Origin: Parvibaculum lavamentivorans DS-1
GTDB taxonomy: Bacteria > Pseudomonadota > Alphaproteobacteria > Parvibaculales > Parvibaculaceae
Length of the DNA stretch: 64,000 nt
Direction: 5' to 3'
Assembly (NCBI RefSeq): GCF_000017565.1
Contig: NC_009719.1
Span: forward strand, 124,001-188,000
This document shows positions 1 through 64,000 of this stretch, piece by piece (the first letter of the stretch is position 1; each line of letters begins with the position of its first letter). The notes under the pieces are model-generated. The model had not been told where the DNA came from, searched no databases, and was given only the letters and a program-made list of their open reading frames with translations. The translations under genes were made by a program, and so were the position numbers.

Positions 1-274
1 CGACCCCGAGCGCCACACCTGCACCTGGGAAGAAAAACCCGTCGTTCTCACCGTCACTGAATTCCTGATCCTGCAGGCGCTCGCGCAGCGGCCCGGCTAT
101 GTGAAGAGCCGCGACTCGTTGATGGACGCCGCCTATGACGATCAGGTCTATGTCGACGACCGCACCATCGACAGCCACATCAAGCGGCTTCGCAAGAAGT
201 TCAAGGAAGTCGACGATGCCTTCGACGCGATCGAGACGCTTTACGGCGTTGGCTATCGCTATCGCGAAGCCTGA
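1..274 (+). CDS. chvI: ChvI response regulator, C-terminal part (partial)
   Basis: The 90 visible codons, read from base 2 to the TGA at 272-274, form the winged-helix DNA-binding domain of an OmpR/PhoB-type response regulator; the phospho-receiver domain lies outside the window. The recognition-helix segment [16 protein letters not shown] and the closing wing GVGYRYRE are typical of the family. It sits 45 bp upstream of a ChvG-type sensor kinase, which identifies it as the ChvI partner. In alphaproteobacteria ChvG-ChvI responds to acid or cell-envelope stress and controls exopolysaccharide and envelope genes. The identity rests on the domain and on gene order. Confidence 0.9.
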
Positions 275-319
275 ATGCCGAAGAGCACCCGTGAGGGCGC
301 GGGAGGCCGGTGACAGATC

Positions 320-2167
320 ATGGCGAGCCTGATGGAGGAGGAAACGCGCGGCGAGGGGGACGAAAGTCCCGCCATGCGCCCCCGCGAGCCCTCCTCCGCG
401 CCCTTCGCCCGTGGGCCCGCCGCGCCGCCGAAGCAGCCGCCGCCACAAGGCTTTCTCTCGCGGCTTGGTCATTCGGTCAGCCGTGCGCTTCTCGGCTTTC
501 GCAGCTTCCTCGCCGGCGGCCGCTTTTCGAGCCTCACCCGGCGCATCGTCGCTTTCAACGTGGCGGCGCTCTTCGTCCTCCTGTCCGGCATTCTCTATCT
601 CAATCAGTTTCGCGAGGGCCTGATCGATGCCCGCCGCCAGAGCCTGCTGACCCAGGCGGAAATCATCGCCGGTGCCGTTGCGCAGGGCGCCACCTCCTCG
701 CAAGGGGCGCAGGTGATCGACCCGCTCGCGCTGGGCACCATCCTCGCGCCGCCGCCCGAGGACCTGGATTCCGATCTCGGCCTGACGGTGCCGATCATCC
801 CGGATAATGCCGCGCCCATTCTTCGCCGCCTCGTCCTGCCGACGCGCACACGCGCGCGCCTCTATGACAAGGAAGGGCTCCTCATCCTGGACTCCCGCCA
901 GTTGAGCGCCTCGGGCCAGGTCGTTGCCTTCGAGTTGCCGCCGCCCGAAGGCTCGGACGAGGTCGGCCTGCTCGACAGTATCGCCGATTGGGCGCTCGGC
1001 ATGCTGCCGGGCCGCAATCTGGAGCGTTTCCGCGAGGCCGGCAGCCAGAACGGCACCATGTATTCCGAAGTCGTATCGGCGTTGCAAGGCATGGCCGACA
1101 GCCGCGAGCGGGTGAACGATCGCGGCGAGCTCATCGTCTCCGTCGCCGTGCCGATCCAGCGTTACCGCGCCGTGCTCGGCGTGCTGATGCTCTCGACGCG
1201 CGGCGGCGATATCGACCGCATCGTGCGTGCGGAACGGTTCGCCATCCTGCAGGTCTTCCTCGTTGCGCTCGGCGTCACCATCCTGCTCTCCGTCGTGCTC
1301 GCGGGCACTATCGCCGAGCCTGTGCGCCGCCTCGCCCAGGCCGCGGAAACGGTCCGCCGCGGCAAGAATGCGCGCGCCCAGATACCGGACTTCACGTCCC
1401 GCCGCGACGAGATCGGCGAATTGTCGGGCGCGCTGCGCGAAATGACCAACGCCCTCTACAGCCGCATCGACGCCATCGAAAGTTTCGCCGCCGACGTCGC
1501 CCATGAAATCAAGAACCCGCTCACCTCGCTCCGAAGCGCCATCGAAAGCTTCACCATCACCAAGGATGAGAAGTCGAAGGCGCGTCTCATGGAAATCATC
1601 CAGGAAGACGTGCGCCGCATCGACCGTCTGTTGAGCGACATCTCCAATGCCTCCCGTCTCGATGCCGAGCTGTCGCGCACTGAACTCGAAGACGTGAATA
1701 TCGCCACGCTTCTCGAGACCGTCTGCGATCTCTTCAACGAAAGCGGCGTGGTCGGCAGCGCCCGCGTGAAACTCTCGATAGATCCAGGTGCCCCTGGCCG
1801 CGACAGCATGATCGTCAAGGGCTTCGACACCCGTCTGGGCCAGGTCGTGCGAAACCTGATCGACAATGCGCTCTCCTTCAGCCCCGAAGGCGGCACGGTC
1901 TATGTTTCCGCCACCCGCGCTCCCGGCCGTGTCATCATTCGCGTCGAGGACGAAGGGCCGGGCATCGCGCCGGAAAATGTCGAGCGCATCTTCGACCGCT
2001 TCCACACCGACCGGCCGGATAGTTTCGGCGAGCATTCCGGCCTCGGCCTCGCCATCTCGCGCCAGATTGTTGCCGCCCATGGCGGCACCATCCGCGCTGG
2101 CAATCGGATGAAGGGCGGCAAGGTCGCGGGCGCTTCCTTCACGGTCGATCTGCCGGCGGCGGCCTGA
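320..2167 (+). CDS. chvG: ChvG sensor histidine kinase
   Basis: Inner-membrane sensor kinase of 615 residues, partner of ChvI. A proline-rich cytoplasmic tail (1-70) is followed by a first membrane helix at about 77-95, a periplasmic sensing domain to about 305, a second helix at about 308-332, and a HAMP linker. The H-box reads ADVAHEIKNPLTSLRS with phospho-acceptor His-395, followed by an N-box (RNLIDNALSFSP) and G-boxes (DEGPGI, GLGLAIS). The start is uncertain: ATG 320 is used, but an ATG at 374 after a GA-rich stretch would remove only part of the unstructured tail. The next gene starts 6 bp after the stop, so chvI-chvG-hprK look co-transcribed. Confidence 0.93.
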   Translation: MASLMEEETRGEGDESPAMRPREPSSAPFARGPAAPPKQPPPQGFLSRLGHSVSRALLGFRSFLAGGRFSSLTRRIVAFNVAALFVLLSGILYLNQFREGLIDARRQSLLTQAEIIAGAVAQGATSSQGAQVIDPLALGTILAPPPEDLDSDLGLTVPIIPDNAAPILRRLVLPTRTRARLYDKEGLLILDSRQLSASGQVVAFELPPPEGSDEVGLLDSIADWALGMLPGRNLERFREAGSQNGTMYSEVVSALQGMADSRERVNDRGELIVSVAVPIQRYRAVLGVLMLSTRGGDIDRIVRAERFAILQVFLVALGVTILLSVVLAGTIAEPVRRLAQAAETVRRGKNARAQIPDFTSRRDEIGELSGALREMTNALYSRIDAIESFAADVAHEIKNPLTSLRSAIESFTITKDEKSKARLMEIIQEDVRRIDRLLSDISNASRLDAELSRTELEDVNIATLLETVCDLFNESGVVGSARVKLSIDPGAPGRDSMIVKGFDTRLGQVVRNLIDNALSFSPEGGTVYVSATRAPGRVIIRVEDEGPGIAPENVERIFDRFHTDRPDSFGEHSGLGLAISRQIVAAHGGTIRAGNRMKGGKVAGASFTVDLPAAA

Positions 2168-2172
2168 GCATC

Positions 2173-2649
2173 ATGGCCGCGCCGCTCACCATCCACGGCA
2201 CCTGTGTCGCCTGCGGCGCCCGCGCCGTGCTGTTGCGCGGCCCCTCGGGCGCCGGCAAGTCGGACCTCGCCTTCCGCCTCATCCGGGACGATGCTTCCGG
2301 TGAAACCCGCCTCGTCGCGGACGATCAGGTGGCGCTTCGTCTGGACGGGTCGCAGCTCGTGGCGCGCGCGCCCGCCGCCCTTGCCGGCGCGCTGGAGCTC
2401 AGGGGCCTCGGCCTCCTCGCCATGCCCTCGCGTGCCGAGGCCGTGCTCTCCCTGATTGTCGATCTCGTGCCCCGCGCCGAGGTGCCGCGCCTGCCCGAGG
2501 CCCGCTATGAGGAAATGCTGGGGGTCCGTCTCCCTCTCATTGCTCTTCACGCCTTCGATATATCGGCGGCGGCCAAGCTCCGCCTCGCGCTCGAAACCCT
2601 CCCGGATGGCGGTTTTCCCTCCGATGACGGCCGCTTCGGCCCGCGCTGA
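2173..2649 (+). CDS. hprK: HPr kinase/phosphorylase, short alphaproteobacterial form
   Basis: Protein of 158 residues holding only the catalytic half of HPr kinase/phosphorylase; the N-terminal domain of the Firmicutes enzyme (about 310 residues) is absent, as is usual in alphaproteobacteria. The P-loop GPSGAGKS is at 23-30, the phosphorylase-region motif LVADDQV follows, and ELRGLGLLAM matches the family signature. It would phosphorylate the regulatory serine of HPr, encoded about 0.6 kb downstream. No PTS permease is seen here, so the set is regulatory (PTS-Ntr-like) rather than for sugar import. Six bases separate it from chvG. Confidence 0.92.
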   Translation: MAAPLTIHGTCVACGARAVLLRGPSGAGKSDLAFRLIRDDASGETRLVADDQVALRLDGSQLVARAPAALAGALELRGLGLLAMPSRAEAVLSLIVDLVPRAEVPRLPEARYEEMLGVRLPLIALHAFDISAAAKLRLALETLPDGGFPSDDGRFGPR

Positions 2650-2718
2650 CCGCCCTTCGCGGCCCTTGCGGGGCCTCAATGCCTCCGAATTGGGCGAAAC
2701 CTGTGGCAAACTGCCGAT

Positions 2719-2733
2719 TGTTGCGTCGCAACA
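2719..2733. promoter_or_regulatory. 15-bp palindrome upstream of the PTS genes
   Basis: The gap between hprK and the EIIA gene (2650-2846) contains TGTTGCGTCGCAACA, a perfect palindrome with 7-bp arms around one central base, about 115 bp upstream of the EIIA start. This form is usual for a dimeric repressor or activator site. The regulator is unknown. The gap suggests that EIIA-HPr have a promoter of their own in addition to read-through from chvG-hprK. Confidence 0.4.
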
Positions 2734-2846
2734 CTTGTCATGGATGCAGGATTGGGGTCACGATACGCGCCTTCGCGGGGGCGCGAATGGTAGCCGGGAG
2801 CGCCAGACGCGCGAGGGGCGGCGAATTGCGGCATTGAGGGCTGTTG

Positions 2847-3254
2847 ATGATCGGTTTGGTACTCGTAACCCACGGCCAGTTGGCCAGCCAGTTCGTTGCG
2901 GCGATGGAGCATGTGGTTGGGCCTCAGGCCCAGGTCGCCTCCATCAGCATCGGACCGGATGACGATATGGAGCAGCGCCGCAAGGACATCCTGAAGGCGG
3001 TCGCCACGTCGGATTCCGGCGATGGTGTCATCCTCCTGACCGACATGTTCGGCGGCACGCCTTCCAACCTCGCCATCTCGGTCATGGACAAGGCTAAGGT
3101 CGAGGTGATTGCGGGCGTGAACCTGCCCATGCTCATCAAGCTCGCCAGCGTCCGCGATACGGCAACGCTCGGCGACGCGGTGGATCAGGCGCAGGAATCC
3201 GGCCGCAAATATATTTCCATCGCGAGCCGCGTGCTCGCCGGCGACGGGGCTTGA
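2847..3254 (+). CDS. PTS mannose-family IIA component
   Basis: Cytoplasmic IIA domain of the mannose PTS family, 135 residues from ATG 2847; a TTG three bases earlier is a less likely start. The beginning MIGLVLVTHG carries the phospho-accepting His-9, and the FGGTPSNLA loop is a family hallmark. It accepts phosphate from HPr. With no IIB, IIC or IID genes nearby it most likely acts as a regulator, as in rhizobia and Brucella, where this gene set influences carbon and nitrogen metabolism and the two-component system upstream. Its stop abuts the start region of the HPr gene. Confidence 0.92.
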   Translation: MIGLVLVTHGQLASQFVAAMEHVVGPQAQVASISIGPDDDMEQRRKDILKAVATSDSGDGVILLTDMFGGTPSNLAISVMDKAKVEVIAGVNLPMLIKLASVRDTATLGDAVDQAQESGRKYISIASRVLAGDGA

Positions 3255-3256
3255 GC

Positions 3257-3562
3257 GTGTCCTCTGCCGAAGCGAGGCCCGCCGCGCCCGGCGCCCATGT
3301 TCGCGAACTCGAAATCGTCAATAATCGCGGCCTTCATGCCCGTGCCTCGGCAAAGTTCGTGCAGCTCGCCGAAACCTTCGATGCCGAAATCCGCGTCTCC
3401 CGCGAAGGGCAGACCGTTCCCGGCACTTCGATCATGGGCCTGATGATGCTCGCCGCCGCGCCCGGCTGCTGCATCCGCGTCGAAACCTCGGGCCCCGAAG
3501 CGGAAGCCGCGCTTGAAGCCCTGGCCGCCCTTGTCGCGGACGGCTTCGGCGAACGCGACTGA
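3257..3562 (+). CDS. ptsH: HPr phosphocarrier protein
   Basis: HPr of about 101 residues. The motif NNRGLHARASAKF carries the PEP-dependent phospho-histidine (GLHAR), and GTSIMGLMMLAA carries the regulatory serine that HprK modifies, so both phosphorylation sites are intact. The start is chosen at GTG 3257 because a GGGG sequence lies 7 bases upstream; a TTG at 3251 that overlaps the EIIA stop is an alternative adding two residues. The N-terminus is about 15 residues longer than in enteric HPr. The stop is one base from the stop of a convergent thioesterase gene. Confidence 0.9.
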   Translation: MSSAEARPAAPGAHVRELEIVNNRGLHARASAKFVQLAETFDAEIRVSREGQTVPGTSIMGLMMLAAAPGCCIRVETSGPEAEAALEALAALVADGFGERD

Positions 3563-3563
3563 T

Positions 3564-4388
3564 CTACTCCTTGAAGTAGACCGTCTGCACGCTCGTCGCG
3601 AGAAGCCGCCCGTCGCCGCCCCAAAGCTCCGCCGACTGATCGAAATAGCCCTGCCGGAATGTTTTCGTGTCCGCCATGCCCACCAGCGGCGCATCGCCCT
3701 GCGCCGCCAGCCCCGCCGCGTCGGTGTGGAAATAGGTGGTGAGCGAAACGGTTCCCGCCGGCACCATGCGGCCGCGCACGAGAAAGATGCGGACGATGAA
3801 CGTATCGGCGAGCGATGCGAGCGAAACGAAATCGAGCGGGCGCGCCGGCTTGTCGGCCACCCAGAGCAGCGAACGCGAAGGGGCGGGGTCGTCATCCGCC
3901 CGTGCCTCGAAGTTCATCGCCCCCTCCGCGAAGCGCAGATCGTAGCGCGACAGCCAGGCATTGCGGCCTTCCGTATTCATCGGCGCCAGCGTTTCGTGCG
4001 GCGGGATCGCGGGCATCGCCGCCGGCTGATACGCCCAGGTCTCGCGCCGCTTGGCGAATACGGCCGTCGCCGTCGCGGCGATGCCGTTCTCTTGCGAAAG
4101 CTCCATGGACCAGTGCTGCGTCGAGCGGTTGGTGCGCGTCTCCTTGAGGTCGATGAAGAAATCCCCCTTGGCGATCGGGGCGCAGAAATTGACGGTGAGC
4201 GCCACCGGATCGCCGATCCGCGCGGGCGCATCGAGCGCCGCCTTCAGCATCAGCGATGCGGTCGTCCCCCCGAAGGGCCCCATCATGTTCCAGTACTCGT
4301 CGGAGGTCGTGCCCTTGAGCCGCCCGTCATCGGTGGGCGTCAGCCGCATGGCGATATCGAGCGGGTGGTTCGGTGGAATGGCGTTCAT
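3564..4388 (-). CDS. Acyl-CoA thioesterase, double hot-dog (TesB-like)
   Basis: Protein of 274 residues resembling the thioesterase-like superfamily (TesB/4HBT_3), with two hot-dog halves. The N-terminal half holds GPFGGTTASLMLKAAL, which fits the long hot-dog helix, and the phrase VNFCAPIAKGDFFID; the C-terminal half contains the strand pattern ending GRLLATSVQTVYF. It should hydrolyse acyl-CoA esters in the cytoplasm; the chain length is not predictable. It converges on the HPr gene with one base between stops and is divergent from ahcY, sharing a 300-bp intergenic region. The family assignment is from fold-like patterns, so the substrate remains open. Confidence 0.8.
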   Translation of the reverse strand: MNAIPPNHPLDIAMRLTPTDDGRLKGTTSDEYWNMMGPFGGTTASLMLKAALDAPARIGDPVALTVNFCAPIAKGDFFIDLKETRTNRSTQHWSMELSQENGIAATATAVFAKRRETWAYQPAAMPAIPPHETLAPMNTEGRNAWLSRYDLRFAEGAMNFEARADDDPAPSRSLLWVADKPARPLDFVSLASLADTFIVRIFLVRGRMVPAGTVSLTTYFHTDAAGLAAQGDAPLVGMADTKTFRQGYFDQSAELWGGDGRLLATSVQTVYFKE

Positions 4389-4524
4389 GGCGGGTTCTCG
4401 GCTCCGGCAGTGGCTGTTGGCCGGAATTGAGCAGCCCCGGCGCCTCCTGTCGATAACCTTTCAGGTAAGCAAATCAGGGCCAATCCGCTGAAAATGGGGG
4501 CCGGCTTCACATTGCGGTAATCAC

Positions 4525-4544
4525 ATATAAAGATTTCTTTATAT
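4525..4544. promoter_or_regulatory. Candidate SahR operator upstream of ahcY
   Basis: ATATAAAG-ATTT-CTTTATAT is a perfect 8-bp inverted repeat that ends four bases before the -35 box of the ahcY promoter. It resembles, from memory, the alphaproteobacterial motif assigned to SahR, an ArsR-family repressor that senses S-adenosylhomocysteine and controls ahcY and methionine-cycle genes. The regulator gene is not in this window. Confidence 0.65.
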
Positions 4545-4548
4545 CCTC

Positions 4549-4577
4549 TTGCCGCCTCGGCCCCGCCTTGTTATAAG
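4549..4577 (+). promoter_or_regulatory. Sigma-70-type promoter of ahcY
   Basis: TTGCCG (4549-4554) and TATAAG (4572-4577) are separated by exactly 17 bases. Transcription would start near 4584, giving a leader of about 107 bases. The position directly after the palindromic operator supports the call. Confidence 0.6.
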
Positions 4578-4597
4578 GCCCCATCAACGACGCCGGA

Positions 4598-4650
4598 GAC
4601 CGGCAGGCGCTTCCCTTTTGCGCGCCGGTCCCGCTGCCTTCTCTAGCGGG
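4598..4650 (+). other. Two-hairpin leader of the ahcY mRNA
   Basis: The predicted leader contains a GACCGGC/GCCGGTC stem extended by GCGC/GCGC past a 2-base bulge (4598-4630), followed directly by a CCCGCT/AGCGGG stem (4630-4650). The start codon is at 4691. It does not match the SAH or SAM riboswitch patterns I know. It may stabilise the mRNA or tune translation. Confidence 0.4.
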
Positions 4651-4690
4651 CAGTCGAAATTCACAGCCGAATCCAAGGAGCCCTTGCCCC

Positions 4691-6109
4691 ATGAGCCAAG
4701 CCGCCAAAGCCGATACCCACGACTACGCCATCAAGGACATCAATCTCGCCGATTGGGGCCGCAAGGAGCTCGACATCGCCGAGACCGAAATGCCCGGCCT
4801 CATGGCGACGCGCGAGGAATACGGCGCGAAGAAGCCGCTCAAGGGCGCGCGCATCGCCGGCTCGCTCCACATGACGATCCAGACCGCCGTGCTGATCGAG
4901 ACGCTGGCCGAGCTGGGTGCCGACATTCGCTGGGCGTCCTGCAACATCTATTCGACGCAGGATCACGCCGCTGCCGCCATCGCCGCGCGCGGCATTCCCG
5001 TCTTCGCGATCAAGGGCGAGAGCCTTGAGGATTACTGGGAATACACCCACCGCATTTTCGAATGGTCGGATGGCGGTGCGCCCAACATGATCCTCGACGA
5101 TGGCGGCGACGCCACCCTCCTCATCCATCTCGGCAAGCGCGCGGAAGAGGGCGACGTCGCCTTCCTCGAAACGCCGGGCAATGAAGAAGAGGAAATCCTC
5201 TTCGCCGCGATCAAGCGCCGCCTGAAGCACAAGCCGGGCTTCTACAGCCAGATCGCGAAAAGCGTGCGCGGCGTCACCGAAGAAACGACGACCGGCGTCC
5301 ACCGTCTTTACGAAATGCAGAAGAAGGGCACGCTGCTCTGGCCCGCGATCAACGTCAATGACAGCGTCACGAAGTCGAAATTCGACAATCTCTATGGCTG
5401 CCGTGAATCGCTGGTGGACGGCATCCGCCGCGCCACCGACGTCATGATGTCGGGCAAGGTCGGCGTCGTCGCCGGCTTCGGCGATGTCGGCAAGGGCTCC
5501 GCCGCCTCGCTTCGTCAGGCGGGTTGCCGCGTCATCGTCACCGAGATCGATCCTATCTGCGCGCTCCAGGCCGCGATGGAAGGCTATGAAGTGACGACGA
5601 TGGACGATGCCGCGCCGCGCGGCGACATCTTCGTCACGACGACGGGCAATGTCGACGTCATCACCGTCGATCACATGCGGAAAATGAAGCACCGCGCCAT
5701 CGTCTGCAACATCGGTCACTTCGACAGCGAGATCCAGATCGGGGGCTTGCGCAATCTGAAGTGGCACAATGTGAAGCCGCAGGTCGACGAGATCGAATTC
5801 CAGGACGGCAAGCGCATCATCCTGCTCGCCGAAGGCCGCCTCGTGAATCTCGGCTGCGGCACCGGCCATCCGAGCTTCGTCATGTCCGCCTCCTTCACCA
5901 ATCAGACGCTCGCGCAGATCGAGCTCTGGACGAAGCCGGACGAGTACGAAAAGAAGGTCTACGTCCTGAAGAAGGAGCTCGACGAAAAGGTCGCGCGCCT
6001 GCATCTGGAAAAGATCGGCGTGAAGCTCGAAAAGCTGAACAAGAAGCAGGCCGACTATATCGGCGTCGCCGCCGAAGGCCCCTTCAAGCCGGATACCTAC
6101 CGCTACTGA
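4691..6109 (+). CDS. ahcY: S-adenosylhomocysteine hydrolase
   Basis: Cytosolic NAD-dependent adenosylhomocysteinase, 472 residues, the usual length for the bacterial enzyme with its extra internal segment. It cleaves S-adenosylhomocysteine to homocysteine and adenosine, so keeping methyltransferases active. Visible marks are the substrate region [19 protein letters not shown], the NAD-binding glycine loop [10 protein letters not shown], and the conserved C-terminus ending KPDTYRY. An AAGGAG lies about 9 bases before the ATG. The gene stands alone between its own promoter and a strong terminator. Regulation is probably by the palindrome at 4525-4544. Confidence 0.98.
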
Positions 6110-6137
6110 GCGGGGAGGCCCCTGCGTCAGAAGATCG

Positions 6138-6164
6138 AGCCCGGTGGAAACACCGGGCTTTTTC
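6138..6164 (+). terminator. Rho-independent terminator of ahcY
   Basis: AGCCCGGTG and CACCGGGCT pair perfectly over nine bases around a GAAA tetraloop and are followed by a T-rich run. It lies 29 bases after the ahcY stop. Confidence 0.92.
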
Positions 6165-6283
6165 TTTGCCGTCCTCTTTCGCGACACCTTTCGCCCCTGA
6201 CTCACCCATGGTGTAGTATCGCGAGGGGTATGGTGATTTGCGCTCGCTCACACGAGGTGCGGGCGAGCGACGGGGGTTGCGTA

Positions 6284-8869
6284 ATGAAGGCGGCGACAAG
6301 CCGGAACTTGAGGGGTTTTCTGCGCGCCGGCGGTGCGGTGCCCGCCCTTCTGCTCGGCCTCGTGCCCGCCTCCGCCGCCGCCCAGCAGGGAGCCCCCCTC
6401 ACGGATGGCCTCGTTGAGACCCTCTCTGTCTTGGGCCTGCCCCCCGAAGCGGCCGGCGATCCGGCGCTCGCCGCCTTCTATGCCCTTGCCGCCGGTATCG
6501 CCTTTGCCGGCTCCCTCGCCGCCATCACGGGCCTGCGCGCCTCCCGCGCCGCGCGCCGCGTGGCCCTGGAGCGCGAAGCAAGCCTCGGCGTCCTTCAGGC
6601 TCGCCTCGATGCCGCCGAGGCGATCCTCGCCGCCGAGCCCGATGCCGTCTTCATCTGGACGCCGGAAACGCTCCGCGCCGCCCCCGGCACCTTCCAGGCC
6701 CGCCCCCGCATCGTCGGCTCGACGGCAACGCTGGTCGATCCTTCCTCGGGCGACCTCGATTTCAGCTACCTGCTGACGCGCCTCGAGCCTGAAAATGCCG
6801 GCCGCCTCAACACCGCCGTGCAGCGCCTGCGCACGCGCGGCGCCCGCTTCTCGCTCCACGTCCAGTCGACGGATGGCCGCACCTTCGAGGCCGAAGGCCG
6901 TCCCGCCGGCGCGCTCGCCGTTCTCTGGCTGCGCGACGTCACGGGCGAGCGCGCCGAGGTCTCGCGCCTGAAGGAACGTCTCCGCCAGGCGGAATTCGCC
7001 CGTGCCCGTTTCGAGGAACATATCGGTTCCGCGCCATTCCCCGCCTGGCGCCGTGGCGATGATGGCGCGCTGGTCTGGGTGAACGCCGCCTATGCCCGCG
7101 CGGTCGATGCCGCCTCGCCGGAGGATGCCGTCACGCGCGGCCTCGAACTCCTGAACGAGGAAACGCTCTCTTCTCTCCGCCGCGGTCTCTTCGATCGCTC
7201 CCGCGCCCGCGCGCGCAGCCACGCCATCATGGCGGGCGAGCGCCGCGCCCTCGATATCGTCGAGCAGCGTCTCGGCGATGGCGTCTCCGGCATCGCCATC
7301 GACGTCTCCGATCTCGATGCCGCCGAGGCCGAGCTTCGCCGTCACATCGAAAGCCACGCCGCCACGCTCGACCGCGTCACGACGGCGGTCGCGATCTGCG
7401 GCCCCGACAAGCGCCTCACCTTCCGCAACCGCGCCTTTGAAACGCTCTGGGGCCTCGATCCGCACTGGCTCGATGGCGGCCCCTCCGATGGCGAGATACT
7501 GGACGAGCTTCGCGCCCGCCGCCGCCTTCCCGAACAGGCGAATTTCCAGGCGTGGAAGCAGACGCGCATGGAAATCTACCGGTCGACGGATCCCGTCGAT
7601 GAATACTGGCACCTGCCCGATGGCCGCACGATCAAACTCCTCGCCCAGGCGCATCCCTTCGGCGGCGTCATCTATCTTTATGAAAACGTCACCGAGCGGC
7701 TCAATCTCGAAAGCAGCTACAACACGCTCGCCCGCGTCCAGCGCGAAACCATCGACCATCTCTATGAAGGCGTCGCCGTCTTCGGCTCCGATGGCCGCCT
7801 GAAACTCTACAACCCCGCCTATGCCAACATCTGGAACCTCGCGGACGAACAACTCTCCGGCGAGCCGCATGTGAACGAGCTGGTCGAGATGTGCCGTCCG
7901 CTCCTCGCCGACGAGGCCGAATGGGACACGTTGAAAAACGGCGTCACCAATATGTCGGGCATCCGCACCCAGATAACGGGCCGCCTCGACCGGCCGGATG
8001 GCACGGTGGTGGACTACGCGCAGGTGCCGCTGCCCGATGGCGCGACGCTGATGACCTATGTGGACGTGACGGATTCGACGCGCATGGAACAGGCGCTGCG
8101 TGACCGGAACGACGCGCTCGAAACGGCGGACCGGCTGAAATCCGAATTCATCAGCCACGTCTCCTACCAGCTCCGCACGCCGCTCACCAATATTCTCGGC
8201 TTCGGCGAAATCCTCGAAACCGAAATGTTCGGCCCGCTCTCGCCGCGCCAGCATGAATACATGCAAGGCATCCTGGAATCTTCCGAAACGCTGATCGACG
8301 TCGTGAACGACATTCTCGACCTCGCCGTCATAGAGGCGGGCGCCATGACGCTCGATCTCTCGGATGTCGAATTGTCGGAAGTGATCTATGCGACGGAGGA
8401 ATTCGCGCAGCGCCCGGCACAAAAGAACAAGGTCACGCTGAGGGTCGAGTGCCCGAAGGATATCGGCATCGTCCGCGCCGATGAAAAGCGCATCAAGCAG
8501 ATCATGATAAACCTGCTCTCGAATTCGCTCGCCTTCACGAGCCCCGGCGACACCATCGTCATCGGCGCCGCGCGCCGCGACAATTCGGTCGAGCTCTATG
8601 TCGAGGATACGGGCGACGGCATCAAGCCGGAATTCCAGTCCAACGTCTTCGACCGCTTCGAGGCCCACTCCTCATCCGACCGCCGCCGCGGCGCCGGCCT
8701 CGGCCTCTCGCTCGTGCGTTCCTTCGTGGAGCTGCATGGCGGCTGGGTAACGCTCGAAAGCGCCCCCGACGTCGGCACCCGCGTCACCTGCCACCTCCCC
8801 GTCCGCGCCGCCCCGCCGGCCGCCCAATCCTCGACATCGCCCGTGCCGACAAAGCTGGAAGTGGGATAG
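6284..8869 (+). CDS. divL: DivL-type PAS pseudo-histidine kinase with tyrosine in the H-box
   Basis: Protein of 861 residues from ATG 6284; an in-frame ATG at 6230 is less likely because the 6284 start opens a signal-anchor-like N-terminus. A second hydrophobic segment lies at about 65-85, then a long PAS-containing region, a HisKA domain and an HATPase domain. The H-box reads FISHVSYQLRTPLT: Tyr-628 stands where canonical kinases have the phospho-histidine, the hallmark of Caulobacter DivL. The N-box NLLSNSLAF and G-boxes (EDTGDGI, GLGLSLV) are intact, so ATP binding is likely. DivL controls the CckA-CtrA cell-cycle phosphorelay. In related genomes this gene precedes tsaE directly; here 14 kb intervene. 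Confidence 0.88.
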   Translation: MKAATSRNLRGFLRAGGAVPALLLGLVPASAAAQQGAPLTDGLVETLSVLGLPPEAAGDPALAAFYALAAGIAFAGSLAAITGLRASRAARRVALEREASLGVLQARLDAAEAILAAEPDAVFIWTPETLRAAPGTFQARPRIVGSTATLVDPSSGDLDFSYLLTRLEPENAGRLNTAVQRLRTRGARFSLHVQSTDGRTFEAEGRPAGALAVLWLRDVTGERAEVSRLKERLRQAEFARARFEEHIGSAPFPAWRRGDDGALVWVNAAYARAVDAASPEDAVTRGLELLNEETLSSLRRGLFDRSRARARSHAIMAGERRALDIVEQRLGDGVSGIAIDVSDLDAAEAELRRHIESHAATLDRVTTAVAICGPDKRLTFRNRAFETLWGLDPHWLDGGPSDGEILDELRARRRLPEQANFQAWKQTRMEIYRSTDPVDEYWHLPDGRTIKLLAQAHPFGGVIYLYENVTERLNLESSYNTLARVQRETIDHLYEGVAVFGSDGRLKLYNPAYANIWNLADEQLSGEPHVNELVEMCRPLLADEAEWDTLKNGVTNMSGIRTQITGRLDRPDGTVVDYAQVPLPDGATLMTYVDVTDSTRMEQALRDRNDALETADRLKSEFISHVSYQLRTPLTNILGFGEILETEMFGPLSPRQHEYMQGILESSETLIDVVNDILDLAVIEAGAMTLDLSDVELSEVIYATEEFAQRPAQKNKVTLRVECPKDIGIVRADEKRIKQIMINLLSNSLAFTSPGDTIVIGAARRDNSVELYVEDTGDGIKPEFQSNVFDRFEAHSSSDRRRGAGLGLSLVRSFVELHGGWVTLESAPDVGTRVTCHLPVRAAPPAAQSSTSPVPTKLEVG

Positions 8870-8886
8870 GAAATACTATCTGCCTG

Positions 8887-8902
8887 CAGATTATATAATC
8901 TG
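8887..8902. repeat. 16-bp perfect palindrome
   Basis: CAGATTATATAATCTG is a perfect palindrome, AT-rich against a GC-rich background, 18 bases after the divL stop. It abuts the next repeat. Its role is unknown; it could be a regulator site or part of the repeat. Confidence 0.4.
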
Positions 8903-8947
8903 TCATTGCCGGGCCCTCCTTTGAAATCAAGGAGGCCGGCAATCCAG
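8902..8947. repeat. REP-like palindrome (GTCA...CCA family), copy 1
   Basis: GTCATTGCCGG and CCGGCAATCCAG bracket an inner CCTCCTT/AAGGAGG stem. The frame GTCA, stem, CCA is shared with copies at 9026-9055 and 16600-16625. Downstream of divL it may also end transcription, though no T-run follows. Confidence 0.6.
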
Positions 8948-9025
8948 TAGGCGCGGAACGCGCCGTCTCTCTTCGCAAAATTCTTCGTTGCTACAGGCGC
9001 GCGTTGCGTGCCGTGCCTTCTCGCC

Positions 9026-9055
9026 CTGGACCCCCGGGTCAAGCCCGGGGGTGAC
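9026..9055. repeat. REP-like palindrome, copy 2 (inverted orientation)
   Basis: ACCCCCGGG/CCCGGGGGT stem; on the minus strand it reads GTCACCCCCGGG, a short loop, then CCCGGGGGTCCAGG. It lies just past the stop of the ribbon-helix-helix gene and matches the GTCA-stem-CCA plan of the copies at 8902 and 16600. Confidence 0.6.
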
Positions 9056-9087
9056 GAGTGTTTCATGCAGGAGCCGTCCTTCGCTGC

Positions 9088-9387
9088 CTACAGGAAAATC
9101 CTGTAAGGCACCGCCACGCCGTCCGGTCCCTTGACCTGGAATTCCGCGCCGCGATCCGCTTCCTGGATCAGCGCCTCGTAAAGCCTGAGCGCATTGCGGA
9201 TCACCTCCGCATAGGAGGCCGCCTCCGTCTTGTCCTTCAATTGCTGCAGCCGTTCCATCGCCTGTGGCGGCAGTTCGAGCTGCACGCGCGTCGTGTCGCG
9301 GTCGTTGGCTTCGCGCCGGTGCCTTCCGTGGCGTCTGCGCCGTCCGGGCGCGCAGGCATCGCCGGTTTCTTCCTCGCGCGCGCTCAT
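9088..9387 (-). CDS. Ribbon-helix-helix DNA-binding protein
   Basis: Small protein of 99 residues. A charged, disordered N-terminus (about 1-32) leads into TRVQLELPPQAMERLQQL, a beta strand and helix typical of MetJ/Arc ribbon-helix-helix proteins, then SYAEVIRNALRLYEALI as the second helix. The C-terminal segment VKGPDGVAVPYRIFL is an extra conserved-looking tail. The start is ATG 9387, overlapping the stop of the upstream membrane protein gene by ATGA, which implies translational coupling. It is likely a local transcription regulator, perhaps of its own operon. An antitoxin role is possible, but the partner does not look like a toxin. Confidence 0.75.
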   Translation of the reverse strand: MSAREEETGDACAPGRRRRHGRHRREANDRDTTRVQLELPPQAMERLQQLKDKTEAASYAEVIRNALRLYEALIQEADRGAEFQVKGPDGVAVPYRIFL

Positions 9388-9788
9388 GCCGCGTCCCTTC
9401 CGTCCCGGTCCCTGTAGTCCCAGTCCCTGTAGTTCCAGCTCCGCCGCGAGCGGGGCCCCCTCGCAAACAGGAAGAGCACCAGCACCACCGCAAGCACAGC
9501 CAGCGGATAGCTCGCCGCCGCCGAAACCAGCGCGACGAGAACCACCAGCGCCAGTGCGAATTTCACAGCCCCCGGCAGCCGCCATTCAGGCCCATGGCCA
9601 TGCCGCTCGCGGCCGCGCCATTCATGTTTCCATTCCGCCTTCCACTCGCGCCCCTGCCAATGCCCATGCATCTCGCAGCCGCTGCGCCGCTCGCGCTCGG
9701 AAAGCGGAAACTCCTCGCCCACTTCGACCCGGTAGCGCGTCGCGACGTTCTCCTTGCCCGTCTCAGTGCCGCTGTTTGTCTCGGTCAT
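9384..9788 (-). CDS. Charged small membrane protein of unknown function
   Basis: Protein of 134 residues that I do not recognise. Residues 1-70 are highly charged and rich in Trp, His, Arg and Glu (for example KAEWKHEWRGRERHGHG). One long hydrophobic stretch (about 73-106, AVKFALALVVLVALVSAA and on) could form one or two membrane helices, followed by a basic/aromatic tail with repeated WNYRDWDYRDRD. A good ribosome site (GGAGGACAG) precedes ATG 9788. It is coupled by a 4-bp overlap to the ribbon-helix-helix gene. The Trp/His-rich domain could bind metal or ligand at the membrane, but that is a guess. Confidence 0.6.
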   Translation of the reverse strand: MTETNSGTETGKENVATRYRVEVGEEFPLSERERRSGCEMHGHWQGREWKAEWKHEWRGRERHGHGPEWRLPGAVKFALALVVLVALVSAAASYPLAVLAVVLVLFLFARGPRSRRSWNYRDWDYRDRDGRDAA

Positions 9789-9956
9789 GTCCTGTCCTCC
9801 GGCTCCATACCCTTCCTGTTCTCATTTAATAATCAAAATATCATCATCATACAATCACAAAATACACGAAACAGCACCCGGCGCCGAAATCCCGAGGGAG
9901 TCCTTGGCCTTTCCCCGCGCAGCGGCGAGCCTAGATAGCTGGCAAAGGAGGCCCCC

Positions 9957-10691
9957 ATGCCGAAAAAACCTTATGAGCTCTTCTACTGGCCCGGCATTCC
10001 CGGCCGCGGCGAATATGTCCGCCTCGCGCTGGAGGAGGCGGGCGCGCCTTACGTCGATGTCGCGCGCGAGCGCGAGGGCGGCATGGAGGAGATGACGGCG
10101 CTGCTCGAAGGGGAGGGCACACAGCATCCCTCCTTCGCGCCGCCCTTCCTGCGCGACGGGCGCGTCGTCGTCGGCCAGGTCGCCGCGATCCTTTTTTATC
10201 TGGGCCCCCGTCTCGGCCTCGCGCCGAAGTCGGAAAGCGGCGCGCTGTGGACCCACCAGATCGAACTCACGATTTCCGATCTCGTCGCCGAGGCGCATGA
10301 CGTGCATCACCCCGTCGGCGTCGGCCTCTATTATGAGGACCAGAAGAAGGAAGCGCTCCGCCGCGCGGAAGAATTCCGCACCGCCCGCATCCCGAAATTT
10401 CTGGATTACTTTGAAAGCATTCTCGCCGCCAACGGCGCGACGGAAGCAAAGCCCCGCCTCGTCGGCAAATCGCTCACCTATGCCGACATCTCGCTCTTCC
10501 ACACGGTCGATGGGCTGAAATATGCCTTCCCCAAGGCAACGGGCCGGCTCCTGAAAAGCCGGCCCCTCGTCGCGTCATTGCACGAGACGGTGAAAAAACG
10601 CCCGCGCATAAAGGCCTATCTCGAAAGCGAAAGACGCCAGCCCTTCAACGAAAGCGACATCTTCCGCCACTACCCGGAGCTGGATAAGTAG
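9957..10691 (+). CDS. Glutathione S-transferase family protein
   Basis: Cytosolic GST of 244 residues. The N-terminal thioredoxin fold opens YELFYWPGIPGRGEYVRLAL, the arrangement seen in sigma/alpha-like GSTs where a Tyr near the start activates glutathione. VVGQVAAILFYLG corresponds to the glutathione-binding end of that domain. The all-helical C-terminal domain runs from about 90 and contains SLTYADISLFHTVDGL, the conserved N-capping box region. A strong ribosome site (AAAGGAGG) precedes ATG 9957. It stands alone, so its substrate is unknown; detoxification of electrophiles is the usual role. Confidence 0.88.
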   Translation: MPKKPYELFYWPGIPGRGEYVRLALEEAGAPYVDVAREREGGMEEMTALLEGEGTQHPSFAPPFLRDGRVVVGQVAAILFYLGPRLGLAPKSESGALWTHQIELTISDLVAEAHDVHHPVGVGLYYEDQKKEALRRAEEFRTARIPKFLDYFESILAANGATEAKPRLVGKSLTYADISLFHTVDGLKYAFPKATGRLLKSRPLVASLHETVKKRPRIKAYLESERRQPFNESDIFRHYPELDK

Positions 10692-10717
10692 CGGTCCGGA
10701 AACGGCCGGACAAATAT

Positions 10718-10781
10718 CTTCCCACCCGCCCCTGGGGGGCGGGTCGAAATTTGCTCTGCAAATTTCGGGGAGGGGGCGCGG
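10718..10781. repeat. Double-hairpin repeat, copy 1
   Basis: Stem 1 is ACCCGCCCC/GGGGCGGGT and stem 2 is GAAATTTGC/GCAAATTTC (9 perfect bp), followed by GGGGAGGGG. The same layout with different but still complementary stem 2 bases occurs at 11432-11495, on the other side of sodC. It may also serve as a terminator for the convergent GST and sodC genes. Confidence 0.65.
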
Positions 10782-10820
10782 CCTCGCGGCGCGGAATGCC
10801 GTCGCGTTTAAACCCCCTCC

Positions 10821-11360
10821 TCACTGCACCTTTTCGATCACCGCACAAGCAACCCGGTCGCCCGCGCCGCCGATCGGCTGGCTCATGTGATCGTCGGCAT
10901 TGGCGTGGATCACGATCGCCGCGCCGTCTTCATCGAGAAGATGCGCCCGGTCGTCGTCCTCGCCCGTCAGCGTCACCCGCTCGGAGAACATTTCCGCCTG
11001 GCCCGTGCCGTCTTCGGCCACATAGAGGTTCGGCAGGTCGCCATCATCCGGCCCCTCCGGGTTCAGCAGCCCGTGCGGCTCCTTCTCGCCATGCTGCACA
11101 TGCGCGCCCGACTTCTTGAAGCCCTCATCCGAGCAGTCGCCGGTCGCATGGAAATGGATGCCGTGCCAGCCGGGCGTGAGCCCTTCCACATTCACCCGCA
11201 TGAGTACGCCCTCGGGCCCCTCGGAGAGATCGGCCGTGCCGATATCGTCCTGCGCGCTGCTTTTGAATGTGGCCGTGGCAATCGGCGTGTCGGCGGCAAG
11301 GGCGGGCAGGGCGGCCAGCGAAAACACGGCCGCCAGCGCACCGAGACGAAAACCGGACAT
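10821..11360 (-). CDS. sodC: Periplasmic Cu,Zn superoxide dismutase
   Basis: Secreted Cu,Zn superoxide dismutase of 179 residues, with a signal peptide of about 23 residues ending ALAAD. Copper ligands appear in GWHGIHFHATGDC (His-69 and His-71), bridging and zinc ligands in GAHVQHGEKEPHG with Asp in PDDGDLPN, and the late copper ligand plus active-site Arg in VIHANADDHMSQPIGGAGDRVAC. The two cysteines for the structural disulfide (in GDC and VAC) are present. It would remove superoxide in the periplasm. The gene is monocistronic and flanked on both sides by the same structured repeat. Confidence 0.95.
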   Translation of the reverse strand: MSGFRLGALAAVFSLAALPALAADTPIATATFKSSAQDDIGTADLSEGPEGVLMRVNVEGLTPGWHGIHFHATGDCSDEGFKKSGAHVQHGEKEPHGLLNPEGPDDGDLPNLYVAEDGTGQAEMFSERVTLTGEDDDRAHLLDEDGAAIVIHANADDHMSQPIGGAGDRVACAVIEKVQ

Positions 11361-11431
11361 GGGAAACCTCCTTCTTGAGAAAAACTTCTGACCAGAACCT
11401 AGAGCAAAAGTTCAGACAGAAAAGCCGCCCC

Positions 11432-11495
11432 CTTCCCACCCTCCCCCTGAGGGAGGGTCAAACCGCTGCAAGCGGTTTGGGGAGGGGTCGCGGCG
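11432..11495. repeat. Double-hairpin repeat, copy 2
   Basis: Stem 1 is ACCCTCCC/GGGAGGGT and stem 2 is CAAACCGCT/AGCGGTTTG (9 perfect bp), followed by GGGGAGGGG. The outer sequence matches copy 1 closely while stem 2 has diverged with pairing kept. The remaining gap up to 11656 holds no gene I can support. Confidence 0.65.
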
Positions 11496-11656
11496 CGGCC
11501 TAAACGAACGCGCCCGCGATTGAACATCCCGGAGTCCCGTTCACGAAGCCGTGAGTCCCCAAATGCGTACTGGCGACTGACTGACCGAAATGTTATTTTT
11601 GGTCATTCTACAGGCCAAACGCCCCGCCCGGGGCGAACCCCAGGGAGGCACGCCCA

Positions 11657-12124
11657 ATGGCCATTACCCTCAAAGTCAACGGCACCGCGCATACGCTCGA
11701 TATCGAGCCCGAAATGCCGCTCCTCTGGGCGCTGCGCGACGAGCTCGGCCTCACCGGCACCAAGTTCGGCTGCGGTGTCGCCGCCTGCGGCGCCTGCACG
11801 GTCTATGTCGATGGCGTCGCCACCCGCACCTGCGTCACGCCGGTCGAGGCCGTGGACGGCGCCGAGATCGTGACCATCGAGGGCCTCGCCGCCACATCCG
11901 GCGCGGCGGAAGGCATGCTCGCCCCCGTCCAGCAGGCCTGGATCGACGCCCAGGTCCCCCAATGCGGCTATTGCCAGTCCGGCATGCTGATGGCCGTCTC
12001 CGCGCTTCTGGCGGAAAACCCTCAGCCCACGGATGAAGACATCGACGCGGCGATCACCAATGTCTGCCGCTGCGGCACCTACCCGCGCGTCCGCGCCGCC
12101 ATCCGTTCCGTCACCGCAGCCTGA
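11657..12124 (+). CDS. [2Fe-2S] subunit of a molybdenum hydroxylase (IorA/CoxS type)
   Basis: Iron-sulfur subunit of 155 residues of the xanthine oxidase family, closest in layout to isoquinoline 1-oxidoreductase alpha subunit. The plant-type cluster motif KFGCGVAACGACTVY gives Cys-39, -44 and -47 with Cys-59 following; the second cluster is held by QCGYCQSGM and NVCRCGTY. It passes electrons from the molybdopterin subunit encoded 13 bp downstream. A GGGAGG ribosome site precedes ATG 11657. No FAD subunit gene is present, as in two-subunit enzymes that give electrons to cytochrome c or another carrier. Confidence 0.93.
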   Translation: MAITLKVNGTAHTLDIEPEMPLLWALRDELGLTGTKFGCGVAACGACTVYVDGVATRTCVTPVEAVDGAEIVTIEGLAATSGAAEGMLAPVQQAWIDAQVPQCGYCQSGMLMAVSALLAENPQPTDEDIDAAITNVCRCGTYPRVRAAIRSVTAA

Positions 12125-12137
12125 GGGAGAGAGCATC

Positions 12138-14402
12138 ATGGCCATGGAATTCAAAAAGCCCTCGCGCCGCCAGTTCCTCATCGGCGGCAGCGTCGGCGTC
12201 GCGGTGGGCGGCGGTCTCCTTCTCGGCTATGCCGTCTCCGGCCCCTCGCGCCGCGAGCTCGCTGAAGGCGCGGCGGCCGAAGGCGGCGAACGCTTCGTCA
12301 CCACCTGGCTGAAAATTTCGCCGGACAATGTCGTCACCGTCTATGTCCCCCATTCCGACATGGGGCAGGGCACCATCACCGCGCTCGCCATGATGGCGGC
12401 GGAGGAAATGGAAGCCGACTGGTCGCTCGTCCGCGCCGAACAGGCCCCCGCCGAAAAAGCCTTCGCCAATGAGGCGCTCGGCAATCGCTTCCTCGCCGGC
12501 GAAGACGTGCCGCCCATGCTGAAGGGCTTGAACGCCGCCGCATGGACCAAGGTTGCGCAGTTCATGAACATGCAGATCACCGGCGGCTCCATGGCGGTCC
12601 GCTACACCGGCCATCACGGCATGCGCGTCACCGGCGCCGCCGCCAAGGACATGCTGGTCAAGGCCGCCGCCACCCGCTGGGGCGTCTCGCCGTCGGATTG
12701 CGTGGCCGCGCTCAGCATCGTCACGGGCCCGAACGGCCAGTCCGCCACCTATGGCGAACTCGCTGCCGATGCCGCCGAATATGCGCCCTCCGCCGCGCCG
12801 GTCCTGAAATCGAAAAAGGACTACACAATCGTCGGCACGGCCCGCCCCCGCTTCGACATTCCGGGCAAGGTCAACGGCACCGCCAAATACGGCATCGACG
12901 CCGAAGTCCCCGGCATGCTCTATGCCGCGCCGAAACTCGCCCCCGTCTTCGGCTCCACCGTTGTCTCTTACGATGCGAGCGAAATTCTCTCCCGCCGAGG
13001 CGTGAAACAGGTCGTCGAGTTTCCGGGCGGCGTCGCCGTCATCGCGGATAATTACTGGCGCGCCAAGGAAGCCGCCGCCGCGCTCGACGTCACCTTCGAC
13101 ACCAAGGGCGGCGAGACCGTCTCGTCGGAATCGATCTTCGCCGGCCACGACGCCGCCATCGCCACGGGCGAGAGCGAGGAAGACAAGGTGATCGGCGACG
13201 CCGCCTCCGCCTTCGCCGCCCAGGGCGCCGACATCGTCGAAGCCTCCTACCGCGTGCCCTATCTCGCCCATGCCTGCATGGAGCCGATGAACTGCACCGT
13301 CTGGATCCGCGACGGCAAGGCCGATGTCTGGGTCGGCGTGCAGGACGCCCTCGGCACCCGCGCCCGCGTCGCCGATATTTCCGGCATCGACTTCGACAAC
13401 GTGAAAGTCCATCCGATGCTGCTCGGCGGCGGTTTTGGCCGCCGCATCCCGATCCGCGAAGGCTTCTTCAATTTCCCGAGCGAGATCGACTTCGCCACCA
13501 TCGTCGCCAAGGAAGTCGGCGCCCCGGTGAAATTCATCTATACGCGCGAAGACGACATCCAGCACGATGCCTACCGCATCGCCTCAAGCTCGCGCCTCCG
13601 CGTCGCGCTTGACGGCAAGGGTCTGCCCACCGCCTGGGAAAACATCTATGTCCACAAGGACGAGCCCGGCGAAGCCCCGCACATCCCCTACGCGATCCCC
13701 AACCAGTCGATCCGCTTCGTCGAAGTCGAAAACCACGTGCCGCGCGGCCCGTGGCGCTCCGTCGCGCATACGCAGCACACCTTCTTCAACGAAAGCTTCA
13801 TCGACGAGCTCGCCCACCGCGCCGGCGCCGACCCATATGAATATCGCCGCGCGCTCCTCGAAGGCCAGCCGCGTCATCAGGCCGTTCTCGATCTCGCCGC
13901 GCAGAAAGCCGGCTGGGGCAAGCCCCTCGCCGAAGGCCGCTTCCACGGCATCGCCGTCCAGCAGAGCTTCGGCTCCATCGTCGCCGAAGTCGCCGAGATT
14001 TCCGTGACGGACGGCGCCGTCCGCGTCCACCGCGTCACCGCCGCCGTCGATTGCGGCGAGGTCATCCATCCGGACACCGCCGCCCAGCAGGTCGAAAGCG
14101 GCATCATCTACGGCCTCACCGCCGCCCTCTACGGCGAAATCGCTATCGAAGGCGGCGCCGTCGCGCAGACGAACTTCACCGACTACGAAATGCTCCACCT
14201 CTCGGAGACGCCGGTGATCGACGTCCACTTCATCGAAAGCGGCGCCCCCATCGGCGGCCTCGGCGAACCGGCAACCCCCGTCGTCTCCGCCGCCGTCGGG
14301 AACGGCGTCTACGCGGCAACAGGCAAACGCATCCGCCAGCTCCCCCTGAAAAACCACGACCTCACCCCCACCCCCGGCAAACTCGCTCAGGCCGCCGATT
14401 AG
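12138..14402 (+). CDS. Tat-exported molybdopterin subunit of an aldehyde/N-heterocycle oxidoreductase (IorB type)
   Basis: Large subunit of 754 residues of a xanthine-dehydrogenase-family hydroxylase. It opens with a twin-arginine signal (SRRQFLIGG followed by a hydrophobic stretch), so the folded holoenzyme is probably carried to the periplasm with its small partner. Molybdopterin-binding segments include GGGFGRRI and the C-terminal GGLGEPATP, whose Glu is the family catalytic base. The start is ATG 12138, chosen for the Tat signal. It could oxidise aldehydes or hydroxylate N-heterocycles with water; the substrate is not predictable. No molybdenum cofactor maturation gene accompanies it. Confidence 0.92.
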   Translation: MAMEFKKPSRRQFLIGGSVGVAVGGGLLLGYAVSGPSRRELAEGAAAEGGERFVTTWLKISPDNVVTVYVPHSDMGQGTITALAMMAAEEMEADWSLVRAEQAPAEKAFANEALGNRFLAGEDVPPMLKGLNAAAWTKVAQFMNMQITGGSMAVRYTGHHGMRVTGAAAKDMLVKAAATRWGVSPSDCVAALSIVTGPNGQSATYGELAADAAEYAPSAAPVLKSKKDYTIVGTARPRFDIPGKVNGTAKYGIDAEVPGMLYAAPKLAPVFGSTVVSYDASEILSRRGVKQVVEFPGGVAVIADNYWRAKEAAAALDVTFDTKGGETVSSESIFAGHDAAIATGESEEDKVIGDAASAFAAQGADIVEASYRVPYLAHACMEPMNCTVWIRDGKADVWVGVQDALGTRARVADISGIDFDNVKVHPMLLGGGFGRRIPIREGFFNFPSEIDFATIVAKEVGAPVKFIYTREDDIQHDAYRIASSSRLRVALDGKGLPTAWENIYVHKDEPGEAPHIPYAIPNQSIRFVEVENHVPRGPWRSVAHTQHTFFNESFIDELAHRAGADPYEYRRALLEGQPRHQAVLDLAAQKAGWGKPLAEGRFHGIAVQQSFGSIVAEVAEISVTDGAVRVHRVTAAVDCGEVIHPDTAAQQVESGIIYGLTAALYGEIAIEGGAVAQTNFTDYEMLHLSETPVIDVHFIESGAPIGGLGEPATPVVSAAVGNGVYAATGKRIRQLPLKNHDLTPTPGKLAQAAD

Positions 14403-14420
14403 CGGAAGTCACGCCTCTAC

Positions 14421-14444
14421 TCCCTCTCCCCTCGGGGAGAGGGA
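14421..14444. repeat. GC-rich hairpin after the molybdenum hydroxylase genes
   Basis: TCCCTCTCCCC pairs over 11 bases with GGGGAGAGGGA around a 2-base loop, 18 bases after the stop at 14402. No T-run follows, so factor-independent termination is doubtful. It resembles stem 1 of the double-hairpin repeats at 10718 and 11432. Confidence 0.5.
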
Positions 14445-14460
14445 AGGAGCGCCCGGCTGT

Positions 14461-14745
14461 TCACCGGACTCTCTCCTTCTCCCTGGGTGCCGAAACGCGC
14501 CGGGGCTTGGCTTCCATTTTGGGTTTGGGCAGGAGACGGAAGCGGCTCTGGCACCAGGCGAAATCGATGCCTACATCGAGCAGCGCATCGGAACGCCCGC
14601 ATGGGCAGGCAAATTCCAGGACGGCGAGAACGCAGTAGGTCTCTCCGGCCTGCAGAGGCACCGGCCTGCCCGTCACATGGTTCGGGGCGGCATTGACGCA
14701 AAGAACAAGATCGCCGGGTCCGATGGCGTCGCTCATGGCTTCCAT
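14461..14745 (-). CDS. Small conserved-type hypothetical protein
   Basis: Protein of 94 residues from ATG 14745, with AGGA six bases upstream; an internal ATG at 14736 gives 91. It begins near SDAIGPGDLVLCVNAA, then LQAGETYCVLAVLEFACPCG and VGIDFAWCQSRFRLL. This plan (a GDLVVCV opening, a turn before a Y-x-V-x strand, a Cys pair, then a C-terminal RF motif) recurs, from memory, in short alphaproteobacterial and phage-linked proteins of unknown role. The C-terminal 20 residues are basic and may be extension into repeat DNA. No function can be given. Confidence 0.5.
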   Translation of the reverse strand: MEAMSDAIGPGDLVLCVNAAPNHVTGRPVPLQAGETYCVLAVLEFACPCGRSDALLDVGIDFAWCQSRFRLLPKPKMEAKPRRVSAPREKERVR

Positions 14746-14848
14746 CCATTGTCCTGCGAGGAGATTAGACTTCGCCCCGCAAGGTGAAAAGATCGCTTTT
14801 GGCCATTCCGGGCAGCGGTAGGCCGTCGCACCGGCAACAGGGCGCCCC

Positions 14849-14893
14849 AAAATAAAAGCCCGCTCCTCGATCCGAGGAAGCGGGCCTTCTTTT
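14849..14893. terminator. Bidirectional terminator after the ferredoxin gene
   Basis: GCCCGCT...AGCGGGC with an inner CCTCG/CGAGG pairing (14858-14885) is flanked by an A-rich run on the left and a T-run on the right, so it can end transcription from either side. It lies just past the ferredoxin stop (14911, minus strand). Confidence 0.85.
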
Positions 14894-14910
14894 TGCCGCG
14901 TGAGAAAAAT

Positions 14911-15231
14911 CTAGTGCTGGCTTTCCGGCATCTGCAGCCGGATCCCGTCCAGCTCGTCGCTCGCCACAAGCTGGCAGGAAAGCCGCGAGTTCGCTTCCGT
15001 GTGTTCGCAGAAGTCGAGCATCGTCTCTTCCATCGTCTCGACTTCCGGCAGCTTCGGCTTCCATTCGTCGGGCACATAGACCATGCAGGTGGCGCAAGCG
15101 CAGGCGCCGCCGCAATCGCCGTCGATGCCGGGAATGCTCGCCTTCACCGCCGCTTCCATCAGCGTGATGCCGTTCGCCACCTCGATCGTGTGCTCGGTGC
15201 CGTCATGTTCGATATAGGTAATCTTCGCCAT
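14911..15231 (-). CDS. [2Fe-2S] ferredoxin, adrenodoxin/putidaredoxin type
   Basis: Ferredoxin of 106 residues with the vertebrate/P450-type ligand spacing C-x5-C-x2-C-x36-C at Cys-40, Cys-46, Cys-49 and Cys-86. Its acidic loop [13 protein letters not shown] is the surface that docks reductase and P450 in putidaredoxin and adrenodoxin. It lies 64 bp downstream of a matching FAD-dependent ferredoxin reductase, in the same direction, so the two form an NADH-to-ferredoxin electron chain. The oxygenase they feed, usually a cytochrome P450, is not in this window. The family also includes Isc-type ferredoxins, but the reductase neighbour favours the P450 role. Confidence 0.92.
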
Positions 15232-15295
15232 CTCTCCGAAACGCCTCCACGTATTTATGTTTGTCTCTTCTTGTCCTTGTCGTGCCGCCTGAAAT

Positions 15296-16516
15296 TCAGC
15301 CGGCCAGTTCCTTCACGCCCACGCCCTCATCGCGAATGCGCGCCGGGTCGAGCCGCGCCTGATTCGCCGTCAGCATTTTCGACATCATGAATTCCGGCGC
15401 GCGGTTGATCGCGTCGACCGCCACCAGCACGCCGTCTTTCAGATAGAACACCGCGAAGCTCCGCCCCGTCTCCGGGTCGCCGCGCACCACCGCCTCGGTA
15501 TAGCCGGCGGAAAGCCCCACGATCTGCAATTTAAGGTCGTACTGGTCCGACCAGAACCACGGCACCTGGTTGTAGGGCTTCTCCTTGCCGGTCAGCGTCG
15601 CCGCCGCCGTCTTGCCCTGCTCGATGGCGTTGTGAACGCTTTCAAGCCGCAGCCTGTGGCCGTAAACCCCGTTCGGATGGCTGGTGCAGTCGCCCGCCGC
15701 GCAGATGTCGGGGTCGCTCGTCCGGCAGTGCTCGTCCACCGCGATGCCGTTCTCGACCGTCAGCCCCGCTTCCGCTGCAAGCTCCGTGTTCGGAATAATG
15801 CCGATGCCGACAACGACGAAGTCGCAAGGAAAGCGCCGCCCCTCGCCCGAGGCAACCGACGTCACCTTGTCCTCGCCCTCGAAGCTCGCCACCGTCACGC
15901 CGGTTTCGATCTTCACGCCCTCTTCCCGGTGCACGCGTTCATAAAAGCGCGAAACGATCGGGTCCACCACGCGCGCCATCACGCGGTCCGCCGTCTCGAG
16001 CACGGTCACGTCGAGCCCGCGCTTCACGGCGACAGCCGCAACCTCGAGCCCGATATAGCCGCCGCCGACAACGACCATCTTCGCGCCCGGCTTGAAATGC
16101 GCCTGAATGGATTTCACATCGTCTATATTGCGCAGGTAGTGAACGCCGTCGAGGTCGAAGCCCGGCACGTTGAGCTCGCGCACCCGGCTTCCCGTCGCGA
16201 TCAGCAGCTTGCCATAGTCGAAGCTCCGCCCGTCGCCGGTGAGAATGCGCTTCTCGCGCCGGTCGATTTCCGTCACGCGCGTGCCCCAATGCGTTTCCAC
16301 GCCCGCACCCGCATAAAAATCCTGCGCCTTCAGCTCCACGCGGTCGAAGCCGATCTCGCCGGAGAGAAATTTCTTGCTCAGCGGTGGCCGCTGATAGGGC
16401 GCATAGGGTTCGTCGCCGAAAATACGGATCGCGCCGTCGAAGCCTTCCGCGCGCAAGCTCTGCACAGCCTGCGCCGCCGCCTGTCCCGCCCCGATAATCA
16501 GAATGTCGTCCGCCAT
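15296..16516 (-). CDS. FAD-dependent ferredoxin reductase (putidaredoxin reductase type)
   Basis: Reductase of 406 residues from ATG 16516, preceded by GGGAGG. It has the FAD-binding loop [15 protein letters not shown] near residue 7, the opening pattern [15 protein letters not shown] typical of CamA, BphA4 and rubredoxin reductases, a second Rossmann loop [13 protein letters not shown] for NADH at about 150, and [11 protein letters not shown] for the flavin. The C-terminal domain contains [15 protein letters not shown]. It transfers electrons from NADH to the 2Fe-2S ferredoxin encoded just downstream. The 64-bp gap suggests one transcript. Confidence 0.94.
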
Positions 16517-16599
16517 ATGCCTCCCGTCGCCCCGCTCTTCTCGTTGTTTCTTCCGTTCACGGATGACCTTCGGCACGGAAGGCCCGATACAAAAACGGT

Positions 16600-16625
16600 G
16601 TCACCCCGGCGAAAGCCGGGGCCCA
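16600..16625. repeat. REP-like palindrome, copy 3
   Basis: GTCA, then CCCCGGC-gaaa-GCCGGGG, then CCCA. The plan matches the copies at 8902 and 9026. It lies about 85 bp upstream of the ferredoxin reductase start. Confidence 0.6.
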
Positions 16626-17055
16626 TGGGCCTCACCGCATCCCGAAGCCCGGGCGGGCGGCTCCCCGTCGCCGGAACATACCCTTATTTTTTGCGGAGTT
16701 TTACTACGCGGTGGGGTTATTGTCCCCTCTTTTCAGGGTCTTGCCGGCAATCTGCCGCGCAGCCGGCAGGCCGCGCGCCGGTCCCTACCTCGCCAAAAAA
16801 TGACGCCTGCGTCAACTTTAATCTGAGGTGTCAGCTGCAATTATAGGTGTCGTCGACCGAGTCCGCACTGCAACATTGGATAAGAAATATCCGCGAGGGG
16901 AAGATTATTCTCACGGCGGCGCCGCAGCTTTGTTAAGCTAGCCTTTACATGAGGTGCCGCAGTAAGGGAGAGGCTGCGACGATTAGGTCTAAGAGAACGA
17001 GCTAAAGTTCTCCAGACACCGTCAGCTGCATGCCGCCGCATACTGCAAATGGATC
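16626..17055. other. Non-coding stretch of lower GC
   Basis: I see no convincing gene in these 430 bases. The composition is visibly more AT-rich than the flanks, with several short A/T runs and no consistent codon pattern. It may be the remnant of an older insertion that also brought the small HTH gene to its right. Confidence 0.4.
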
Positions 17056-17083
17056 AAAAAAGACGGGAGCAAAAGCCCCCGCC
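17056..17083 (-). terminator. Terminator of the small HTH gene
   Basis: Read on the minus strand, GGCGGGGGC and GCTCCCGTC pair over nine positions (two G-U) around TTTT, then six Ts follow. It is 20 bases past the HTH gene stop, which supports that short gene being real. Confidence 0.75.
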
Positions 17084-17103
17084 CAATATTGAGAAATAGT
17101 CTT

Positions 17104-17289
17104 CTAGCTGAGGATCATCGCCGGAGGGATGCCGGGGAATCGCTTCCCAGTCATCACTTCAGAAACCCGGCCCTGATTGATCCCAAACCGGGCTGCGGCT
17201 TGGTGTTGCATGAAGCCTTCTTCGGTGACCAACCACTTAATGGTCGCCGCCATTTCCCGCGTAAGAGGCGGGGAGTGTCGTTTAGCCAT
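17104..17289 (-). CDS. Small helix-turn-helix protein
   Basis: Protein of 61 residues, almost all of it one HTH: LTREMAATIKWLVTEEGFMQHQAAARFGINQGRVSEVMTGKRF across about 9-51, where QHQAAARFGINQGRVSEV is the helix-turn-helix. Similar tiny proteins are common beside prophage or plasmid remnants in alphaproteobacteria. A GGAG lies 8 bases before ATG 17289 and a terminator follows the stop, so it looks expressed as a single gene. It is probably a DNA-binding regulator; its target may be one of the inverted repeats upstream. The surrounding DNA is AT-richer than either flank, which suggests transfer. Confidence 0.7.
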   Translation of the reverse strand: MAKRHSPPLTREMAATIKWLVTEEGFMQHQAAARFGINQGRVSEVMTGKRFPGIPPAMILS

Positions 17290-17319
17290 TTGTCATCTCC
17301 ATGGCATTTGGTTACGAAT

Positions 17320-17362
17320 GCGGCTCACAGGGTTCCGACCAAGGAATAGCCCTGTGAGCCGC
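17320..17362. repeat. 13-bp inverted repeat upstream of the HTH gene
   Basis: GCGGCTCACAGGG and CCCTGTGAGCCGC pair perfectly across a 17-base loop, 31 bases upstream of the HTH start and followed by AT-rich DNA. It could be an operator, an attenuator in the HTH leader, or the mark of a past insertion. Confidence 0.55.
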
Positions 17363-17428
17363 AAATATATTATGACCATTACGCGGCGTTAACCAGCGAG
17401 TCTGTTCTCAATTTGTGCTGATTCTGTG

Positions 17429-17487
17429 CTAGCAGATGAAATGACTGCTAGGGCGGTCACATATGCACGTTCCGGGGTGCATATGTG
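17429..17487. repeat. Two tandem inverted repeats
   Basis: CTAGCAG/CTGCTAG (17429-17435 and 17445-17451) is followed 6 bases later by CACATATGCAC/GTGCATATGTG (17458-17468 and 17477-17487, 11 perfect bp, 8-base loop). They lie about 90 bp downstream of the FAH-family gene stop, with no T-run. They resemble protein-binding palindromes more than terminators. Confidence 0.55.
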
Positions 17488-17575
17488 CTCGATTTCGGCA
17501 CTCGATGTTCTTGCTGCTCAGGCAGTCAATCTCAGAGCGACTGAAAAGAGACGCTGCGTGTCAGCGTGATTCGCC

Positions 17576-18709
17576 TCACTCCACAATCCGGCTGTCGATC
17601 TCGCCGAGATAGCGCACCGCGATCTGCACCCGCTCTCCCGGCTTCAGATAGTCGCCCGAGGCCTTCTCCTGCGCGATATGCCGCTCCACCACATGGGCGG
17701 TGATCGGCCGGTCCCAGCCCCCTGCCACGAAGTCCCAGAGCCCCAGCGCCATGGCCGATTTGTTGACGCCGCGAAAGACGGTCCCGTCCGGTGTCCCGGC
17801 GAGAATGGCGGTCCGCGCCGGTATCCTGCCCCCCGGCGCCGGCAGGCCCACCTCCCGCCCTTGATACGTCCAGGTCACGCCCTCGCGCGCCTTCGTCTGC
17901 CGCAGCAGCTCATCGAAATCCCATATCGCTTCCGATTGCGTCGCCGCCTGCTTCAGCTCGCCATTCCGCCACAGCCGCAATTCGGCGGCCTCCGCGAAGG
18001 GGCGCAGCTCGCGCGGAATGACGAAGAGGTTCCCCACCGGCAGAAAGCCCGGCGCGCTCTTCCCCGTCGTGAAGCCCTTGCCGGAAGTGACGTCGGAGGG
18101 ATCGACATTGCGCATCAGCGCCGCCCGGTCCGTCACATCGTTGCAGAGCATCAACCCCATGCGCTCCGGCGCCGTGCCGTCCAGCGCCCCGTTTAGGTCG
18201 ACAGGCGAAAGCGCCACGAAGCAAAGCTCCACTTCATAGTCGAGCAGCGCCTCCCCGGCAGGCACCGGCGCGTTGAAACCCGTCGGCTCGACCTCTTTGG
18301 GAAAGAGGAAAGGCCCGTCCGTCACCGCCGACTCTTCCGCATGTTCGGGAAAATTCGTCCCCACGGCGATATGCGACGCGGTGAGCCGCGCCGGCAACGC
18401 CAGCCGCTCCACCGGCATCCGTTCGCTCGTCCCAGCCGCCAGCGCCGCAATCGCGTCATAGCCGTGTCGCCCATAGGCGTCTATCGGATCATCCGCCCCC
18501 AGCGCCGCCGTCACGTCAACGCCGCTCACCACGCCCCCTTCATAGGAAGAGACGAGCAGCAGCCGGTAGTGTCCGTCTTCCTCCACCCGCGCGAAGGTTA
18601 GCGCCTCCGCCACCGGCGCGATTTCCACCGTGCCGAACCCCTCGGCCTGTGCGGCCGTCGAACCGAGCAGCGTCATGACGAAAACGCCTGCGCGAAAAGA
18701 AAATCCCAT
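17576..18709 (-). CDS. Fumarylacetoacetate-hydrolase-family protein with a signal peptide
   Basis: Protein of 377 residues. Residues 1-22 (FRAGVFVMTLLGSTAAQA) form a clear signal peptide, odd for this family, which is normally cytoplasmic. The catalytic domain follows: GTNFPEHAEES, the metal-binding LLDYEVELCFVALSP (acidic ligands), GLMLCNDVTDRAAL and GKGFTTGKSAPGFLPVG, then GTPDGTVFRGVNKS near the C-terminus. These fit C-C bond hydrolases, decarboxylases or hydratases acting on keto-acids. It is the last gene of a tight operon with a membrane protein, an SDR and a flavin monooxygenase. Export would place this step in the periplasm, apart from its cytoplasmic partners. Confidence 0.82.
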   Translation of the reverse strand: MGFSFRAGVFVMTLLGSTAAQAEGFGTVEIAPVAEALTFARVEEDGHYRLLLVSSYEGGVVSGVDVTAALGADDPIDAYGRHGYDAIAALAAGTSERMPVERLALPARLTASHIAVGTNFPEHAEESAVTDGPFLFPKEVEPTGFNAPVPAGEALLDYEVELCFVALSPVDLNGALDGTAPERMGLMLCNDVTDRAALMRNVDPSDVTSGKGFTTGKSAPGFLPVGNLFVIPRELRPFAEAAELRLWRNGELKQAATQSEAIWDFDELLRQTKAREGVTWTYQGREVGLPAPGGRIPARTAILAGTPDGTVFRGVNKSAMALGLWDFVAGGWDRPITAHVVERHIAQEKASGDYLKPGERVQIAVRYLGEIDSRIVE

Positions 18710-18719
18710 TGCCCCATCC

Positions 18720-19169
18720 TCAGTTCACCAGCAGCCAGACGCCGATCGTATTGACGATCATCAGGATTGTCCCGCCGAAGAGGTTCGTGTCGACGAGATA
18801 GACGGTCCCGAAAATATTGAAGCGGAACGGTTTGATGCCGTTCGTGTCTTTCAGCGCCCCGCCATAGATCGGCATGGTGGCCAGCGTCGCATAGAAGCTC
18901 GCGCCCCAGACGTAGTTGAGAATCGCCGCCACCCAGATATGCGTGAGGTAGTCCGCCGCCGGGCTCCACAACAGGTAGAGAATGACGAGCGAAATGCCCG
19001 TCTGGCTCAGCACCTGCCACACCACATGAAACCGCGCATGCGGCGTCCATAGCGGGTTCGTCGCATGGGTCTTGTTGAAATCGGCGAAAATGGGCCCGGC
19101 GCTGATCATGAAGGCAACCAGCGAAAAGAGAAGACGCGGCAGAAGAAGCTCGTCGTAAAGCGTTTCCAT
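18720..19169 (-). CDS. Four-helix integral membrane protein, unknown function
   Basis: Protein of 149 residues from ATG 19169, with about four hydrophobic helices (near 10-28, 48-67, 75-95 and 122-147). The conserved-looking cytoplasmic or periplasmic loop DFNKTHATNPLWTPHARFH between helices 1 and 2 carries His residues that could bind metal or ligand. I do not recognise a named family with certainty. It sits 10 bp from both neighbours in the monooxygenase-SDR-FAH operon, so it is probably the transport or membrane-anchoring element of that pathway. Confidence 0.7.
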   Translation of the reverse strand: METLYDELLLPRLLFSLVAFMISAGPIFADFNKTHATNPLWTPHARFHVVWQVLSQTGISLVILYLLWSPAADYLTHIWVAAILNYVWGASFYATLATMPIYGGALKDTNGIKPFRFNIFGTVYLVDTNLFGGTILMIVNTIGVWLLVN

Positions 19170-19179
19170 TTCTATCTCC

Positions 19180-19959
19180 TCAGATGAGGCCGGGGTAGGA
19201 GCCCCCGTCCAGTTGCAGGTTCTGCCCGGAAATGAAGCCCGCCTGGGCGCTGCAGAGAAAGGCGCAGGCATCGCCGAATTCGGAAGGTTGTCCCATGCGC
19301 TTGGCGGCAATCGACTGGGCGATTTCCGCGCGCGCTTCCTCATAGGTGATTTTCTTGAACTGCATGGCGAGCTTCGCCATCTGCTGCTGCCGGTCCGTGT
19401 CGAAGCGTTCGGGCAGCATGTTGTTGATCGTCACGTTGAAGGGCGCGGCGTCGACGGAAAGCGCCTTCGAAATCGCGGTAAGGCCGGAGCGCGCCGTCGT
19501 CGAAAGCCCCATGGCCGAGCGCGGCGCCTTCACCATCGCGGAAGTGATGTTGACGATCCGCCCGAAGCGCCGCTCCTTCATGCCCTCGATCAGCGCCTTG
19601 ATCATGAAGACGGGTGCGAGCAGGTTCGCGTTGAGCGCCGCCTGCCATTGGGCCTCGTCCCATTGCTGAAAGGCGCCGGGCGGCGGCCCGTCATTATTGT
19701 TCACGAGAATGTCGGCCTCCGGGCAGGCGGCAACGAGCCGCGCCCGGCCTTCCTCGGTGTTGATGTCGGCGGCAATCGGCGTCACCGATCCCTTGGCCGA
19801 GGCGGCAATCTCATGCGCCGCAAGGTCCAGCACCTCCGCGTTCCGCCCGTTGATGACGACATCGGCGCCCTCGCGTGCCAGCGCCATGGCGCAGGCCTTG
19901 CCGAGCCCGCGCGACGAAGCGCAGATAATCGCCTTCCGTCCCTGCAATCCGAGATCCAT
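19180..19959 (-). CDS. SDR-family protein lacking the YxxxK catalytic pair
   Basis: Protein of 259 residues from ATG 19959 with a Rossmann fold of the short-chain dehydrogenase family. The nucleotide loop is CASSRGLGKACAMAL, and ADINT, ILVNNNDGPPPG and the late GQNLQLDGG are in place. At the active site, where YxxxK is expected after the serine of NITSAMV, the sequence reads GLSTTARSGLT: Leu replaces Tyr and Ala replaces Lys. A divergent FabG-like subgroup with this change exists, from memory. It may bind nucleotide without classical reduction, or use another mechanism. It lies 19 bp after the monooxygenase gene. Confidence 0.85.
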   Translation of the reverse strand: MDLGLQGRKAIICASSRGLGKACAMALAREGADVVINGRNAEVLDLAAHEIAASAKGSVTPIAADINTEEGRARLVAACPEADILVNNNDGPPPGAFQQWDEAQWQAALNANLLAPVFMIKALIEGMKERRFGRIVNITSAMVKAPRSAMGLSTTARSGLTAISKALSVDAAPFNVTINNMLPERFDTDRQQQMAKLAMQFKKITYEEARAEIAQSIAAKRMGQPSEFGDACAFLCSAQAGFISGQNLQLDGGSYPGLI

Positions 19960-19978
19960 CAGCCGTTCCCTCTGCTCT

Positions 19979-21649
19979 TCATCGCGCCAGAACCTGCGCC
20001 AGCGCCTCTCCGAGAAGCGCCGCCGCATTCTCCGTTCCGCCCTCGAAGCGGCAGGCGATATGTCCATCCGGCCGCACCAGCAGCGCGCCGTCCTTCGGCA
20101 GGCCGGTAAGTTCCGTCCAGCCCTTCGCCTCGTCCTCGAAGTCCCATCCGCCGCGCAGCGCCGTCAGGCCCGTTGCCGCCGCCGCTTCGCGCCAGCTGGT
20201 CCCCCCCGGTCCTGCCAGTATCGCGAAGCGGTCGGCGGCGAGGAGCGACAGCAGCGATACGCGCTCGCCGCTCCTTGTCTTCACCAGGCGGTGCGGCACA
20301 TGCGCGCCCGCCTCCCAGCAGGGCCGGTAATCGCTGATATCGACGCCCGCCGCCGCCTGCAGCGCAGGCGCGCCGATGGTCGCCGCCGAGGCATAGCGAT
20401 AGCCGAGCTGCAGGTTGAAACTGTCGAAATGCGGCCGCTGCGCTTCCACGGCGGCGGCAAGTTCGGCGGAAGCTTTCGGGTTCGCGGCGACGGCTTCGTA
20501 ATGCGCCTGCATCCGCGCCGGGTCGCGGCCGTAAAGCGCGCCAAAGAGCTCGAAGAGTTTCGACGCATTGGTCAGGCTCTGTTCGCAATTCACCTGCGCC
20601 ACGGGCCGCCGTTCCGTCTCGTAAGTGTCGAGAAGGGCCTCTCCCGCTTCGCCTTTCAGCACCGCGGCAAGTTTCCAGGCAAGGTTCTGCGTATCCACCG
20701 CGCCCGTGTTGAGGCCAAGCCCGCCCGTCGGCGGAAAGCGGTGCGCCGCGTCCCCGGCGAGAAACACACGTCCCTTGCGATAGCATTCCGCCACCTGCGC
20801 CGACATCGTCCACGGGCTCACATGGCGGATCTTGAGGGCGGGCGGCGTCGTGCCGATCGCCGCTTCGATCAACTGGCCGCATCGCGCCTCGTCGAAACTG
20901 TCGCGCGGCTCCGTCGCCGGATCGTGCGGATGCATCAGCACCCATGTCCTGCCCCGGTCATAGGCGATGAAGACGCCGCTCGTGCCCGGCTGGAACAGGA
21001 AATAGAGAACGCCGGGCCGCGCATCGGTGAGCGCGCGGAGATCGGCCTCGAAATGGATCATCAGATTGTGCTGCAGCACCTCCGGCCCCTCCATCGCGAT
21101 GCCGAGCATGTCGCGCAACCGCGATCCCGCGCCGTCCGCCGCAATGAGATAGTCGCAGGTGAGGGTGTCGCGTCTGCCGTCTTCCGCCTCCAGTTGCGCC
21201 GTCACCCCGTCCGGCACTTCCACGAGACCGGTGCAGGCGATGCCGCGTGTAAAGGTGATGAGCGGCTCGGCCTCAATCGCCTTCGCCAGCGCCGCCTCGA
21301 ATTTCGGCTGCGGAATATTGGTGAGCGGGTAGGGCGTATCGGCAAGCGCGCTGTCGTCCTGCCGCTCATAGGGCAGGGCGCCGAATTCCGTACCCGTCAG
21401 TGTACCGACGAAACGCACCCACCCGGCATCATTGGCGCTCGCGCCCTCCCGGCGCAGCCCCTCCGCCGATACGCCCACGCTTTCGCAGATTTCGAGTGTC
21501 CGCGGGTTCACCGCATGGGCCTTCGGCGCCTCGGCCGGCCGCGGCCGCCTGTCGATCAGCCGCGAGGCGATCCCCTGCCGCGCCAGCAGCAGCGCCGAAA
21601 GCTGGCCCACAGGGCCTGCACCGGCGATCAGGACGGGGATGCGTGACAT
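19979..21649 (-). CDS. FAD-dependent aromatic monooxygenase (PheA/TfdB family)
   Basis: Flavoprotein monooxygenase of 556 residues. The FAD dinucleotide fold is at 7-35 (IAGAGPVGQLSALLLARQG with the acidic end LIDRR), the DG motif is YLIAADGAGSRLRDMLGI, and the second FAD motif is GDAAHRFPPTGGLGLNTG. A C-terminal thioredoxin-like domain extends past about 400, as in phenol hydroxylase. It would hydroxylate an aromatic or similar ring with NAD(P)H and oxygen. It is the first gene of a four-gene leftward operon and is divergent from a TetR gene, with repeated half-sites between them. Confidence 0.93.
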   Translation of the reverse strand: MSRIPVLIAGAGPVGQLSALLLARQGIASRLIDRRPRPAEAPKAHAVNPRTLEICESVGVSAEGLRREGASANDAGWVRFVGTLTGTEFGALPYERQDDSALADTPYPLTNIPQPKFEAALAKAIEAEPLITFTRGIACTGLVEVPDGVTAQLEAEDGRRDTLTCDYLIAADGAGSRLRDMLGIAMEGPEVLQHNLMIHFEADLRALTDARPGVLYFLFQPGTSGVFIAYDRGRTWVLMHPHDPATEPRDSFDEARCGQLIEAAIGTTPPALKIRHVSPWTMSAQVAECYRKGRVFLAGDAAHRFPPTGGLGLNTGAVDTQNLAWKLAAVLKGEAGEALLDTYETERRPVAQVNCEQSLTNASKLFELFGALYGRDPARMQAHYEAVAANPKASAELAAAVEAQRPHFDSFNLQLGYRYASAATIGAPALQAAAGVDISDYRPCWEAGAHVPHRLVKTRSGERVSLLSLLAADRFAILAGPGGTSWREAAAATGLTALRGGWDFEDEAKGWTELTGLPKDGALLVRPDGHIACRFEGGTENAAALLGEALAQVLAR

Positions 21650-21664
21650 GCGCGCGCCTCATAA

Positions 21665-21697
21665 ATGAGAGTAGTCTCATATTTGAGATACCCCTCA
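21665..21697. promoter_or_regulatory. Operator array between the monooxygenase and TetR genes
   Basis: Half-sites TGAGA (21666), TCTCA (21675), TGAGA (21684) and CTCA (21694) alternate in orientation at steps of about nine bases, making three overlapping dyads such as ATGAGA-gtag-TCTCAT. The location in the 90-bp divergent gap suggests binding of the adjacent TetR protein controlling both directions. Confidence 0.6.
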
Positions 21698-21740
21698 TAA
21701 ATGACTTTTGTCAACCCGCGAGGCGCTGTATCCTCGTTTC

Positions 21741-22355
21741 ATGAGGCATGGTCATTTTCAGGATCGGACGGCAGGGCAGGGCAAGCGCGAGCGCACGCGC
21801 TCGGCCTTGCTCGACGCCGCCATTGCGGTCGTCGCCGAAAAAGGCATGGAAGCCGCCAAAATCAGCGACATCACCACCGCCGCCGGCCTCGCCAACGGCA
21901 CTTTCTACAATCATTTCAACGACAAGGACGAAATCCTCCGCGAAGCCGCCTATGGCATCGCCTTCGAGGTCGTGGGCCGTCTCGACGCGGAAATGGAAGG
22001 GATCGACGATGCCGCCATCCGCGTCGTCACCGCCACCACCCGCTTCGTCTCCATTCTCACCGCCGAGCGCGACTGGGCAGCCGTCCTTCTCGGCGGCGCC
22101 GACCGTCTCCCCGACTTCCGCGAAAACCTCTACCGCTACCTCCGCGCGGACATCGAGCGCGGCGTCGCGCAGAAAAAATTCGACGTCGAGGTCACAACCT
22201 TCCTGCTCGACCAGATCGTCGCCCTGATCGGCGTCGCCGTCCGGGCGCAGCTCCATGATGGTCAGGAGCCGGAAATCACCCGCCAGGTCTGCGGCAGCAT
22301 CCTCCGCCTCCTCGGCATGACGCCCGCCCGTGCGGCGAAACTTGTCCCCGCCTGA
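21741..22355 (+). CDS. TetR-family regulator of the monooxygenase operon
   Basis: Repressor of about 204 residues. The N-terminal HTH is standard: RSALLDAAIAVVAEKG, then ISDITTAAGLANGTFYNHF. The ligand-binding helical domain follows from about 60 and is divergent, as usual. The start is set at ATG 21741; a TTG at 21708 would add 11 residues, and neither has a strong ribosome site. It is divergent from the flavin monooxygenase operon and most likely represses it until a pathway substrate binds. The operator array at 21665-21697 is its expected site. Confidence 0.88.
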   Translation: MRHGHFQDRTAGQGKRERTRSALLDAAIAVVAEKGMEAAKISDITTAAGLANGTFYNHFNDKDEILREAAYGIAFEVVGRLDAEMEGIDDAAIRVVTATTRFVSILTAERDWAAVLLGGADRLPDFRENLYRYLRADIERGVAQKKFDVEVTTFLLDQIVALIGVAVRAQLHDGQEPEITRQVCGSILRLLGMTPARAAKLVPA

Positions 22356-22430
22356 AAACTCACTCATTACGGTAAATATAAGCGGGGATAGGCCGAAGCG
22401 CCGAAGCACCGTTCCGTCCCTAAAAAGCCT

Positions 22431-22463
22431 CTGTGACGGTTCAGTGACAGTTCGATGACGGTC
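22431..22463. promoter_or_regulatory. Three 11-bp direct repeats (OmpR/PhoB-type box)
   Basis: Units CTGTGACGGTT, CAGTGACAGTT and CGATGACGGTC follow each other head to tail with an 11-base period. Read on the minus strand they are CCGTCAT, CTGTCAC and CCGTCAC with 4-base spacers, which is the spacing and near-consensus of Pho boxes. The array ends 84 bases upstream of the AhpD-like gene. Confidence 0.55.
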
Positions 22464-22547
22464 GCGGGAAAAACCCGCTTATCCCCGGTCACAAATCCTC
22501 CCCTGGCCTCGTCTTCTCTGTGAAAACCCAGTGCCAAGGAGGCCCGA

Positions 22548-23027
22548 ATGTCGTCCCATCTCACCCCCCGCATGAACCCCTGGAAGGCATCGCCCGCTGC
22601 CTACAAGCCGCTCCTCGAACTTCAGGCGTATACGGACAAATGCGGTCTGGAACACTCCCTTCTCGAGCTCGTGAAGACCCGCGCCTCGCAGATAAACGGC
22701 TGCGCCTTCTGCCTCGAAATGCATACGCGCGAAGCCCGTGCCGCCGGAGAAAGCGAAGCCCGCCTTTATCTTCTCAACGCATGGCATGAATCGCCGCTCT
22801 ACACGGACCGCGAACGTGCCGCGCTCGAATGGACGGAAGCGGTAACGCTGATAAGCGAAACCGGCATCCCCGACACCGCCTGGGAAGCCGTCAGGAAAGA
22901 GTTCTCCGACCAGGAAATCGTCGACCTCACCGTCGCCATCGGCATGATCAATGTCTGGAACAGGCTCGCCGTCGGCTTCCGCACGCTTCATCCGGTAACG
23001 GAAGAACAGCAGCGCAAGGCGGGCTGA
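22548..23027 (+). CDS. AhpD-like carboxymuconolactone decarboxylase family protein
   Basis: Protein of 159 residues of the CMD/AhpD fold, which is all-helical and assembles into rings. The redox motif NGCAFCLEMHTREAR places Cys-52 and Cys-55 with His-59, as in the alkylhydroperoxidase AhpD core subgroup that reduces peroxides. LEWTEAVTLI and DQEIVDLTVAIGMINVWNRL are typical of the C-terminal helices. AAGGAGG precedes ATG 22548. It stands alone between the TetR gene and tsaE. The direct-repeat box upstream suggests control by an OmpR/PhoB-family response regulator. Confidence 0.9.
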   Translation: MSSHLTPRMNPWKASPAAYKPLLELQAYTDKCGLEHSLLELVKTRASQINGCAFCLEMHTREARAAGESEARLYLLNAWHESPLYTDRERAALEWTEAVTLISETGIPDTAWEAVRKEFSDQEIVDLTVAIGMINVWNRLAVGFRTLHPVTEEQQRKAG

Positions 23028-23088
23028 AGGAACTTTCCAAAACCGCTGCCCGCTTGTTGCTGCCCCGCCTGTCACGCTACAAAGCGTC

Positions 23089-23583
23089 ATGAGCGAAAAA
23101 ACCAAGGCAATCCACGAGTTTGACCTCCCCGATGCAGCGGCCACAGCCCGCCTCGGGGAGGCCCTTGCGGCACGCCTGGAAGCCGGCGGCCTCATCCTTC
23201 TGCGGGGCGATCTCGGCGCCGGAAAGACGACGCTCGCCCGCGCATTGGTGCAGGCGCATCTCGCCTCCCATGGCATCGCGGAAGAGGTGCCATCGCCTAC
23301 ATTCACGCTCGTCCAGACCTATGAAAGCCCTGTGCTCCTCATTGCGCATGCGGATCTCTACCGCATCGAAGAGCCGTCCGAATTGCAGGAGCTCGGCCTC
23401 GCCGAAATGCTGGACGAAGGCGTACTGCTGGTCGAGTGGCCCGAGCGTGCGGAAGAAGAATTGCGCCGCCTCACGCCGGATCGTCTCGACATCTCCCTCT
23501 TTCTCATGCCAGAAGGCATGCATCGCGCGCGGATTGAAGCAACCGGCAGTTGGGCCGCGCGGCTAGAGGGGCTGACGATTTGA
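23089..23583 (+). CDS. tsaE: tRNA threonylcarbamoyladenosine biosynthesis ATPase TsaE
   Basis: TsaE of 164 residues, the ATPase that with TsaB and TsaD makes t6A at position 37 of ANN-decoding tRNAs. The Walker A loop is RGDLGAGKTTLARAL, followed by the family motifs EVPSPTFTLVQTYE and HADLYRIE, and the Walker B-like LLVEWPERAEEEL. It opens a chain of overlapping genes tsaE-amgK-murU-addB-addA. The last bases overlap the TTG start of amgK. In relatives divL lies directly upstream; here the 14-kb accessory block intervenes. Confidence 0.96.
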   Translation: MSEKTKAIHEFDLPDAAATARLGEALAARLEAGGLILLRGDLGAGKTTLARALVQAHLASHGIAEEVPSPTFTLVQTYESPVLLIAHADLYRIEEPSELQELGLAEMLDEGVLLVEWPERAEEELRRLTPDRLDISLFLMPEGMHRARIEATGSWAARLEGLTI

Positions 23584-24668
23584 GTTCATCACGCGAGGAA
23601 ACGATCCGCGCCTTTCTGGCGTCGGCAGGCTGGGCCGCCGCCGAGCGGCGCCCGCTCGCGGGCGACGCATCGACGCGACGCTACGAACGTCTCTCGCTGA
23701 ATGGCCGCCCGGCGGTATTGATGGACTGGCCGTCCGGCCCGGATGCGCCGGTCGTTCCCGGCCGCGCCGCCTATAGCCGTATCGCTCACCTTGCGGAAGA
23801 CTGCCGTCCCTTCGTCGCCATCGGCGAGCATCTTCGTCGTCTAGGTCTCGCCGCGCCGGAGATTTATGCCGCCGACCTCGAGCGCGGGCTGTTGCTGCTC
23901 GAAGATCTGGGCGACAATGTCTATGGCGAATTGATCGCGCGCGGCGCGGGTCCTTCCGGCGAAAAGCTCGATGAGCTCTATCGCGCGGGTATTGAAACGC
24001 TGCTGCGGCTGCAATCCGTTCCAGCGCCTGCAATGCTTCCCGTCGGCGACGGCAGCGAGCACAAGGTGCCGCATTTCGACGAAAGTGTTTACCGCGCTGA
24101 ACTCGACGTCATTCTCGACTGGTATTTCCCGGTCGTTCTGAAGGACGAAGCGTCGCCTTCTATGCGCGAGGACTATCACGCGCTCTGGACTTCGCTTCGG
24201 GCAATGGTCGATGCCGGCGTGCCGACGCTTTTCCTGCGCGACTATCATTCGCCCAACATGCTCTGGCTTGGAGATCGCGCTGGCGCGGCGCGCGTCGGTC
24301 TTATCGACTATCAGGATGCGCTCATCGGCAACCGTGCCTATGACGTGGTGTCGTTTCTGCAGGATGCGCGCCGCGATGTTCCGGTTGAGCGCGAACAGGC
24401 CATGCTCGCGCATTACGTCGCTCAGGCGAATGCGGAGTTGCAGGGTTTCGATGAAGAGCAGTTCCGGGCTTCCTACGCGACGCTGGGCGCGGAGCGTGCG
24501 CTTCGTCTGATCGGTCTCTGGCCCCGGCTCCTGAAGCGGGATGGCAAGCCCCAATACATGGCTCACATGCCGCGCACGATGGATTATCTCCGCCGCAATC
24601 TGGCGCATCCGGCCTTGAGCGATCTCCGCCTCTGGCTTGATGCAAATGTGTTGAGCCGCGCGCGATGA
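23580..24668 (+). CDS. amgK: MurNAc/GlcNAc anomeric kinase AmgK
   Basis: Kinase of 362 residues in the aminoglycoside phosphotransferase fold. TTG 23580 is taken as start: it overlaps the tsaE stop (TTGA) and has GAGGGG 9 bases upstream. The nucleotide-binding part opens LAGDASTRRYERL, the catalytic loop is FLRDYHSPNMLWL and the metal-binding motif is LIDYQDALIGNRAYDV. Followed at once by a murU-like nucleotidyltransferase, it fits AmgK of the peptidoglycan-recycling route that makes UDP-MurNAc and bypasses fosfomycin-sensitive MurA. The role is inferred from the pairing; the fold alone does not prove the sugar. Confidence 0.88.
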   Translation: MSSSREETIRAFLASAGWAAAERRPLAGDASTRRYERLSLNGRPAVLMDWPSGPDAPVVPGRAAYSRIAHLAEDCRPFVAIGEHLRRLGLAAPEIYAADLERGLLLLEDLGDNVYGELIARGAGPSGEKLDELYRAGIETLLRLQSVPAPAMLPVGDGSEHKVPHFDESVYRAELDVILDWYFPVVLKDEASPSMREDYHALWTSLRAMVDAGVPTLFLRDYHSPNMLWLGDRAGAARVGLIDYQDALIGNRAYDVVSFLQDARRDVPVEREQAMLAHYVAQANAELQGFDEEQFRASYATLGAERALRLIGLWPRLLKRDGKPQYMAHMPRTMDYLRRNLAHPALSDLRLWLDANVLSRAR

Positions 24669-25375
24669 AGATTACAAAAGCGATGGTGATGGCCGCCGGG
24701 AAGGGCACGCGCATGCGGCCTCTTACCGACACAATGCCGAAACCGATGGTCCCTTTTGCCGGCAAGCCGCTCATCGATCACGTGCTCGACCGGCTCGAGG
24801 AAGCAGGCATCGAGGAAGCGATCGTCAACGTTCACCATTTCGCCGACATGCTGGAAGCTCACGTCACGAGGCGCAAGTCGCCACGGATCGTGATCTCCGA
24901 CGAACGCGCCCGCCTGCTCGATACCGGCGGCGGCGCGAAGAAGGCGCTATCCCTGCTCGGCGACGAGCCCGTCATCACCTTCAATTCGGACTCGGTCTGG
25001 ACGGAAGGGTTCGGCTCCAATCTCCGGGAGCTCATTGCCGCCTTCGATCCCGGGCGCATGGACGCGTTGCTGATGATCGCGGACGCCGCCCGGACCATCG
25101 GCTATGTCGGCAGGGGTGACTTTACGATGGACCCGTTCGGGGCGCTCGCCCGCCGCGAGCCTTCCACGACGGCGCCTTTCATGTTCGCGGGCGTCCAGAT
25201 CATCAAGCCCGCCCTCTTCGCCGAGGGTCCCGACGGCCCCTTTTCCACCAACCTTATTTGGGACCGCCTGATCGAAAAAGGCACGCTTTTCGGCCATCGC
25301 ATGGGTGGCGTCTGGATGCATGTGGGCGCACCCGACGACCTCGCCGAGGCAGAAGCCTTCCTGCGGGATTTGTGA
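24665..25375 (+). CDS. murU: N-acetylmuramate-1-phosphate uridylyltransferase MurU
   Basis: Nucleotidyltransferase of 236 residues. The signature VMAAGKGTRMRPLTDTMPKP near the start binds the NTP, and the metal-binding Asp lies in ITFNSDSVW. Its ATG overlaps the amgK stop as ATGA, so the two are translationally coupled. It would join MurNAc-1-phosphate and UTP to give UDP-MurNAc for cell-wall recycling. Genes like this are often labelled mannose-1-phosphate guanylyltransferase in databases; the neighbour amgK argues for MurU. Confidence 0.88.
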   Translation: MKITKAMVMAAGKGTRMRPLTDTMPKPMVPFAGKPLIDHVLDRLEEAGIEEAIVNVHHFADMLEAHVTRRKSPRIVISDERARLLDTGGGAKKALSLLGDEPVITFNSDSVWTEGFGSNLRELIAAFDPGRMDALLMIADAARTIGYVGRGDFTMDPFGALARREPSTTAPFMFAGVQIIKPALFAEGPDGPFSTNLIWDRLIEKGTLFGHRMGGVWMHVGAPDDLAEAEAFLRDL

Positions 25376-25400
25376 CGCGCAAGGCGCTACGATAAGCGCC

Positions 25401-28400
25401 ATGCGGGCCGATTCCCTGAACCTCTTCACCATGCCGCCCGGTACGCCGTTTCTCGAACGGCTGGCCGCGACGCTGCTTGACGATCCCTCACTCGGTGGCC
25501 GGTTCAAAGGCAGTCCCGAGCTCGCCGAAATCACGATCCTGCTGCCCACGCGGCGTTCCGTCCGCGCGCTCGGCGAAGCCTTTCTGCGCGCCGGCGCTGG
25601 CGCCCCTCTCCTTCTTCCGTCGATACGCACGCTTGGCGACGTCGATGAGGAAGATCTCATTCTGGATCCGCGAGGTCTCGGACGCGAAGCACTCGAACTG
25701 CCGCCGGCAATGCCGGCGCTCGAGCGTCAGTTACGTCTCGCGCGCATGATTGTTGAGGGCCAGGGCGGCGACGAAACCCGCGCGCTCGCGCTCGCCGCCG
25801 ATCTCGGACATTTCCTCGATATGGTTCTGACCGAAGGCGCCGACCTCACACGCCTCGCGGATCTCGTGCCGCAGGACTTCGCGGATCATTGGCAGATAAC
25901 CATCGACTTCCTGAAAGTGCTGACGGCCCGCTGGCCGGAGGAGCTGGCGCGCCTCGGCCATATGGAACAGGCGGAACGGCGCAATCTCCTGCTGCGTGCG
26001 CAGGCGGAAGCCTGGACAGCCGCGCCGCCGCCGGGCCCTGTTATCGCAGCGGGCTCGACCGGTTCGATCCCCGCCACGGCGGCTCTTCTCGGCGTCGTCG
26101 CCCATCTGCCGATGGGTGCTGTCGTCCTCCCCGCGCTCGATCTCGATCTTGATGAAGAGAGCTGGAACATCATCGGCAAGCCGGGAACCGCCTCCCATCC
26201 GCAATACGGAATGAAAAAACTTCTCGCTCATCTTCGTGCTACTCGCGCCGATGTCGGCATATGGCCAGGCGCCGAACGATCGGCGGCGCTCCGTTCACGA
26301 GGCCGCCTGCTTTCGGAAGCGTTGCGGCCGGCCGAAACCACGGAGCGATGGCTCGGTCGTCTCGGCGCCTTGGACGGGGATGTGAAGGACGGCTTGAAGG
26401 GCCTCGCGTTGATCGAAGCGCCGAGCGAGCGCGATGAAGCTGGCGCCGTCGCGCTTCTGATGCGCGATGTTCTCGAAAGGCCGGGCAAGACCGCTGCTCT
26501 CGTTACGCCAGACCGGAAGCTTGCCCGCCGCGTTGCCATGGAGCTTCGCCGCTGGAAAATCGACGTCAACGATTCCGGAGGCGAACCGCTCGCAAAGACG
26601 GCGCCGGTCGCCTTTCTCCGGCTCGTCGCAAACATGGTGACGGAAGATCTGGCGCCGGTTCCGTTGCTCGCATGCTTGAAGCATCCTCTCGCTGCGGCAG
26701 GCGAAGAGCCGGCGAAGTTCAGGGCGCGCGTCCGGCGGCTGGAAATGCATCTGCTTCGAGGTCCGCGTCCTGCTCCCGGTCTCGACGGCCTCCGCGCGGC
26801 CTGCCGCGCACTGGAAGACAAGCCAGGCGACAGCGGCGAAATTTCCATCTTGCTTGACAAGATTGAGCGCAGCATCGCGCCCTTGCTCAACGCGGCAACG
26901 AAGAAAGGTACAGCAACTTCCATTGTCGAGGCGCATGTGGAAGCCGCTGAACGGCTCGCCGCGAGCGCCACTGAAACGGGGGCAGAGCGTCTCTGGAAAG
27001 GGGAGGCCGGTGAGGCGGCGGCGGATTTCATCAGGGAATTGATGGAAGCCACACCCGCCTTCGGTGACATCGACCCGCGCTTCTACCCGCACTTCTTCGA
27101 TGTGCTGTTGAGCGGTCGCGTTCTTCGCCCGCGATGGGGCAGGCATTCCCGGCTCTTCATATGGGGCCCGCTCGAGGCGCGTCTGCAGCATGCGGACCGC
27201 ATGATCCTCGGCGGGCTCAACGAAGGCACCTGGCCTGCAGAAGCGAATATTGATCCCTGGCTGAACCGGCCCATGCGGGCCACAATGGGGCTCGAACCGC
27301 CTGAACGCCGCATCGGGCTCGCCGCGCATGATTTTGCGGAAGGAGCGTCAGCCGGCGAAGCGTTCCTGACGCGAGCTTTGAAAGTCGAGGGCGCACCGAC
27401 GGTTGCCTCTCGCTGGTGGCTTCGCCTCGCAAGTCTCCTGCAGGGACTGGAACAAGAAGAAGCGGTTTCTGCGCCCCAGTGGTGGCAATGGGCACACAAG
27501 CTGGATGAACCGGCCAAGGTGCTCACGCCGCTCCGTCCCCGTCCGGTGCCGCCACTCGAAGCGCGGCCTCAAAGATTTTCGGTCACAGAGATAGAAACGC
27601 TGATCCGCGATCCCTACGCGATCTATGCGAGGAAAATTCTGGGGCTAAAGGTGCTGGACCCTCTCGACGCGGATATTGCCGCTGCTGAGCGCGGCACGAT
27701 CATCCACGAAGCGCTGGAGAAATTCGTCGAAGCCTATCCCAGGGACCTGCCGGAAAACGCCCTGCAAGAACTGATCAATGTCGGCGAAGAGGCGTTCCGG
27801 CAAGCGATCGGCCGTCCCGGCGTCGCAGCTTTCTGGTGGCCGCGCTTCCTGCGGATTGCAAAATGGATTGTGGACTATGAGCAAGAGGAACGCGCCGGCC
27901 TGCGCCACATACATGCAGAGACGCGCGGTGAAATACTGATCGCCGAACTTGCCCAGCCCGTTGTCCTGAGCGGCAAGGCCGACAGGATCGACGAACGCGA
28001 AGACGGCATGGTCAATATTGTGGATTACAAAACGGGCACCGTTCCGAGCATAAAGCAGGTCGAGATCGGTTTGACGCCGCAGCTTCCCCTTGAGGCGGCG
28101 ATGATGGCGAGAGGCGGTTTCCGGACAAAGGACGGCGCGCCTATCCCGCCGGCGAAAGCGGCAAGTCTGATATATCTGCGGCTCACAGGCGGCGAAACGG
28201 CGGGCGAAGTTCGCGCGATTCCGGATGAGGGCGCGGATCTCGCGGACAATACCTATGCATGGCTCGTCGATCTGTTGCGCCAGTACGAGGCGGAGACGAC
28301 GCCCTATCTCTCCCGCCCGCGGCCGATGTTCTGGGGACGCTATGGCGATTACGACCATCTGGCGCGTGTGAAGGAGTGGTCGGCGGCGGGGGGAGACGGC

Positions 28401-28406
28401 GAATGA
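25401..28406 (+). CDS. addB: AddB subunit of the AddAB helicase-nuclease
   Basis: Protein of 1001 residues from ATG 25401, alphaproteobacterial AddB. With AddA it resects double-strand DNA breaks for RecA-dependent repair. The N-terminal third resembles a degenerate UvrD-type helicase fold. The C-terminal RecB-like nuclease carries RGTIIHEALEKFVE, LSGKADRID and NIVDYKTGTV, with the Asp and Lys of the nuclease site. The helicase Walker A is not clear, as usual for AddB. The start is chosen because upstream codons overlap murU; no strong ribosome site is visible. The stop overlaps the addA start as ATGA. Confidence 0.93.
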   Translation: MRADSLNLFTMPPGTPFLERLAATLLDDPSLGGRFKGSPELAEITILLPTRRSVRALGEAFLRAGAGAPLLLPSIRTLGDVDEEDLILDPRGLGREALELPPAMPALERQLRLARMIVEGQGGDETRALALAADLGHFLDMVLTEGADLTRLADLVPQDFADHWQITIDFLKVLTARWPEELARLGHMEQAERRNLLLRAQAEAWTAAPPPGPVIAAGSTGSIPATAALLGVVAHLPMGAVVLPALDLDLDEESWNIIGKPGTASHPQYGMKKLLAHLRATRADVGIWPGAERSAALRSRGRLLSEALRPAETTERWLGRLGALDGDVKDGLKGLALIEAPSERDEAGAVALLMRDVLERPGKTAALVTPDRKLARRVAMELRRWKIDVNDSGGEPLAKTAPVAFLRLVANMVTEDLAPVPLLACLKHPLAAAGEEPAKFRARVRRLEMHLLRGPRPAPGLDGLRAACRALEDKPGDSGEISILLDKIERSIAPLLNAATKKGTATSIVEAHVEAAERLAASATETGAERLWKGEAGEAAADFIRELMEATPAFGDIDPRFYPHFFDVLLSGRVLRPRWGRHSRLFIWGPLEARLQHADRMILGGLNEGTWPAEANIDPWLNRPMRATMGLEPPERRIGLAAHDFAEGASAGEAFLTRALKVEGAPTVASRWWLRLASLLQGLEQEEAVSAPQWWQWAHKLDEPAKVLTPLRPRPVPPLEARPQRFSVTEIETLIRDPYAIYARKILGLKVLDPLDADIAAAERGTIIHEALEKFVEAYPRDLPENALQELINVGEEAFRQAIGRPGVAAFWWPRFLRIAKWIVDYEQEERAGLRHIHAETRGEILIAELAQPVVLSGKADRIDEREDGMVNIVDYKTGTVPSIKQVEIGLTPQLPLEAAMMARGGFRTKDGAPIPPAKAASLIYLRLTGGETAGEVRAIPDEGADLADNTYAWLVDLLRQYEAETTPYLSRPRPMFWGRYGDYDHLARVKEWSAAGGDGE

Positions 28407-31400
28407 GCTCCCTGACGAAAAAGCCCTCGGAAACGGATGACGCGCAGCGCCGCGCCTCTCACCCGGAAACCTCAGTTTGGGTTTCGGCCAATGCCGGCTC
28501 TGGCAAAACCCACGCGCTGACGACCCGCGTGGCGCGGCTGCTGCTTGCCGGCACCGACCCTCAGCGCATTCTCTGCCTGACTTTCACCAAGGCCGCGGCG
28601 GCTGAAATGTCCGCCCGGCTTTACAAGCGTCTTGGCGAGTGGGCGATGATGTCCGATGAGGCGCTCGCCGAAGAAATCCTTGAGGTCGAGGGCACAGCAC
28701 CTGATACGGCGAAGCTCAGAGGGGCTGGCCAACTTTTCGCCCGCGCCATCGAGACGCCGGGAGGATTGAAAATCCAGACGATCCACGCTTTCTGCGAGAG
28801 ACTTCTCGGACGCTTCCCGCTGGAAGCCGACGTGCCGCCGCAGTTCGAAATTCTCGACGAACGAGCCGCACAGGAATTGATGGACGAGGTGCGTGACGCC
28901 GTCCTTCGTCGCGCAGGCGGTGAAGCGGATACCGCTCTTGGCCAGGCGCTGTCCCATGTCGTTTCGCGGGTGGACGAACTTGCGTTCGGCAAGCTGCTGA
29001 AGGAAGTGACGGATCAGCGCGGCAACTTCGCCAAGATGATGGACCGCTTCGGTGGCCTCGCCGGTATCCACGCGGCAATCCGCATCGCACTCTCTGTTGG
29101 TGCCGATGAAACCACGCCGGGCATACGGGTTGAAATTGCGGCTCTTCCCGAGGCGGCAATGCACAACGCCGCCGAAGTTCTCGCGAGCGGCACCAAGACG
29201 GACGTCAAATGCGCGGAAGCGCTACGCGCATTTCTCGGCGCGCGTGCCAGCCGGGCAGAAAATCTCGACACCTATCTCGGTATCTTTCTGACGAAGGAGA
29301 TGAAGCCGCGCGCACGCCTTGTAACGGCAGCCCTCGCAAAGAAGCATCCGGATGTCGAGCAGGAATTGCTCGCCGAACAGGAACGCATCATCCGCCTTCA
29401 TGCCCGGCTGCGCGCCATTGGCGTCGCCGAGGCGACCGAAGCCATTGTGACGCTTGCCGTCGAAATTCTCGAGACATTCGACAAGGCGAAACATGCGCGC
29501 GCGTTACTCGACTATGATGACCTCATTTCGAAGACCCGTGATCTCCTCACCATGCGCGCCATGGCGCCCTGGGTGCTCTACAAGCTCGATGGCGGCATCG
29601 ATCATATTCTGATTGATGAAGCGCAGGATACGAGCCCCGAACAATGGGACATTATCGCGCGCCTTGCCGATGAGTTTCTGTCCGGCAGCGGCGCGCGTGG
29701 AGTCGTGCGGACGATTTTCGCGGTCGGGGATGAAAAGCAATCCATCTTTTCGTTTCAAGGCGCCGATCCGGCGCGCTTCGACGACATGAAAATCTACTTC
29801 GAGAGGCGCGTTAAAGCATCCGAGCAGAGGTGGGACTATGTGCCGCTTACACGTTCTTTCCGCTCTGTGCCCGAAGTGCTTGCCGCTGTCGACAAGGTGT
29901 TTGAATCGCTGAAGGCCCGCAGCGGCCTCACCGCTTCCGGAAATCTCGACATTCACATCGCCCACCGTGAGCTTGATGCAGGGCTGGTTGAGATTTGGGA
30001 GCTTGAAGAGCCCGATGAGGGTCAGGAAGCGAGCCCTTGGGATGCACCGCTCGACTACATGACCGAAGCGGCGCCTATGGCGAAGCTTGCCGCGCGTATC
30101 GCAGCGACCATCCGCAATTGGCTCGACAGCAAGGAAGTTCTGATTTCAAAGGGCCGCCCGATCCGTGCGGGCGATATTCTGATCCTGGTAAGGCGGCGTA
30201 ACGCATTCGTCGGAGAAATGGTACGGCATCTGAAGGAACTTGGCGTTCCTGTTGCCGGTGCGGATCGCATGGTCCTGACGGAGCAGCTCGCCGTCATGGA
30301 TCTGCTCGCACTGGCCCGCTTCGTTTTGCTGCCGGAAGACGACCTGACTCTGGCAACGGTACTCAAAAGCCCGTTTGCGGGATTCACCGAAGAAGAAGTT
30401 TTCGATCTGGCGTGGAATCGCAAGGGGACTCTCTGGCAGTCTCTCAAGGAAAAGGCAACCAGAAACCCGCGCTACGCTGAGGCGGCAGCTTTTCTTCTGC
30501 GCCTTCTCGAACGCGCCGACTACGAGCCGCCTTACGAGTTCTTTGCGCATGTGCTCGGAGGCGAAGGAGGACGTACGCGTCTTCTCGCCCGGCTTGGTCC
30601 GGAAGCGGCTGATCCCATAGATGAGTTTCTGTCGCTTGCTTTGGAATTCGAACGAAAGCATCCACCGGCTCTCGAAGCTTTTGTGCATTGGCTGGAGCGC
30701 GGCTCTTCCGAAATCAAACGCGACATGGATCAGGGCCGCGACGAAGTTCGCGTCATGACGGTTCACGGCGCGAAAGGTCTGGAAGCTGAAATTGTTTTCA
30801 TGCCGGATACCTGCGCAGCTCCCGGCGGCTCTCATGATCCGGCCTTGCTGTCTCTTCCGGCCCTGGAACAGGATGGCCCGAAGCTCCTCCTCTGGCCTGT
30901 ACGCAAGAAGGACGAAGATGAGGTGAGCGCGGGAGCGCGCGCATTGCACCGTGAAATCCAGGCTGCCGAATACCGGCGCTTGCTCTATGTCGCACTGACC
31001 CGTGCACGCGACCGGCTCTATATATCCGGCTACCGCAATGCTACGCCGCCCTCCTCTGAGTGCTGGTATGAAATGGTGTGCGAAACACTGAAGCCTGCGG
31101 CTCGTGAAATTGTGTTGCCCGACGGGCGCATGGTCTGGCGCATCGAAGGAGAGCAACGGCGGCAAGTTGATAGCAAGGCGCCGTCGGCAGCGGAGGAACC
31201 CTCGGCGCCGCCGGAATGGGCGCATCGTGACGCGCCGTTGGAGCCGACGCCTTCAAGGCCCTTGGCGCCATCCCGTCTGCCGCCGGAAGATTTGGAAGAG
31301 CCTTCGGTGCTGTCGCCCTTGGCCGGCGACAACACGAATCGCTTTCGCCGCGGGAGCCTCATTCATCGTCTGCTTGAAAGTTTGCCCGACATGGAGCCGG

Positions 31401-31873
31401 CCGAAAGGCGGGCGGCCGCGCGGCGTTTTCTGGCGCAACCTGCTCATGGGATCGATGAAGCCGCGCAAAATGAAATCGAAGCCGCCGTCTTCCGCGTTCT
31501 GGACGACGCAACGATTGCCCATGTCTTCGGGAAAGGCAGCCGTGCGGAGGTGCCGGTCGCGGGCACGATAGAATTGGGCGGCCGTCCGCTGCTCATCGCA
31601 GGCCAGATCGACCGCCTTTGCGTGACGGAGGACAGCGTCACGATCATCGATTACAAAACCAACAGGCCGCCGCCGCAAACGCTCGAAGCGGTCGTCCCTG
31701 CCTATATCGGCCAGATGGCTGCTTACCGGGCATTGCTCGCGGCGATTTATCCCGAACGAATGATTCGGTGTGTTTTGCTCTGGACGGACGGACCTGCACT
31801 CATGGAATTACCCGCTGAAATGCTGGAGAAAGCGCTCAGGGCAGCCAAGCCTGTGGCAATCCGGCAGCCTTGA
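28403..31873 (+). CDS. addA: AddA helicase-nuclease
   Basis: Protein of 1156 residues, UvrD-like motor and nuclease of AddAB. Motif I is ANAGSGKTHALTTRVARLL, motif Ia is LTFTKAAAAEM, motif II is ILIDEAQDTSPEQW, motif III is GDEKQSIFSFQGA, motif IV is PLTRSFRS, motif V is VMTVHGAKGLEAEIVF and motif VI is RLLYVALTRARDRLY. The C-terminal nuclease motif is TIIDYKTNRP. All catalytic sites look intact. The ATG at 28403 overlaps the addB stop, so the subunits are made together. It acts at DNA ends in the cytoplasm. Confidence 0.97.
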   Translation: MSSLTKKPSETDDAQRRASHPETSVWVSANAGSGKTHALTTRVARLLLAGTDPQRILCLTFTKAAAAEMSARLYKRLGEWAMMSDEALAEEILEVEGTAPDTAKLRGAGQLFARAIETPGGLKIQTIHAFCERLLGRFPLEADVPPQFEILDERAAQELMDEVRDAVLRRAGGEADTALGQALSHVVSRVDELAFGKLLKEVTDQRGNFAKMMDRFGGLAGIHAAIRIALSVGADETTPGIRVEIAALPEAAMHNAAEVLASGTKTDVKCAEALRAFLGARASRAENLDTYLGIFLTKEMKPRARLVTAALAKKHPDVEQELLAEQERIIRLHARLRAIGVAEATEAIVTLAVEILETFDKAKHARALLDYDDLISKTRDLLTMRAMAPWVLYKLDGGIDHILIDEAQDTSPEQWDIIARLADEFLSGSGARGVVRTIFAVGDEKQSIFSFQGADPARFDDMKIYFERRVKASEQRWDYVPLTRSFRSVPEVLAAVDKVFESLKARSGLTASGNLDIHIAHRELDAGLVEIWELEEPDEGQEASPWDAPLDYMTEAAPMAKLAARIAATIRNWLDSKEVLISKGRPIRAGDILILVRRRNAFVGEMVRHLKELGVPVAGADRMVLTEQLAVMDLLALARFVLLPEDDLTLATVLKSPFAGFTEEEVFDLAWNRKGTLWQSLKEKATRNPRYAEAAAFLLRLLERADYEPPYEFFAHVLGGEGGRTRLLARLGPEAADPIDEFLSLALEFERKHPPALEAFVHWLERGSSEIKRDMDQGRDEVRVMTVHGAKGLEAEIVFMPDTCAAPGGSHDPALLSLPALEQDGPKLLLWPVRKKDEDEVSAGARALHREIQAAEYRRLLYVALTRARDRLYISGYRNATPPSSECWYEMVCETLKPAAREIVLPDGRMVWRIEGEQRRQVDSKAPSAAEEPSAPPEWAHRDAPLEPTPSRPLAPSRLPPEDLEEPSVLSPLAGDNTNRFRRGSLIHRLLESLPDMEPAERRAAARRFLAQPAHGIDEAAQNEIEAAVFRVLDDATIAHVFGKGSRAEVPVAGTIELGGRPLLIAGQIDRLCVTEDSVTIIDYKTNRPPPQTLEAVVPAYIGQMAAYRALLAAIYPERMIRCVLLWTDGPALMELPAEMLEKALRAAKPVAIRQP

Positions 31874-31989
31874 CCTTAAGCAGGGGCGTTCCTAGATTCA
31901 GCTGAACGTGAACTTGTATCCTCGCATTTGCGTCCGCTTGGACGCACCCGCCCCCGGTTCCGGAGATGGCGGCCAGAAAGGAAGAAAAT

Positions 31990-32310
31990 ATGGCGACCAA
32001 CAAAGTGACCGATGCATCGTTTGAAGCCGATGTGCTTGATGCGGCCGGACCTGTTCTGGTCGATTTCTGGGCGGAATGGTGCGGCCCCTGCAAGCAGATC
32101 GGGCCGGCTCTGGAAGAAATCGCGAAAGACTACGGCGGCAAGCTGACGATCGCCAAGATCAACATCGACGAGAATCCAAACGTGCCGACCAAGTACGGCG
32201 TTCGCGGCATTCCGACGCTGATGATTTTCAAGGATGGACAGGTAGCCGCGACGAAAGTCGGCGCCTTGCCGAAGGGCAAGATTGTCGAATGGATCGACAA
32301 CTCGCTCTAA
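31990..32310 (+). CDS. trxA: Thioredoxin 1
   Basis: Thioredoxin of 106 residues with active site [11 protein letters not shown] (Cys-31 and Cys-34), the cis-Pro segment [10 protein letters not shown] and the buried Asp of LVDFW. It is the general cytoplasmic disulfide reductase, kept reduced by thioredoxin reductase. The start is ATG 31990, preceded by AGGAAG; an upstream in-frame ATG at 31966 would add eight residues that do not fit the family. It lies 116 bp after addA, as in many relatives, and has a strong terminator. Confidence 0.97.
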
Positions 32311-32332
32311 GCGCTACCTTTTGAGAGCAAGT

Positions 32333-32362
32333 AAAAGCCGGCCTGTTCAGGCCGGCTTTTTT
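32333..32362. terminator. Bidirectional terminator between trxA and folC
   Basis: AAAAGCCGGCCTG-tt-CAGGCCGGCTTTTTT is a near-perfect hairpin with an A-run on one side and a T-run on the other. It serves the convergent trxA and folC transcription units. Confidence 0.95.
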
Positions 32363-32364
32363 GT

Positions 32365-33699
32365 TCAGGCGTTTTCCTTGAGAATGTGACCCGCAAGGTA
32401 AAGCGAACCGCAGATGAGCAGGCGCGGCATTGCTCTTCCCGCAGCGACCGCAACTCTTTCAAGGGCCTGGTCGAGATGTGCGGCGGGTGTCGCGTCCAGT
32501 CCCGCTTCCTGCGCAGCCGCGGCAAGCCTGTCGGCGGGTAAGCCCGCGTCAGCGCCCGGGATGGCAATGGTTTCGACATGCGAAACAAGCCCCCGGAACG
32601 GCGCAAAGAAGCCTGCGGCGTCCTTCGTGTCGAGCATTCCGCAAATCAGTATCAACGGCCGGCCTTCGCCCTCCGGTTCGCGCTCTGCAAGGTCCGCCAT
32701 TGCTTCCGCAACCGCACGCCCCGCCGCCGGATTGTGCCCGCCGTCCAGCCACACTTCCGCCTCCGGGGGGAGGTGCGAGAATATCGGCCCGGTCGTGAGT
32801 CGCTGCAGCCGGGCCGGCCATTCCACTTCCCTCATTCCTCTGGCGATCGCCTCGCGCTCAAGCGGAAGCATGCCTGCCTGGCGTAGCGCACATATGGCAA
32901 CGCCCGCATTGTCGATCTGATGCCGTCCGGGGAGGCGCGGCAAGGGCAGGTCGAGGAGTCCAGCCTCATCCTGATAGGTCAGCGCGCCGCCTTCCTCATG
33001 CGCGGTGAAATCCTGCCCATGAATGAAGAGACGTGCGCCCACCCTGTCCGCAGCGGCCTCGATTGCAGCGAAAGCTTCATCGACCTGTGGGCCGATGACA
33101 GCGGCTACGCCGGGTCGAAGAATTCCCGCCTTCTCGGACGCAATCGATCCGATCGTATTGCCAAGGAACGCCTGGTGGTCGAGATCGACCGGGGTGATGA
33201 TGCTGACGGCCGGCTTGGCAACGACATTTGTTGTATCCAGGCGCCCGCCCATGCCGACCTCAAGAATGAGGGCGTCTGCCGAAGCGCGTGAAAATGCAAG
33301 AAGTGCGGCCGCTGTCGTGATCTCGAAAAACGTGATCGGCGCCCCATTGTTTGCACGCTCGCATTCATCGAGGAGTCTCGAAAGGTCTTGCTCCGAAATC
33401 GCGCTGCTTCGGGGGCGGCCGGCAAGCCGAATACGCTCATGAAAGCGGACAAGATGCGGCGAGGTATAGCTGTGAGTAAGGTATCCCCCAGCCTCGAGCG
33501 CGGCGCGAAGATAGGCAGAGACGGAGCCCTTCCCATTGGTCCCGGCTATATGAAACACAGGCGGCAATGCCCGCTCCGGATTGCCGAGAGAATTGAGAAG
33601 CCGCCACGTACGGTCCAGAGAAAGATCGATGAGTTTTGGATGAAGCTTTGTAAGCCTCTCCAGAATGAGATCACTCGATGTGAGGGCTTCGTCGCTCAC
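32365..33699 (-). CDS. folC: Folylpolyglutamate/dihydrofolate synthase
   Basis: Mur-ligase-family enzyme of 444 residues that adds glutamate to dihydropteroate and to folates. The ATP loop is [19 protein letters not shown], with [20 protein letters not shown] and the C-terminal [13 protein letters not shown]. It starts at GTG 33699, overlapping the accD stop (GTGA), so it is coupled to accD. The order trpF-trpB-trpA-accD-folC in one direction is usual in alphaproteobacteria. The gene is the last of its transcript and ends at the shared terminator. Confidence 0.95.
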
Positions 33700-34610
33700 G
33701 GTGCCCGCTGAGTGGCCACCGCCATCGGCACGTTAGCGTTTTGCTGCCTCGCGCTGCGCGGACGATGGGTCATCAGACGTATCAGCCGAGCCAGCGTGTC
33801 TTTCAGTTTGTGGCGGTGAACGATCATGTCGACCATGCCGTGATCGAATTGAAACTCGGCTGACTGAAAATCCTCTGGAAGTTTTTCACGGATTGTCTGT
33901 TCAATGACGCGGCGTCCGGAAAAGCCGATCAGTGCTTTCGGCTCGGCGATGTGCACGTCGCCGAGCATGGCGTAGGATGCGAGTACACCGCCGGTTGTGG
34001 GGTCCGTCAAGACGACAATGAAAGGAAGGCCCGCTTCACGCAGAAGCTGCAGAGCGACTGTCGTTCTGGGCATTTGCATCAGCGAGAGAATGCCTTCCTG
34101 CATGCGCGCGCCGCCAGCTGCGGTGAGCAGGATATAGGGAAGTTTTTTCTCGAGAGCCGTTTCAGCGCCCCGGATAATAGCTTCGCCCGCCGCCATTCCA
34201 AGCGAGCCGCCCATGAAGGAGAAATCTTCAACAGCGATTACGGTCTCGACTCCGTCGAGCGGGCCGTGCGCCACGGTCACAGCGTCCTCGCGACCAGTCT
34301 TTGCCCGCGCTTCTTTCAGGCGATCTGGATATTTCTTCTGGTCCCGGAACTTGAGCGGGTCGAGAGCAACCGCATCGATGGAGATCGTCTGGTATTCGTC
34401 ATTGTCGAATAGCGAAGCAAAGCGCTCCTTGGTACCGAGGCGCATATGATGGTCGCAGTTGGGACAGACGCGCATCGCCGCATCAAGATCGCGATGGAAA
34501 ATCATCTCGCCGCAGGACGGACACTTGTGCCAGAGATTGTCGGGAGTCGTCGACTTCTTGGTGAAAACACGCTGTATCTTCGGGCGGACGACGTTGTTGA
34601 TCCAGTTCAT
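33696..34610 (-). CDS. accD: Acetyl-CoA carboxylase carboxyltransferase beta subunit
   Basis: Beta subunit of 304 residues that with AccA transfers CO2 from biotin carrier to acetyl-CoA, the first step of fatty acid synthesis. A four-cysteine zinc ribbon (Cys-30, -33, -49 and -52) is at the N-terminus. The crotonase-like core has [14 protein letters not shown], the oxyanion-forming [10 protein letters not shown]-like [17 protein letters not shown] and [17 protein letters not shown]. The start is ATG 34610. The stop overlaps the folC start, and trpA ends 10 bp upstream. Confidence 0.97.
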
Positions 34611-34620
34611 ACGCTCTTTC

Positions 34621-35460
34621 CTATTCTGCCGTAGCCGCACGCGCGGTGTGAACGCCGTCTGCCAGCGACCGGACAAAACCGAGCACTCGCTCGACGGCCT
34701 CCGGCCTGATCTTGCCGCTGCTGTCGAGTTCGTGAGCGATGGCGTCTACGATTGCTGAACCAACCACCGCTCCGTCGGCTGAACGCGCTATTTCCGCTGC
34801 CTGCTCGGGAGTGCGAATGCCAAAGCCGACCGCGACCGGCAAAGAGGTGTGCCGTTTGATTCGCGCCACGGCTTCCGCCACGTTCCGCGCCTGTGGACTT
34901 GCGGACCCGGTAATGCCGTTGATCGAAACGTAATAGACAAAGCCCGATGTGTTGGCGAGAACGGCGGGCAATCTCTTGTCATCGGTTGTAGGTGTCGCCA
35001 GACGAATGAAATTCAATCCTGCCTTCAACGCAGGTTCGCATAGCTCGTCATCTTCCTCCGGCGGAAGATCGACGACTATCAAGCCATCCACTCCGGCATC
35101 AATGGCCTTCGCAAGAAAGTTTTCGACACCCATGTGATAGATGGGATTGTAATAGCCCATCAGCACGATCGGCGTTTCCGTGTTCTCCTCGCGGAATTTT
35201 TGTACGAGTTCAAGTGTCTTTGTCATGCGCGCACCGCCGCGAAGCGCGCGCTGAGTGGACGCCTGGACGGCAGGGCCATCCGCCATCGGATCGGTGAAGG
35301 GCATGCCCAGTTCGATCACGTCAGCGCCCGCAGCCGGCAGCCCCTTGAGAATCCCGAGCGAGGTTTCAAAGTCCGGATCACCTGCTGTGATGAAGGCGAT
35401 GAAGGCTGCGCGGCCCTCGCCCTTCAATTGCGCGAACCGTTTTTCGAGCCGTGTCGTCAC
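34621..35460 (-). CDS. trpA: Tryptophan synthase alpha subunit
   Basis: Alpha subunit of 279 residues, a TIM barrel that cleaves indole-3-glycerol phosphate to indole. Visible are the catalytic Glu in [16 protein letters not shown] (Asp after PFTDP), and the phosphate-binding [10 protein letters not shown] and [10 protein letters not shown]. The start is GTG 35460, overlapping the trpB stop as GTGA, so the subunits are coupled. Indole passes through a tunnel to TrpB. Confidence 0.97.
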
Positions 35461-36674
35461 AGCGTTACCCCCAGATGATCGGCGACGGCGAAGACGTCCT
35501 TGTCCCCACGGCCGCACATATTCATCACCATCAGGTGATCTTTCGGAAGAGCGGACGCGATCTTTGTTACGAAGGCGAGCGCGTGCGCCGGTTCAAGCGC
35601 CGGAATGATGCCTTCAAGTTTCGAGCAGAGCTGGAATGCGGCAAGCGCCTCCCGATCGGTTGCGGAGACGTATTCCGCGCGGCCTGTTTCGTGAAGCCAC
35701 GCATGTTCAGGGCCAATACCGGGATAGTCGAGACCTGCTGAAATCGAATGCCCATCCTTGATCTGCCCGTCATCGTCCTGGAGCAGATAGGTACGATTGC
35801 CGTGCAGCACGCCCGGCGCGCCGCCCTTGAGAGAGGCGCAATGCTCGCCGGTTTCGAGGCCATGGCCGGCCGCTTCCACGCCGTATATTTTCACCGAAGG
35901 GTCATCGAGGAATGGATGGAAAAGGCCCATGGCGTTGGAGCCGCCACCGATGCAGGCGACAAGCGAGTCCGGTAGCCGGCCCTCGCGCTCCAGCATCTGC
36001 TTTTTTGTCTCTTCGCCGATCACGGACTGGAAGTCGCGCACCATGGCGGGATAGGGGTGTGGCCCTGCGACGGTGCCGATCAGGTAGTAGGTATTCTCGA
36101 CATTCGTCACCCAGTCGCGCAGCGCCTCGTTCATTGCGTCTTTCAGCGTGCCGGTCCCGGACGTGACGGGAACGACTTCCGCGCCGAGGAGCTTCATGCG
36201 GAAGACATTCGGCTTCTGCCGCTCTATGTCCGTGGTGCCCATGTAGATCACGCAGGGCAGGCCAAAACGCGCGCAGACGGTGGCAGTCGCGACACCATGT
36301 TGCCCGGCACCTGTCTCCGCAATGATGCGAGTCTTCCCCATGCGCCGCGCCAGCAGTATCTGGCCAAGACAGTTGTTTATCTTGTGGCTGCCCGTGTGAT
36401 TGAGTTCGTCGCGTTTGAAATAGATCTTCGCCCCGCCGAAATGCTCGGTCAGGCGTGCTGCGAGATAGAGTGGGCTCGGCCGGCCGACATAATCGCGCTG
36501 CATGAAATCGATTTCGGCCTGGAACGCCGGATCGGCTTTCGCCGCTGCATAGGCCTTGTCGAGTTCCAGAACGAGCGGCATCAACGTCTCGGCAACGAAT
36601 CGTCCGCCGAAAATACCGAAACGGCCCCGTTCATCGGGTCCGCTGCGGAAGGAATTAGCTTTGTTGACGCTCAC
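35457..36674 (-). CDS. trpB: Tryptophan synthase beta subunit
   Basis: PLP enzyme of 405 residues joining indole and serine. The PLP lysine is in [16 protein letters not shown], the catalytic Glu in [12 protein letters not shown], and the phosphate loop is [12 protein letters not shown]. Length and motifs are standard. It is 27 bp after trpF and overlaps trpA. No leader peptide or trp attenuator is visible in the short gaps, so control must lie upstream of the block or be absent. Confidence 0.98.
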
Positions 36675-36701
36675 GACTTTCTCTCTCTTGACGGGTGCCG
36701 G

Positions 36702-37349
36702 TCAGGCGCGCTTTGCCGCCCGGATAAAAGCTTCAATAAGTTCCGGTGTTTTCCGGCCGGGCCCTTCCTCGATACCGGATGAAACATCGACGGCTTCCGC
36801 GCCCGTGATTCGGACAGCTTCGGCGACGTTCTCCGCGTTGAGCCCGCCGGATAGCATCCAGGGCGTCTCCGGCCTGTGGCCCGCAATCAGCGACCAGTCG
36901 AAAACGAGGCCATTCCCGCCGGGCAATGCGCCCGCCATAGATTTAGGTGGTTTGGCATCGAACAGCAACAAATCGGCGGAATCTCGGTAAATAGCCGCCG
37001 TTAAAGGGTCTTCCGGCTGCGCAACGCAGATCGCTTTCATGAGCGTGAGGCCGTATCGTGCCTTGATTTCGACCAGCCTTTGCGGCGTTTCGTCGCCATG
37101 GAGCTGCAGAATGTCTGGCCGCAGCGCTTCTACGACAGCGTCGAGCATCGCGTCATCGGCATCGACCGTCAAAGCCACCTTGGGGACGGAAGCGGGAACG
37201 TATCCCGAAAGCCGGGCCGCCAGCTCATAGCTCAAATGACGAGGGCTTCTGGAAAAAAATACGAAACCCAGATAGTCCGCACCGGCGGATACCGATGCTT
37301 CGATTGTCTCCGGTGTGGAAAGCCCGCAAATTTTTACCTGGACGCTCAT
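36702..37349 (-). CDS. trpF: Phosphoribosylanthranilate isomerase
   Basis: TIM-barrel isomerase of 215 residues from ATG 37349 in tryptophan synthesis. The catalytic Cys lies in VKICGLSTPE at the start, the catalytic Asp in VALTVDADD, and the phosphate site includes WMLSGGLNAENV. It begins five bases after the pyrF stop, so pyrimidine and tryptophan genes share a transcript, a common arrangement in this group. Confidence 0.96.
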   Translation of the reverse strand: MSVQVKICGLSTPETIEASVSAGADYLGFVFFSRSPRHLSYELAARLSGYVPASVPKVALTVDADDAMLDAVVEALRPDILQLHGDETPQRLVEIKARYGLTLMKAICVAQPEDPLTAAIYRDSADLLLFDAKPPKSMAGALPGGNGLVFDWSLIAGHRPETPWMLSGGLNAENVAEAVRITGAEAVDVSSGIEEGPGRKTPELIEAFIRAAKRA

Positions 37350-37353
37350 GACG

Positions 37354-38055
37354 TCACGCGGCGAGCGAGCGATTGATCTCGTCCGCAGCTGCTCGCGGAT
37401 CACCGGCACCCGTGATCGGACGGCCGATCACCAGTACATCGGCTCCGGACGCAAGAGCCTGCGAGGGCGTCATCACGCGCTTCTGGTCGCCGACATCGCT
37501 CTTCTCGGGCCTGATACCGGGCACCACGAGCTTGAAGTCCGGTCCCAGGTCGCGCCTGAGCGCTTCAATTTCATGTGCGGAACAGACCACGCCGTCGAGC
37601 CCCGCTCCTGCAGCAAGCGCCGCCAGCCGGCGCACATGGTCGCTTGGGCTTCCCGTGACGCCGGTATCCGCAAGGTCCGAGGCATCGAGGCTCGTCAGCA
37701 GGGTAACGGCGATGAGGAGGGGCCGCGCATCACCGGCCTCCCTTGCCGCATCCGCCGCCGCGCGCATCATCGCGGCGCCGCCTGCCGCATGGACATTGAC
37801 GATGGCCGGCCGCAGCGGCAGCACTGCGCGGATGCCTCCCGCGACGGTATTCGGGATGTCGTGAAGCTTGAGATCGAGAAAGATCGGCAGCCCGGTCTCC
37901 GCGACAGCCCGGTAACCCTCAGGCCCGTGCGCGTTGAAAAACTCCATGCCCAGCTTCGCGCCGCCCACGCTCCCCTTCAGATCGCGCGCAAGCGCCACCG
38001 CACGGCCGATATCGGTCGTGTCCAACGCACAGAATATGGGGTTTTCGAGTTTCAT
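37354..38055 (-). CDS. pyrF: Orotidine 5'-phosphate decarboxylase
   Basis: OMP decarboxylase of 233 residues, last step of UMP synthesis. The catalytic D-x-K-x-x-D array is in FLDLKLHDIPNTV; the N-terminal Asp is in IFCALDTTD; the C-terminal phosphate-gripper end is VIGRPITGAGDPRAA. It follows a lapA-type gene after 69 bp and precedes trpF by 4 bp. Confidence 0.97.
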   Translation of the reverse strand: MKLENPIFCALDTTDIGRAVALARDLKGSVGGAKLGMEFFNAHGPEGYRAVAETGLPIFLDLKLHDIPNTVAGGIRAVLPLRPAIVNVHAAGGAAMMRAAADAAREAGDARPLLIAVTLLTSLDASDLADTGVTGSPSDHVRRLAALAAGAGLDGVVCSAHEIEALRRDLGPDFKLVVPGIRPEKSDVGDQKRVMTPSQALASGADVLVIGRPITGAGDPRAAADEINRSLAA

Positions 38056-38124
38056 CAGGCACTTGCCCTTCGATTTTCCGGCGCCTTATACCAGATAAAG
38101 CACCCGCTCGGGCGGTATTTTGAA

Positions 38125-38412
38125 CTATTCGCGCAAGACAGGTAGCCCATTTGTCTCCGGTAAAGAGGCCTTGCTTCGCGCGGCCTTTCGTTTGGCTTGC
38201 GTCCATGCGCCCATGCCGCCGATCAGAATGCCCACCAGAACGGATATGAGGACGATCAGAAAGAGTGGTACCTCGAGACCAATTGACGGCGAGATGGAAT
38301 CAAACGGATCGAGGCTGAAGGTCACAGATCCCCGGTTCGCGACCGCGAGCGCCATCACCAGAAGAACAATCGGCGGCAGCACAATCCAGCGCAAGAGCTT
38401 CACGGTCATCAT
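38125..38412 (-). CDS. LapA-domain inner membrane protein
   Basis: Small protein of 95 residues with two membrane helices (about 6-25 and 49-70) and a basic cytoplasmic tail (TQAKRKAARSK), matching the LapA (lipopolysaccharide assembly A) domain family. The E. coli member works with LapB on LpxC turnover. In alphaproteobacteria the gene commonly follows ihfB, as here. The start is one of two adjacent ATGs (38412 or 38409). Confidence 0.85.
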   Translation of the reverse strand: MMTVKLLRWIVLPPIVLLVMALAVANRGSVTFSLDPFDSISPSIGLEVPLFLIVLISVLVGILIGGMGAWTQAKRKAARSKASLPETNGLPVLRE

Positions 38413-38447
38413 TCCAGTTCAGAAAATGAGAGGGCGGCGACCCAGTC

Positions 38448-38780
38448 TCAGTCGTCGCCGTCGTCGCTATCATCGACCATAAGCTTGTCGTCAGCGATGT
38501 CGGCATTATTGAGGCGCTCACGCAGTTCCTTGCCCGTTTTGAAGAACGGCACCGACTTCTCATCGACATGGACCGGCTCACCGGTTCGCGGGTTGCGGCC
38601 CGTCCGCGCGGGGCGGCTTTTTACCGAAAAGGCGCCAAAACCGCGAAGTTCCACCCGGTCGCCGCGTGCGAGCGCAGCACTGATTTCATCGAATATGGTG
38701 CTGACAATGCGTTCGACGTCGCGCTGATAGAGGTGAGGATTGGCCTGTGCGAGGCGGGCGACGAGTTCGGATTTAATCAT
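38448..38780 (-). CDS. ihfB: Integration host factor beta subunit
   Basis: DNA-bending protein of 110 residues from ATG 38780. The core [34 protein letters not shown] (arm with the intercalating proline) and [20 protein letters not shown] match IHF-beta. The tail of about 15 acidic residues (DDSDDGDD) is typical of alphaproteobacterial forms. It pairs with IhfA, encoded elsewhere, in nucleoid organisation and promoter architecture. Confidence 0.96.
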
Positions 38781-38853
38781 ATCTTTTGCGTCCCCCGGCT
38801 TCGTCCATGCCACTCCCGTCTTCGCCACCGGAAGCGACCGGGAACCCCTTGAT

Positions 38854-39804
38854 TTAGCGGTCAGGTTGCCAAACGCTGGTCAGACCGTCAAGTGTAAGTC
38901 TTTTTGTCTGTTGTGTTTTTCCGGTCAGACCGTCTATCGCCGTGACCGCCGCTTCACCCAGTGCCTTCCCGGTGAAACTCGCCATACCGAGATCGGGATA
39001 AGCGGGCGTGCGGTCTCTCACCGGCAGGCTGGCGTCGATCTTGTGTTCCTTCGCGAGCCAGGCGATTGCTTCGTCCTCTCCGCCTAATTCGTCTACCAGG
39101 CCGTTCTCGACCGCCTGCCAACCGGTATAGACCCGCCCGTCGCCTACCATCCGCGCCGTTGCTTCGTCCAGCCCGCGCCGTATTGTGACGAGACGCAGAA
39201 ACCAGTCATACGAACTGTCGATCAGCTCCCGGGTCACCTTCAGTGCTTCGGGGTTCGTTGTATGGAAGGGGCTCGGCTCAGCCTTGAGCGGTGAGGATTT
39301 CACCTCTCGTACTTCCACCCCGATATTGCCAAGCAACTTCTCGAGCTGCGCCCACTGAAAGACGACACCGATAGAGCCGGTAATCGTATTGCCCCTCGAT
39401 ACGATGTGATCGGCGGAGAGGGCGGCAATATAACCCCCCGACGCGGCCACAGTGCCCAGCACAGCCACAACCGGCTTTTTTTCAGCCAGCTCTCGAACGG
39501 CTTCGTAGAGAGCTTCCGCGCCCGTGGTCGTGCCCCCCGGACTGTCGATGGACAGAATGACCCCCCGTACGCTGGAATCCTCGGCGAGTTTCTTGAACAT
39601 CTCGTTCTGGTAGCGATCATGCACGATCACGCCGTCGATGGTCACACGAGCGATATGGGCGCGCGGGAGGTAGATGCCGCTTTCGGCCGCGAGCACCAGA
39701 AGGGCGAGGGCGACCGCGACGATCGCGCCGGCGCGCCAAAAAAAGAGGCGACGCTTGAGACGTCGCCTGTCCGTGATTGCGTCCGCGTCGAGTGGCACGT
39801 GCAT
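38854..39804 (-). CDS. sppA: Signal peptide peptidase SppA (short form)
   Basis: Membrane-bound serine protease of about 316 residues, the single-domain SppA. One membrane helix lies at about 23-42; the catalytic Ser-122 is in [12 protein letters not shown] and the general-base Lys-174 in [11 protein letters not shown], on the periplasmic side. It degrades cleaved signal peptides. The start is given as ATG 39804, but GGAGG is only one base before it; GTG 39798, seven bases after GGAGG, is an equally good or better start. Confidence 0.93.
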
Positions 39805-39901
39805 TCCTCCGGGCAAGGCGGTGTAGGGTCCGGAGCTTAGAGCGCGACGAGGAAAAGTGTAAGCAGTTTCACCGTGCGGAGACATTCTCAAACGAGTGAT
39901 T

Positions 39902-39930
39902 CCGGGGGAACGGCGCTGCCGCTCCCCCGG
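39902..39930 (-). terminator. Hairpin after rpsA
   Basis: CCGGGGGA and TCCCCCGG pair around an inner GGC/GCC, eight bases past the rpsA stop. No T-run follows, so it may be a processing or partial read-through site rather than a full terminator ahead of sppA. Confidence 0.4.
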
Positions 39931-39937
39931 GACCGCT

Positions 39938-41647
39938 TTATTTGTCGTCGGTGCTCGCCTTGTTGAGGGCAGCACCCAGGATGTCGCCAAGCGACGCGCC
40001 TGAATCCGACGAGCCATACTGAGCCACGGCTTCCTTCTCTTCCGCAATTTCCAGCGCCTTGATCGAAAGCTGGATCTTGCGTCCGGCGCGGTCGAACTGA
40101 GTCACGCGGGCGTCGACCTTGTCGCCCACGGCGAAACGCTCGGGGCGCTGGTCTGCACGGTCACGCGCGAGCTCGGCGCGGCGGATGAAGGCCGTCATGT
40201 TGTCGTCGCCGACAGAGACCTCGAGGCCGTTGTCGGTAACGCCAGTGACGGTGCAGGTCACGACGGCACCCTTGCGGAGCTCGCCGAGGCTTTCCATCGG
40301 GTCGCCGCCGAGCTGCTTGATGCCAAGCGAGATGCGCTCCTTCTCGGTGTCGACATCAAGAACCTGAGCCTTGACGACCTGGCCCTTCTGATAATCGGCC
40401 ATGGCTTCTTCGCCGGCCCTGTTCCAGTCGAGATCCGACATATGCACCATGCCGTCGACATCCGCATCGAGGCCGATGAACAGACCGAACTCGGTGATGT
40501 TCTTGATCTCGCCTTCGACGACAGTGCCGACCGGGAAACGTTCCGCGAAAGTTGCCCACGGATTGTCCATGCAGTGCTTGAGGCCAAGCGAAATACGCCG
40601 TTTGACCGGATCGACTTCCAGCACCATCACTTCCACTTCCTGCGAGGTGGAAACGATCTTGCCCGGATGCACATTCTTCTTCGTCCAGCTCATTTCAGAA
40701 ACATGGACAAGGCCTTCGACGCCGGGTTCGAGTTCCACAAACGCGCCGTAATCGGTGATGTTTGTGACGCGACCCTTGAAACGCGCCTCAAGCGGATACT
40801 TCGCCTCGACGCCTTCCCACGGATCGGCTTCGAGCTGCTTCATGCCGAGCGAGATGCGCTGCGTCTCGTGGTTCACCTTGATGACCTGCACCTTCACGGT
40901 CTGGCCGATCGAGAGAACTTCCGTCGGATGGTTTACGCGGCGCCATGCGATATCCGTCACGTGGAGCAGGCCGTCCACACCGCCGAGATCGACGAACGCG
41001 CCGTAATCGGTGATGTTCTTGACGACGCCCTCGAGCACCTGGCCTTCCTTGAGGTTCTCGACGAGTTCCTGGCGCTGTTCGGCGCGGGTTTCTTCGAGAA
41101 CGGCGCGGCGCGAGACAACGATATTACCGCGACGCTTGTCCATCTTGAGGATCTGGAAGGGCTGCGGAATGTTCATGAGCGGGGTCACATCGCGCACGGG
41201 GCGGATATCGACCTGGCTGCCAGGAAGGAAGGCGACGGCGCCGTCGAGATCGACGGTGAAGCCGCCTTTGACGCGACCAAATATCTGGCCGTCGACGCGC
41301 TCCTGCTTTTCGAAGGCAACTTCCAGACGAACCCAGCTCTCTTCGCGCTTGGCTTTCTCGCGGCTGAGCACTGCTTCGCCCATCGCGTTTTCGATGCGTT
41401 CGAGATAGACCTCGACCGTGTCGCCGACATTCAGCGCGGCCGGCTTGCCGGGAGTTGCGAATTCCTTGAGAGCGATGCGGCCTTCGGTCTTGAGGCCCAC
41501 ATCGATGATCGCAAGATCGTTTTCGATGCCGACAACCGTCCCTTTAATGACGGAGCCTTCCTGCATGTTGCTGTCCATGAAGGACTGCTCGAGAAGGGCG
41601 GCGAAATCTTCGCGGCTCGGATTGAGCGCGCTTGCTGTGCTAGCCAA
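39938..41647 (-). CDS. rpsA: Ribosomal protein S1
   Basis: S1 of 569 residues with six OB-fold S1 repeats; the repeat phrases are visible as NITDYGAFVDLGGVDGLLHVTD, NITDYGAFVELE, and NITEFGLFIGLDADVDGMVHMSD-like segments. It brings mRNA to the 30S subunit. The upstream region 41648-41843 (196 bp) is its leader and contains no other gene. The order cmk-rpsA with ihfB close by is standard in Proteobacteria. Confidence 0.98.
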   Translation of the reverse strand: MASTASALNPSREDFAALLEQSFMDSNMQEGSVIKGTVVGIENDLAIIDVGLKTEGRIALKEFATPGKPAALNVGDTVEVYLERIENAMGEAVLSREKAKREESWVRLEVAFEKQERVDGQIFGRVKGGFTVDLDGAVAFLPGSQVDIRPVRDVTPLMNIPQPFQILKMDKRRGNIVVSRRAVLEETRAEQRQELVENLKEGQVLEGVVKNITDYGAFVDLGGVDGLLHVTDIAWRRVNHPTEVLSIGQTVKVQVIKVNHETQRISLGMKQLEADPWEGVEAKYPLEARFKGRVTNITDYGAFVELEPGVEGLVHVSEMSWTKKNVHPGKIVSTSQEVEVMVLEVDPVKRRISLGLKHCMDNPWATFAERFPVGTVVEGEIKNITEFGLFIGLDADVDGMVHMSDLDWNRAGEEAMADYQKGQVVKAQVLDVDTEKERISLGIKQLGGDPMESLGELRKGAVVTCTVTGVTDNGLEVSVGDDNMTAFIRRAELARDRADQRPERFAVGDKVDARVTQFDRAGRKIQLSIKALEIAEEKEAVAQYGSSDSGASLGDILGAALNKASTDDK

Positions 41648-41843
41648 TGTGTAAAGTCTCCTGACGATGCTTTATTCCGGCCGACGGTTGGATCCGTGGG
41701 TCTTCCCCCGAAATCGTGAGGCGTTCGGGAGCAAGTGGATTTGGGCTGTGTCTGTTAGAGGTTGAAACAACGCACGAAAGCACCCGCGCGGTCAGTTCCG
41801 AACCAACAGGAAAAGGCGCGGTCGCCAGCAGGCGAAAACGCAC

Positions 41844-43867
<2,024 letters not shown>

Positions 43868-44057
43868 CTATGTGGGGGCACGTGGCCGGGCCCATCCCGG
43901 CTTGTGGGGCGAACCACCGCTTTCTGTATCGCAGCGCATCGCGAATAGGTTTTGACAGGAGCAATTTAACGTGGCAATGGGAAAATCCTTCAAGACCAGA
44001 TATGCGCTCTCGTGGGGAGCGCTTCGAGACGCGATATTGACGCTGGGAGTGCCAAGC

Positions 44058-44447
44058 TTGTCGAAACCGGAGTTGGGAACAAAGCGCGATTGCCCGAGCT
44101 GCGGCGCGAAGTTTTACGATCTGAACAAGAATCCGGTCGTATGCCCCAAGTGCAAGCACGAATATGTGCCGGACAGTGGGGTCAAGGCCAAGCGCGCCAA
44201 GCCGGCGGAAAAGCCGAAAGAAAAGCCCATCAAACGTGCGCCCATCGAGGATGAAGACGACGGCAATGTCTCGCTGGATGCCATGCGAGACGATGAGTTG
44301 GCGGCGGATGTGGAGGACGATATCGATATTGATGACGTCGATGTCGAAGATGATGACGCCGATGATGCATTCCTGCCGGATGATGAGGATGAGGATGACG
44401 ATGTCTCCGGCATAGTCCGCGGGGGCAAAGGCGGCGACGACGATTGA
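44058..44447 (+). CDS. TIGR02300-family acidic zinc-ribbon-like protein
   Basis: Protein of 129 residues of unknown function, conserved beside aroA in alphaproteobacteria. SKPELGTKRDCPSCGAKFYDL and VVCPKCKHEY give two Cys pairs that could bind zinc. A basic Lys/Pro linker follows, then a long acidic tail rich in Asp and Glu. TTG 44058 is chosen because family members start just before KPELGTKR and GGGAG lies 8 bases upstream; an in-frame ATG at 43971 would add 29 residues. The many family members I recall lack one Cys of each pair, so four Cys is worth noting. Confidence 0.85.
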   Translation: MSKPELGTKRDCPSCGAKFYDLNKNPVVCPKCKHEYVPDSGVKAKRAKPAEKPKEKPIKRAPIEDEDDGNVSLDAMRDDELAADVEDDIDIDDVDVEDDDADDAFLPDDEDEDDDVSGIVRGGKGGDDD

Positions 44448-44563
44448 TCAGGGTCAATTGATGAAATGCGGAATCGGCGAACTTTCTCTTGATCGCGGGA
44501 AAGAGGGGCCCTAAGTTCCGCCACCGTCGGCGCGGGGGCCCATCCCGCGCCGGACTACACTGC

Positions 44564-44639
<76 letters not shown>

Positions 44640-44680
44640 ATCCTCCAAGCGGCAAAAGTCCTCATGGACGTGAAAACGGC

Positions 44681-45313
44681 TTAAGGCCGACGTGGCGCGA
44701 GGCCTTTCAAAAGTAGATTGATATACTCGTCGATGAGCTTCTTATCCGCCGGGCCACTCGCCTGCGGGTGCCATTGGCCGATGGAGTTGAGAGCGCCAGC
44801 CAGTGCAAAGGCGGTGATCTTCGGATCCGACGAGGCAATCGAGCCATCCGCGATCCCGGCGGAGACGAGTTGTCTGATTTTGCGGTCGATCACTCCCTTG
44901 ACCCGCCGAACCTTCTGCCGACTCCCTTCGGATAGCTCGCTGTCGCTGATGCGCACCGCACATCGGCCGAAATCCGTCTCGATTACAGCGGCATAGCCCT
45001 CGAGATAGGCGACGAGATGTGCCATCCCGTCGCTGTCCTCCGGCGTTTCCGCGGCGCCGTCAGCCGCTTCCAGCATATCGAGCCCGTGCTGGATGCAGGC
45101 GAAGAGCATCGCCTCCTTATTCTTGAAATAATAATAGAGCGTAGGCTTCGTGACGTTCAGCACCTGCGCCACCTCGTCCAGCGAGGCGCGGTGATAGCCC
45201 CTTTCCGAAAACACATGCGCCGCTGCGGCAAGCACCGCCTCGCGCTTCAGCGCGCGCTCGGTCTTGCGCTCGGTCTCGTTCTTCCAGGGCGATGCGATTG
45301 CCGCTTTGGCCAT
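44681..45313 (-). CDS. TetR-family regulator of the acyl-CoA operon
   Basis: Repressor of 210 residues from ATG 45313. The HTH is AAHVFSERGYHRASLDEVAQ, then LNVTKPTLYYYFKNKEAML. The C-terminal domain pattern (VIDRKIRQLVSAGIADGSI and FALAGALNSIGQWH) is that of TetR_C regulators of fatty-acid or acyl-CoA breakdown such as KstR2/FadR-like proteins, which respond to acyl-CoA. It is divergent from the acyl-CoA ligase operon by 126 bp and most likely represses it. Confidence 0.9.
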   Translation of the reverse strand: MAKAAIASPWKNETERKTERALKREAVLAAAAHVFSERGYHRASLDEVAQVLNVTKPTLYYYFKNKEAMLFACIQHGLDMLEAADGAAETPEDSDGMAHLVAYLEGYAAVIETDFGRCAVRISDSELSEGSRQKVRRVKGVIDRKIRQLVSAGIADGSIASSDPKITAFALAGALNSIGQWHPQASGPADKKLIDEYINLLLKGLAPRRP

Positions 45314-45363
45314 GCGGGGGTCTCCGGATTCGGGAAGCGCCGAGCATAGGCGCCGATTCCTCT

Positions 45364-45403
45364 TTGACAAGATACTAAATGGAAACTATGTTACTCAAAA
45401 GTA
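45364..45403 (+). promoter_or_regulatory. Consensus promoter and operator of the acyl-CoA operon
   Basis: TTGACA (45364-45369) and TATGTT (45387-45392) are 17 bases apart, a near-ideal sigma-70 promoter. TACT-caaa-AGTA (45392-45403) overlaps the expected start point and ACT/AGT half-sites occur through the spacer, which suits repression by the divergent TetR protein. Confidence 0.6.
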
Positions 45404-45439
45404 GAAAACGGACCGTAACGGCCGGCAGGGGAGGAGACC

Positions 45440-47002
45440 TTGTATCTCACGCAATCCATTCACCGCGCCGTGGCGGTGACGTCGCGCGCCGCCGCCACGA
45501 TCTGCGGCACCCGGACCCGCACATGGACGGAGCTGCATGACCGTGTCTCGCGTCTCGCGGGCGCCCTGCGCGGCCTCGGTGTGGGCGCGGGCGACCGCAT
45601 CGCCCTCCTCTCCATGAATTCGGACCGCTATCTCGAAACCTGTTTCGCGGCCTGGTGGGCGGATGCCGTCATCGTGCCCATGAACACGCGCTGGTCGGTC
45701 GCCGAGCATGTCTATTCGATCGAGGACGCCGGCGCGGCGCTGCTGCTCATGGACGAGACTTTCCGCGAAGCCGGGCTCGCCGTGCGCGACGCCTGCCCGC
45801 GGATCGCTCATGCCGTCTACATGGGGGATGGCGCGGCCCCGGAGACCTGCCTTTCATATGAAGAGCTGATCGCCGCCGGTCCCGCAATCGGAGATGCGCG
45901 GCGCGGCGGCGAGGAGCTCGCAGGCATCTTCTACACGGGCGGCACGACAGGTTTCCCGAAAGGCGTCATGCTCTCCCACAAGGCGCTCTGGACAAGTTCG
46001 CTGTCGGTCGGCGCGGGCACGGCGGGGTTCAATCCCGATATGCGCTATCTCCACGCGGCGCCGATGTTTCATCTCGCCGACTTCGCCATGTCCACCGCCA
46101 CCACGATCTATGGCGGCTCGCATGTCTTCATGCCCTCCTTCGAGCCCGCTTCCTTTCTGAAACTCATCGAGCAACACCGCGCCAGCTATGCGCTGCTCGT
46201 GCCCACCATGATCCGCATGCTGCTCGACTGCCCGGCCATGGCGCAGCACGATCTGTCCTCGTGGAAGGGCCTCTTCTACGGCGCCTCTCCCATGCCCGAA
46301 GCGCTTCTGCGCGAGGCGCTGGCGAAACTTCCCGGTGTCGCCTTCACGCAAGGCTACGGGCAGACGGAGCTCGCCCCCATCGCGACATTGCTCGGCCCGG
46401 AATTCCACGTTCTCGAAGGGCCGAACGCGGGCAAGCTCCGCTCCGCCGGGCGTCCCGGTCTCTGCGTCGAACTGCGCGTCGTCGGCCCGGACGGCAAGGA
46501 GCTCCCGCGCGGCGAAGTCGGCGAGGTCGCGGTGCGCGGTCCGAACACCATGCTCGGCTACTGGAACAAGCCGGAACAGACCGCCGCGACGCTTGTCGAC
46601 GGCTGGGTGATGACGGGCGACGGCGGCTACATGGACGAGGAAGGCTTCCTCTACATCGTCGACCGCCTGAAGGACATGATCGTCTCCGGCGGCGAGAATG
46701 TCTTCTCGGCCGAAGTCGAGAACGCGGTCATGCAGCACGATGCCGTCGCCGAATGTGCCGTCATCGGCGTGCCGGATCCGAAATGGGGCGAGCGGGTGCA
46801 TGCCGTCGTCGTTCCGAAGTCCGGCCGCCACCTCTCGGAAGAAGAACTCTTCGCGCACTGCAAGGCGCTCATCGCCGGATACAAGTGCCCGCGCAGCGCC
46901 GACATCCGGCACGAACCGCTGCCGAAATCCGCGGCCGGAAAAATTCTGAAAACCGATCTGCGCCGTCCCTATTGGGAAGGGCAGAGCCGAAACGTCAGCT
47001 GA
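45440..47002 (+). CDS. Acyl-CoA ligase (AMP-forming)
   Basis: Adenylate-forming ligase of 520 residues, activating a carboxylic acid to its CoA ester. The AMP-binding signature is [17 protein letters not shown], followed by GYGQTEL, the ATP-binding [21 protein letters not shown] hinge region, and the C-terminal catalytic Lys in [14 protein letters not shown]. It starts at TTG 45440, five bases after GGAGGAG. It is first in an operon with thiolase, two MaoC proteins and an SDR, so its product enters a beta-oxidation-like route. The substrate is unknown. Confidence 0.93.
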
Positions 47003-47019
47003 CAGAAGGAGTGACGGCA

Positions 47020-48207
47020 ATGGGAAATCGTGTGGTTGTCGCAGGCGTCGGAATGCTTCCCTTCGTGAAGCCCGGCGCCAGCGCCCCGTATGACGACATG
47101 GGCGCGGAGGCCGCGCGCCTCGCGCTGAAGGATGCGGGCATTGGCTATGACAAGGTGGAACAGGCTTATGTCGGCTGGGTCTATGGCGATTCGACCTCCG
47201 GCCAGGCCGCGCTCTACAAGGTCGGCCTCACCGGCATCCCCGTCGTCAATGTGAACAACAATTGCTCCACAGGCTCTTCCGCGCTCTTTCTCGCGCGCCA
47301 GGCGGTGGAGGCGGGTGTCGTCGATTGCGCGATCGCGCTCGGTTTCGAACAGATGACGCCCGGCGCGCTCGGCACGATGTATGACGACCGTCCGAACCCG
47401 CTCGGCGATTTCCTGAAGGTCGCCGACGACAGCTTCCAGGGTGCAAGCGAAGTGCCGATGGCGCTTCGTCTCTTCGGCGGCGCGGGCTACGAGTACCAGC
47501 AGGCCTTCGGCGCGAAAACGGAAACCTTCGCCAAGGTGCGCGAAAAGGCGAGCCGCCACGCGGAGCACAACGAGCGGGCGATCTTCCGCACGCCCGTCAG
47601 CGTGGACGACGTCATGCAGTCGCCGAAAATGTTCCTGAACCTCACGCGCCTTCAGTGCTGCCCGCCGAGCTGCGGTGCCGCCGCCGCCGTGCTCTGCTCG
47701 GAAGCTTTCGCCCGCAAGCATGGTCTCGACGCGAGCATCGTCATCGCCGGCCAGGCCATGACGACGGACTATCCCTCGACCTTCGCCGAGAAGAGCCTCA
47801 TCAAGGTCGTCGGCTCGGACATGACGAAGGAAGCCGCCCGCCGCGTCTACGAGCAGGCGGGCATCGGCCCGGACGATGTCGATGTCGTCGAACTGCACGA
47901 CTGCTTCACCACCAATGAAGTCATCACCTATGAAGGTCTCGGCCTCTGCCCGGAAGGCGGCGCCGAGAAATTCGTCTGGGACGGCGACAACACCTATGGC
48001 GGCAAGGTCGTGACGAACCCGTCCGGCGGTCTTCTCTCCAAGGGCCACCCGCTCGGCGCCACGGGTCTCGGCCAGTGCGCCGAACTCACCTGGCAGCTGC
48101 GCGGCCAGTCCGGCAAGCGCCAGGTCGAGGGCGCGCGCGTCGCGCTCCAGCACAATCTCGGCCTCGGCGGCGCCTGCGTCGTCACGCTCTACGAACGCGT
48201 GGAGTGA
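47020..48207 (+). CDS. SCP-x-type thiolase
   Basis: Thiolase of 395 residues from ATG 47020, in the lipid-transfer/SCP-x branch. The nucleophilic Cys is in [17 protein letters not shown], the branch motif [19 protein letters not shown] carries a catalytic His, and [16 protein letters not shown] is the conserved C-terminal loop. Enzymes of this branch cleave beta-ketoacyl-CoA or, in steroid side-chain routes, branched beta-hydroxyacyl-CoA (aldol-type). Its position between a ligase and two small MaoC proteins is like steroid or isoprenoid side-chain operons. Confidence 0.92.
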
Positions 48208-48212
48208 CGCCG

Positions 48213-48656
48213 ATGATCGACCGCTCCTTCATCGGCCACGAATTCGCGCCCGTCGCGGCGGAACTCGAGAAGGGCCGCCTGCGCTTCTTCGCCCGGGCGA
48301 CCGGCAACACCGACCCCGTCTATTCCGACGAGGCGGCGGCGCGCGCGGCGGGTTATCCCTCCCTTCCCGCGCCGCCCACCTTCCTCTTCTGCATGGAAAT
48401 GGACCGCGACGATCCGATGGATTTTCTCGGTATGTTGAAGGTCGATCTCGGCCGCGTGCTGCATGGCGAGCAGAATTTCACCTACCACGCTCCCGTCTGC
48501 GCGGGCGACACCGTCACCTTCCGCACGCGCATCTCCGACATCTACGACAAGAAGAACGGCGCGCTCGAATTCATCGTCATGGACACCGAATGCCGCAATC
48601 AGAAGGGCGTCCATGTCGCGGATATGCGCCGCTCCATCGTCGTTCGAAACGGATAA
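48213..48656 (+). CDS. MaoC-like hydratase-fold protein, first of a pair
   Basis: Hot-dog protein of 147 residues (FAS1/MaoC_dehydratase_N type) opening IDRSFIGHEFAPVAAELEKG and RFFARATGNTDPVYSDEAAA, then APPTFLFC. The usual hydratase Asp/His active pair of MaoC is only partly visible (no D-x-N-P-x-H motif), as expected for the non-catalytic half of a two-part hydratase. It is followed after 11 bp by the catalytic-type half. The two may form a heteromeric enoyl-CoA hydratase like ChsH2-ChsH1. Confidence 0.85.
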   Translation: MIDRSFIGHEFAPVAAELEKGRLRFFARATGNTDPVYSDEAAARAAGYPSLPAPPTFLFCMEMDRDDPMDFLGMLKVDLGRVLHGEQNFTYHAPVCAGDTVTFRTRISDIYDKKNGALEFIVMDTECRNQKGVHVADMRRSIVVRNG

Positions 48657-48667
48657 GGAAGCCCGCA

Positions 48668-49081
48668 ATGGATATCGCAACCGCCGCCCCCGGCACGGAG
48701 ATCGGCAGCCTGACCGCCGATCCCGTCACCCGCCACATGCTCGCGCTTTATTGCGGTGCTTCCAGCGACCATAACCCGATCCATGTCGACATCGATTTCG
48801 CGAAGGCCGCCGGCATGCCGGATGTCTTCGCGCACGGCATGCTCTCGATGGCCTTCCTCGGAAGGCTCCTCACGAAGCTCGCGCCCCAAACCTCGCTTCG
48901 CAGCTTCGGCGCGCGCTTCACCTCGATCACGCCGCTTGGCGCCGAAATTTCCTGCACCGCGAAGCTCGTCGAGCGCTTCGAGGAAGCGGGCGAGAAGCGC
49001 GCGAAGCTCGAACTCGTCGCCATGGACAGAAAAAGCAACGACGTGAAGCTCATGGGCGAAGCCGTCGTCGCGCTCCGGTAG
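48668..49081 (+). CDS. MaoC-like enoyl-CoA hydratase, catalytic half
   Basis: Hot-dog hydratase of 137 residues. The R-hydratase signature SSDHNPIHVDIDFAKAAGMP carries the catalytic Asp and His and FAHGMLSMAFLGRLL follows. It would hydrate a trans-enoyl-CoA, presumably with the partner encoded just upstream. A GGAAG lies close to ATG 48668. The operon continues with an SDR dehydrogenase for the next oxidation step. Confidence 0.92.
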   Translation: MDIATAAPGTEIGSLTADPVTRHMLALYCGASSDHNPIHVDIDFAKAAGMPDVFAHGMLSMAFLGRLLTKLAPQTSLRSFGARFTSITPLGAEISCTAKLVERFEEAGEKRAKLELVAMDRKSNDVKLMGEAVVALR

Positions 49082-49098
49082 AACAGGGAAGAAACAAA

Positions 49099-49929
49099 GT
49101 GTCGAAACTCGAAGGAAAAGTCGCCCTCGTCTCGGGCTCTGGCCGCGGCATCGGCCGCGCGCTGGCAGTGAAGCTCGCGTCCGAAGGTGCCCGCGTCGTC
49201 GTCAACGACATGGACAAGGACCCCGCCGCCGAAACCGTGGAGGCGATCCGCGCCGCCGGCGGCGAAGCCGTCGCCTGCGTCGGCAGCGTCACGGAAGCGG
49301 ATTTCGGCGACCGTTTCGTCAAGACCGCGCTCGACACATGGGGCGGGCTCGACATCATCGTCAACAATGCGGGCTACACCTGGGACAATGTCATCCAGAA
49401 GATGTCGGACGAGCAGTTCCAGGCGATGCTCGACGTCCATCTCGCCGCGCCTTTCCGCATCCTGCGCGCAGCGGCGGAACCGATCCGCGTCTTCGCCAAG
49501 AAGGAGGCACAGGAAGGCCGCGAAGTTTTCCGCAAGGTTGTGAATATTTCCTCCGTTGCGGGTCTCGGCGGCAACACAGGCCAGGTTAGCTACTCCTCCG
49601 CCAAGGCCGGTCTCGTCGGCATGACGAAAACCATGTCGAAGGAATGGGGGCGCTACAAAGTCAATGTCAACTGCGTCGCCTTCGGCTTCATCCGGACGCG
49701 CCTCACCCAGCCGCTCACGGGCGAGGGCGCGAGCATTGATGTCGAGGGCCGGAAGATCGCCGTCGGTGTCCAGCCTGCCTTCATCGACGCGATGGAAAAG
49801 CAGATGATCCCCATCGGCCGTGCCGGCACGCCGGAAGAAGCCGCCGACGGCGTCTACCTCTTCTGCGCCCCTGAATCGAACTACATCAGCGGTCAGGTGA
49901 TCGTGGTTGGCGGCGGCGTCTCGATGTGA
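49099..49929 (+). CDS. SDR dehydrogenase (17-beta-HSD4/hydroxyacyl-CoA type)
   Basis: Classical short-chain dehydrogenase of 276 residues, starting at GTG 49099. It has SGSGRGIGRALAVKLA for the coenzyme, NNAGYTWDNV, and the intact catalytic set in VNISSVAGLGGNTGQVSYSSAKAG (Ser, Tyr and Lys). The preference for NAD is suggested by VVVNDMDKD, an acidic residue after the second strand. In context it oxidises the beta-hydroxyacyl-CoA formed by the MaoC hydratase before thiolysis. It ends the operon and is convergent with the Rieske gene, 24 bp away, with no clear terminator. Confidence 0.94.
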   Translation: MSKLEGKVALVSGSGRGIGRALAVKLASEGARVVVNDMDKDPAAETVEAIRAAGGEAVACVGSVTEADFGDRFVKTALDTWGGLDIIVNNAGYTWDNVIQKMSDEQFQAMLDVHLAAPFRILRAAAEPIRVFAKKEAQEGREVFRKVVNISSVAGLGGNTGQVSYSSAKAGLVGMTKTMSKEWGRYKVNVNCVAFGFIRTRLTQPLTGEGASIDVEGRKIAVGVQPAFIDAMEKQMIPIGRAGTPEEAADGVYLFCAPESNYISGQVIVVGGGVSM

Positions 49930-49953
49930 ACTTCACGAAACCTCGGCGCGTTT

Positions 49954-50976
49954 TCAACGATGCGCCGAGGCCACCATTTCCTGAAACTGGATGACACCAT
50001 TCTCGTGAACGGAGGAAAGCCGTCCCCGTTCGTAGATGCCGGTTTCGAGATTTCTTTGTACGGCAATGCAGATATCGATGTCTTCCTTTGCCACCATGTA
50101 GGCCCAGTCGATAAGTGCATCTCGCTCTGCTTGCTTCGTCGGATCGAGGTCCTTCACGAAGTAGCGATAGGTCAGCTTCATGCGGCGAGGCCCCAAAGGT
50201 TCGAGCTGCGCGACGTTCATTCCCCAGTTGTACATATTGAAAAAGAGCCCCGGCAGCCGCCATACCCAGAAGCCATCCGTCTTGCCGCCGTCACGCGCGT
50301 CCGCCATGTGGCTCTGCAGCGTATGTCCTACCGTCGCGATTTTATAGCTCGCCATGTCAATCGCTGCGTTGAGCCCCGGATGGATCGTAGGTATGTGCCA
50401 TGCCTCGGCATAGTTGTCGCCATAGGTTTTCCAGTTCACATCCGCCTCGATCGTGAACTCGCGAGCGAGCTGCATCTCCTCCAGGGGATAGCGTAGCGCC
50501 GCGGTGGCGATATCTGCCAGCCAGCCGGAGAGCGGCATCGCCGCAAGATCGAGCGACACGAAGACCAGTCCGCGCCATATCTCGCAGCGGATGGGAAAGA
50601 GTCCGTACTCCTCCTTGTCGATCTCCATGGTGGGGGCGCCACGCAGCCGGCCCTCGAAATCGTAAAGCCAGCGGTGATAGGGGCAACTGAGTCGCTCCAC
50701 ATGTCCCGCGCATTCTTGCACCAAGGGGGAAGCGCGGTGGCGGCAGGCATTGTGAAAGGCGCGCACCAAGCCGTCCTTGCCTTTGATCGCGAAAATCGGG
50801 TAGCCCGCAAACGTCGCTGAAACATAATCGCCCGCTACATCGAACTGTTGCGTACGGGCTATCAGGAACCAGTGCTTTGCCCAGATTTCACGGCGTTCTA
50901 TTTGCCAAGCGTCCTCGCTCCAGTACCAATCGGCGGGCAGTGTTTCCGGGCTGGATTTGACAAGGGTATCGGACAT
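49954..50976 (-). CDS. Rieske non-heme iron oxygenase, alpha subunit
   Basis: Oxygenase component of 340 residues. The Rieske cluster ligands are Cys-78 and His-80 in NACRHRAS and Cys-98 and His-101 in SCPYHRW. The mononuclear iron ligands His-194 and His-199 lie in YAEAWHIPTIHP with the bridging Asp-187 just before. The third carboxylate ligand is probably in the acidic C-terminal helix (KEDIDICIAVQ). Such enzymes hydroxylate rings or cleave N- or O-methyl groups; the family members with this short length are often demethylases. No reductase gene is adjacent. It is downstream of the LuxR-type gene but has its own upstream region. Confidence 0.92.
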   Translation of the reverse strand: MSDTLVKSSPETLPADWYWSEDAWQIERREIWAKHWFLIARTQQFDVAGDYVSATFAGYPIFAIKGKDGLVRAFHNACRHRASPLVQECAGHVERLSCPYHRWLYDFEGRLRGAPTMEIDKEEYGLFPIRCEIWRGLVFVSLDLAAMPLSGWLADIATAALRYPLEEMQLAREFTIEADVNWKTYGDNYAEAWHIPTIHPGLNAAIDMASYKIATVGHTLQSHMADARDGGKTDGFWVWRLPGLFFNMYNWGMNVAQLEPLGPRRMKLTYRYFVKDLDPTKQAERDALIDWAYMVAKEDIDICIAVQRNLETGIYERGRLSSVHENGVIQFQEMVASAHR

Positions 50977-51029
50977 TGGGCGCTCCTCCGTTTCCGGGAG
51001 AGGCTATCGGCCAGTGCGGCTCCTCAAAA

Positions 51030-51045
51030 TGCCCTGCATGGGACA
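51030..51045. promoter_or_regulatory. Candidate operator before the Rieske gene
   Basis: On the minus strand the sequence reads TGTCCCATGCAGGGCA, about 54 bases upstream of the Rieske start. It matches 12 of 16 bases with the perfect palindrome TGTCCTATCTAGGACA upstream of the DUF1302 gene (53462-53477), which suggests one regulator for both. Confidence 0.45.
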
Positions 51046-51056
51046 GGGTGTACCGC

Positions 51057-51896
51057 TTAGGTCTCCGCGCGATGGGTGACCGCTTCGTCCAGTGTCTCGA
51101 AGAAGAGCGCCAGCAGCTCCGCTTGCGAGCGCACATCGAGCTTCACGTAAATACGCTTGATGTGGTTGCGTACCGTACCGGGCGCGATACCAAGCATACG
51201 GCCCACGGATTTCGGCGGTAGCCCTTTCAGCAGCAGGTTGGTCACCTCCTTTTCCCGGTCGCTCAAACTGTCTCCGCCAAAACGGCGATATGCGGTGGAG
51301 AGGATCTGATGGAGCTGGAATGAGCGGTCTTGTTCCTCATTGTCCTGCCGGTCGAGGAGTGCCCAAAAATGCTGCGCCGCCGCTTCCACGGCCGGCAGCA
51401 CGGCTTCCAGCCGCCGGTACTCCGTCGTGCTGAAGGCGGGCTTGTCCGCAAGCCGCATCAGCGACACATAGCAAGCGAGATCGTGCTCCAGATAGAGCAG
51501 ATAGCAAATCTCGTCCACCATCCCATAGGGCCGGTAATAGGAGAGGTAATAGTCGCTCTTGCGGAAGTCCGGCGGAAACATTTCTTTCGGAGAGAGACAG
51601 ACGCTTTCGCTGCGCGCCACAAACTGGTCATAGGTCGGATCGAGAAGATACTTGCCGTCCGTGTAACCTTCATTCCACTCGTCGCGTCCATCGAAATCGA
51701 TGATGATCGGCGGCACATCGGCGCGGTAAAAGCCGATATAGATTTGCGTCTCGGGAACGAGGTATCGCAATCCAGTTGCAAGCTTCGTTGCGCTCACGTG
51801 AACGTCGCCGGCCGACAGACTCTCCGCAAGCCGTCCGCTCCAACCCGCCACCGCGCTCAGGGATAATGTTCCCTTGAAATCATTCTCGTTCTTCAT
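51057..51896 (-). CDS. LuxR-family transcription regulator
   Basis: Regulator of 279 residues. The C-terminal LuxR-type HTH is DSLSDREKEVTNLLLKGLPP and KSVGRMLGIAPGTVRNHIKRIYVKL (about 210-260). The N-terminal 190 residues are not an obvious receiver or autoinducer-binding domain; they have aromatic-rich segments such as RKSDYYLSYYRPYGMVDE, consistent with a ligand-sensing fold. It is divergent from the aminotransferase gene and upstream of the Rieske gene, so it is the best candidate for the local regulator of this catabolic island. No sensor kinase is next to it. Confidence 0.9.
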   Translation of the reverse strand: MKNENDFKGTLSLSAVAGWSGRLAESLSAGDVHVSATKLATGLRYLVPETQIYIGFYRADVPPIIIDFDGRDEWNEGYTDGKYLLDPTYDQFVARSESVCLSPKEMFPPDFRKSDYYLSYYRPYGMVDEICYLLYLEHDLACYVSLMRLADKPAFSTTEYRRLEAVLPAVEAAAQHFWALLDRQDNEEQDRSFQLHQILSTAYRRFGGDSLSDREKEVTNLLLKGLPPKSVGRMLGIAPGTVRNHIKRIYVKLDVRSQAELLALFFETLDEAVTHRAET

Positions 51897-51976
51897 GCCC
51901 GGTGGATAGATCCTGATTGTGGGTTCTTGCGTGAGGTTTTTCTATCACGTGCCGCGCCACGGCGCAGCCTGTGAAG

Positions 51977-51986
51977 GGCTATAGCC
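51977..51986. promoter_or_regulatory. 10-bp palindrome in the luxR-aminotransferase gap
   Basis: GGCTATAGCC is a perfect palindrome midway in the 167-bp divergent gap. It is short, so it may be chance, but its place between the regulator gene and the aminotransferase gene fits an activator site. Confidence 0.3.
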
Positions 51987-52063
51987 TACCAAGGCCACAG
52001 ATGACGCAGGTTCTTTAGCGTAAGGATTTCCGCTGAGACAGTCGTCAAGCAAGGAGAATTCCC

Positions 52064-53455
52064 GTGAGCCTGGCAGAGCGCGAAATTAACCAGCGCAGTG
52101 TCGAAGAGACCGACCGCCGCCACAATATCCATCCATTTACCGACCTTGCGGTGATGGAGACCGCCGAGCGCACGGTGATCGAGTCAGCCAAGGGCAATTA
52201 CGTCTATAGCGATGACGGCCGTAAATTCCTCGACGGTCTAGGTGGCATGTGGTGCGTGAACATAGGCCACGGCCGCGATGAAATGGCGGATGCCATCGCA
52301 GAGCAAATACGCCGTCTCGATTATTACTCGCCTTTTGATGACCTTACCTCGGCCCCCATGGCGGCTCTTGCCGAGGCTCTTACCGCGCGTGCCCCGGGCT
52401 CGCTCAATCGGGTTCTTTTCACGACAGGCGGCTCCACAGCGGCAGACAGTGCCATCCGCCTCATCCACCACTACTTCATTCGCCTCGGCGAGCCCGCGCG
52501 CCAACACATCATCACGCGCGACAAAGCTTATCACGGTAGCACCTATCTCACTGCCTCATTGAGCGACCGAGGCTATTCGACAGATTGGCGCCCCGAATCC
52601 GGCTTTATTCATCATCTCTCGGCGCCAAGTCTTTACCGCCGCCCTGCCGGCACAACCGAAGCAGAATTCACGGATATTCTGGCCGCGGAATTCGAAGCGA
52701 AGATACTCGAACTCGGACCGGAGAACGTCGCCTGCTTCATCGCGGAGCCGATTCAGGGATCCGGTGGCGTTATCGTGCCGCCCGCGAACTATCACCCCCG
52801 TATGCTCGAAATCTGCCGCAAATACGGGCTTCTGTATGTAGCCGACGAGGTCGTGACCGCCTTCGGCCGGCTCGGGCATTTCTTCGCCTCTGAGGATTAT
52901 TTCGGCATCGTCCCGGACATCATCACCTGTGCGAAGGGCCTCACCTCGGGTTACATCCCCGCCGGCGCTGTCATCATGTCGGATGAGATATATGAAGTGC
53001 TGAGCCGTCCGGGTGCCTATTTCAACACTGGATTCACTTATACGGGGCATGCGGTTGCGTGTGCGGCAGCATTAAAGAATATCGAGATCATCGAACGCGA
53101 GCGCATCTGCGAACGGGTCCAGGAAATAGGTCCCTATTTCGAAGAAAGGCTTGCTCCGCTGTCGGAGCTGCCGCTGGTCGGTGACGTGCGCGGCCGCCTC
53201 TTCATGATGTGCATTGAGTATGTCGCGGACAAGGAGCGGAAGGAGCTCTTCGCCGATGAGGTCCGCATCGGCAAGCGCATCTGGCGTCATTGCCAGAAGC
53301 GCGGTCTGCTCGTGCGTCCTCTCGCACATTTGAATGTTCTCTCGCCACCGCTGACCCTGGAGAGAGGCGAAATCGATTTCATCGCCGATGTGCTCCACGA
53401 TGCAATTCTCGATACGGCCGACGAGTTGACGCGGGATGGGATAAAGACCTGTTAG
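52064..53455 (+). CDS. Class III (omega) aminotransferase
   Basis: PLP-dependent transaminase of 463 residues, starting at GTG 52064 with AAGGAG upstream. The PLP lysine is Lys-291 in TCAKGLTSGYIPAGAVI, with the coenzyme phosphate site FTTGGSTAADSAIRL and VADEVVTAFGRLG before it. It belongs to the taurine/diamine-pyruvate and beta-alanine group and would turn a terminal amine into an aldehyde. The aldehyde dehydrogenase encoded at 59572-60993 could take the next step. It lies 130 bp upstream of the DUF1302 gene. Confidence 0.92.
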   Translation: MSLAEREINQRSVEETDRRHNIHPFTDLAVMETAERTVIESAKGNYVYSDDGRKFLDGLGGMWCVNIGHGRDEMADAIAEQIRRLDYYSPFDDLTSAPMAALAEALTARAPGSLNRVLFTTGGSTAADSAIRLIHHYFIRLGEPARQHIITRDKAYHGSTYLTASLSDRGYSTDWRPESGFIHHLSAPSLYRRPAGTTEAEFTDILAAEFEAKILELGPENVACFIAEPIQGSGGVIVPPANYHPRMLEICRKYGLLYVADEVVTAFGRLGHFFASEDYFGIVPDIITCAKGLTSGYIPAGAVIMSDEIYEVLSRPGAYFNTGFTYTGHAVACAAALKNIEIIERERICERVQEIGPYFEERLAPLSELPLVGDVRGRLFMMCIEYVADKERKELFADEVRIGKRIWRHCQKRGLLVRPLAHLNVLSPPLTLERGEIDFIADVLHDAILDTADELTRDGIKTC

Positions 53456-53461
53456 AGCCTG

Positions 53462-53477
53462 TGTCCTATCTAGGACA
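53462..53477. promoter_or_regulatory. 16-bp palindromic operator before the DUF1302 gene
   Basis: TGTCCTATCTAGGACA is a perfect inverted repeat (7-bp arms, 2-base centre) directly after the aminotransferase stop and 109 bases upstream of the DUF1302 start. A related site precedes the Rieske gene. Confidence 0.55.
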
Positions 53478-53585
53478 TATCCCGCTTGCGACGATGCGTT
53501 CTAGCATTTCAGGATGGCCGTTGAGGGTTTGATGGCCTTGTATAGGGGCCGCTCTGGGGAGAGCGGTTTGGAAAAGGGGGTTTCG

Positions 53586-55292
53586 ATGTCGGGTCGTTAC
53601 GGGCGGTCTCGCGTTTCAGTGCTTTCGGGAGTCCTGGTGGCGGCAGGCCTCGCGGCTTCACCGGCTTTCGCCATGCAGTTCAAGCTCGGCGAGGCCGACG
53701 TCTCGATCGACACGACGGTGACTGCTTCCGCGGCGATCCGGACCTCCGATCGCAAGTGTATGTACATCAGCGCGACAAACCCCCAGGGCTGCGCCAATGA
53801 TGGGCTGACGGATAACTACGACGACGGCAATCTTAACTACGACCAGTGGGACGTCTTCTCTGCGCCGCTTTCGGGCATCAGCGAGTTCGAGATCAAACAG
53901 GGTGATTTCGGCTTCTTCGCGCGCGGCAGCTATTTCTTTGACGCCATTCAGTCGGACAAGAGCTCAACCCGGCGCACCGATCTAACGGACGCAGCGGTCA
54001 GCCGCGTCGGCCGCCGAGCCCGCCTTCTTGACGCCTATGTCTATGGCGATGTGGATGTCGCCGGCCTGCCTGTCAACTTCCGCCTCGGCAACCAGGTGCT
54101 CAACTGGGGCGAAAGCATTTTCTACGGCGGCGGCATTGCTGAAACAAACGCCTTCGACGTGACGAAGCTGCGCGGTGCCGGCGCCGAGATCAAGCAGGCT
54201 TACCTGCCCGCTCCCATGGCGGTGGTGCGGTTCGCGCCAGTAACCAATCTCGACGTCTCGGCCTATTACCAGTTTCGCTGGAATGAGACGGAACTCGATC
54301 CCGTCGGCACGTTCTTCTCGCTGGAGGATGCGGTCGGCCCCGGGGCAGTCGGCCTTTTCTACGGCCCGGCCTTTGGCTTCGGCGCCGTTGGCGATCCAGC
54401 GGCCTCTGGCGTCGATGCCCAGACGCAGTTCTTTCTCGGCACCGGCATTCCGCTCATCGCGGACGACCAGCCATCGCATGGAGGCCAGTGGGGCGTTTCC
54501 GCGCTCTATTTCAGCGAGGCGCTGCAAACCGAACTTGGACTCTATTACATGCGCTATCACCAGAAGGTGCCGGTAGTGGGCGCCAACGCGGCTTGCGATC
54601 CGGTCTTCGGCTGCTATCCGGTCGGCTACTACCGGAACTACGTGCCGGATCAGGACCTCTTCGGCGCATCGGCAAGCTTCGTCTGGCAGGACATTTCCTT
54701 CGGTCTCGATGTTGCCTACCAGCCGGACTATGCTGTACCGCTCGCCGATCCCTTCACCGCTGCGGCGACCGCAGCCTTCCTCGCCGATCCGGTGGGGTTC
54801 ACCGGAACTGGCAGTTCCGAAGGTTTCGTCCGTGAAAATCGCACTCAGGTCATCTTCAACGGCATCTACTCTGCCGGTCCGACTGCACCGCTCTTCGGTA
54901 CGGCGATCCAGGCTCTCGGCATGGACGATATGACCATCATCGGCGAAATGGCCTGGACGCATTTCGACAGCAAGCCGCTCGGCACCTTTGGCGATACCAA
55001 TGCTGTCGGATTCATCGCAGACATCACCGGCTCCTATCAAGGCATCTTCGGTACGCCCTGGGTACTCTATCCCGGCATCGCTTTCCGTTACGACATCACG
55101 GGGACTGCACTCGACTATGCGATGATGGATACGCATATCGACAATCGCAAGCAGGTCACGCTTCGCCTCACGGCCGACTATCAGTCGACGTGGAGTATCG
55201 GCGCCGCCTACACAAACAACTTCAGCGGCGGCTACAACAACTTCGCGACAGATCGCGACTTTGCGACCTTTACAGTTTCCTACGCCTTCTAG
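53586..55292 (+). CDS. DUF1302 outer membrane protein
   Basis: Protein of 568 residues with a signal peptide of about 29 residues (SGVLVAAGLAASPAFA). The body is rich in alternating strands with aromatic turns (RLGNQVLNWGES, SAYYQFRWNETELD) and it ends FATFTVSYAF, the C-terminal Phe signature of outer-membrane beta-barrels. It matches the DUF1302 family, which is repeatedly found with DUF1329 proteins and hydrophobic-substrate degradation genes. It probably forms a channel or receptor for the pathway substrate. The start is ATG 53586, after AAGGGGG. Confidence 0.9.
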   Translation: MSGRYGRSRVSVLSGVLVAAGLAASPAFAMQFKLGEADVSIDTTVTASAAIRTSDRKCMYISATNPQGCANDGLTDNYDDGNLNYDQWDVFSAPLSGISEFEIKQGDFGFFARGSYFFDAIQSDKSSTRRTDLTDAAVSRVGRRARLLDAYVYGDVDVAGLPVNFRLGNQVLNWGESIFYGGGIAETNAFDVTKLRGAGAEIKQAYLPAPMAVVRFAPVTNLDVSAYYQFRWNETELDPVGTFFSLEDAVGPGAVGLFYGPAFGFGAVGDPAASGVDAQTQFFLGTGIPLIADDQPSHGGQWGVSALYFSEALQTELGLYYMRYHQKVPVVGANAACDPVFGCYPVGYYRNYVPDQDLFGASASFVWQDISFGLDVAYQPDYAVPLADPFTAAATAAFLADPVGFTGTGSSEGFVRENRTQVIFNGIYSAGPTAPLFGTAIQALGMDDMTIIGEMAWTHFDSKPLGTFGDTNAVGFIADITGSYQGIFGTPWVLYPGIAFRYDITGTALDYAMMDTHIDNRKQVTLRLTADYQSTWSIGAAYTNNFSGGYNNFATDRDFATFTVSYAF

Positions 55293-55331
55293 GCAGCATG
55301 TGAAGTAACGGAAGGCGAAAGGAGAACACCG

Positions 55332-56687
55332 ATGTTTACCAAGGTTTCCGCAACTGCCGCTTTTGTTGCCTGCAGTATTGTTCTGGGCGCAGGCCAGGCA
55401 CAGGCAGACAGCGCCGCTGATCTCGGCGCGAAGCTCACGCCCATCGGCGCCGAGGTGGCGGGCAACGCTGCCGGCACGATACCCGCATGGAGCGGAGGTA
55501 TCGTCAATCCGCCGGCGGGTTACGTGCAGGGACAGGATTACGTCGATCCTTACGCGAACGACAAGAAGCTCTTCTCGATCACCAAAGACAATCTGGAGCA
55601 GTATCGCGACAATCTTGCCGCCGGCCAGATCGCGCTTCTTGATCGTTATGCCGGCTATCGCATGGATGTCTATCCGACTCACAGAAGCTGTGCCTTTCCC
55701 GCAAATGTCTATGAAAAGACAAAGGCGAATGTAGGTATGGCAAAGATCGAGAAAGTCGCACACGACTTGACCGATGCGGTGCCGGGCGGTTTCCCTTTCC
55801 CGCTACCTCAGTCTGGCGACGAGGTGATGTGGAATCACCGTACTGCCTATGAGGGAGTGGCGCGGAGCGTTGTCGGAACCACAGCCGTCGTTAATGCCGG
55901 CGGTCAGTTCGTGCCTCTAAAATGGGACGAACTGCGCCTCTCGAACTATTACAATCCCGCCCGCACGAACTTCGCGGAACTCCAGAATGTCCAACTCAAG
56001 TATCTGAGCACCTATATCGCACCGGCTCGTGTCGCGGGCGAAGCATACCTCGTTCATGAAACGCTGAACGGCGAGCGTAATGCCTGGTTCTACAGCCCGG
56101 GTCTGCGCCGCGTCCGCCGCGCGCCGACCCTCTCATATGACAATCCGGTCTCGGGCTATGAAGGCCTCGGTACCGCCGATCAGCTCTACATGTATAACGG
56201 CCGTCTCGATCGTTATGATTGGCAGCTTGTCGGCAAGAAGGAACTCTACATTCCTTACAACAACTACGAGTTTGCGAACTCGAAGCACAGCGTTGCCGAC
56301 CTCGTCGAACCAAACTTTCCCAACCGGGACGTGACCCGTTACGAACTGCACCGTGTTTGGGTTATCGAGGCAACACTGAAACAGGGCACGCGCCATCTCT
56401 TGCCGCGCCGCACTTTCTACATTGACGAAGACAGCTGGCGTGTTGTTGCGGCTGACATGTATGACAGCCGGGGCGGCCTCTGGCGTTATCAGGAAGAAAC
56501 GACTGTGAACGCCTATGACGTTCCCACTTGTTTCGGTTTCGGCCAGGCGCTTTATGATTTCCAGGCAGGTCGCTACATCCTGGACCTGGTCTTTAACGAC
56601 GATGCCCGTCCGAATTTCCACGCCGCCGCCAGCGTAACGGACAGCATGTTCGAAGTCGGCGCCCTTCGGAAGACGGGAACACGCTGA
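55332..56687 (+). CDS. DUF1329 periplasmic protein (LolA-like)
   Basis: Protein of 451 residues with a signal peptide ending AQAQADS near residue 25. Residues after that include GNAAGTIPAWSGGI and the family phrases LVHETLNGERNAWFYSPGLRRVRRAPTLSYDNP, which I cite only by position (about 236-268). DUF1329 proteins have a LolA/LolB-like fold expected to carry hydrophobic molecules through the periplasm. The gene follows the DUF1302 gene after 39 bp in one operon and ends before a strong terminator. It likely hands substrate between the outer-membrane DUF1302 protein and inner-membrane transport. Confidence 0.9.
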   Translation: MFTKVSATAAFVACSIVLGAGQAQADSAADLGAKLTPIGAEVAGNAAGTIPAWSGGIVNPPAGYVQGQDYVDPYANDKKLFSITKDNLEQYRDNLAAGQIALLDRYAGYRMDVYPTHRSCAFPANVYEKTKANVGMAKIEKVAHDLTDAVPGGFPFPLPQSGDEVMWNHRTAYEGVARSVVGTTAVVNAGGQFVPLKWDELRLSNYYNPARTNFAELQNVQLKYLSTYIAPARVAGEAYLVHETLNGERNAWFYSPGLRRVRRAPTLSYDNPVSGYEGLGTADQLYMYNGRLDRYDWQLVGKKELYIPYNNYEFANSKHSVADLVEPNFPNRDVTRYELHRVWVIEATLKQGTRHLLPRRTFYIDEDSWRVVAADMYDSRGGLWRYQEETTVNAYDVPTCFGFGQALYDFQAGRYILDLVFNDDARPNFHAAASVTDSMFEVGALRKTGTR

Positions 56688-56733
56688 GAGTTCTGGGGTG
56701 CCCTGCAGGGTCCCGCAGGGCAAAAAGGGGGCA

Positions 56734-56762
56734 GGGCGGGAGCGAAACTCCCGCCCTTTTTT
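56734..56762 (+). terminator. Terminator of the DUF1302-DUF1329 operon
   Basis: GGGCGGGAG-cgaaa-CTCCCGCCC is a perfect 9-bp stem followed by six Ts. A second hairpin (TGCCCTGC/GCAGGGCA, 56699-56722) lies just before it. Confidence 0.93.
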
Positions 56763-56799
56763 ATGTTAGAAAGACAAGTGGATGAGTGGTGGAGGCGGA

Positions 56800-58044
56800 A
56801 TGAAAGAACACGTGGCGAGGCGCGGCTGGTGGCGAGGTTTGGATCCCCGGAGTTCTGCTACCCTCTTCCTTATAGCTGCTTGCGGCACCTATGGCGCAGT
56901 CATCGCCTCCGTTCTGCCGAGCCTTGTCGGGACGTGGATCGCCGATGTTGGCCTCACCGAGCGTATGGCAGGGGAGGTCGCGACGATAAACGTGCTCGCC
57001 GCGACGCTCGGGCTCTGTCTTGCGCTCTTCCTCGTCTCGCGGTGGTCACTGCCACGGATAGCGCGGCTGGGTCTTCTTCTCGCCATCTCGGGTGATCTTC
57101 TCTCCATTCTCGCGTCGGATATGTTGCAGCTCTCGTTCCTGCGTGCTGTACAAGGCGTCGGCGTTGGCTTGCTCGTCGGTGCGACGACCAACTGGATCGG
57201 ACGACATGAATACGCGGCCCGAGGTTTCGGCATGTACATCATGCTGCAATTCATCCTGGCTGCGGTACTGATCGCGGCGATCCCGGCGCTCATGCCCTAT
57301 CTTGGAGCTGCGAGCGTTTATGTGACACTCCTCGCGCTCGCCGCCGTTTCCCTCATCCTTTATCCGCTGCTCGGTCTCAATGGCGGCGCGGTGCCCCTTC
57401 GGCCCGCCGCCGCGGAGGAACCGGAAGAGTCCGGCGCCGCCGCCGATACGGACTACCCCGCCCTGCTGAAATTCCTTTCCGTTCTCGCTTTCGGCCTCTT
57501 CAACATTGCTGCCATCGGTCTCTGGAGCTACATGTTGCGCTATGGCGAAGTCGTCGGCCTGTCGTCGGCAGCGGCAGCACAAACCCTCGCAATCTCTTCG
57601 CTATGCGGCATTCCCGGCACGATCCTCGTTATTGCACTGAGCGCGCGTTACGGCCGCTTCCTGCCCTTGATGTTGGCGCTCGCCATTTACACCGTCCCCG
57701 CCGCCGTTTTTGCGGTCTCCCATGTCGCGGCGGCGATCTTTGTCGCTGGCCTCGTCGTCCAGAATATCGCTTGGGCTGTTGTCGCGCCCTATTTCCAGGC
57801 GGTCCAGGCTGCGCTGGACCGGAGCGGCCGCCTCGCGGTCTGGGGCATGATAGTCGCCTCCATCGGCGCCGGCCTCGGTCCTGCCTTTATCGGATTTGCG
57901 ATCGACGGCACGTCTTATGGGATGGCTTTCGGAGGCGCTGTTCTGGCTCTCGGCCTTGCTGCGCTGGCGGGGGCGGTGCCCGCTCTGGTCACCGACAGGC
58001 GCGAACGCCCGACTCCCGCCGAAGGCATCTTGGCCGGTAGCTAA
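56800..58044 (+). CDS. MFS transporter, paralogue 1
   Basis: Major facilitator of 414 residues with about 12 hydrophobic helices. ATG 56800 is used because GGAGG precedes it by four bases; an earlier ATG at 56782 is possible. It opens with a short basic tail and RGLDPRSSATLFLIAACGTYGAV, of which the part after RS is helix 1. It is clearly related along its length to the carrier at 61132-62412 (for example GVGVGLLVGATTNWIG against GMGVGCLIGATISWFG). It should import or export a pathway compound. Its stop overlaps that of the convergent amidase gene. Confidence 0.88.
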   Translation: MKEHVARRGWWRGLDPRSSATLFLIAACGTYGAVIASVLPSLVGTWIADVGLTERMAGEVATINVLAATLGLCLALFLVSRWSLPRIARLGLLLAISGDLLSILASDMLQLSFLRAVQGVGVGLLVGATTNWIGRHEYAARGFGMYIMLQFILAAVLIAAIPALMPYLGAASVYVTLLALAAVSLILYPLLGLNGGAVPLRPAAAEEPEESGAAADTDYPALLKFLSVLAFGLFNIAAIGLWSYMLRYGEVVGLSSAAAAQTLAISSLCGIPGTILVIALSARYGRFLPLMLALAIYTVPAAVFAVSHVAAAIFVAGLVVQNIAWAVVAPYFQAVQAALDRSGRLAVWGMIVASIGAGLGPAFIGFAIDGTSYGMAFGGAVLALGLAALAGAVPALVTDRRERPTPAEGILAGS

Positions 58045-59489
58045 ATCTCGCTGCGGAAATCCGGGAACGCATCTCCATTGTAGAGAGGCTCCGCCACGCG
58101 CTCATAGGCGCTGGTCAGCGCGAACACAGTATTATCGTCGTAGCGGTCGCCGATGATCTGGATCGAGGTTGGCACATTATTGGACGCGCGGCCCGTCTGT
58201 GCCACGGCGATTGGATAAAGGTAGAGCAGATTGAAGGGATGCGTCAGGCACCAACCCGTCATCGAATCGACCGTCACGTTGTTTATGGTGACGCTATCGG
58301 TTGCATGATTGGTAGTCGCCGGGATCGAAGGCAGGCCTGTCGTCGGCGACACGATTGCGTCGAACCCCCCACTGAAAATTGCGTGCAGCTCGGTGTTCAT
58401 CTCCGCCGCAAGGATCGCCGCTCCTTCTGCCGCGCCCTTTGGAAGTGCAAGCATCTTCCGGTAAAGGCTGTGATACTGGTCCGACACCTGCTTTGGGTCG
58501 GAAATCATTTCCTGTACCTGGTCGAAAAACATCCGCCACGCCCCGTTGAGCAAGGTGCCGTAAACTGCGTCCTGCACTTTCTCATGGGTCCAGTTAACCG
58601 CCACTTCCTCGACACAGGCGCCAAGCGACTCGAAGTGTTTGAGCGCACGTTCCGTATTGGCGCGCACTTCGGGATCAATCTGAGCAAAGCCGAGATCCGG
58701 ACTATAGGCAATGCGCATCCCCGCAATGCCCGACATCGGGTTTGGCAGCGTATTCTTCTGGAGCGCCGTATGATCGTAGGAGGCCGGTCCATTGCCGATG
58801 TCATACATCATCGCGAGATCGGTCATGCTCCGCGCCATCGGGCCATAGACCGAGTGCGGCGATAGCGTCCAGGGTACAACGGTCGGAAAACGGCCAAATG
58901 GTGCTTTAAAACCGCAAACCCCGTTGACACCAGCGGGAATCCGGATCGAGCCACCGGAATCGCTGCCCGTCGCCAGCGTCGTTGTCCCTGCCGCGAGTGC
59001 CGCGCCCGAGCCGCCGGAAGAGCCACCCGGACCGTAGTCGAGATTCCACGGATTCCGCGTGGTGCCCCAGTGGAGCGATGTCGTCACTGTGCATATGCAG
59101 AATTCCGGCACAGTCGTCTTCGCATGGACGATTGCACCCGCATCGAGAAAGCGCTGCACCATGGGGTGCGAGGCGGGGGCTACATAGTCGAGAAAAAGTT
59201 TGGAGCCGGAGGCCGTTACCTTGCCTGCCAGATCCGTATCGTCCTTGACGGCGAGCGTTACGCCCTCGAGCGCCCGGGCTTCACCGGCCATGTAGCGCGC
59301 TTCTGCATATTTTGCTGCCTCGCGCGCCTCTTCATGGAAATTCCATGCGAAGGCGTTGATCTTCGGCTCGACTTCCTCTGCCCGCGCAATCTGCGCTTCG
59401 AGAACCTCGACAGGAGAGAGCTGCTTCGCCCGGTAGAGCCGAAGCTGAGTGGAGGCAGGCATATAGGCGAGGTCGAGCTGGGCGGCCAT
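58041..59489 (-). CDS. Amidase-signature hydrolase
   Basis: Amidase of 482 residues with the full Ser-cisSer-Lys triad: Lys-82 in LAVKDDTDL, the Gly/Ser-rich GPGGSSGGSGAALAAG (cis-Ser at about 157), and nucleophile Ser-181 in GSDSGGSIRIPAG. It cleaves an amide to acid and ammonia or amine; related members also act as ester or carbamate hydrolases. No signal peptide is seen, so it works in the cytoplasm. Between two MFS paralogues and next to an aldehyde dehydrogenase, it probably acts on an imported amide. Confidence 0.94.
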   Translation of the reverse strand: MAAQLDLAYMPASTQLRLYRAKQLSPVEVLEAQIARAEEVEPKINAFAWNFHEEAREAAKYAEARYMAGEARALEGVTLAVKDDTDLAGKVTASGSKLFLDYVAPASHPMVQRFLDAGAIVHAKTTVPEFCICTVTTSLHWGTTRNPWNLDYGPGGSSGGSGAALAAGTTTLATGSDSGGSIRIPAGVNGVCGFKAPFGRFPTVVPWTLSPHSVYGPMARSMTDLAMMYDIGNGPASYDHTALQKNTLPNPMSGIAGMRIAYSPDLGFAQIDPEVRANTERALKHFESLGACVEEVAVNWTHEKVQDAVYGTLLNGAWRMFFDQVQEMISDPKQVSDQYHSLYRKMLALPKGAAEGAAILAAEMNTELHAIFSGGFDAIVSPTTGLPSIPATTNHATDSVTINNVTVDSMTGWCLTHPFNLLYLYPIAVAQTGRASNNVPTSIQIIGDRYDDNTVFALTSAYERVAEPLYNGDAFPDFRSEI

Positions 59490-59571
59490 GTGGAAGTCCC
59501 CTTTTTCTTTCCCTTACAATAAGGGGGATAGGAGCGGCCTTGCGCCATATCCTTCTTTGGCCACAGCCGGG

Positions 59572-60993
59572 TCAGGGAAGAGCGATCGCCTTGATCTCGG
59601 TAAAGTCCTCGATGCCGAAAATCCCACCTTCGCGCCCATTGCCGGACTGACGAAAGCCGCCAAAAGGCATATCCGCGCCGGGGATCGTCATATTGACATG
59701 GACTTGCCCCGCGCGCAGCCGGCGCGCGATGGCGATTGCGTGTTCTCTGTCTTGAGAGGAAACATAGGCCGCAAGCCCATATGGCGTATCGTTTGCGATC
59801 CGCACGGCTTCTTCCTCATCGTCATATGAGAGAATCGAAAGCACCGGCCCGAAGATTTCCTCCCGGGCAATTGTCATGTCCGGTGTGACGTGAGCGAAGA
59901 CAGTCGGCTTCACAAAATAGCCAGGCGGTAGATCATCGATGGGCTCTGCTCCACCCGCTATTAAAATAGCGCCTTCCTGCTGTCCGACCTCGATATAATT
60001 TCTTACTCGCTTGAGATGAGCGCGAGATACGACGGGACCGAGATCCGTTTCCTCATTCTCCGGGTCTCCGACGCGAAGTGCCTTCGCGGCCTCTTCGGCA
60101 CGTTCGGCGATTTCGTCATGACGGTCCGACGGCACGATAAGTCTCGTCGGCGCATTGCAGGATTGTCCGGAATTTTCCATGCAGGCTTCGACCGCCTGGC
60201 GGACAGCGACGTCAAAATCGGCATCGCGCAGCAGGATATTCGGCGATTTGCCTCCCAGTTCCTGTGTCACGCGCTTCACGGTCGGCGCGGCGTTGATCGC
60301 GACCTGAACACCTGCCGCCGTCGATCCGGTGAACGAAACCATATCGATGAGCGGATGGGTGGCTATCGCCGCGCCAACGGTCCTTCCCTCACCATGCAGC
60401 AGGTTGAACACGCCTTTGGGGACGCCGGCCTCTTCCAGGATTTCCGCGAAAAGCACCGCCGACATGGGGGTCAGTTCACTCGCCTTGAGTACCATCGTGC
60501 ATCCTGCCGCGATGGCGGGTGCAACTTTGCCGGCGATCTGGTTCATGGGCCAGTTCCAGGGGGTGATGAGCCCGCAAACGCCCACAGGCTCCCTGCGAAG
60601 AACCCCGCCGCTCAGCGGCCGTTCAATTTGAAACTCTTCCAAGGCTTCTATGGCAGCGCGCAGATGATCTGACCCCGCCGCAGCTTGTGCCTCTCGCGAA
60701 AGCCTCCTTGGGGCGCCCATCTCGACGGTGATTGCCCCGGCGATTTCGGGGCGGCGGCGCTCATATATGTTGAGTATTCGTTTGAGCAGGGCCAGCCGCT
60801 CGGCAACCGTGGTTTCGGAGAAGCTGGTAAAGGCTTCCGATGCAACCCTCACGGCGGCGTCCACGTCCTTCGCCGTACCAAGCGCAATCTCCCCGTAAGG
60901 CGTATCGGTCGCGGGGTTGAAAAGCTTTTGTCTGGCCCGCGAAGGGGCGTCCACCCACTCACCGCCGATAAAATATCTGTCGAAAACCTTCAT
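59572..60993 (-). CDS. Aldehyde dehydrogenase (NAD(P)+)
   Basis: ALDH of 473 residues from ATG 60993. Catalytic residues are Cys-279 in ENSGQSCNAPTRL, Glu-245 in VTQELGGKSPN and Asn-147 in TPWNWPMN; FTGSTAAG is the coenzyme loop. It oxidises an aldehyde to acid, possibly the aldehyde made by the aminotransferase at 52064-53455. It runs in the same direction as the amidase gene, 82 bp upstream of it, and is divergent from the second MFS gene. Confidence 0.96.
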   Translation of the reverse strand: MKVFDRYFIGGEWVDAPSRARQKLFNPATDTPYGEIALGTAKDVDAAVRVASEAFTSFSETTVAERLALLKRILNIYERRRPEIAGAITVEMGAPRRLSREAQAAAGSDHLRAAIEALEEFQIERPLSGGVLRREPVGVCGLITPWNWPMNQIAGKVAPAIAAGCTMVLKASELTPMSAVLFAEILEEAGVPKGVFNLLHGEGRTVGAAIATHPLIDMVSFTGSTAAGVQVAINAAPTVKRVTQELGGKSPNILLRDADFDVAVRQAVEACMENSGQSCNAPTRLIVPSDRHDEIAERAEEAAKALRVGDPENEETDLGPVVSRAHLKRVRNYIEVGQQEGAILIAGGAEPIDDLPPGYFVKPTVFAHVTPDMTIAREEIFGPVLSILSYDDEEEAVRIANDTPYGLAAYVSSQDREHAIAIARRLRAGQVHVNMTIPGADMPFGGFRQSGNGREGGIFGIEDFTEIKAIALP

Positions 60994-61131
60994 GATCTCG
61001 ATTCCCCGGCTGAAGGCGGACAGTTTATCAATTCGTCCACCGGCAACCATGGTCTCCTGAGGCTATCTGCGGCTCCCCGTGCCAAGGCGGGTGAATTCTC
61101 CCGCTTGCTGGCGGCGCTCGCGGTGTCCAAT

Positions 61132-62412
61132 ATGGAGGCGGATTATTGGGGGGCTAAGGTGGCGGGACGGGGAAGGCTACGACGATACATATGGTGGGCC
61201 CGGTTTGATCGCCGCAGCGTCAAGCTGTTCATTGTCGCTGTTGTGGGCGCATATGGGGCGGTCGCCGTTTCTTCGCTGCCGATCTTCGTCAATAGCTGGG
61301 CGTCGCATCCCGGCATCTCCGAGCAGATGGCCGTCGAAATTGCAGGCATCAATATATCGGCGATGGCTGTAGGTCTCTTCCTGTCGTTTTTCCTCGCTCC
61401 CCGATGGCCGTTGCCTCTTGTCGCGTTTACAGGTGTAGGGCTCGCCATTATCGGCGATGTCAGCTCTCTTGCAGTGAGCGAGGTGGCACAGCTGCGCGCT
61501 CTCCGGGCATTGGAAGGGATGGGCGTGGGATGCTTAATTGGCGCGACAATCAGTTGGTTTGGGTCGCATGAACAGGCCGCTCGAGGGTTCGCCATCTATA
61601 TTGGGATCCAGATGGCCATCGCCGTGACATTGCTCACTATTCTGCCGGACATCAATCCAGGCCCGAACAGCCTGCATCTCGCATTACTTCTGTTCGGCAT
61701 TTTCTGCGCGTCTCTGTGCCCGTTTCTCGGCGGCGCAAAGCCGGCGGCGAACCGTGTGCTAGGCGCAGCGGGTGTCAGGGGCACACAAGTATTGCGAGTT
61801 TTCTCTGTGCTTGCCCTCGGTGTGTTCAACTTCACGGCGTTCGGCCTGTGGAGCTGCATGTTGCGCTTTGACCAGATAGCCGAGCCTTCCGGCGGATTAA
61901 TTTCGCAGGTAGCGGTATGGGCATCGCTCTGCGCTGTTGCGGGAGCAGCCCTGGCGATATTGCTGAGCGACCGTTATGGCCGGTTTCGGCCAATGATGGC
62001 CGGACTGGGCATTTACATCATGGCGCTGGTTCTGTTCTCTTGGGCACAAATCTCCCTGGAGATCATCATCGTCGTGCTGCTGCTTCAGAGCTTTGCCTGG
62101 GCACTCAGCGTGCCATATTTTCAGGCTGTACAGGCGGCACTGGACAAGACCGGAAACCTCGCAATCTGGGGGTCGCTCGCCGGCTGGGCAGGAGCTGCAT
62201 CTGGTGCTGTCCTGCTTGTCATGACAATGGCCGGAAGCTCCTATGTCAATCCGATTGCAATTACGATTTTTCTCCTCGCCGGTACCTGGGCGCTATGTGC
62301 AGGGCCCGCCATACTTGTCGATCTTCACGAAAATTCCCTGAAGCGAAAGCGGCGAGAAGGTTTGCCCGAAGTAGCGCCTGTGCCGTCGGGTTCAGTTCAC
62401 TCGCAGCTTTAG
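61132..62412 (+). CDS. MFS transporter, paralogue 2
   Basis: Major facilitator of 426 residues with about 12 hydrophobic helices, paralogous to the carrier at 56800-58044. ATG 61132 is used although the ribosome site is weak; the reading frame stays open upstream inside the antisense of the ALDH gene. The cytoplasmic ends include RALEGMGVGCLIGATISWFG and FAWALSVPYFQAVQAALDKT, the latter matching AWAVVAPYFQAVQAALDRS of paralogue 1. Keeping both suggests two related substrates, or import and export. Confidence 0.87.
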   Translation: MEADYWGAKVAGRGRLRRYIWWARFDRRSVKLFIVAVVGAYGAVAVSSLPIFVNSWASHPGISEQMAVEIAGINISAMAVGLFLSFFLAPRWPLPLVAFTGVGLAIIGDVSSLAVSEVAQLRALRALEGMGVGCLIGATISWFGSHEQAARGFAIYIGIQMAIAVTLLTILPDINPGPNSLHLALLLFGIFCASLCPFLGGAKPAANRVLGAAGVRGTQVLRVFSVLALGVFNFTAFGLWSCMLRFDQIAEPSGGLISQVAVWASLCAVAGAALAILLSDRYGRFRPMMAGLGIYIMALVLFSWAQISLEIIIVVLLLQSFAWALSVPYFQAVQAALDKTGNLAIWGSLAGWAGAASGAVLLVMTMAGSSYVNPIAITIFLLAGTWALCAGPAILVDLHENSLKRKRREGLPEVAPVPSGSVHSQL

Positions 62413-62422
62413 AGGGGGAACC

Positions 62423-63580
62423 TCAGGCCTTCTCGCAAGCCGCACGAAGTTCATCTTCTATCGCCCAAAGCCTGTCCTGGCCCCATAGCAGGTCCCCGCC
62501 TTGAACTCGAAAGGCGGGGACACCCCAAACGCCGCCTGTAAACATGGCCTCTCTGTTCTCCTCGGCCACCTCGCGCCATGAAGGATCTCCTAATGCATTC
62601 CGGACCTGGGCCCGGCTCAGGCCGGCCCTTTGTGCCATGCGCATTAATCCCGTCTTTGATGCTGCGTTCATGCCTTCGGCAAAGACACCCTGAAGGAACG
62701 ATGCCGCAAACTGCGGCCCGAGCCCTTCGCGGATTGCATGATGGAGCACCGACAAGCCGCGCTCGGCGCCTGCCCCCACAGGATCCGAAATGCGCCCGAA
62801 GGGCAGGCCGAGCCGTTCGGCTTCGCGCTTGCAGTCCCGGACGATATAAATTCGCTTAGCGAGCGGCACCGGCAGGCCGCGCATGACCATCGGCAATACG
62901 AACCTCAATCGCAAATCGGCGCCATAATGGCTCGCAAGCTTCACCAGGCGGTCGATGGCGAGATAGGTATAGGGGCTGCGGAAGGAGATGAACGCCTCCA
63001 GAAGGGGTGGCGTCTCGGCCCGCCTCACCGGCTCGAGCTTGATCTCGCGGCGCGGCGCGATGAAGCCGCCCGGCGCATCGGATCGCCGGAAGGGGGCCAG
63101 ACGCTCTTCAAGAAAGCTCAAGCGGTCGAGACCCCAGAACCACTCTCCTTCGAAGTGAAAAGTGGCACCAAGATAATGACCGAGTTTCCTCCGCAGGGCG
63201 TCTCCAGCCGCGAGAGCGGCGGCGCTGGGTGCGGGGGCGATGGCAGTCAAGCCGCTCGCGTCAAGACTGAAGCCCGTGTGCCGCGCGAGAAGCTCGGCAT
63301 CTCGCAAGCCGTACGCTGCGAGCATCTTTGGCTCCGGTGCCGCAGCCATATCCGGAGCGGTGACCGGATGAACTTCGATGTCAATGTCATATCGCTCCTT
63401 CAGAAGCGGCACCGCCTGAATAGCGAGAACGCTATAGGGATCGTCAACCTGATGGAAAAAGCGGACCAATGGCCGCCGCCGGAGTATCTGCCGGACGAAT
63501 GCATGCCTTCGCCGACGTAACGTACGCAGGCGGGCGCTTGTTATGGCGCTCGCAACGACTTGTTCCAGCATTGCCCGCAT
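62423..63580 (-). CDS. Tandem DsbA-fold (HCCA isomerase-like) protein
   Basis: Protein of 385 residues, about twice the size of a normal 2-hydroxychromene-2-carboxylate isomerase or FrnE-type protein. Two thioredoxin-like halves are visible: the first opens VRFFHQVDDPYSVLAIQAV (about 40-60), the second opens EAFISFRSPYTYLAIDRLV (about 190-210), and a late GVWGVPAFRV is the cis-Pro loop. No C-x-x-C is seen, so it is not a thiol oxidase. It may be a glutathione-dependent isomerase. ATG 63580 follows GGGGAGAG; a TTG at 63595 is an alternative. It converges on the second MFS gene. Confidence 0.82.
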   Translation of the reverse strand: MRAMLEQVVASAITSARLRTLRRRRHAFVRQILRRRPLVRFFHQVDDPYSVLAIQAVPLLKERYDIDIEVHPVTAPDMAAAPEPKMLAAYGLRDAELLARHTGFSLDASGLTAIAPAPSAAALAAGDALRRKLGHYLGATFHFEGEWFWGLDRLSFLEERLAPFRRSDAPGGFIAPRREIKLEPVRRAETPPLLEAFISFRSPYTYLAIDRLVKLASHYGADLRLRFVLPMVMRGLPVPLAKRIYIVRDCKREAERLGLPFGRISDPVGAGAERGLSVLHHAIREGLGPQFAASFLQGVFAEGMNAASKTGLMRMAQRAGLSRAQVRNALGDPSWREVAEENREAMFTGGVWGVPAFRVQGGDLLWGQDRLWAIEDELRAACEKA

Positions 63581-63622
63581 GGAATCTCTCCCCAACCACT
63601 AGTGGGCCTTTTGCCCGGAATC

Positions 63623-63647
63623 ATATTGACACGCCAAATGTCAATAT
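63623..63647. promoter_or_regulatory. 25-bp inverted repeat in a divergent promoter region
   Basis: ATATTGACA and TGTCAATAT pair perfectly (9 bp) around a 7-base spacer, in the 161-bp gap between the leftward DsbA-fold gene and the rightward FAH gene. The TTGACA within an arm could double as a -35 box. Confidence 0.6.
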
Positions 63648-63741
63648 TGCCAGCCAGGCGTCGCCCTGTAAATGCGCCGATGCTTCGCGTCCGTCGATGT
63701 CTGTAATAAGCTGGCCGCTACAATGCTTTTCGGAGATTGAT

Positions 63742-64000
63742 ATGCGTCTTGTGACTTTTGAGAAAAACGGCACCGCGAGGCTCGGACTGGCTGAAGGCTT
63801 GGAGGTTGCCGATCTCTCCGGTTCAGATAGCACCCCGGCATCGCTTCTCGCGCTTCTCGCTGCGGGCGATGAGGGATTAGCTGCCGCACGAAAGGCCGCG
63901 ATTTCCGCCCCGCGATACCCGCTCGACGAGTTGAAACTTCTTCCAGTCTTGCCAAGGCCGGGAAAGATTATCTGTCTCGGCCTTAACTACGCGGCCCACG
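63742..64000 (+). CDS. Fumarylacetoacetate-hydrolase-family protein, N-terminal part (partial)
   Basis: The first 86 codons of an FAH-family protein that runs out of the window. It opens RLVTFEKNGTARLGLAEGLEVADL, the usual N-terminal cap domain, and reaches PVLPRPGKIICLGLNYAAH, the start of the catalytic domain (the family phrase is K-I-x-x-x-G-x-N-Y-x-x-H). Full-length members hydrolyse C-C bonds in acylpyruvates or decarboxylate aromatic-ring cleavage products. No signal peptide is present, unlike the FAH-family protein at 17576-18709. It is divergent from the DsbA-fold gene. Confidence 0.88.
   Translation, partial: MRLVTFEKNGTARLGLAEGLEVADLSGSDSTPASLLALLAAGDEGLAAARKAAISAPRYPLDELKLLPVLPRPGKIICLGLNYAAH

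Follow-up and report, generated by a model that had tools for sequence, protein, structure and literature searches.

The window, a stretch of 64,000 nucleotides from Parvibaculum lavamentivorans DS-1, carries on its forward strand a divL gene (6284–8869 including the stop codon; open reading frame 6284–8866) that encodes an 861-residue orthologue of the DivL protein of Caulobacter crescentus. The ATG at 6284 is kept at the matching position in several Parvibaculum relatives, and an upstream ATG at 6230, which would extend the protein to 879 residues, was rejected as the start because it is absent from these relatives. According to Pfam, the protein consists of PAS domains followed by a DHp domain and a CA domain: PAS_8 covers residues 362–416 (7367–7531), PAS_7, which adjoins the DHp domain, residues 490–603 (7751–8092), HisKA (DHp), with two long helices in the predicted model, residues 619–686 (8138–8341), and HATPase_c (CA) residues 733–841 (8480–8806). 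A hydrophobic stretch at about residues 60–82 (6461–6529), detected in a hydropathy scan, probably anchors the protein in the membrane. The codon TAC at 8165–8167 encodes Tyr628, which lies within FISHVSYQLRTPL in the in-frame translation and occupies the position of the H-box phospho-histidine (Tyr550 in Caulobacter), while the following codon, CAG (8168–8170), encodes Gln629 at a site where most HisKA kinases have Glu or Asp.

Directly upstream of divL, on the same strand, lies ahcY (4691–6109), which encodes S-adenosylhomocysteine hydrolase (TIGR00936, 609.7 bits; cut-off, 497.6). The same arrangement was found in 95 of 151 related loci, and several of the 56 loci without an ahcY call have little or no upstream sequence; the conserved ahcY–divL(–tsaE) neighbourhood is recognizable in the window by its adjacent ahcY. 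A terminator-like hairpin with a 10-pair stem on the forward strand between the two genes (6137–6160) is suggestive of separate transcription of ahcY and divL, the number of such hairpins being two, compared with 1.8 expected in shuffled sequence. Neither a CtrA box (TTAA-N7-TTAA, at most one mismatch) nor a sigma-70 promoter was found near divL, and the sole CtrA-box match in the window lies at 16933, with 2.35 expected by chance. The tsaE gene (23089–23583; PF02367) is situated 14.2 kb downstream of divL; among the 95 loci in which it was found, it is within 1.5 kb of divL in 80, and in seven loci of near relatives it is 4.4–5.1 kb away. The intervening segment (8869–23089) is filled by unrelated genes encoding a GST-like protein, a Cu/Zn SOD, a molybdopterin oxidase and an FAD monooxygenase, so that the older ahcY–divL–tsaE block has been opened in this lineage. 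Further downstream, Pfam domains identify an APH-family kinase and a nucleotidyltransferase, followed by PD-(D/E)XK and UvrD-type proteins (23550–31870), an order that we take to be AmgK-MurU-AddB-AddA. Upstream of ahcY–divL, a sensor kinase with Stimulus_sens_1 and Sensor_TM1 domains (320–2167) is presumably of the ChvG/BvrS type.

The assignment to DivL is supported by both sequence and fold. The first PDB match to the protein is Caulobacter DivL (4q20, E 1.9e-58), which places Tyr628 on the Tyr of 4q20, and the second is 7z8n (E 4.1e-33). A structure model of residues 596–840, built from a 34-row alignment (mean pLDDT 82.5, with values below 50 in the lid, model residues 198–208), also has 4q20 as its top Foldseek match (E 8.7e-23, TM 0.74 on the query, 42 % identity). 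The closest named relatives are Parvibaculum records with 72–93 % protein identity. NCBIfam families matching the protein up to E 0.001 number 77; no DivL-named model is present among the 25 matches listed, and none of the listed kinase models reaches its cut-off, the best being PnpS with 176.5 of 400. The DHp and CA folds resemble those of ordinary HisKA sensor kinases (DivJ, PleC and PnpS types), which, however, carry His where the window DivL has Tyr. An earlier note, made from the sequence alone, had described a DivL-type kinase with Tyr in place of the H-box His, the same substitution as at Caulobacter Tyr-550, and this description is borne out: no other residue pairs with the His of the kinases aligned, and the best match is DivL rather than an ordinary kinase. 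The observation is sound, though ordinary and already known: the H-box substitution is a published hallmark of DivL, which makes the finding of Tyr628 less special.

Comparison with the other kinases of the genome (a single contig of 3,914,745 bases) shows how the catalytic region differs from that of ordinary kinases. In a tally of 19 rows, corresponding to 18 distinct kinases since L017 repeats the L007 kinase, and leaving out 18 weaker kinase matches, the H-box position is occupied by His in 18/18 and the following residue is Glu or Asp in 18/18. The window protein has Tyr628–Gln629 in place of the acceptor His and acidic neighbour that characterize an active HisKA kinase. The earlier note had also regarded the ATP-binding boxes as intact, which holds for the seven core residues that were scored (N743, N747, D775, G777, G779, G805 and G807) but not for the N-box Lys, which is replaced by Ala750. 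Thus, besides the acceptor, two residues usual in active kinases, those at Gln629 and Ala750, are changed as well. Both changes distinguish the window protein from Caulobacter DivL, in which the Tyr is followed by Glu and the N-box Lys is present. Among the 146 DivL orthologues surveyed, the position following the H-box site holds Glu in 100, Gln in 37, Asp in four and another residue in five, while the N-box Lys is kept in 73.

This survey covered 289 genomes of the class, with three candidates scored per genome; 160 had a DivL match at E 1e-60 and 129 had none at this threshold. A total of 149 loci were examined from the 160 matching genomes, eleven genomes with weaker matches being left out, and 146 loci (74 family codes) remained after omission of L236, L246 and L247, the alignments of which stop at or short of the H-box region. 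Also left out were L041 and L044, from genomes less than 90 % complete, the latter with Cys at the acceptor site, as well as further DivL-like matches that occur in a few genomes (e.g. G073). The acceptor residue is Tyr in 125 of the 146 orthologues, His in seven, Phe in four and Thr in three, with single occurrences of Gly, Val, Arg, Ser, Gln and Lys. In the one remaining orthologue (L064, genome G280), the H-box codon itself is a stop, although the DivL frame otherwise runs its full length; this may be a true break, a case of recoding or an error of assembly. The site is therefore mostly Tyr across the class, yet not fixed. For comparison, the accessible part of a study of Caulobacter DivL describes Tyr550 as conserved in DivL throughout the class except in Magnetospirillum magneticum, which has Ala (PMC4211667).

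The Tyr codon could in principle reflect a recent loss-of-function or sequencing change in an ordinary histidine kinase, given that a single transition converts a His codon to a Tyr codon. This explanation is refuted by the conservation of the residue and may be given practically no credence: Tyr is present in 51/51 loci of Parvibaculum and its nearest relatives (TAT in 42, TAC in nine), as well as in the 125 orthologues across the class, where both Tyr codons are likewise used (TAC in 74, TAT in 51). Another set of 51 loci, almost the same as that of the near relatives, reduces to 35 distinct sequences.

A second possibility, also raised in the earlier note, is that Tyr628 is itself phosphorylated, with the CA domain transferring the phosphate of ATP to it. 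Caulobacter DivL is said to have been proposed as such a tyrosine autokinase in earlier work, and in the window protein the ATP site still has its core N, G1 and G2 residues. Nevertheless, phosphotyrosine is disfavoured by the presence of Gln after the H-box site and of Ala for the N-box Lys. Moreover, 20 of the 146 orthologues have another residue at the acceptor position (Phe, Val, Thr, Gly, Arg, Ser, Gln, Lys or His) and one has a stop codon, so DivL does not in general depend on a Tyr that can be phosphorylated. Since the accessible text on Caulobacter DivL additionally reports no autokinase activity in vitro (PMC4211667), tyrosine phosphorylation in the window protein seems highly improbable.

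The retention of the core ATP residues, which would be unneeded in a pure docking protein, counts against a role in docking alone. In a third reading, the CA domain would still bind ATP, without catalysis, as a ligand that adjusts the shape of DivL. The window protein retains all seven core residues, as do 85 of the 116 Tyr-bearing DivL proteins from genomes that have DivK, whereas 19 of these 116 retain five or fewer (alignments that ended early leave some core-residue columns empty in 4/146 rows). Caulobacter DivL with the Y550H substitution gained a DivK~P-stimulated autokinase activity with ATP, so the ATP site of that protein can work; on the other hand, according to the same partly accessible source, the wild-type protein binds TNP-ATP weakly (57 µM), its crystals contained no nucleotide and the CA domain is said to be dispensable (PMC4211667). 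A ligand role for ATP in the window DivL is on balance unlikely, though it deserves more weight than autophosphorylation.

The residues involved in DivK docking are well preserved. R553, T557 and A601 of Caulobacter DivL are identical in the window protein (Arg631, Thr635 and Ala681), and the position of Y562 is taken by Phe640, the residue being aromatic in 132 of the 146 orthologues, so that all four docking positions have a suitable counterpart. Phe640, together with Tyr659 and Asn675, which differ from Caulobacter H579 and D595, is common in the class. The Arg equivalent to R553, the replacement of which by Ala is reported to disrupt DivK~P binding in Caulobacter (PMC4211667), is present in the window and in 128/128 surveyed genomes with DivK, compared with 9/18 of those without. 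A DivK match at E 1e-30, a cut-off that admits some matches of about 50 % identity, was found in 147 of the 289 genomes. DivK is present in 116 of the 125 genomes with a Tyr-bearing DivL, as opposed to 12 of the 21 others (Fisher p 1e-4, ignoring kinship), a comparison that yields only three independent pairs when kinship is controlled.

The same genome encodes the proteins with which DivL cooperates in Caulobacter. The gene for DivK (PDB match 1m5t, E 1.2e-63) lies directly before pleD (NF007135, 665.7; cut-off, 474), and the gene for CtrA (NF045991, 425.9; cut-off, 350) adjoins that for ChpT (PF10090, 124.7; cut-off, 22.9). CckA, the presence of which the earlier note had proposed to check, is clearly matched by PDB entries (5idj, E 4e-70; 5idm, E 4.6e-40), with NCBIfam scores of 914.4 and 564.7, both under the cut-off of 1000. 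No clear assignment of PleC or DivJ could be made with NCBIfam among the kinases of the genome, the best score being 275.7 of 1000 for the DivJ model.

Since DivK, CckA, ChpT and CtrA are all encoded, a Caulobacter-like circuit is the best reading of the locus. In the accessible portions of the studies concerned, Caulobacter DivL shows neither kinase nor phosphatase activity and binds DivK~P through its DHp helices, with the help of the PAS domains, while free DivL activates CckA (PMC4211667, PMC5361649). The window DivL is very probably a PAS protein, presumably anchored in the membrane, that has lost its phospho-acceptor and acts as a sensor on which DivK~P docks. In a circuit like that of Caulobacter, DivL in its free state would hold the hybrid kinase CckA in kinase mode, leading to the phosphorylation of ChpT and then CtrA. 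Docking of DivK~P on the DHp helices beside Tyr628 and Arg631 would bend these helices and, through the PAS domains of DivL, turn CckA towards phosphatase activity. The binding of DivK~P, the contact with CckA and the lack of catalysis are thus presumed for the window protein from its Caulobacter counterpart. The CckA-ChpT-CtrA/DivK cell-cycle module, including its pseudokinase sensor, would thereby be placed in Parvibaculum, a genus for which no paper also dealing with DivL was found, and hence no published experiment in this species.

Overall, the window protein agrees with Caulobacter DivL (4q20; PMC4211667) in best match, H-box Tyr, PAS-DHp-CA order, docking residues and the partners encoded in the genome, and is longer (861 residues, compared with 769, the end residue of the constructs described in the accessible part of PMC4211667). 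With its putative membrane anchor, it also corresponds to the available description of Sinorhizobium meliloti DivL as an atypical, transmembrane histidine kinase with two PAS domains, HisKA and HATPase_c, which acts with CckA and the gene of which is indicated to be essential (PMC11500502). With the short DivL proteins reported as common in Rhodobacterales, the window protein shares the family and the PAS part; unlike them, it keeps the DHp and CA domains, and its genome has DivK, whereas the short forms, as far as the accessible texts describe them, have no histidine kinase domains and occur without DivK (PMC2877005, PMC9430884).

The part of the survey most worth following concerns the seven orthologues with His at the acceptor site (L138, L200, L204, L206, L210, L215 and L219). 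Four of these (L138, L200, L204 and L206) combine the His with an acidic neighbour and 7/7 core ATP residues. L215 has 6/7 core residues and no DivK match in its genome, while L210 and L219 adjoin ahcY and have a degraded ATP site (1/7 core residues). The combination in L210 and L219 is the opposite of that in the window DivL. An upstream ahcY was found for L200, L204, L206, L210 and L219. Six of the seven genomes, including those of L138, L200, L204 and L206, were searched in full, and no second DivL was found in these six, since in each a single match of 427–590 bits stands apart from the rest (at most 182 bits). The sole detected DivL of four genomes thus carries His and an intact core, which suggests that DivL may not be a pseudokinase everywhere.

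In phylogenetic trees, DivL as a whole splits from ordinary kinases with a support of 100/100. The His label requires four changes on the best trees, of which well-supported branches force only two, and grouping the His rows with ordinary kinases gave AU test p values of 0.065 (four rows) and 0.033 (six rows). L215 groups with two Tyr rows in a single clade that is well supported. In the other His rows, the residue may have been either regained or retained. Judged from sequence, it is conceivable, albeit somewhat doubtful, that in families f35 and f80 the only detected DivL is a live DivK kinase/phosphatase, its His regained or never lost. If so, the His and Tyr forms of this regulator that occur in nature would reveal the role of the Tyr in the window DivL. 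His-bearing DivL proteins were not mentioned in the literature searched, which excluded most subscription papers. Those with an intact core would provide natural test material for the question of why Caulobacter Y550H DivL, which reportedly binds DivK~P normally, harms growth (PMC4211667).

Several further orthologues depart from the usual pattern. L243, L244, L233, L237, L239 and L223 carry Gln, Lys, Thr or Arg in the acceptor position and have decayed ATP boxes. Their genomes lack a DivK match, which gives the impression that the kinase module erodes once DivK is lost. In L246 and L247, the DivL matches end near residues 605–633 (frames of about 600 amino acids), and their genomes have a DivK match, which runs against the rule, stated in the accessible part of PMC2877005, that kinase-less DivL always goes with the absence of DivK.
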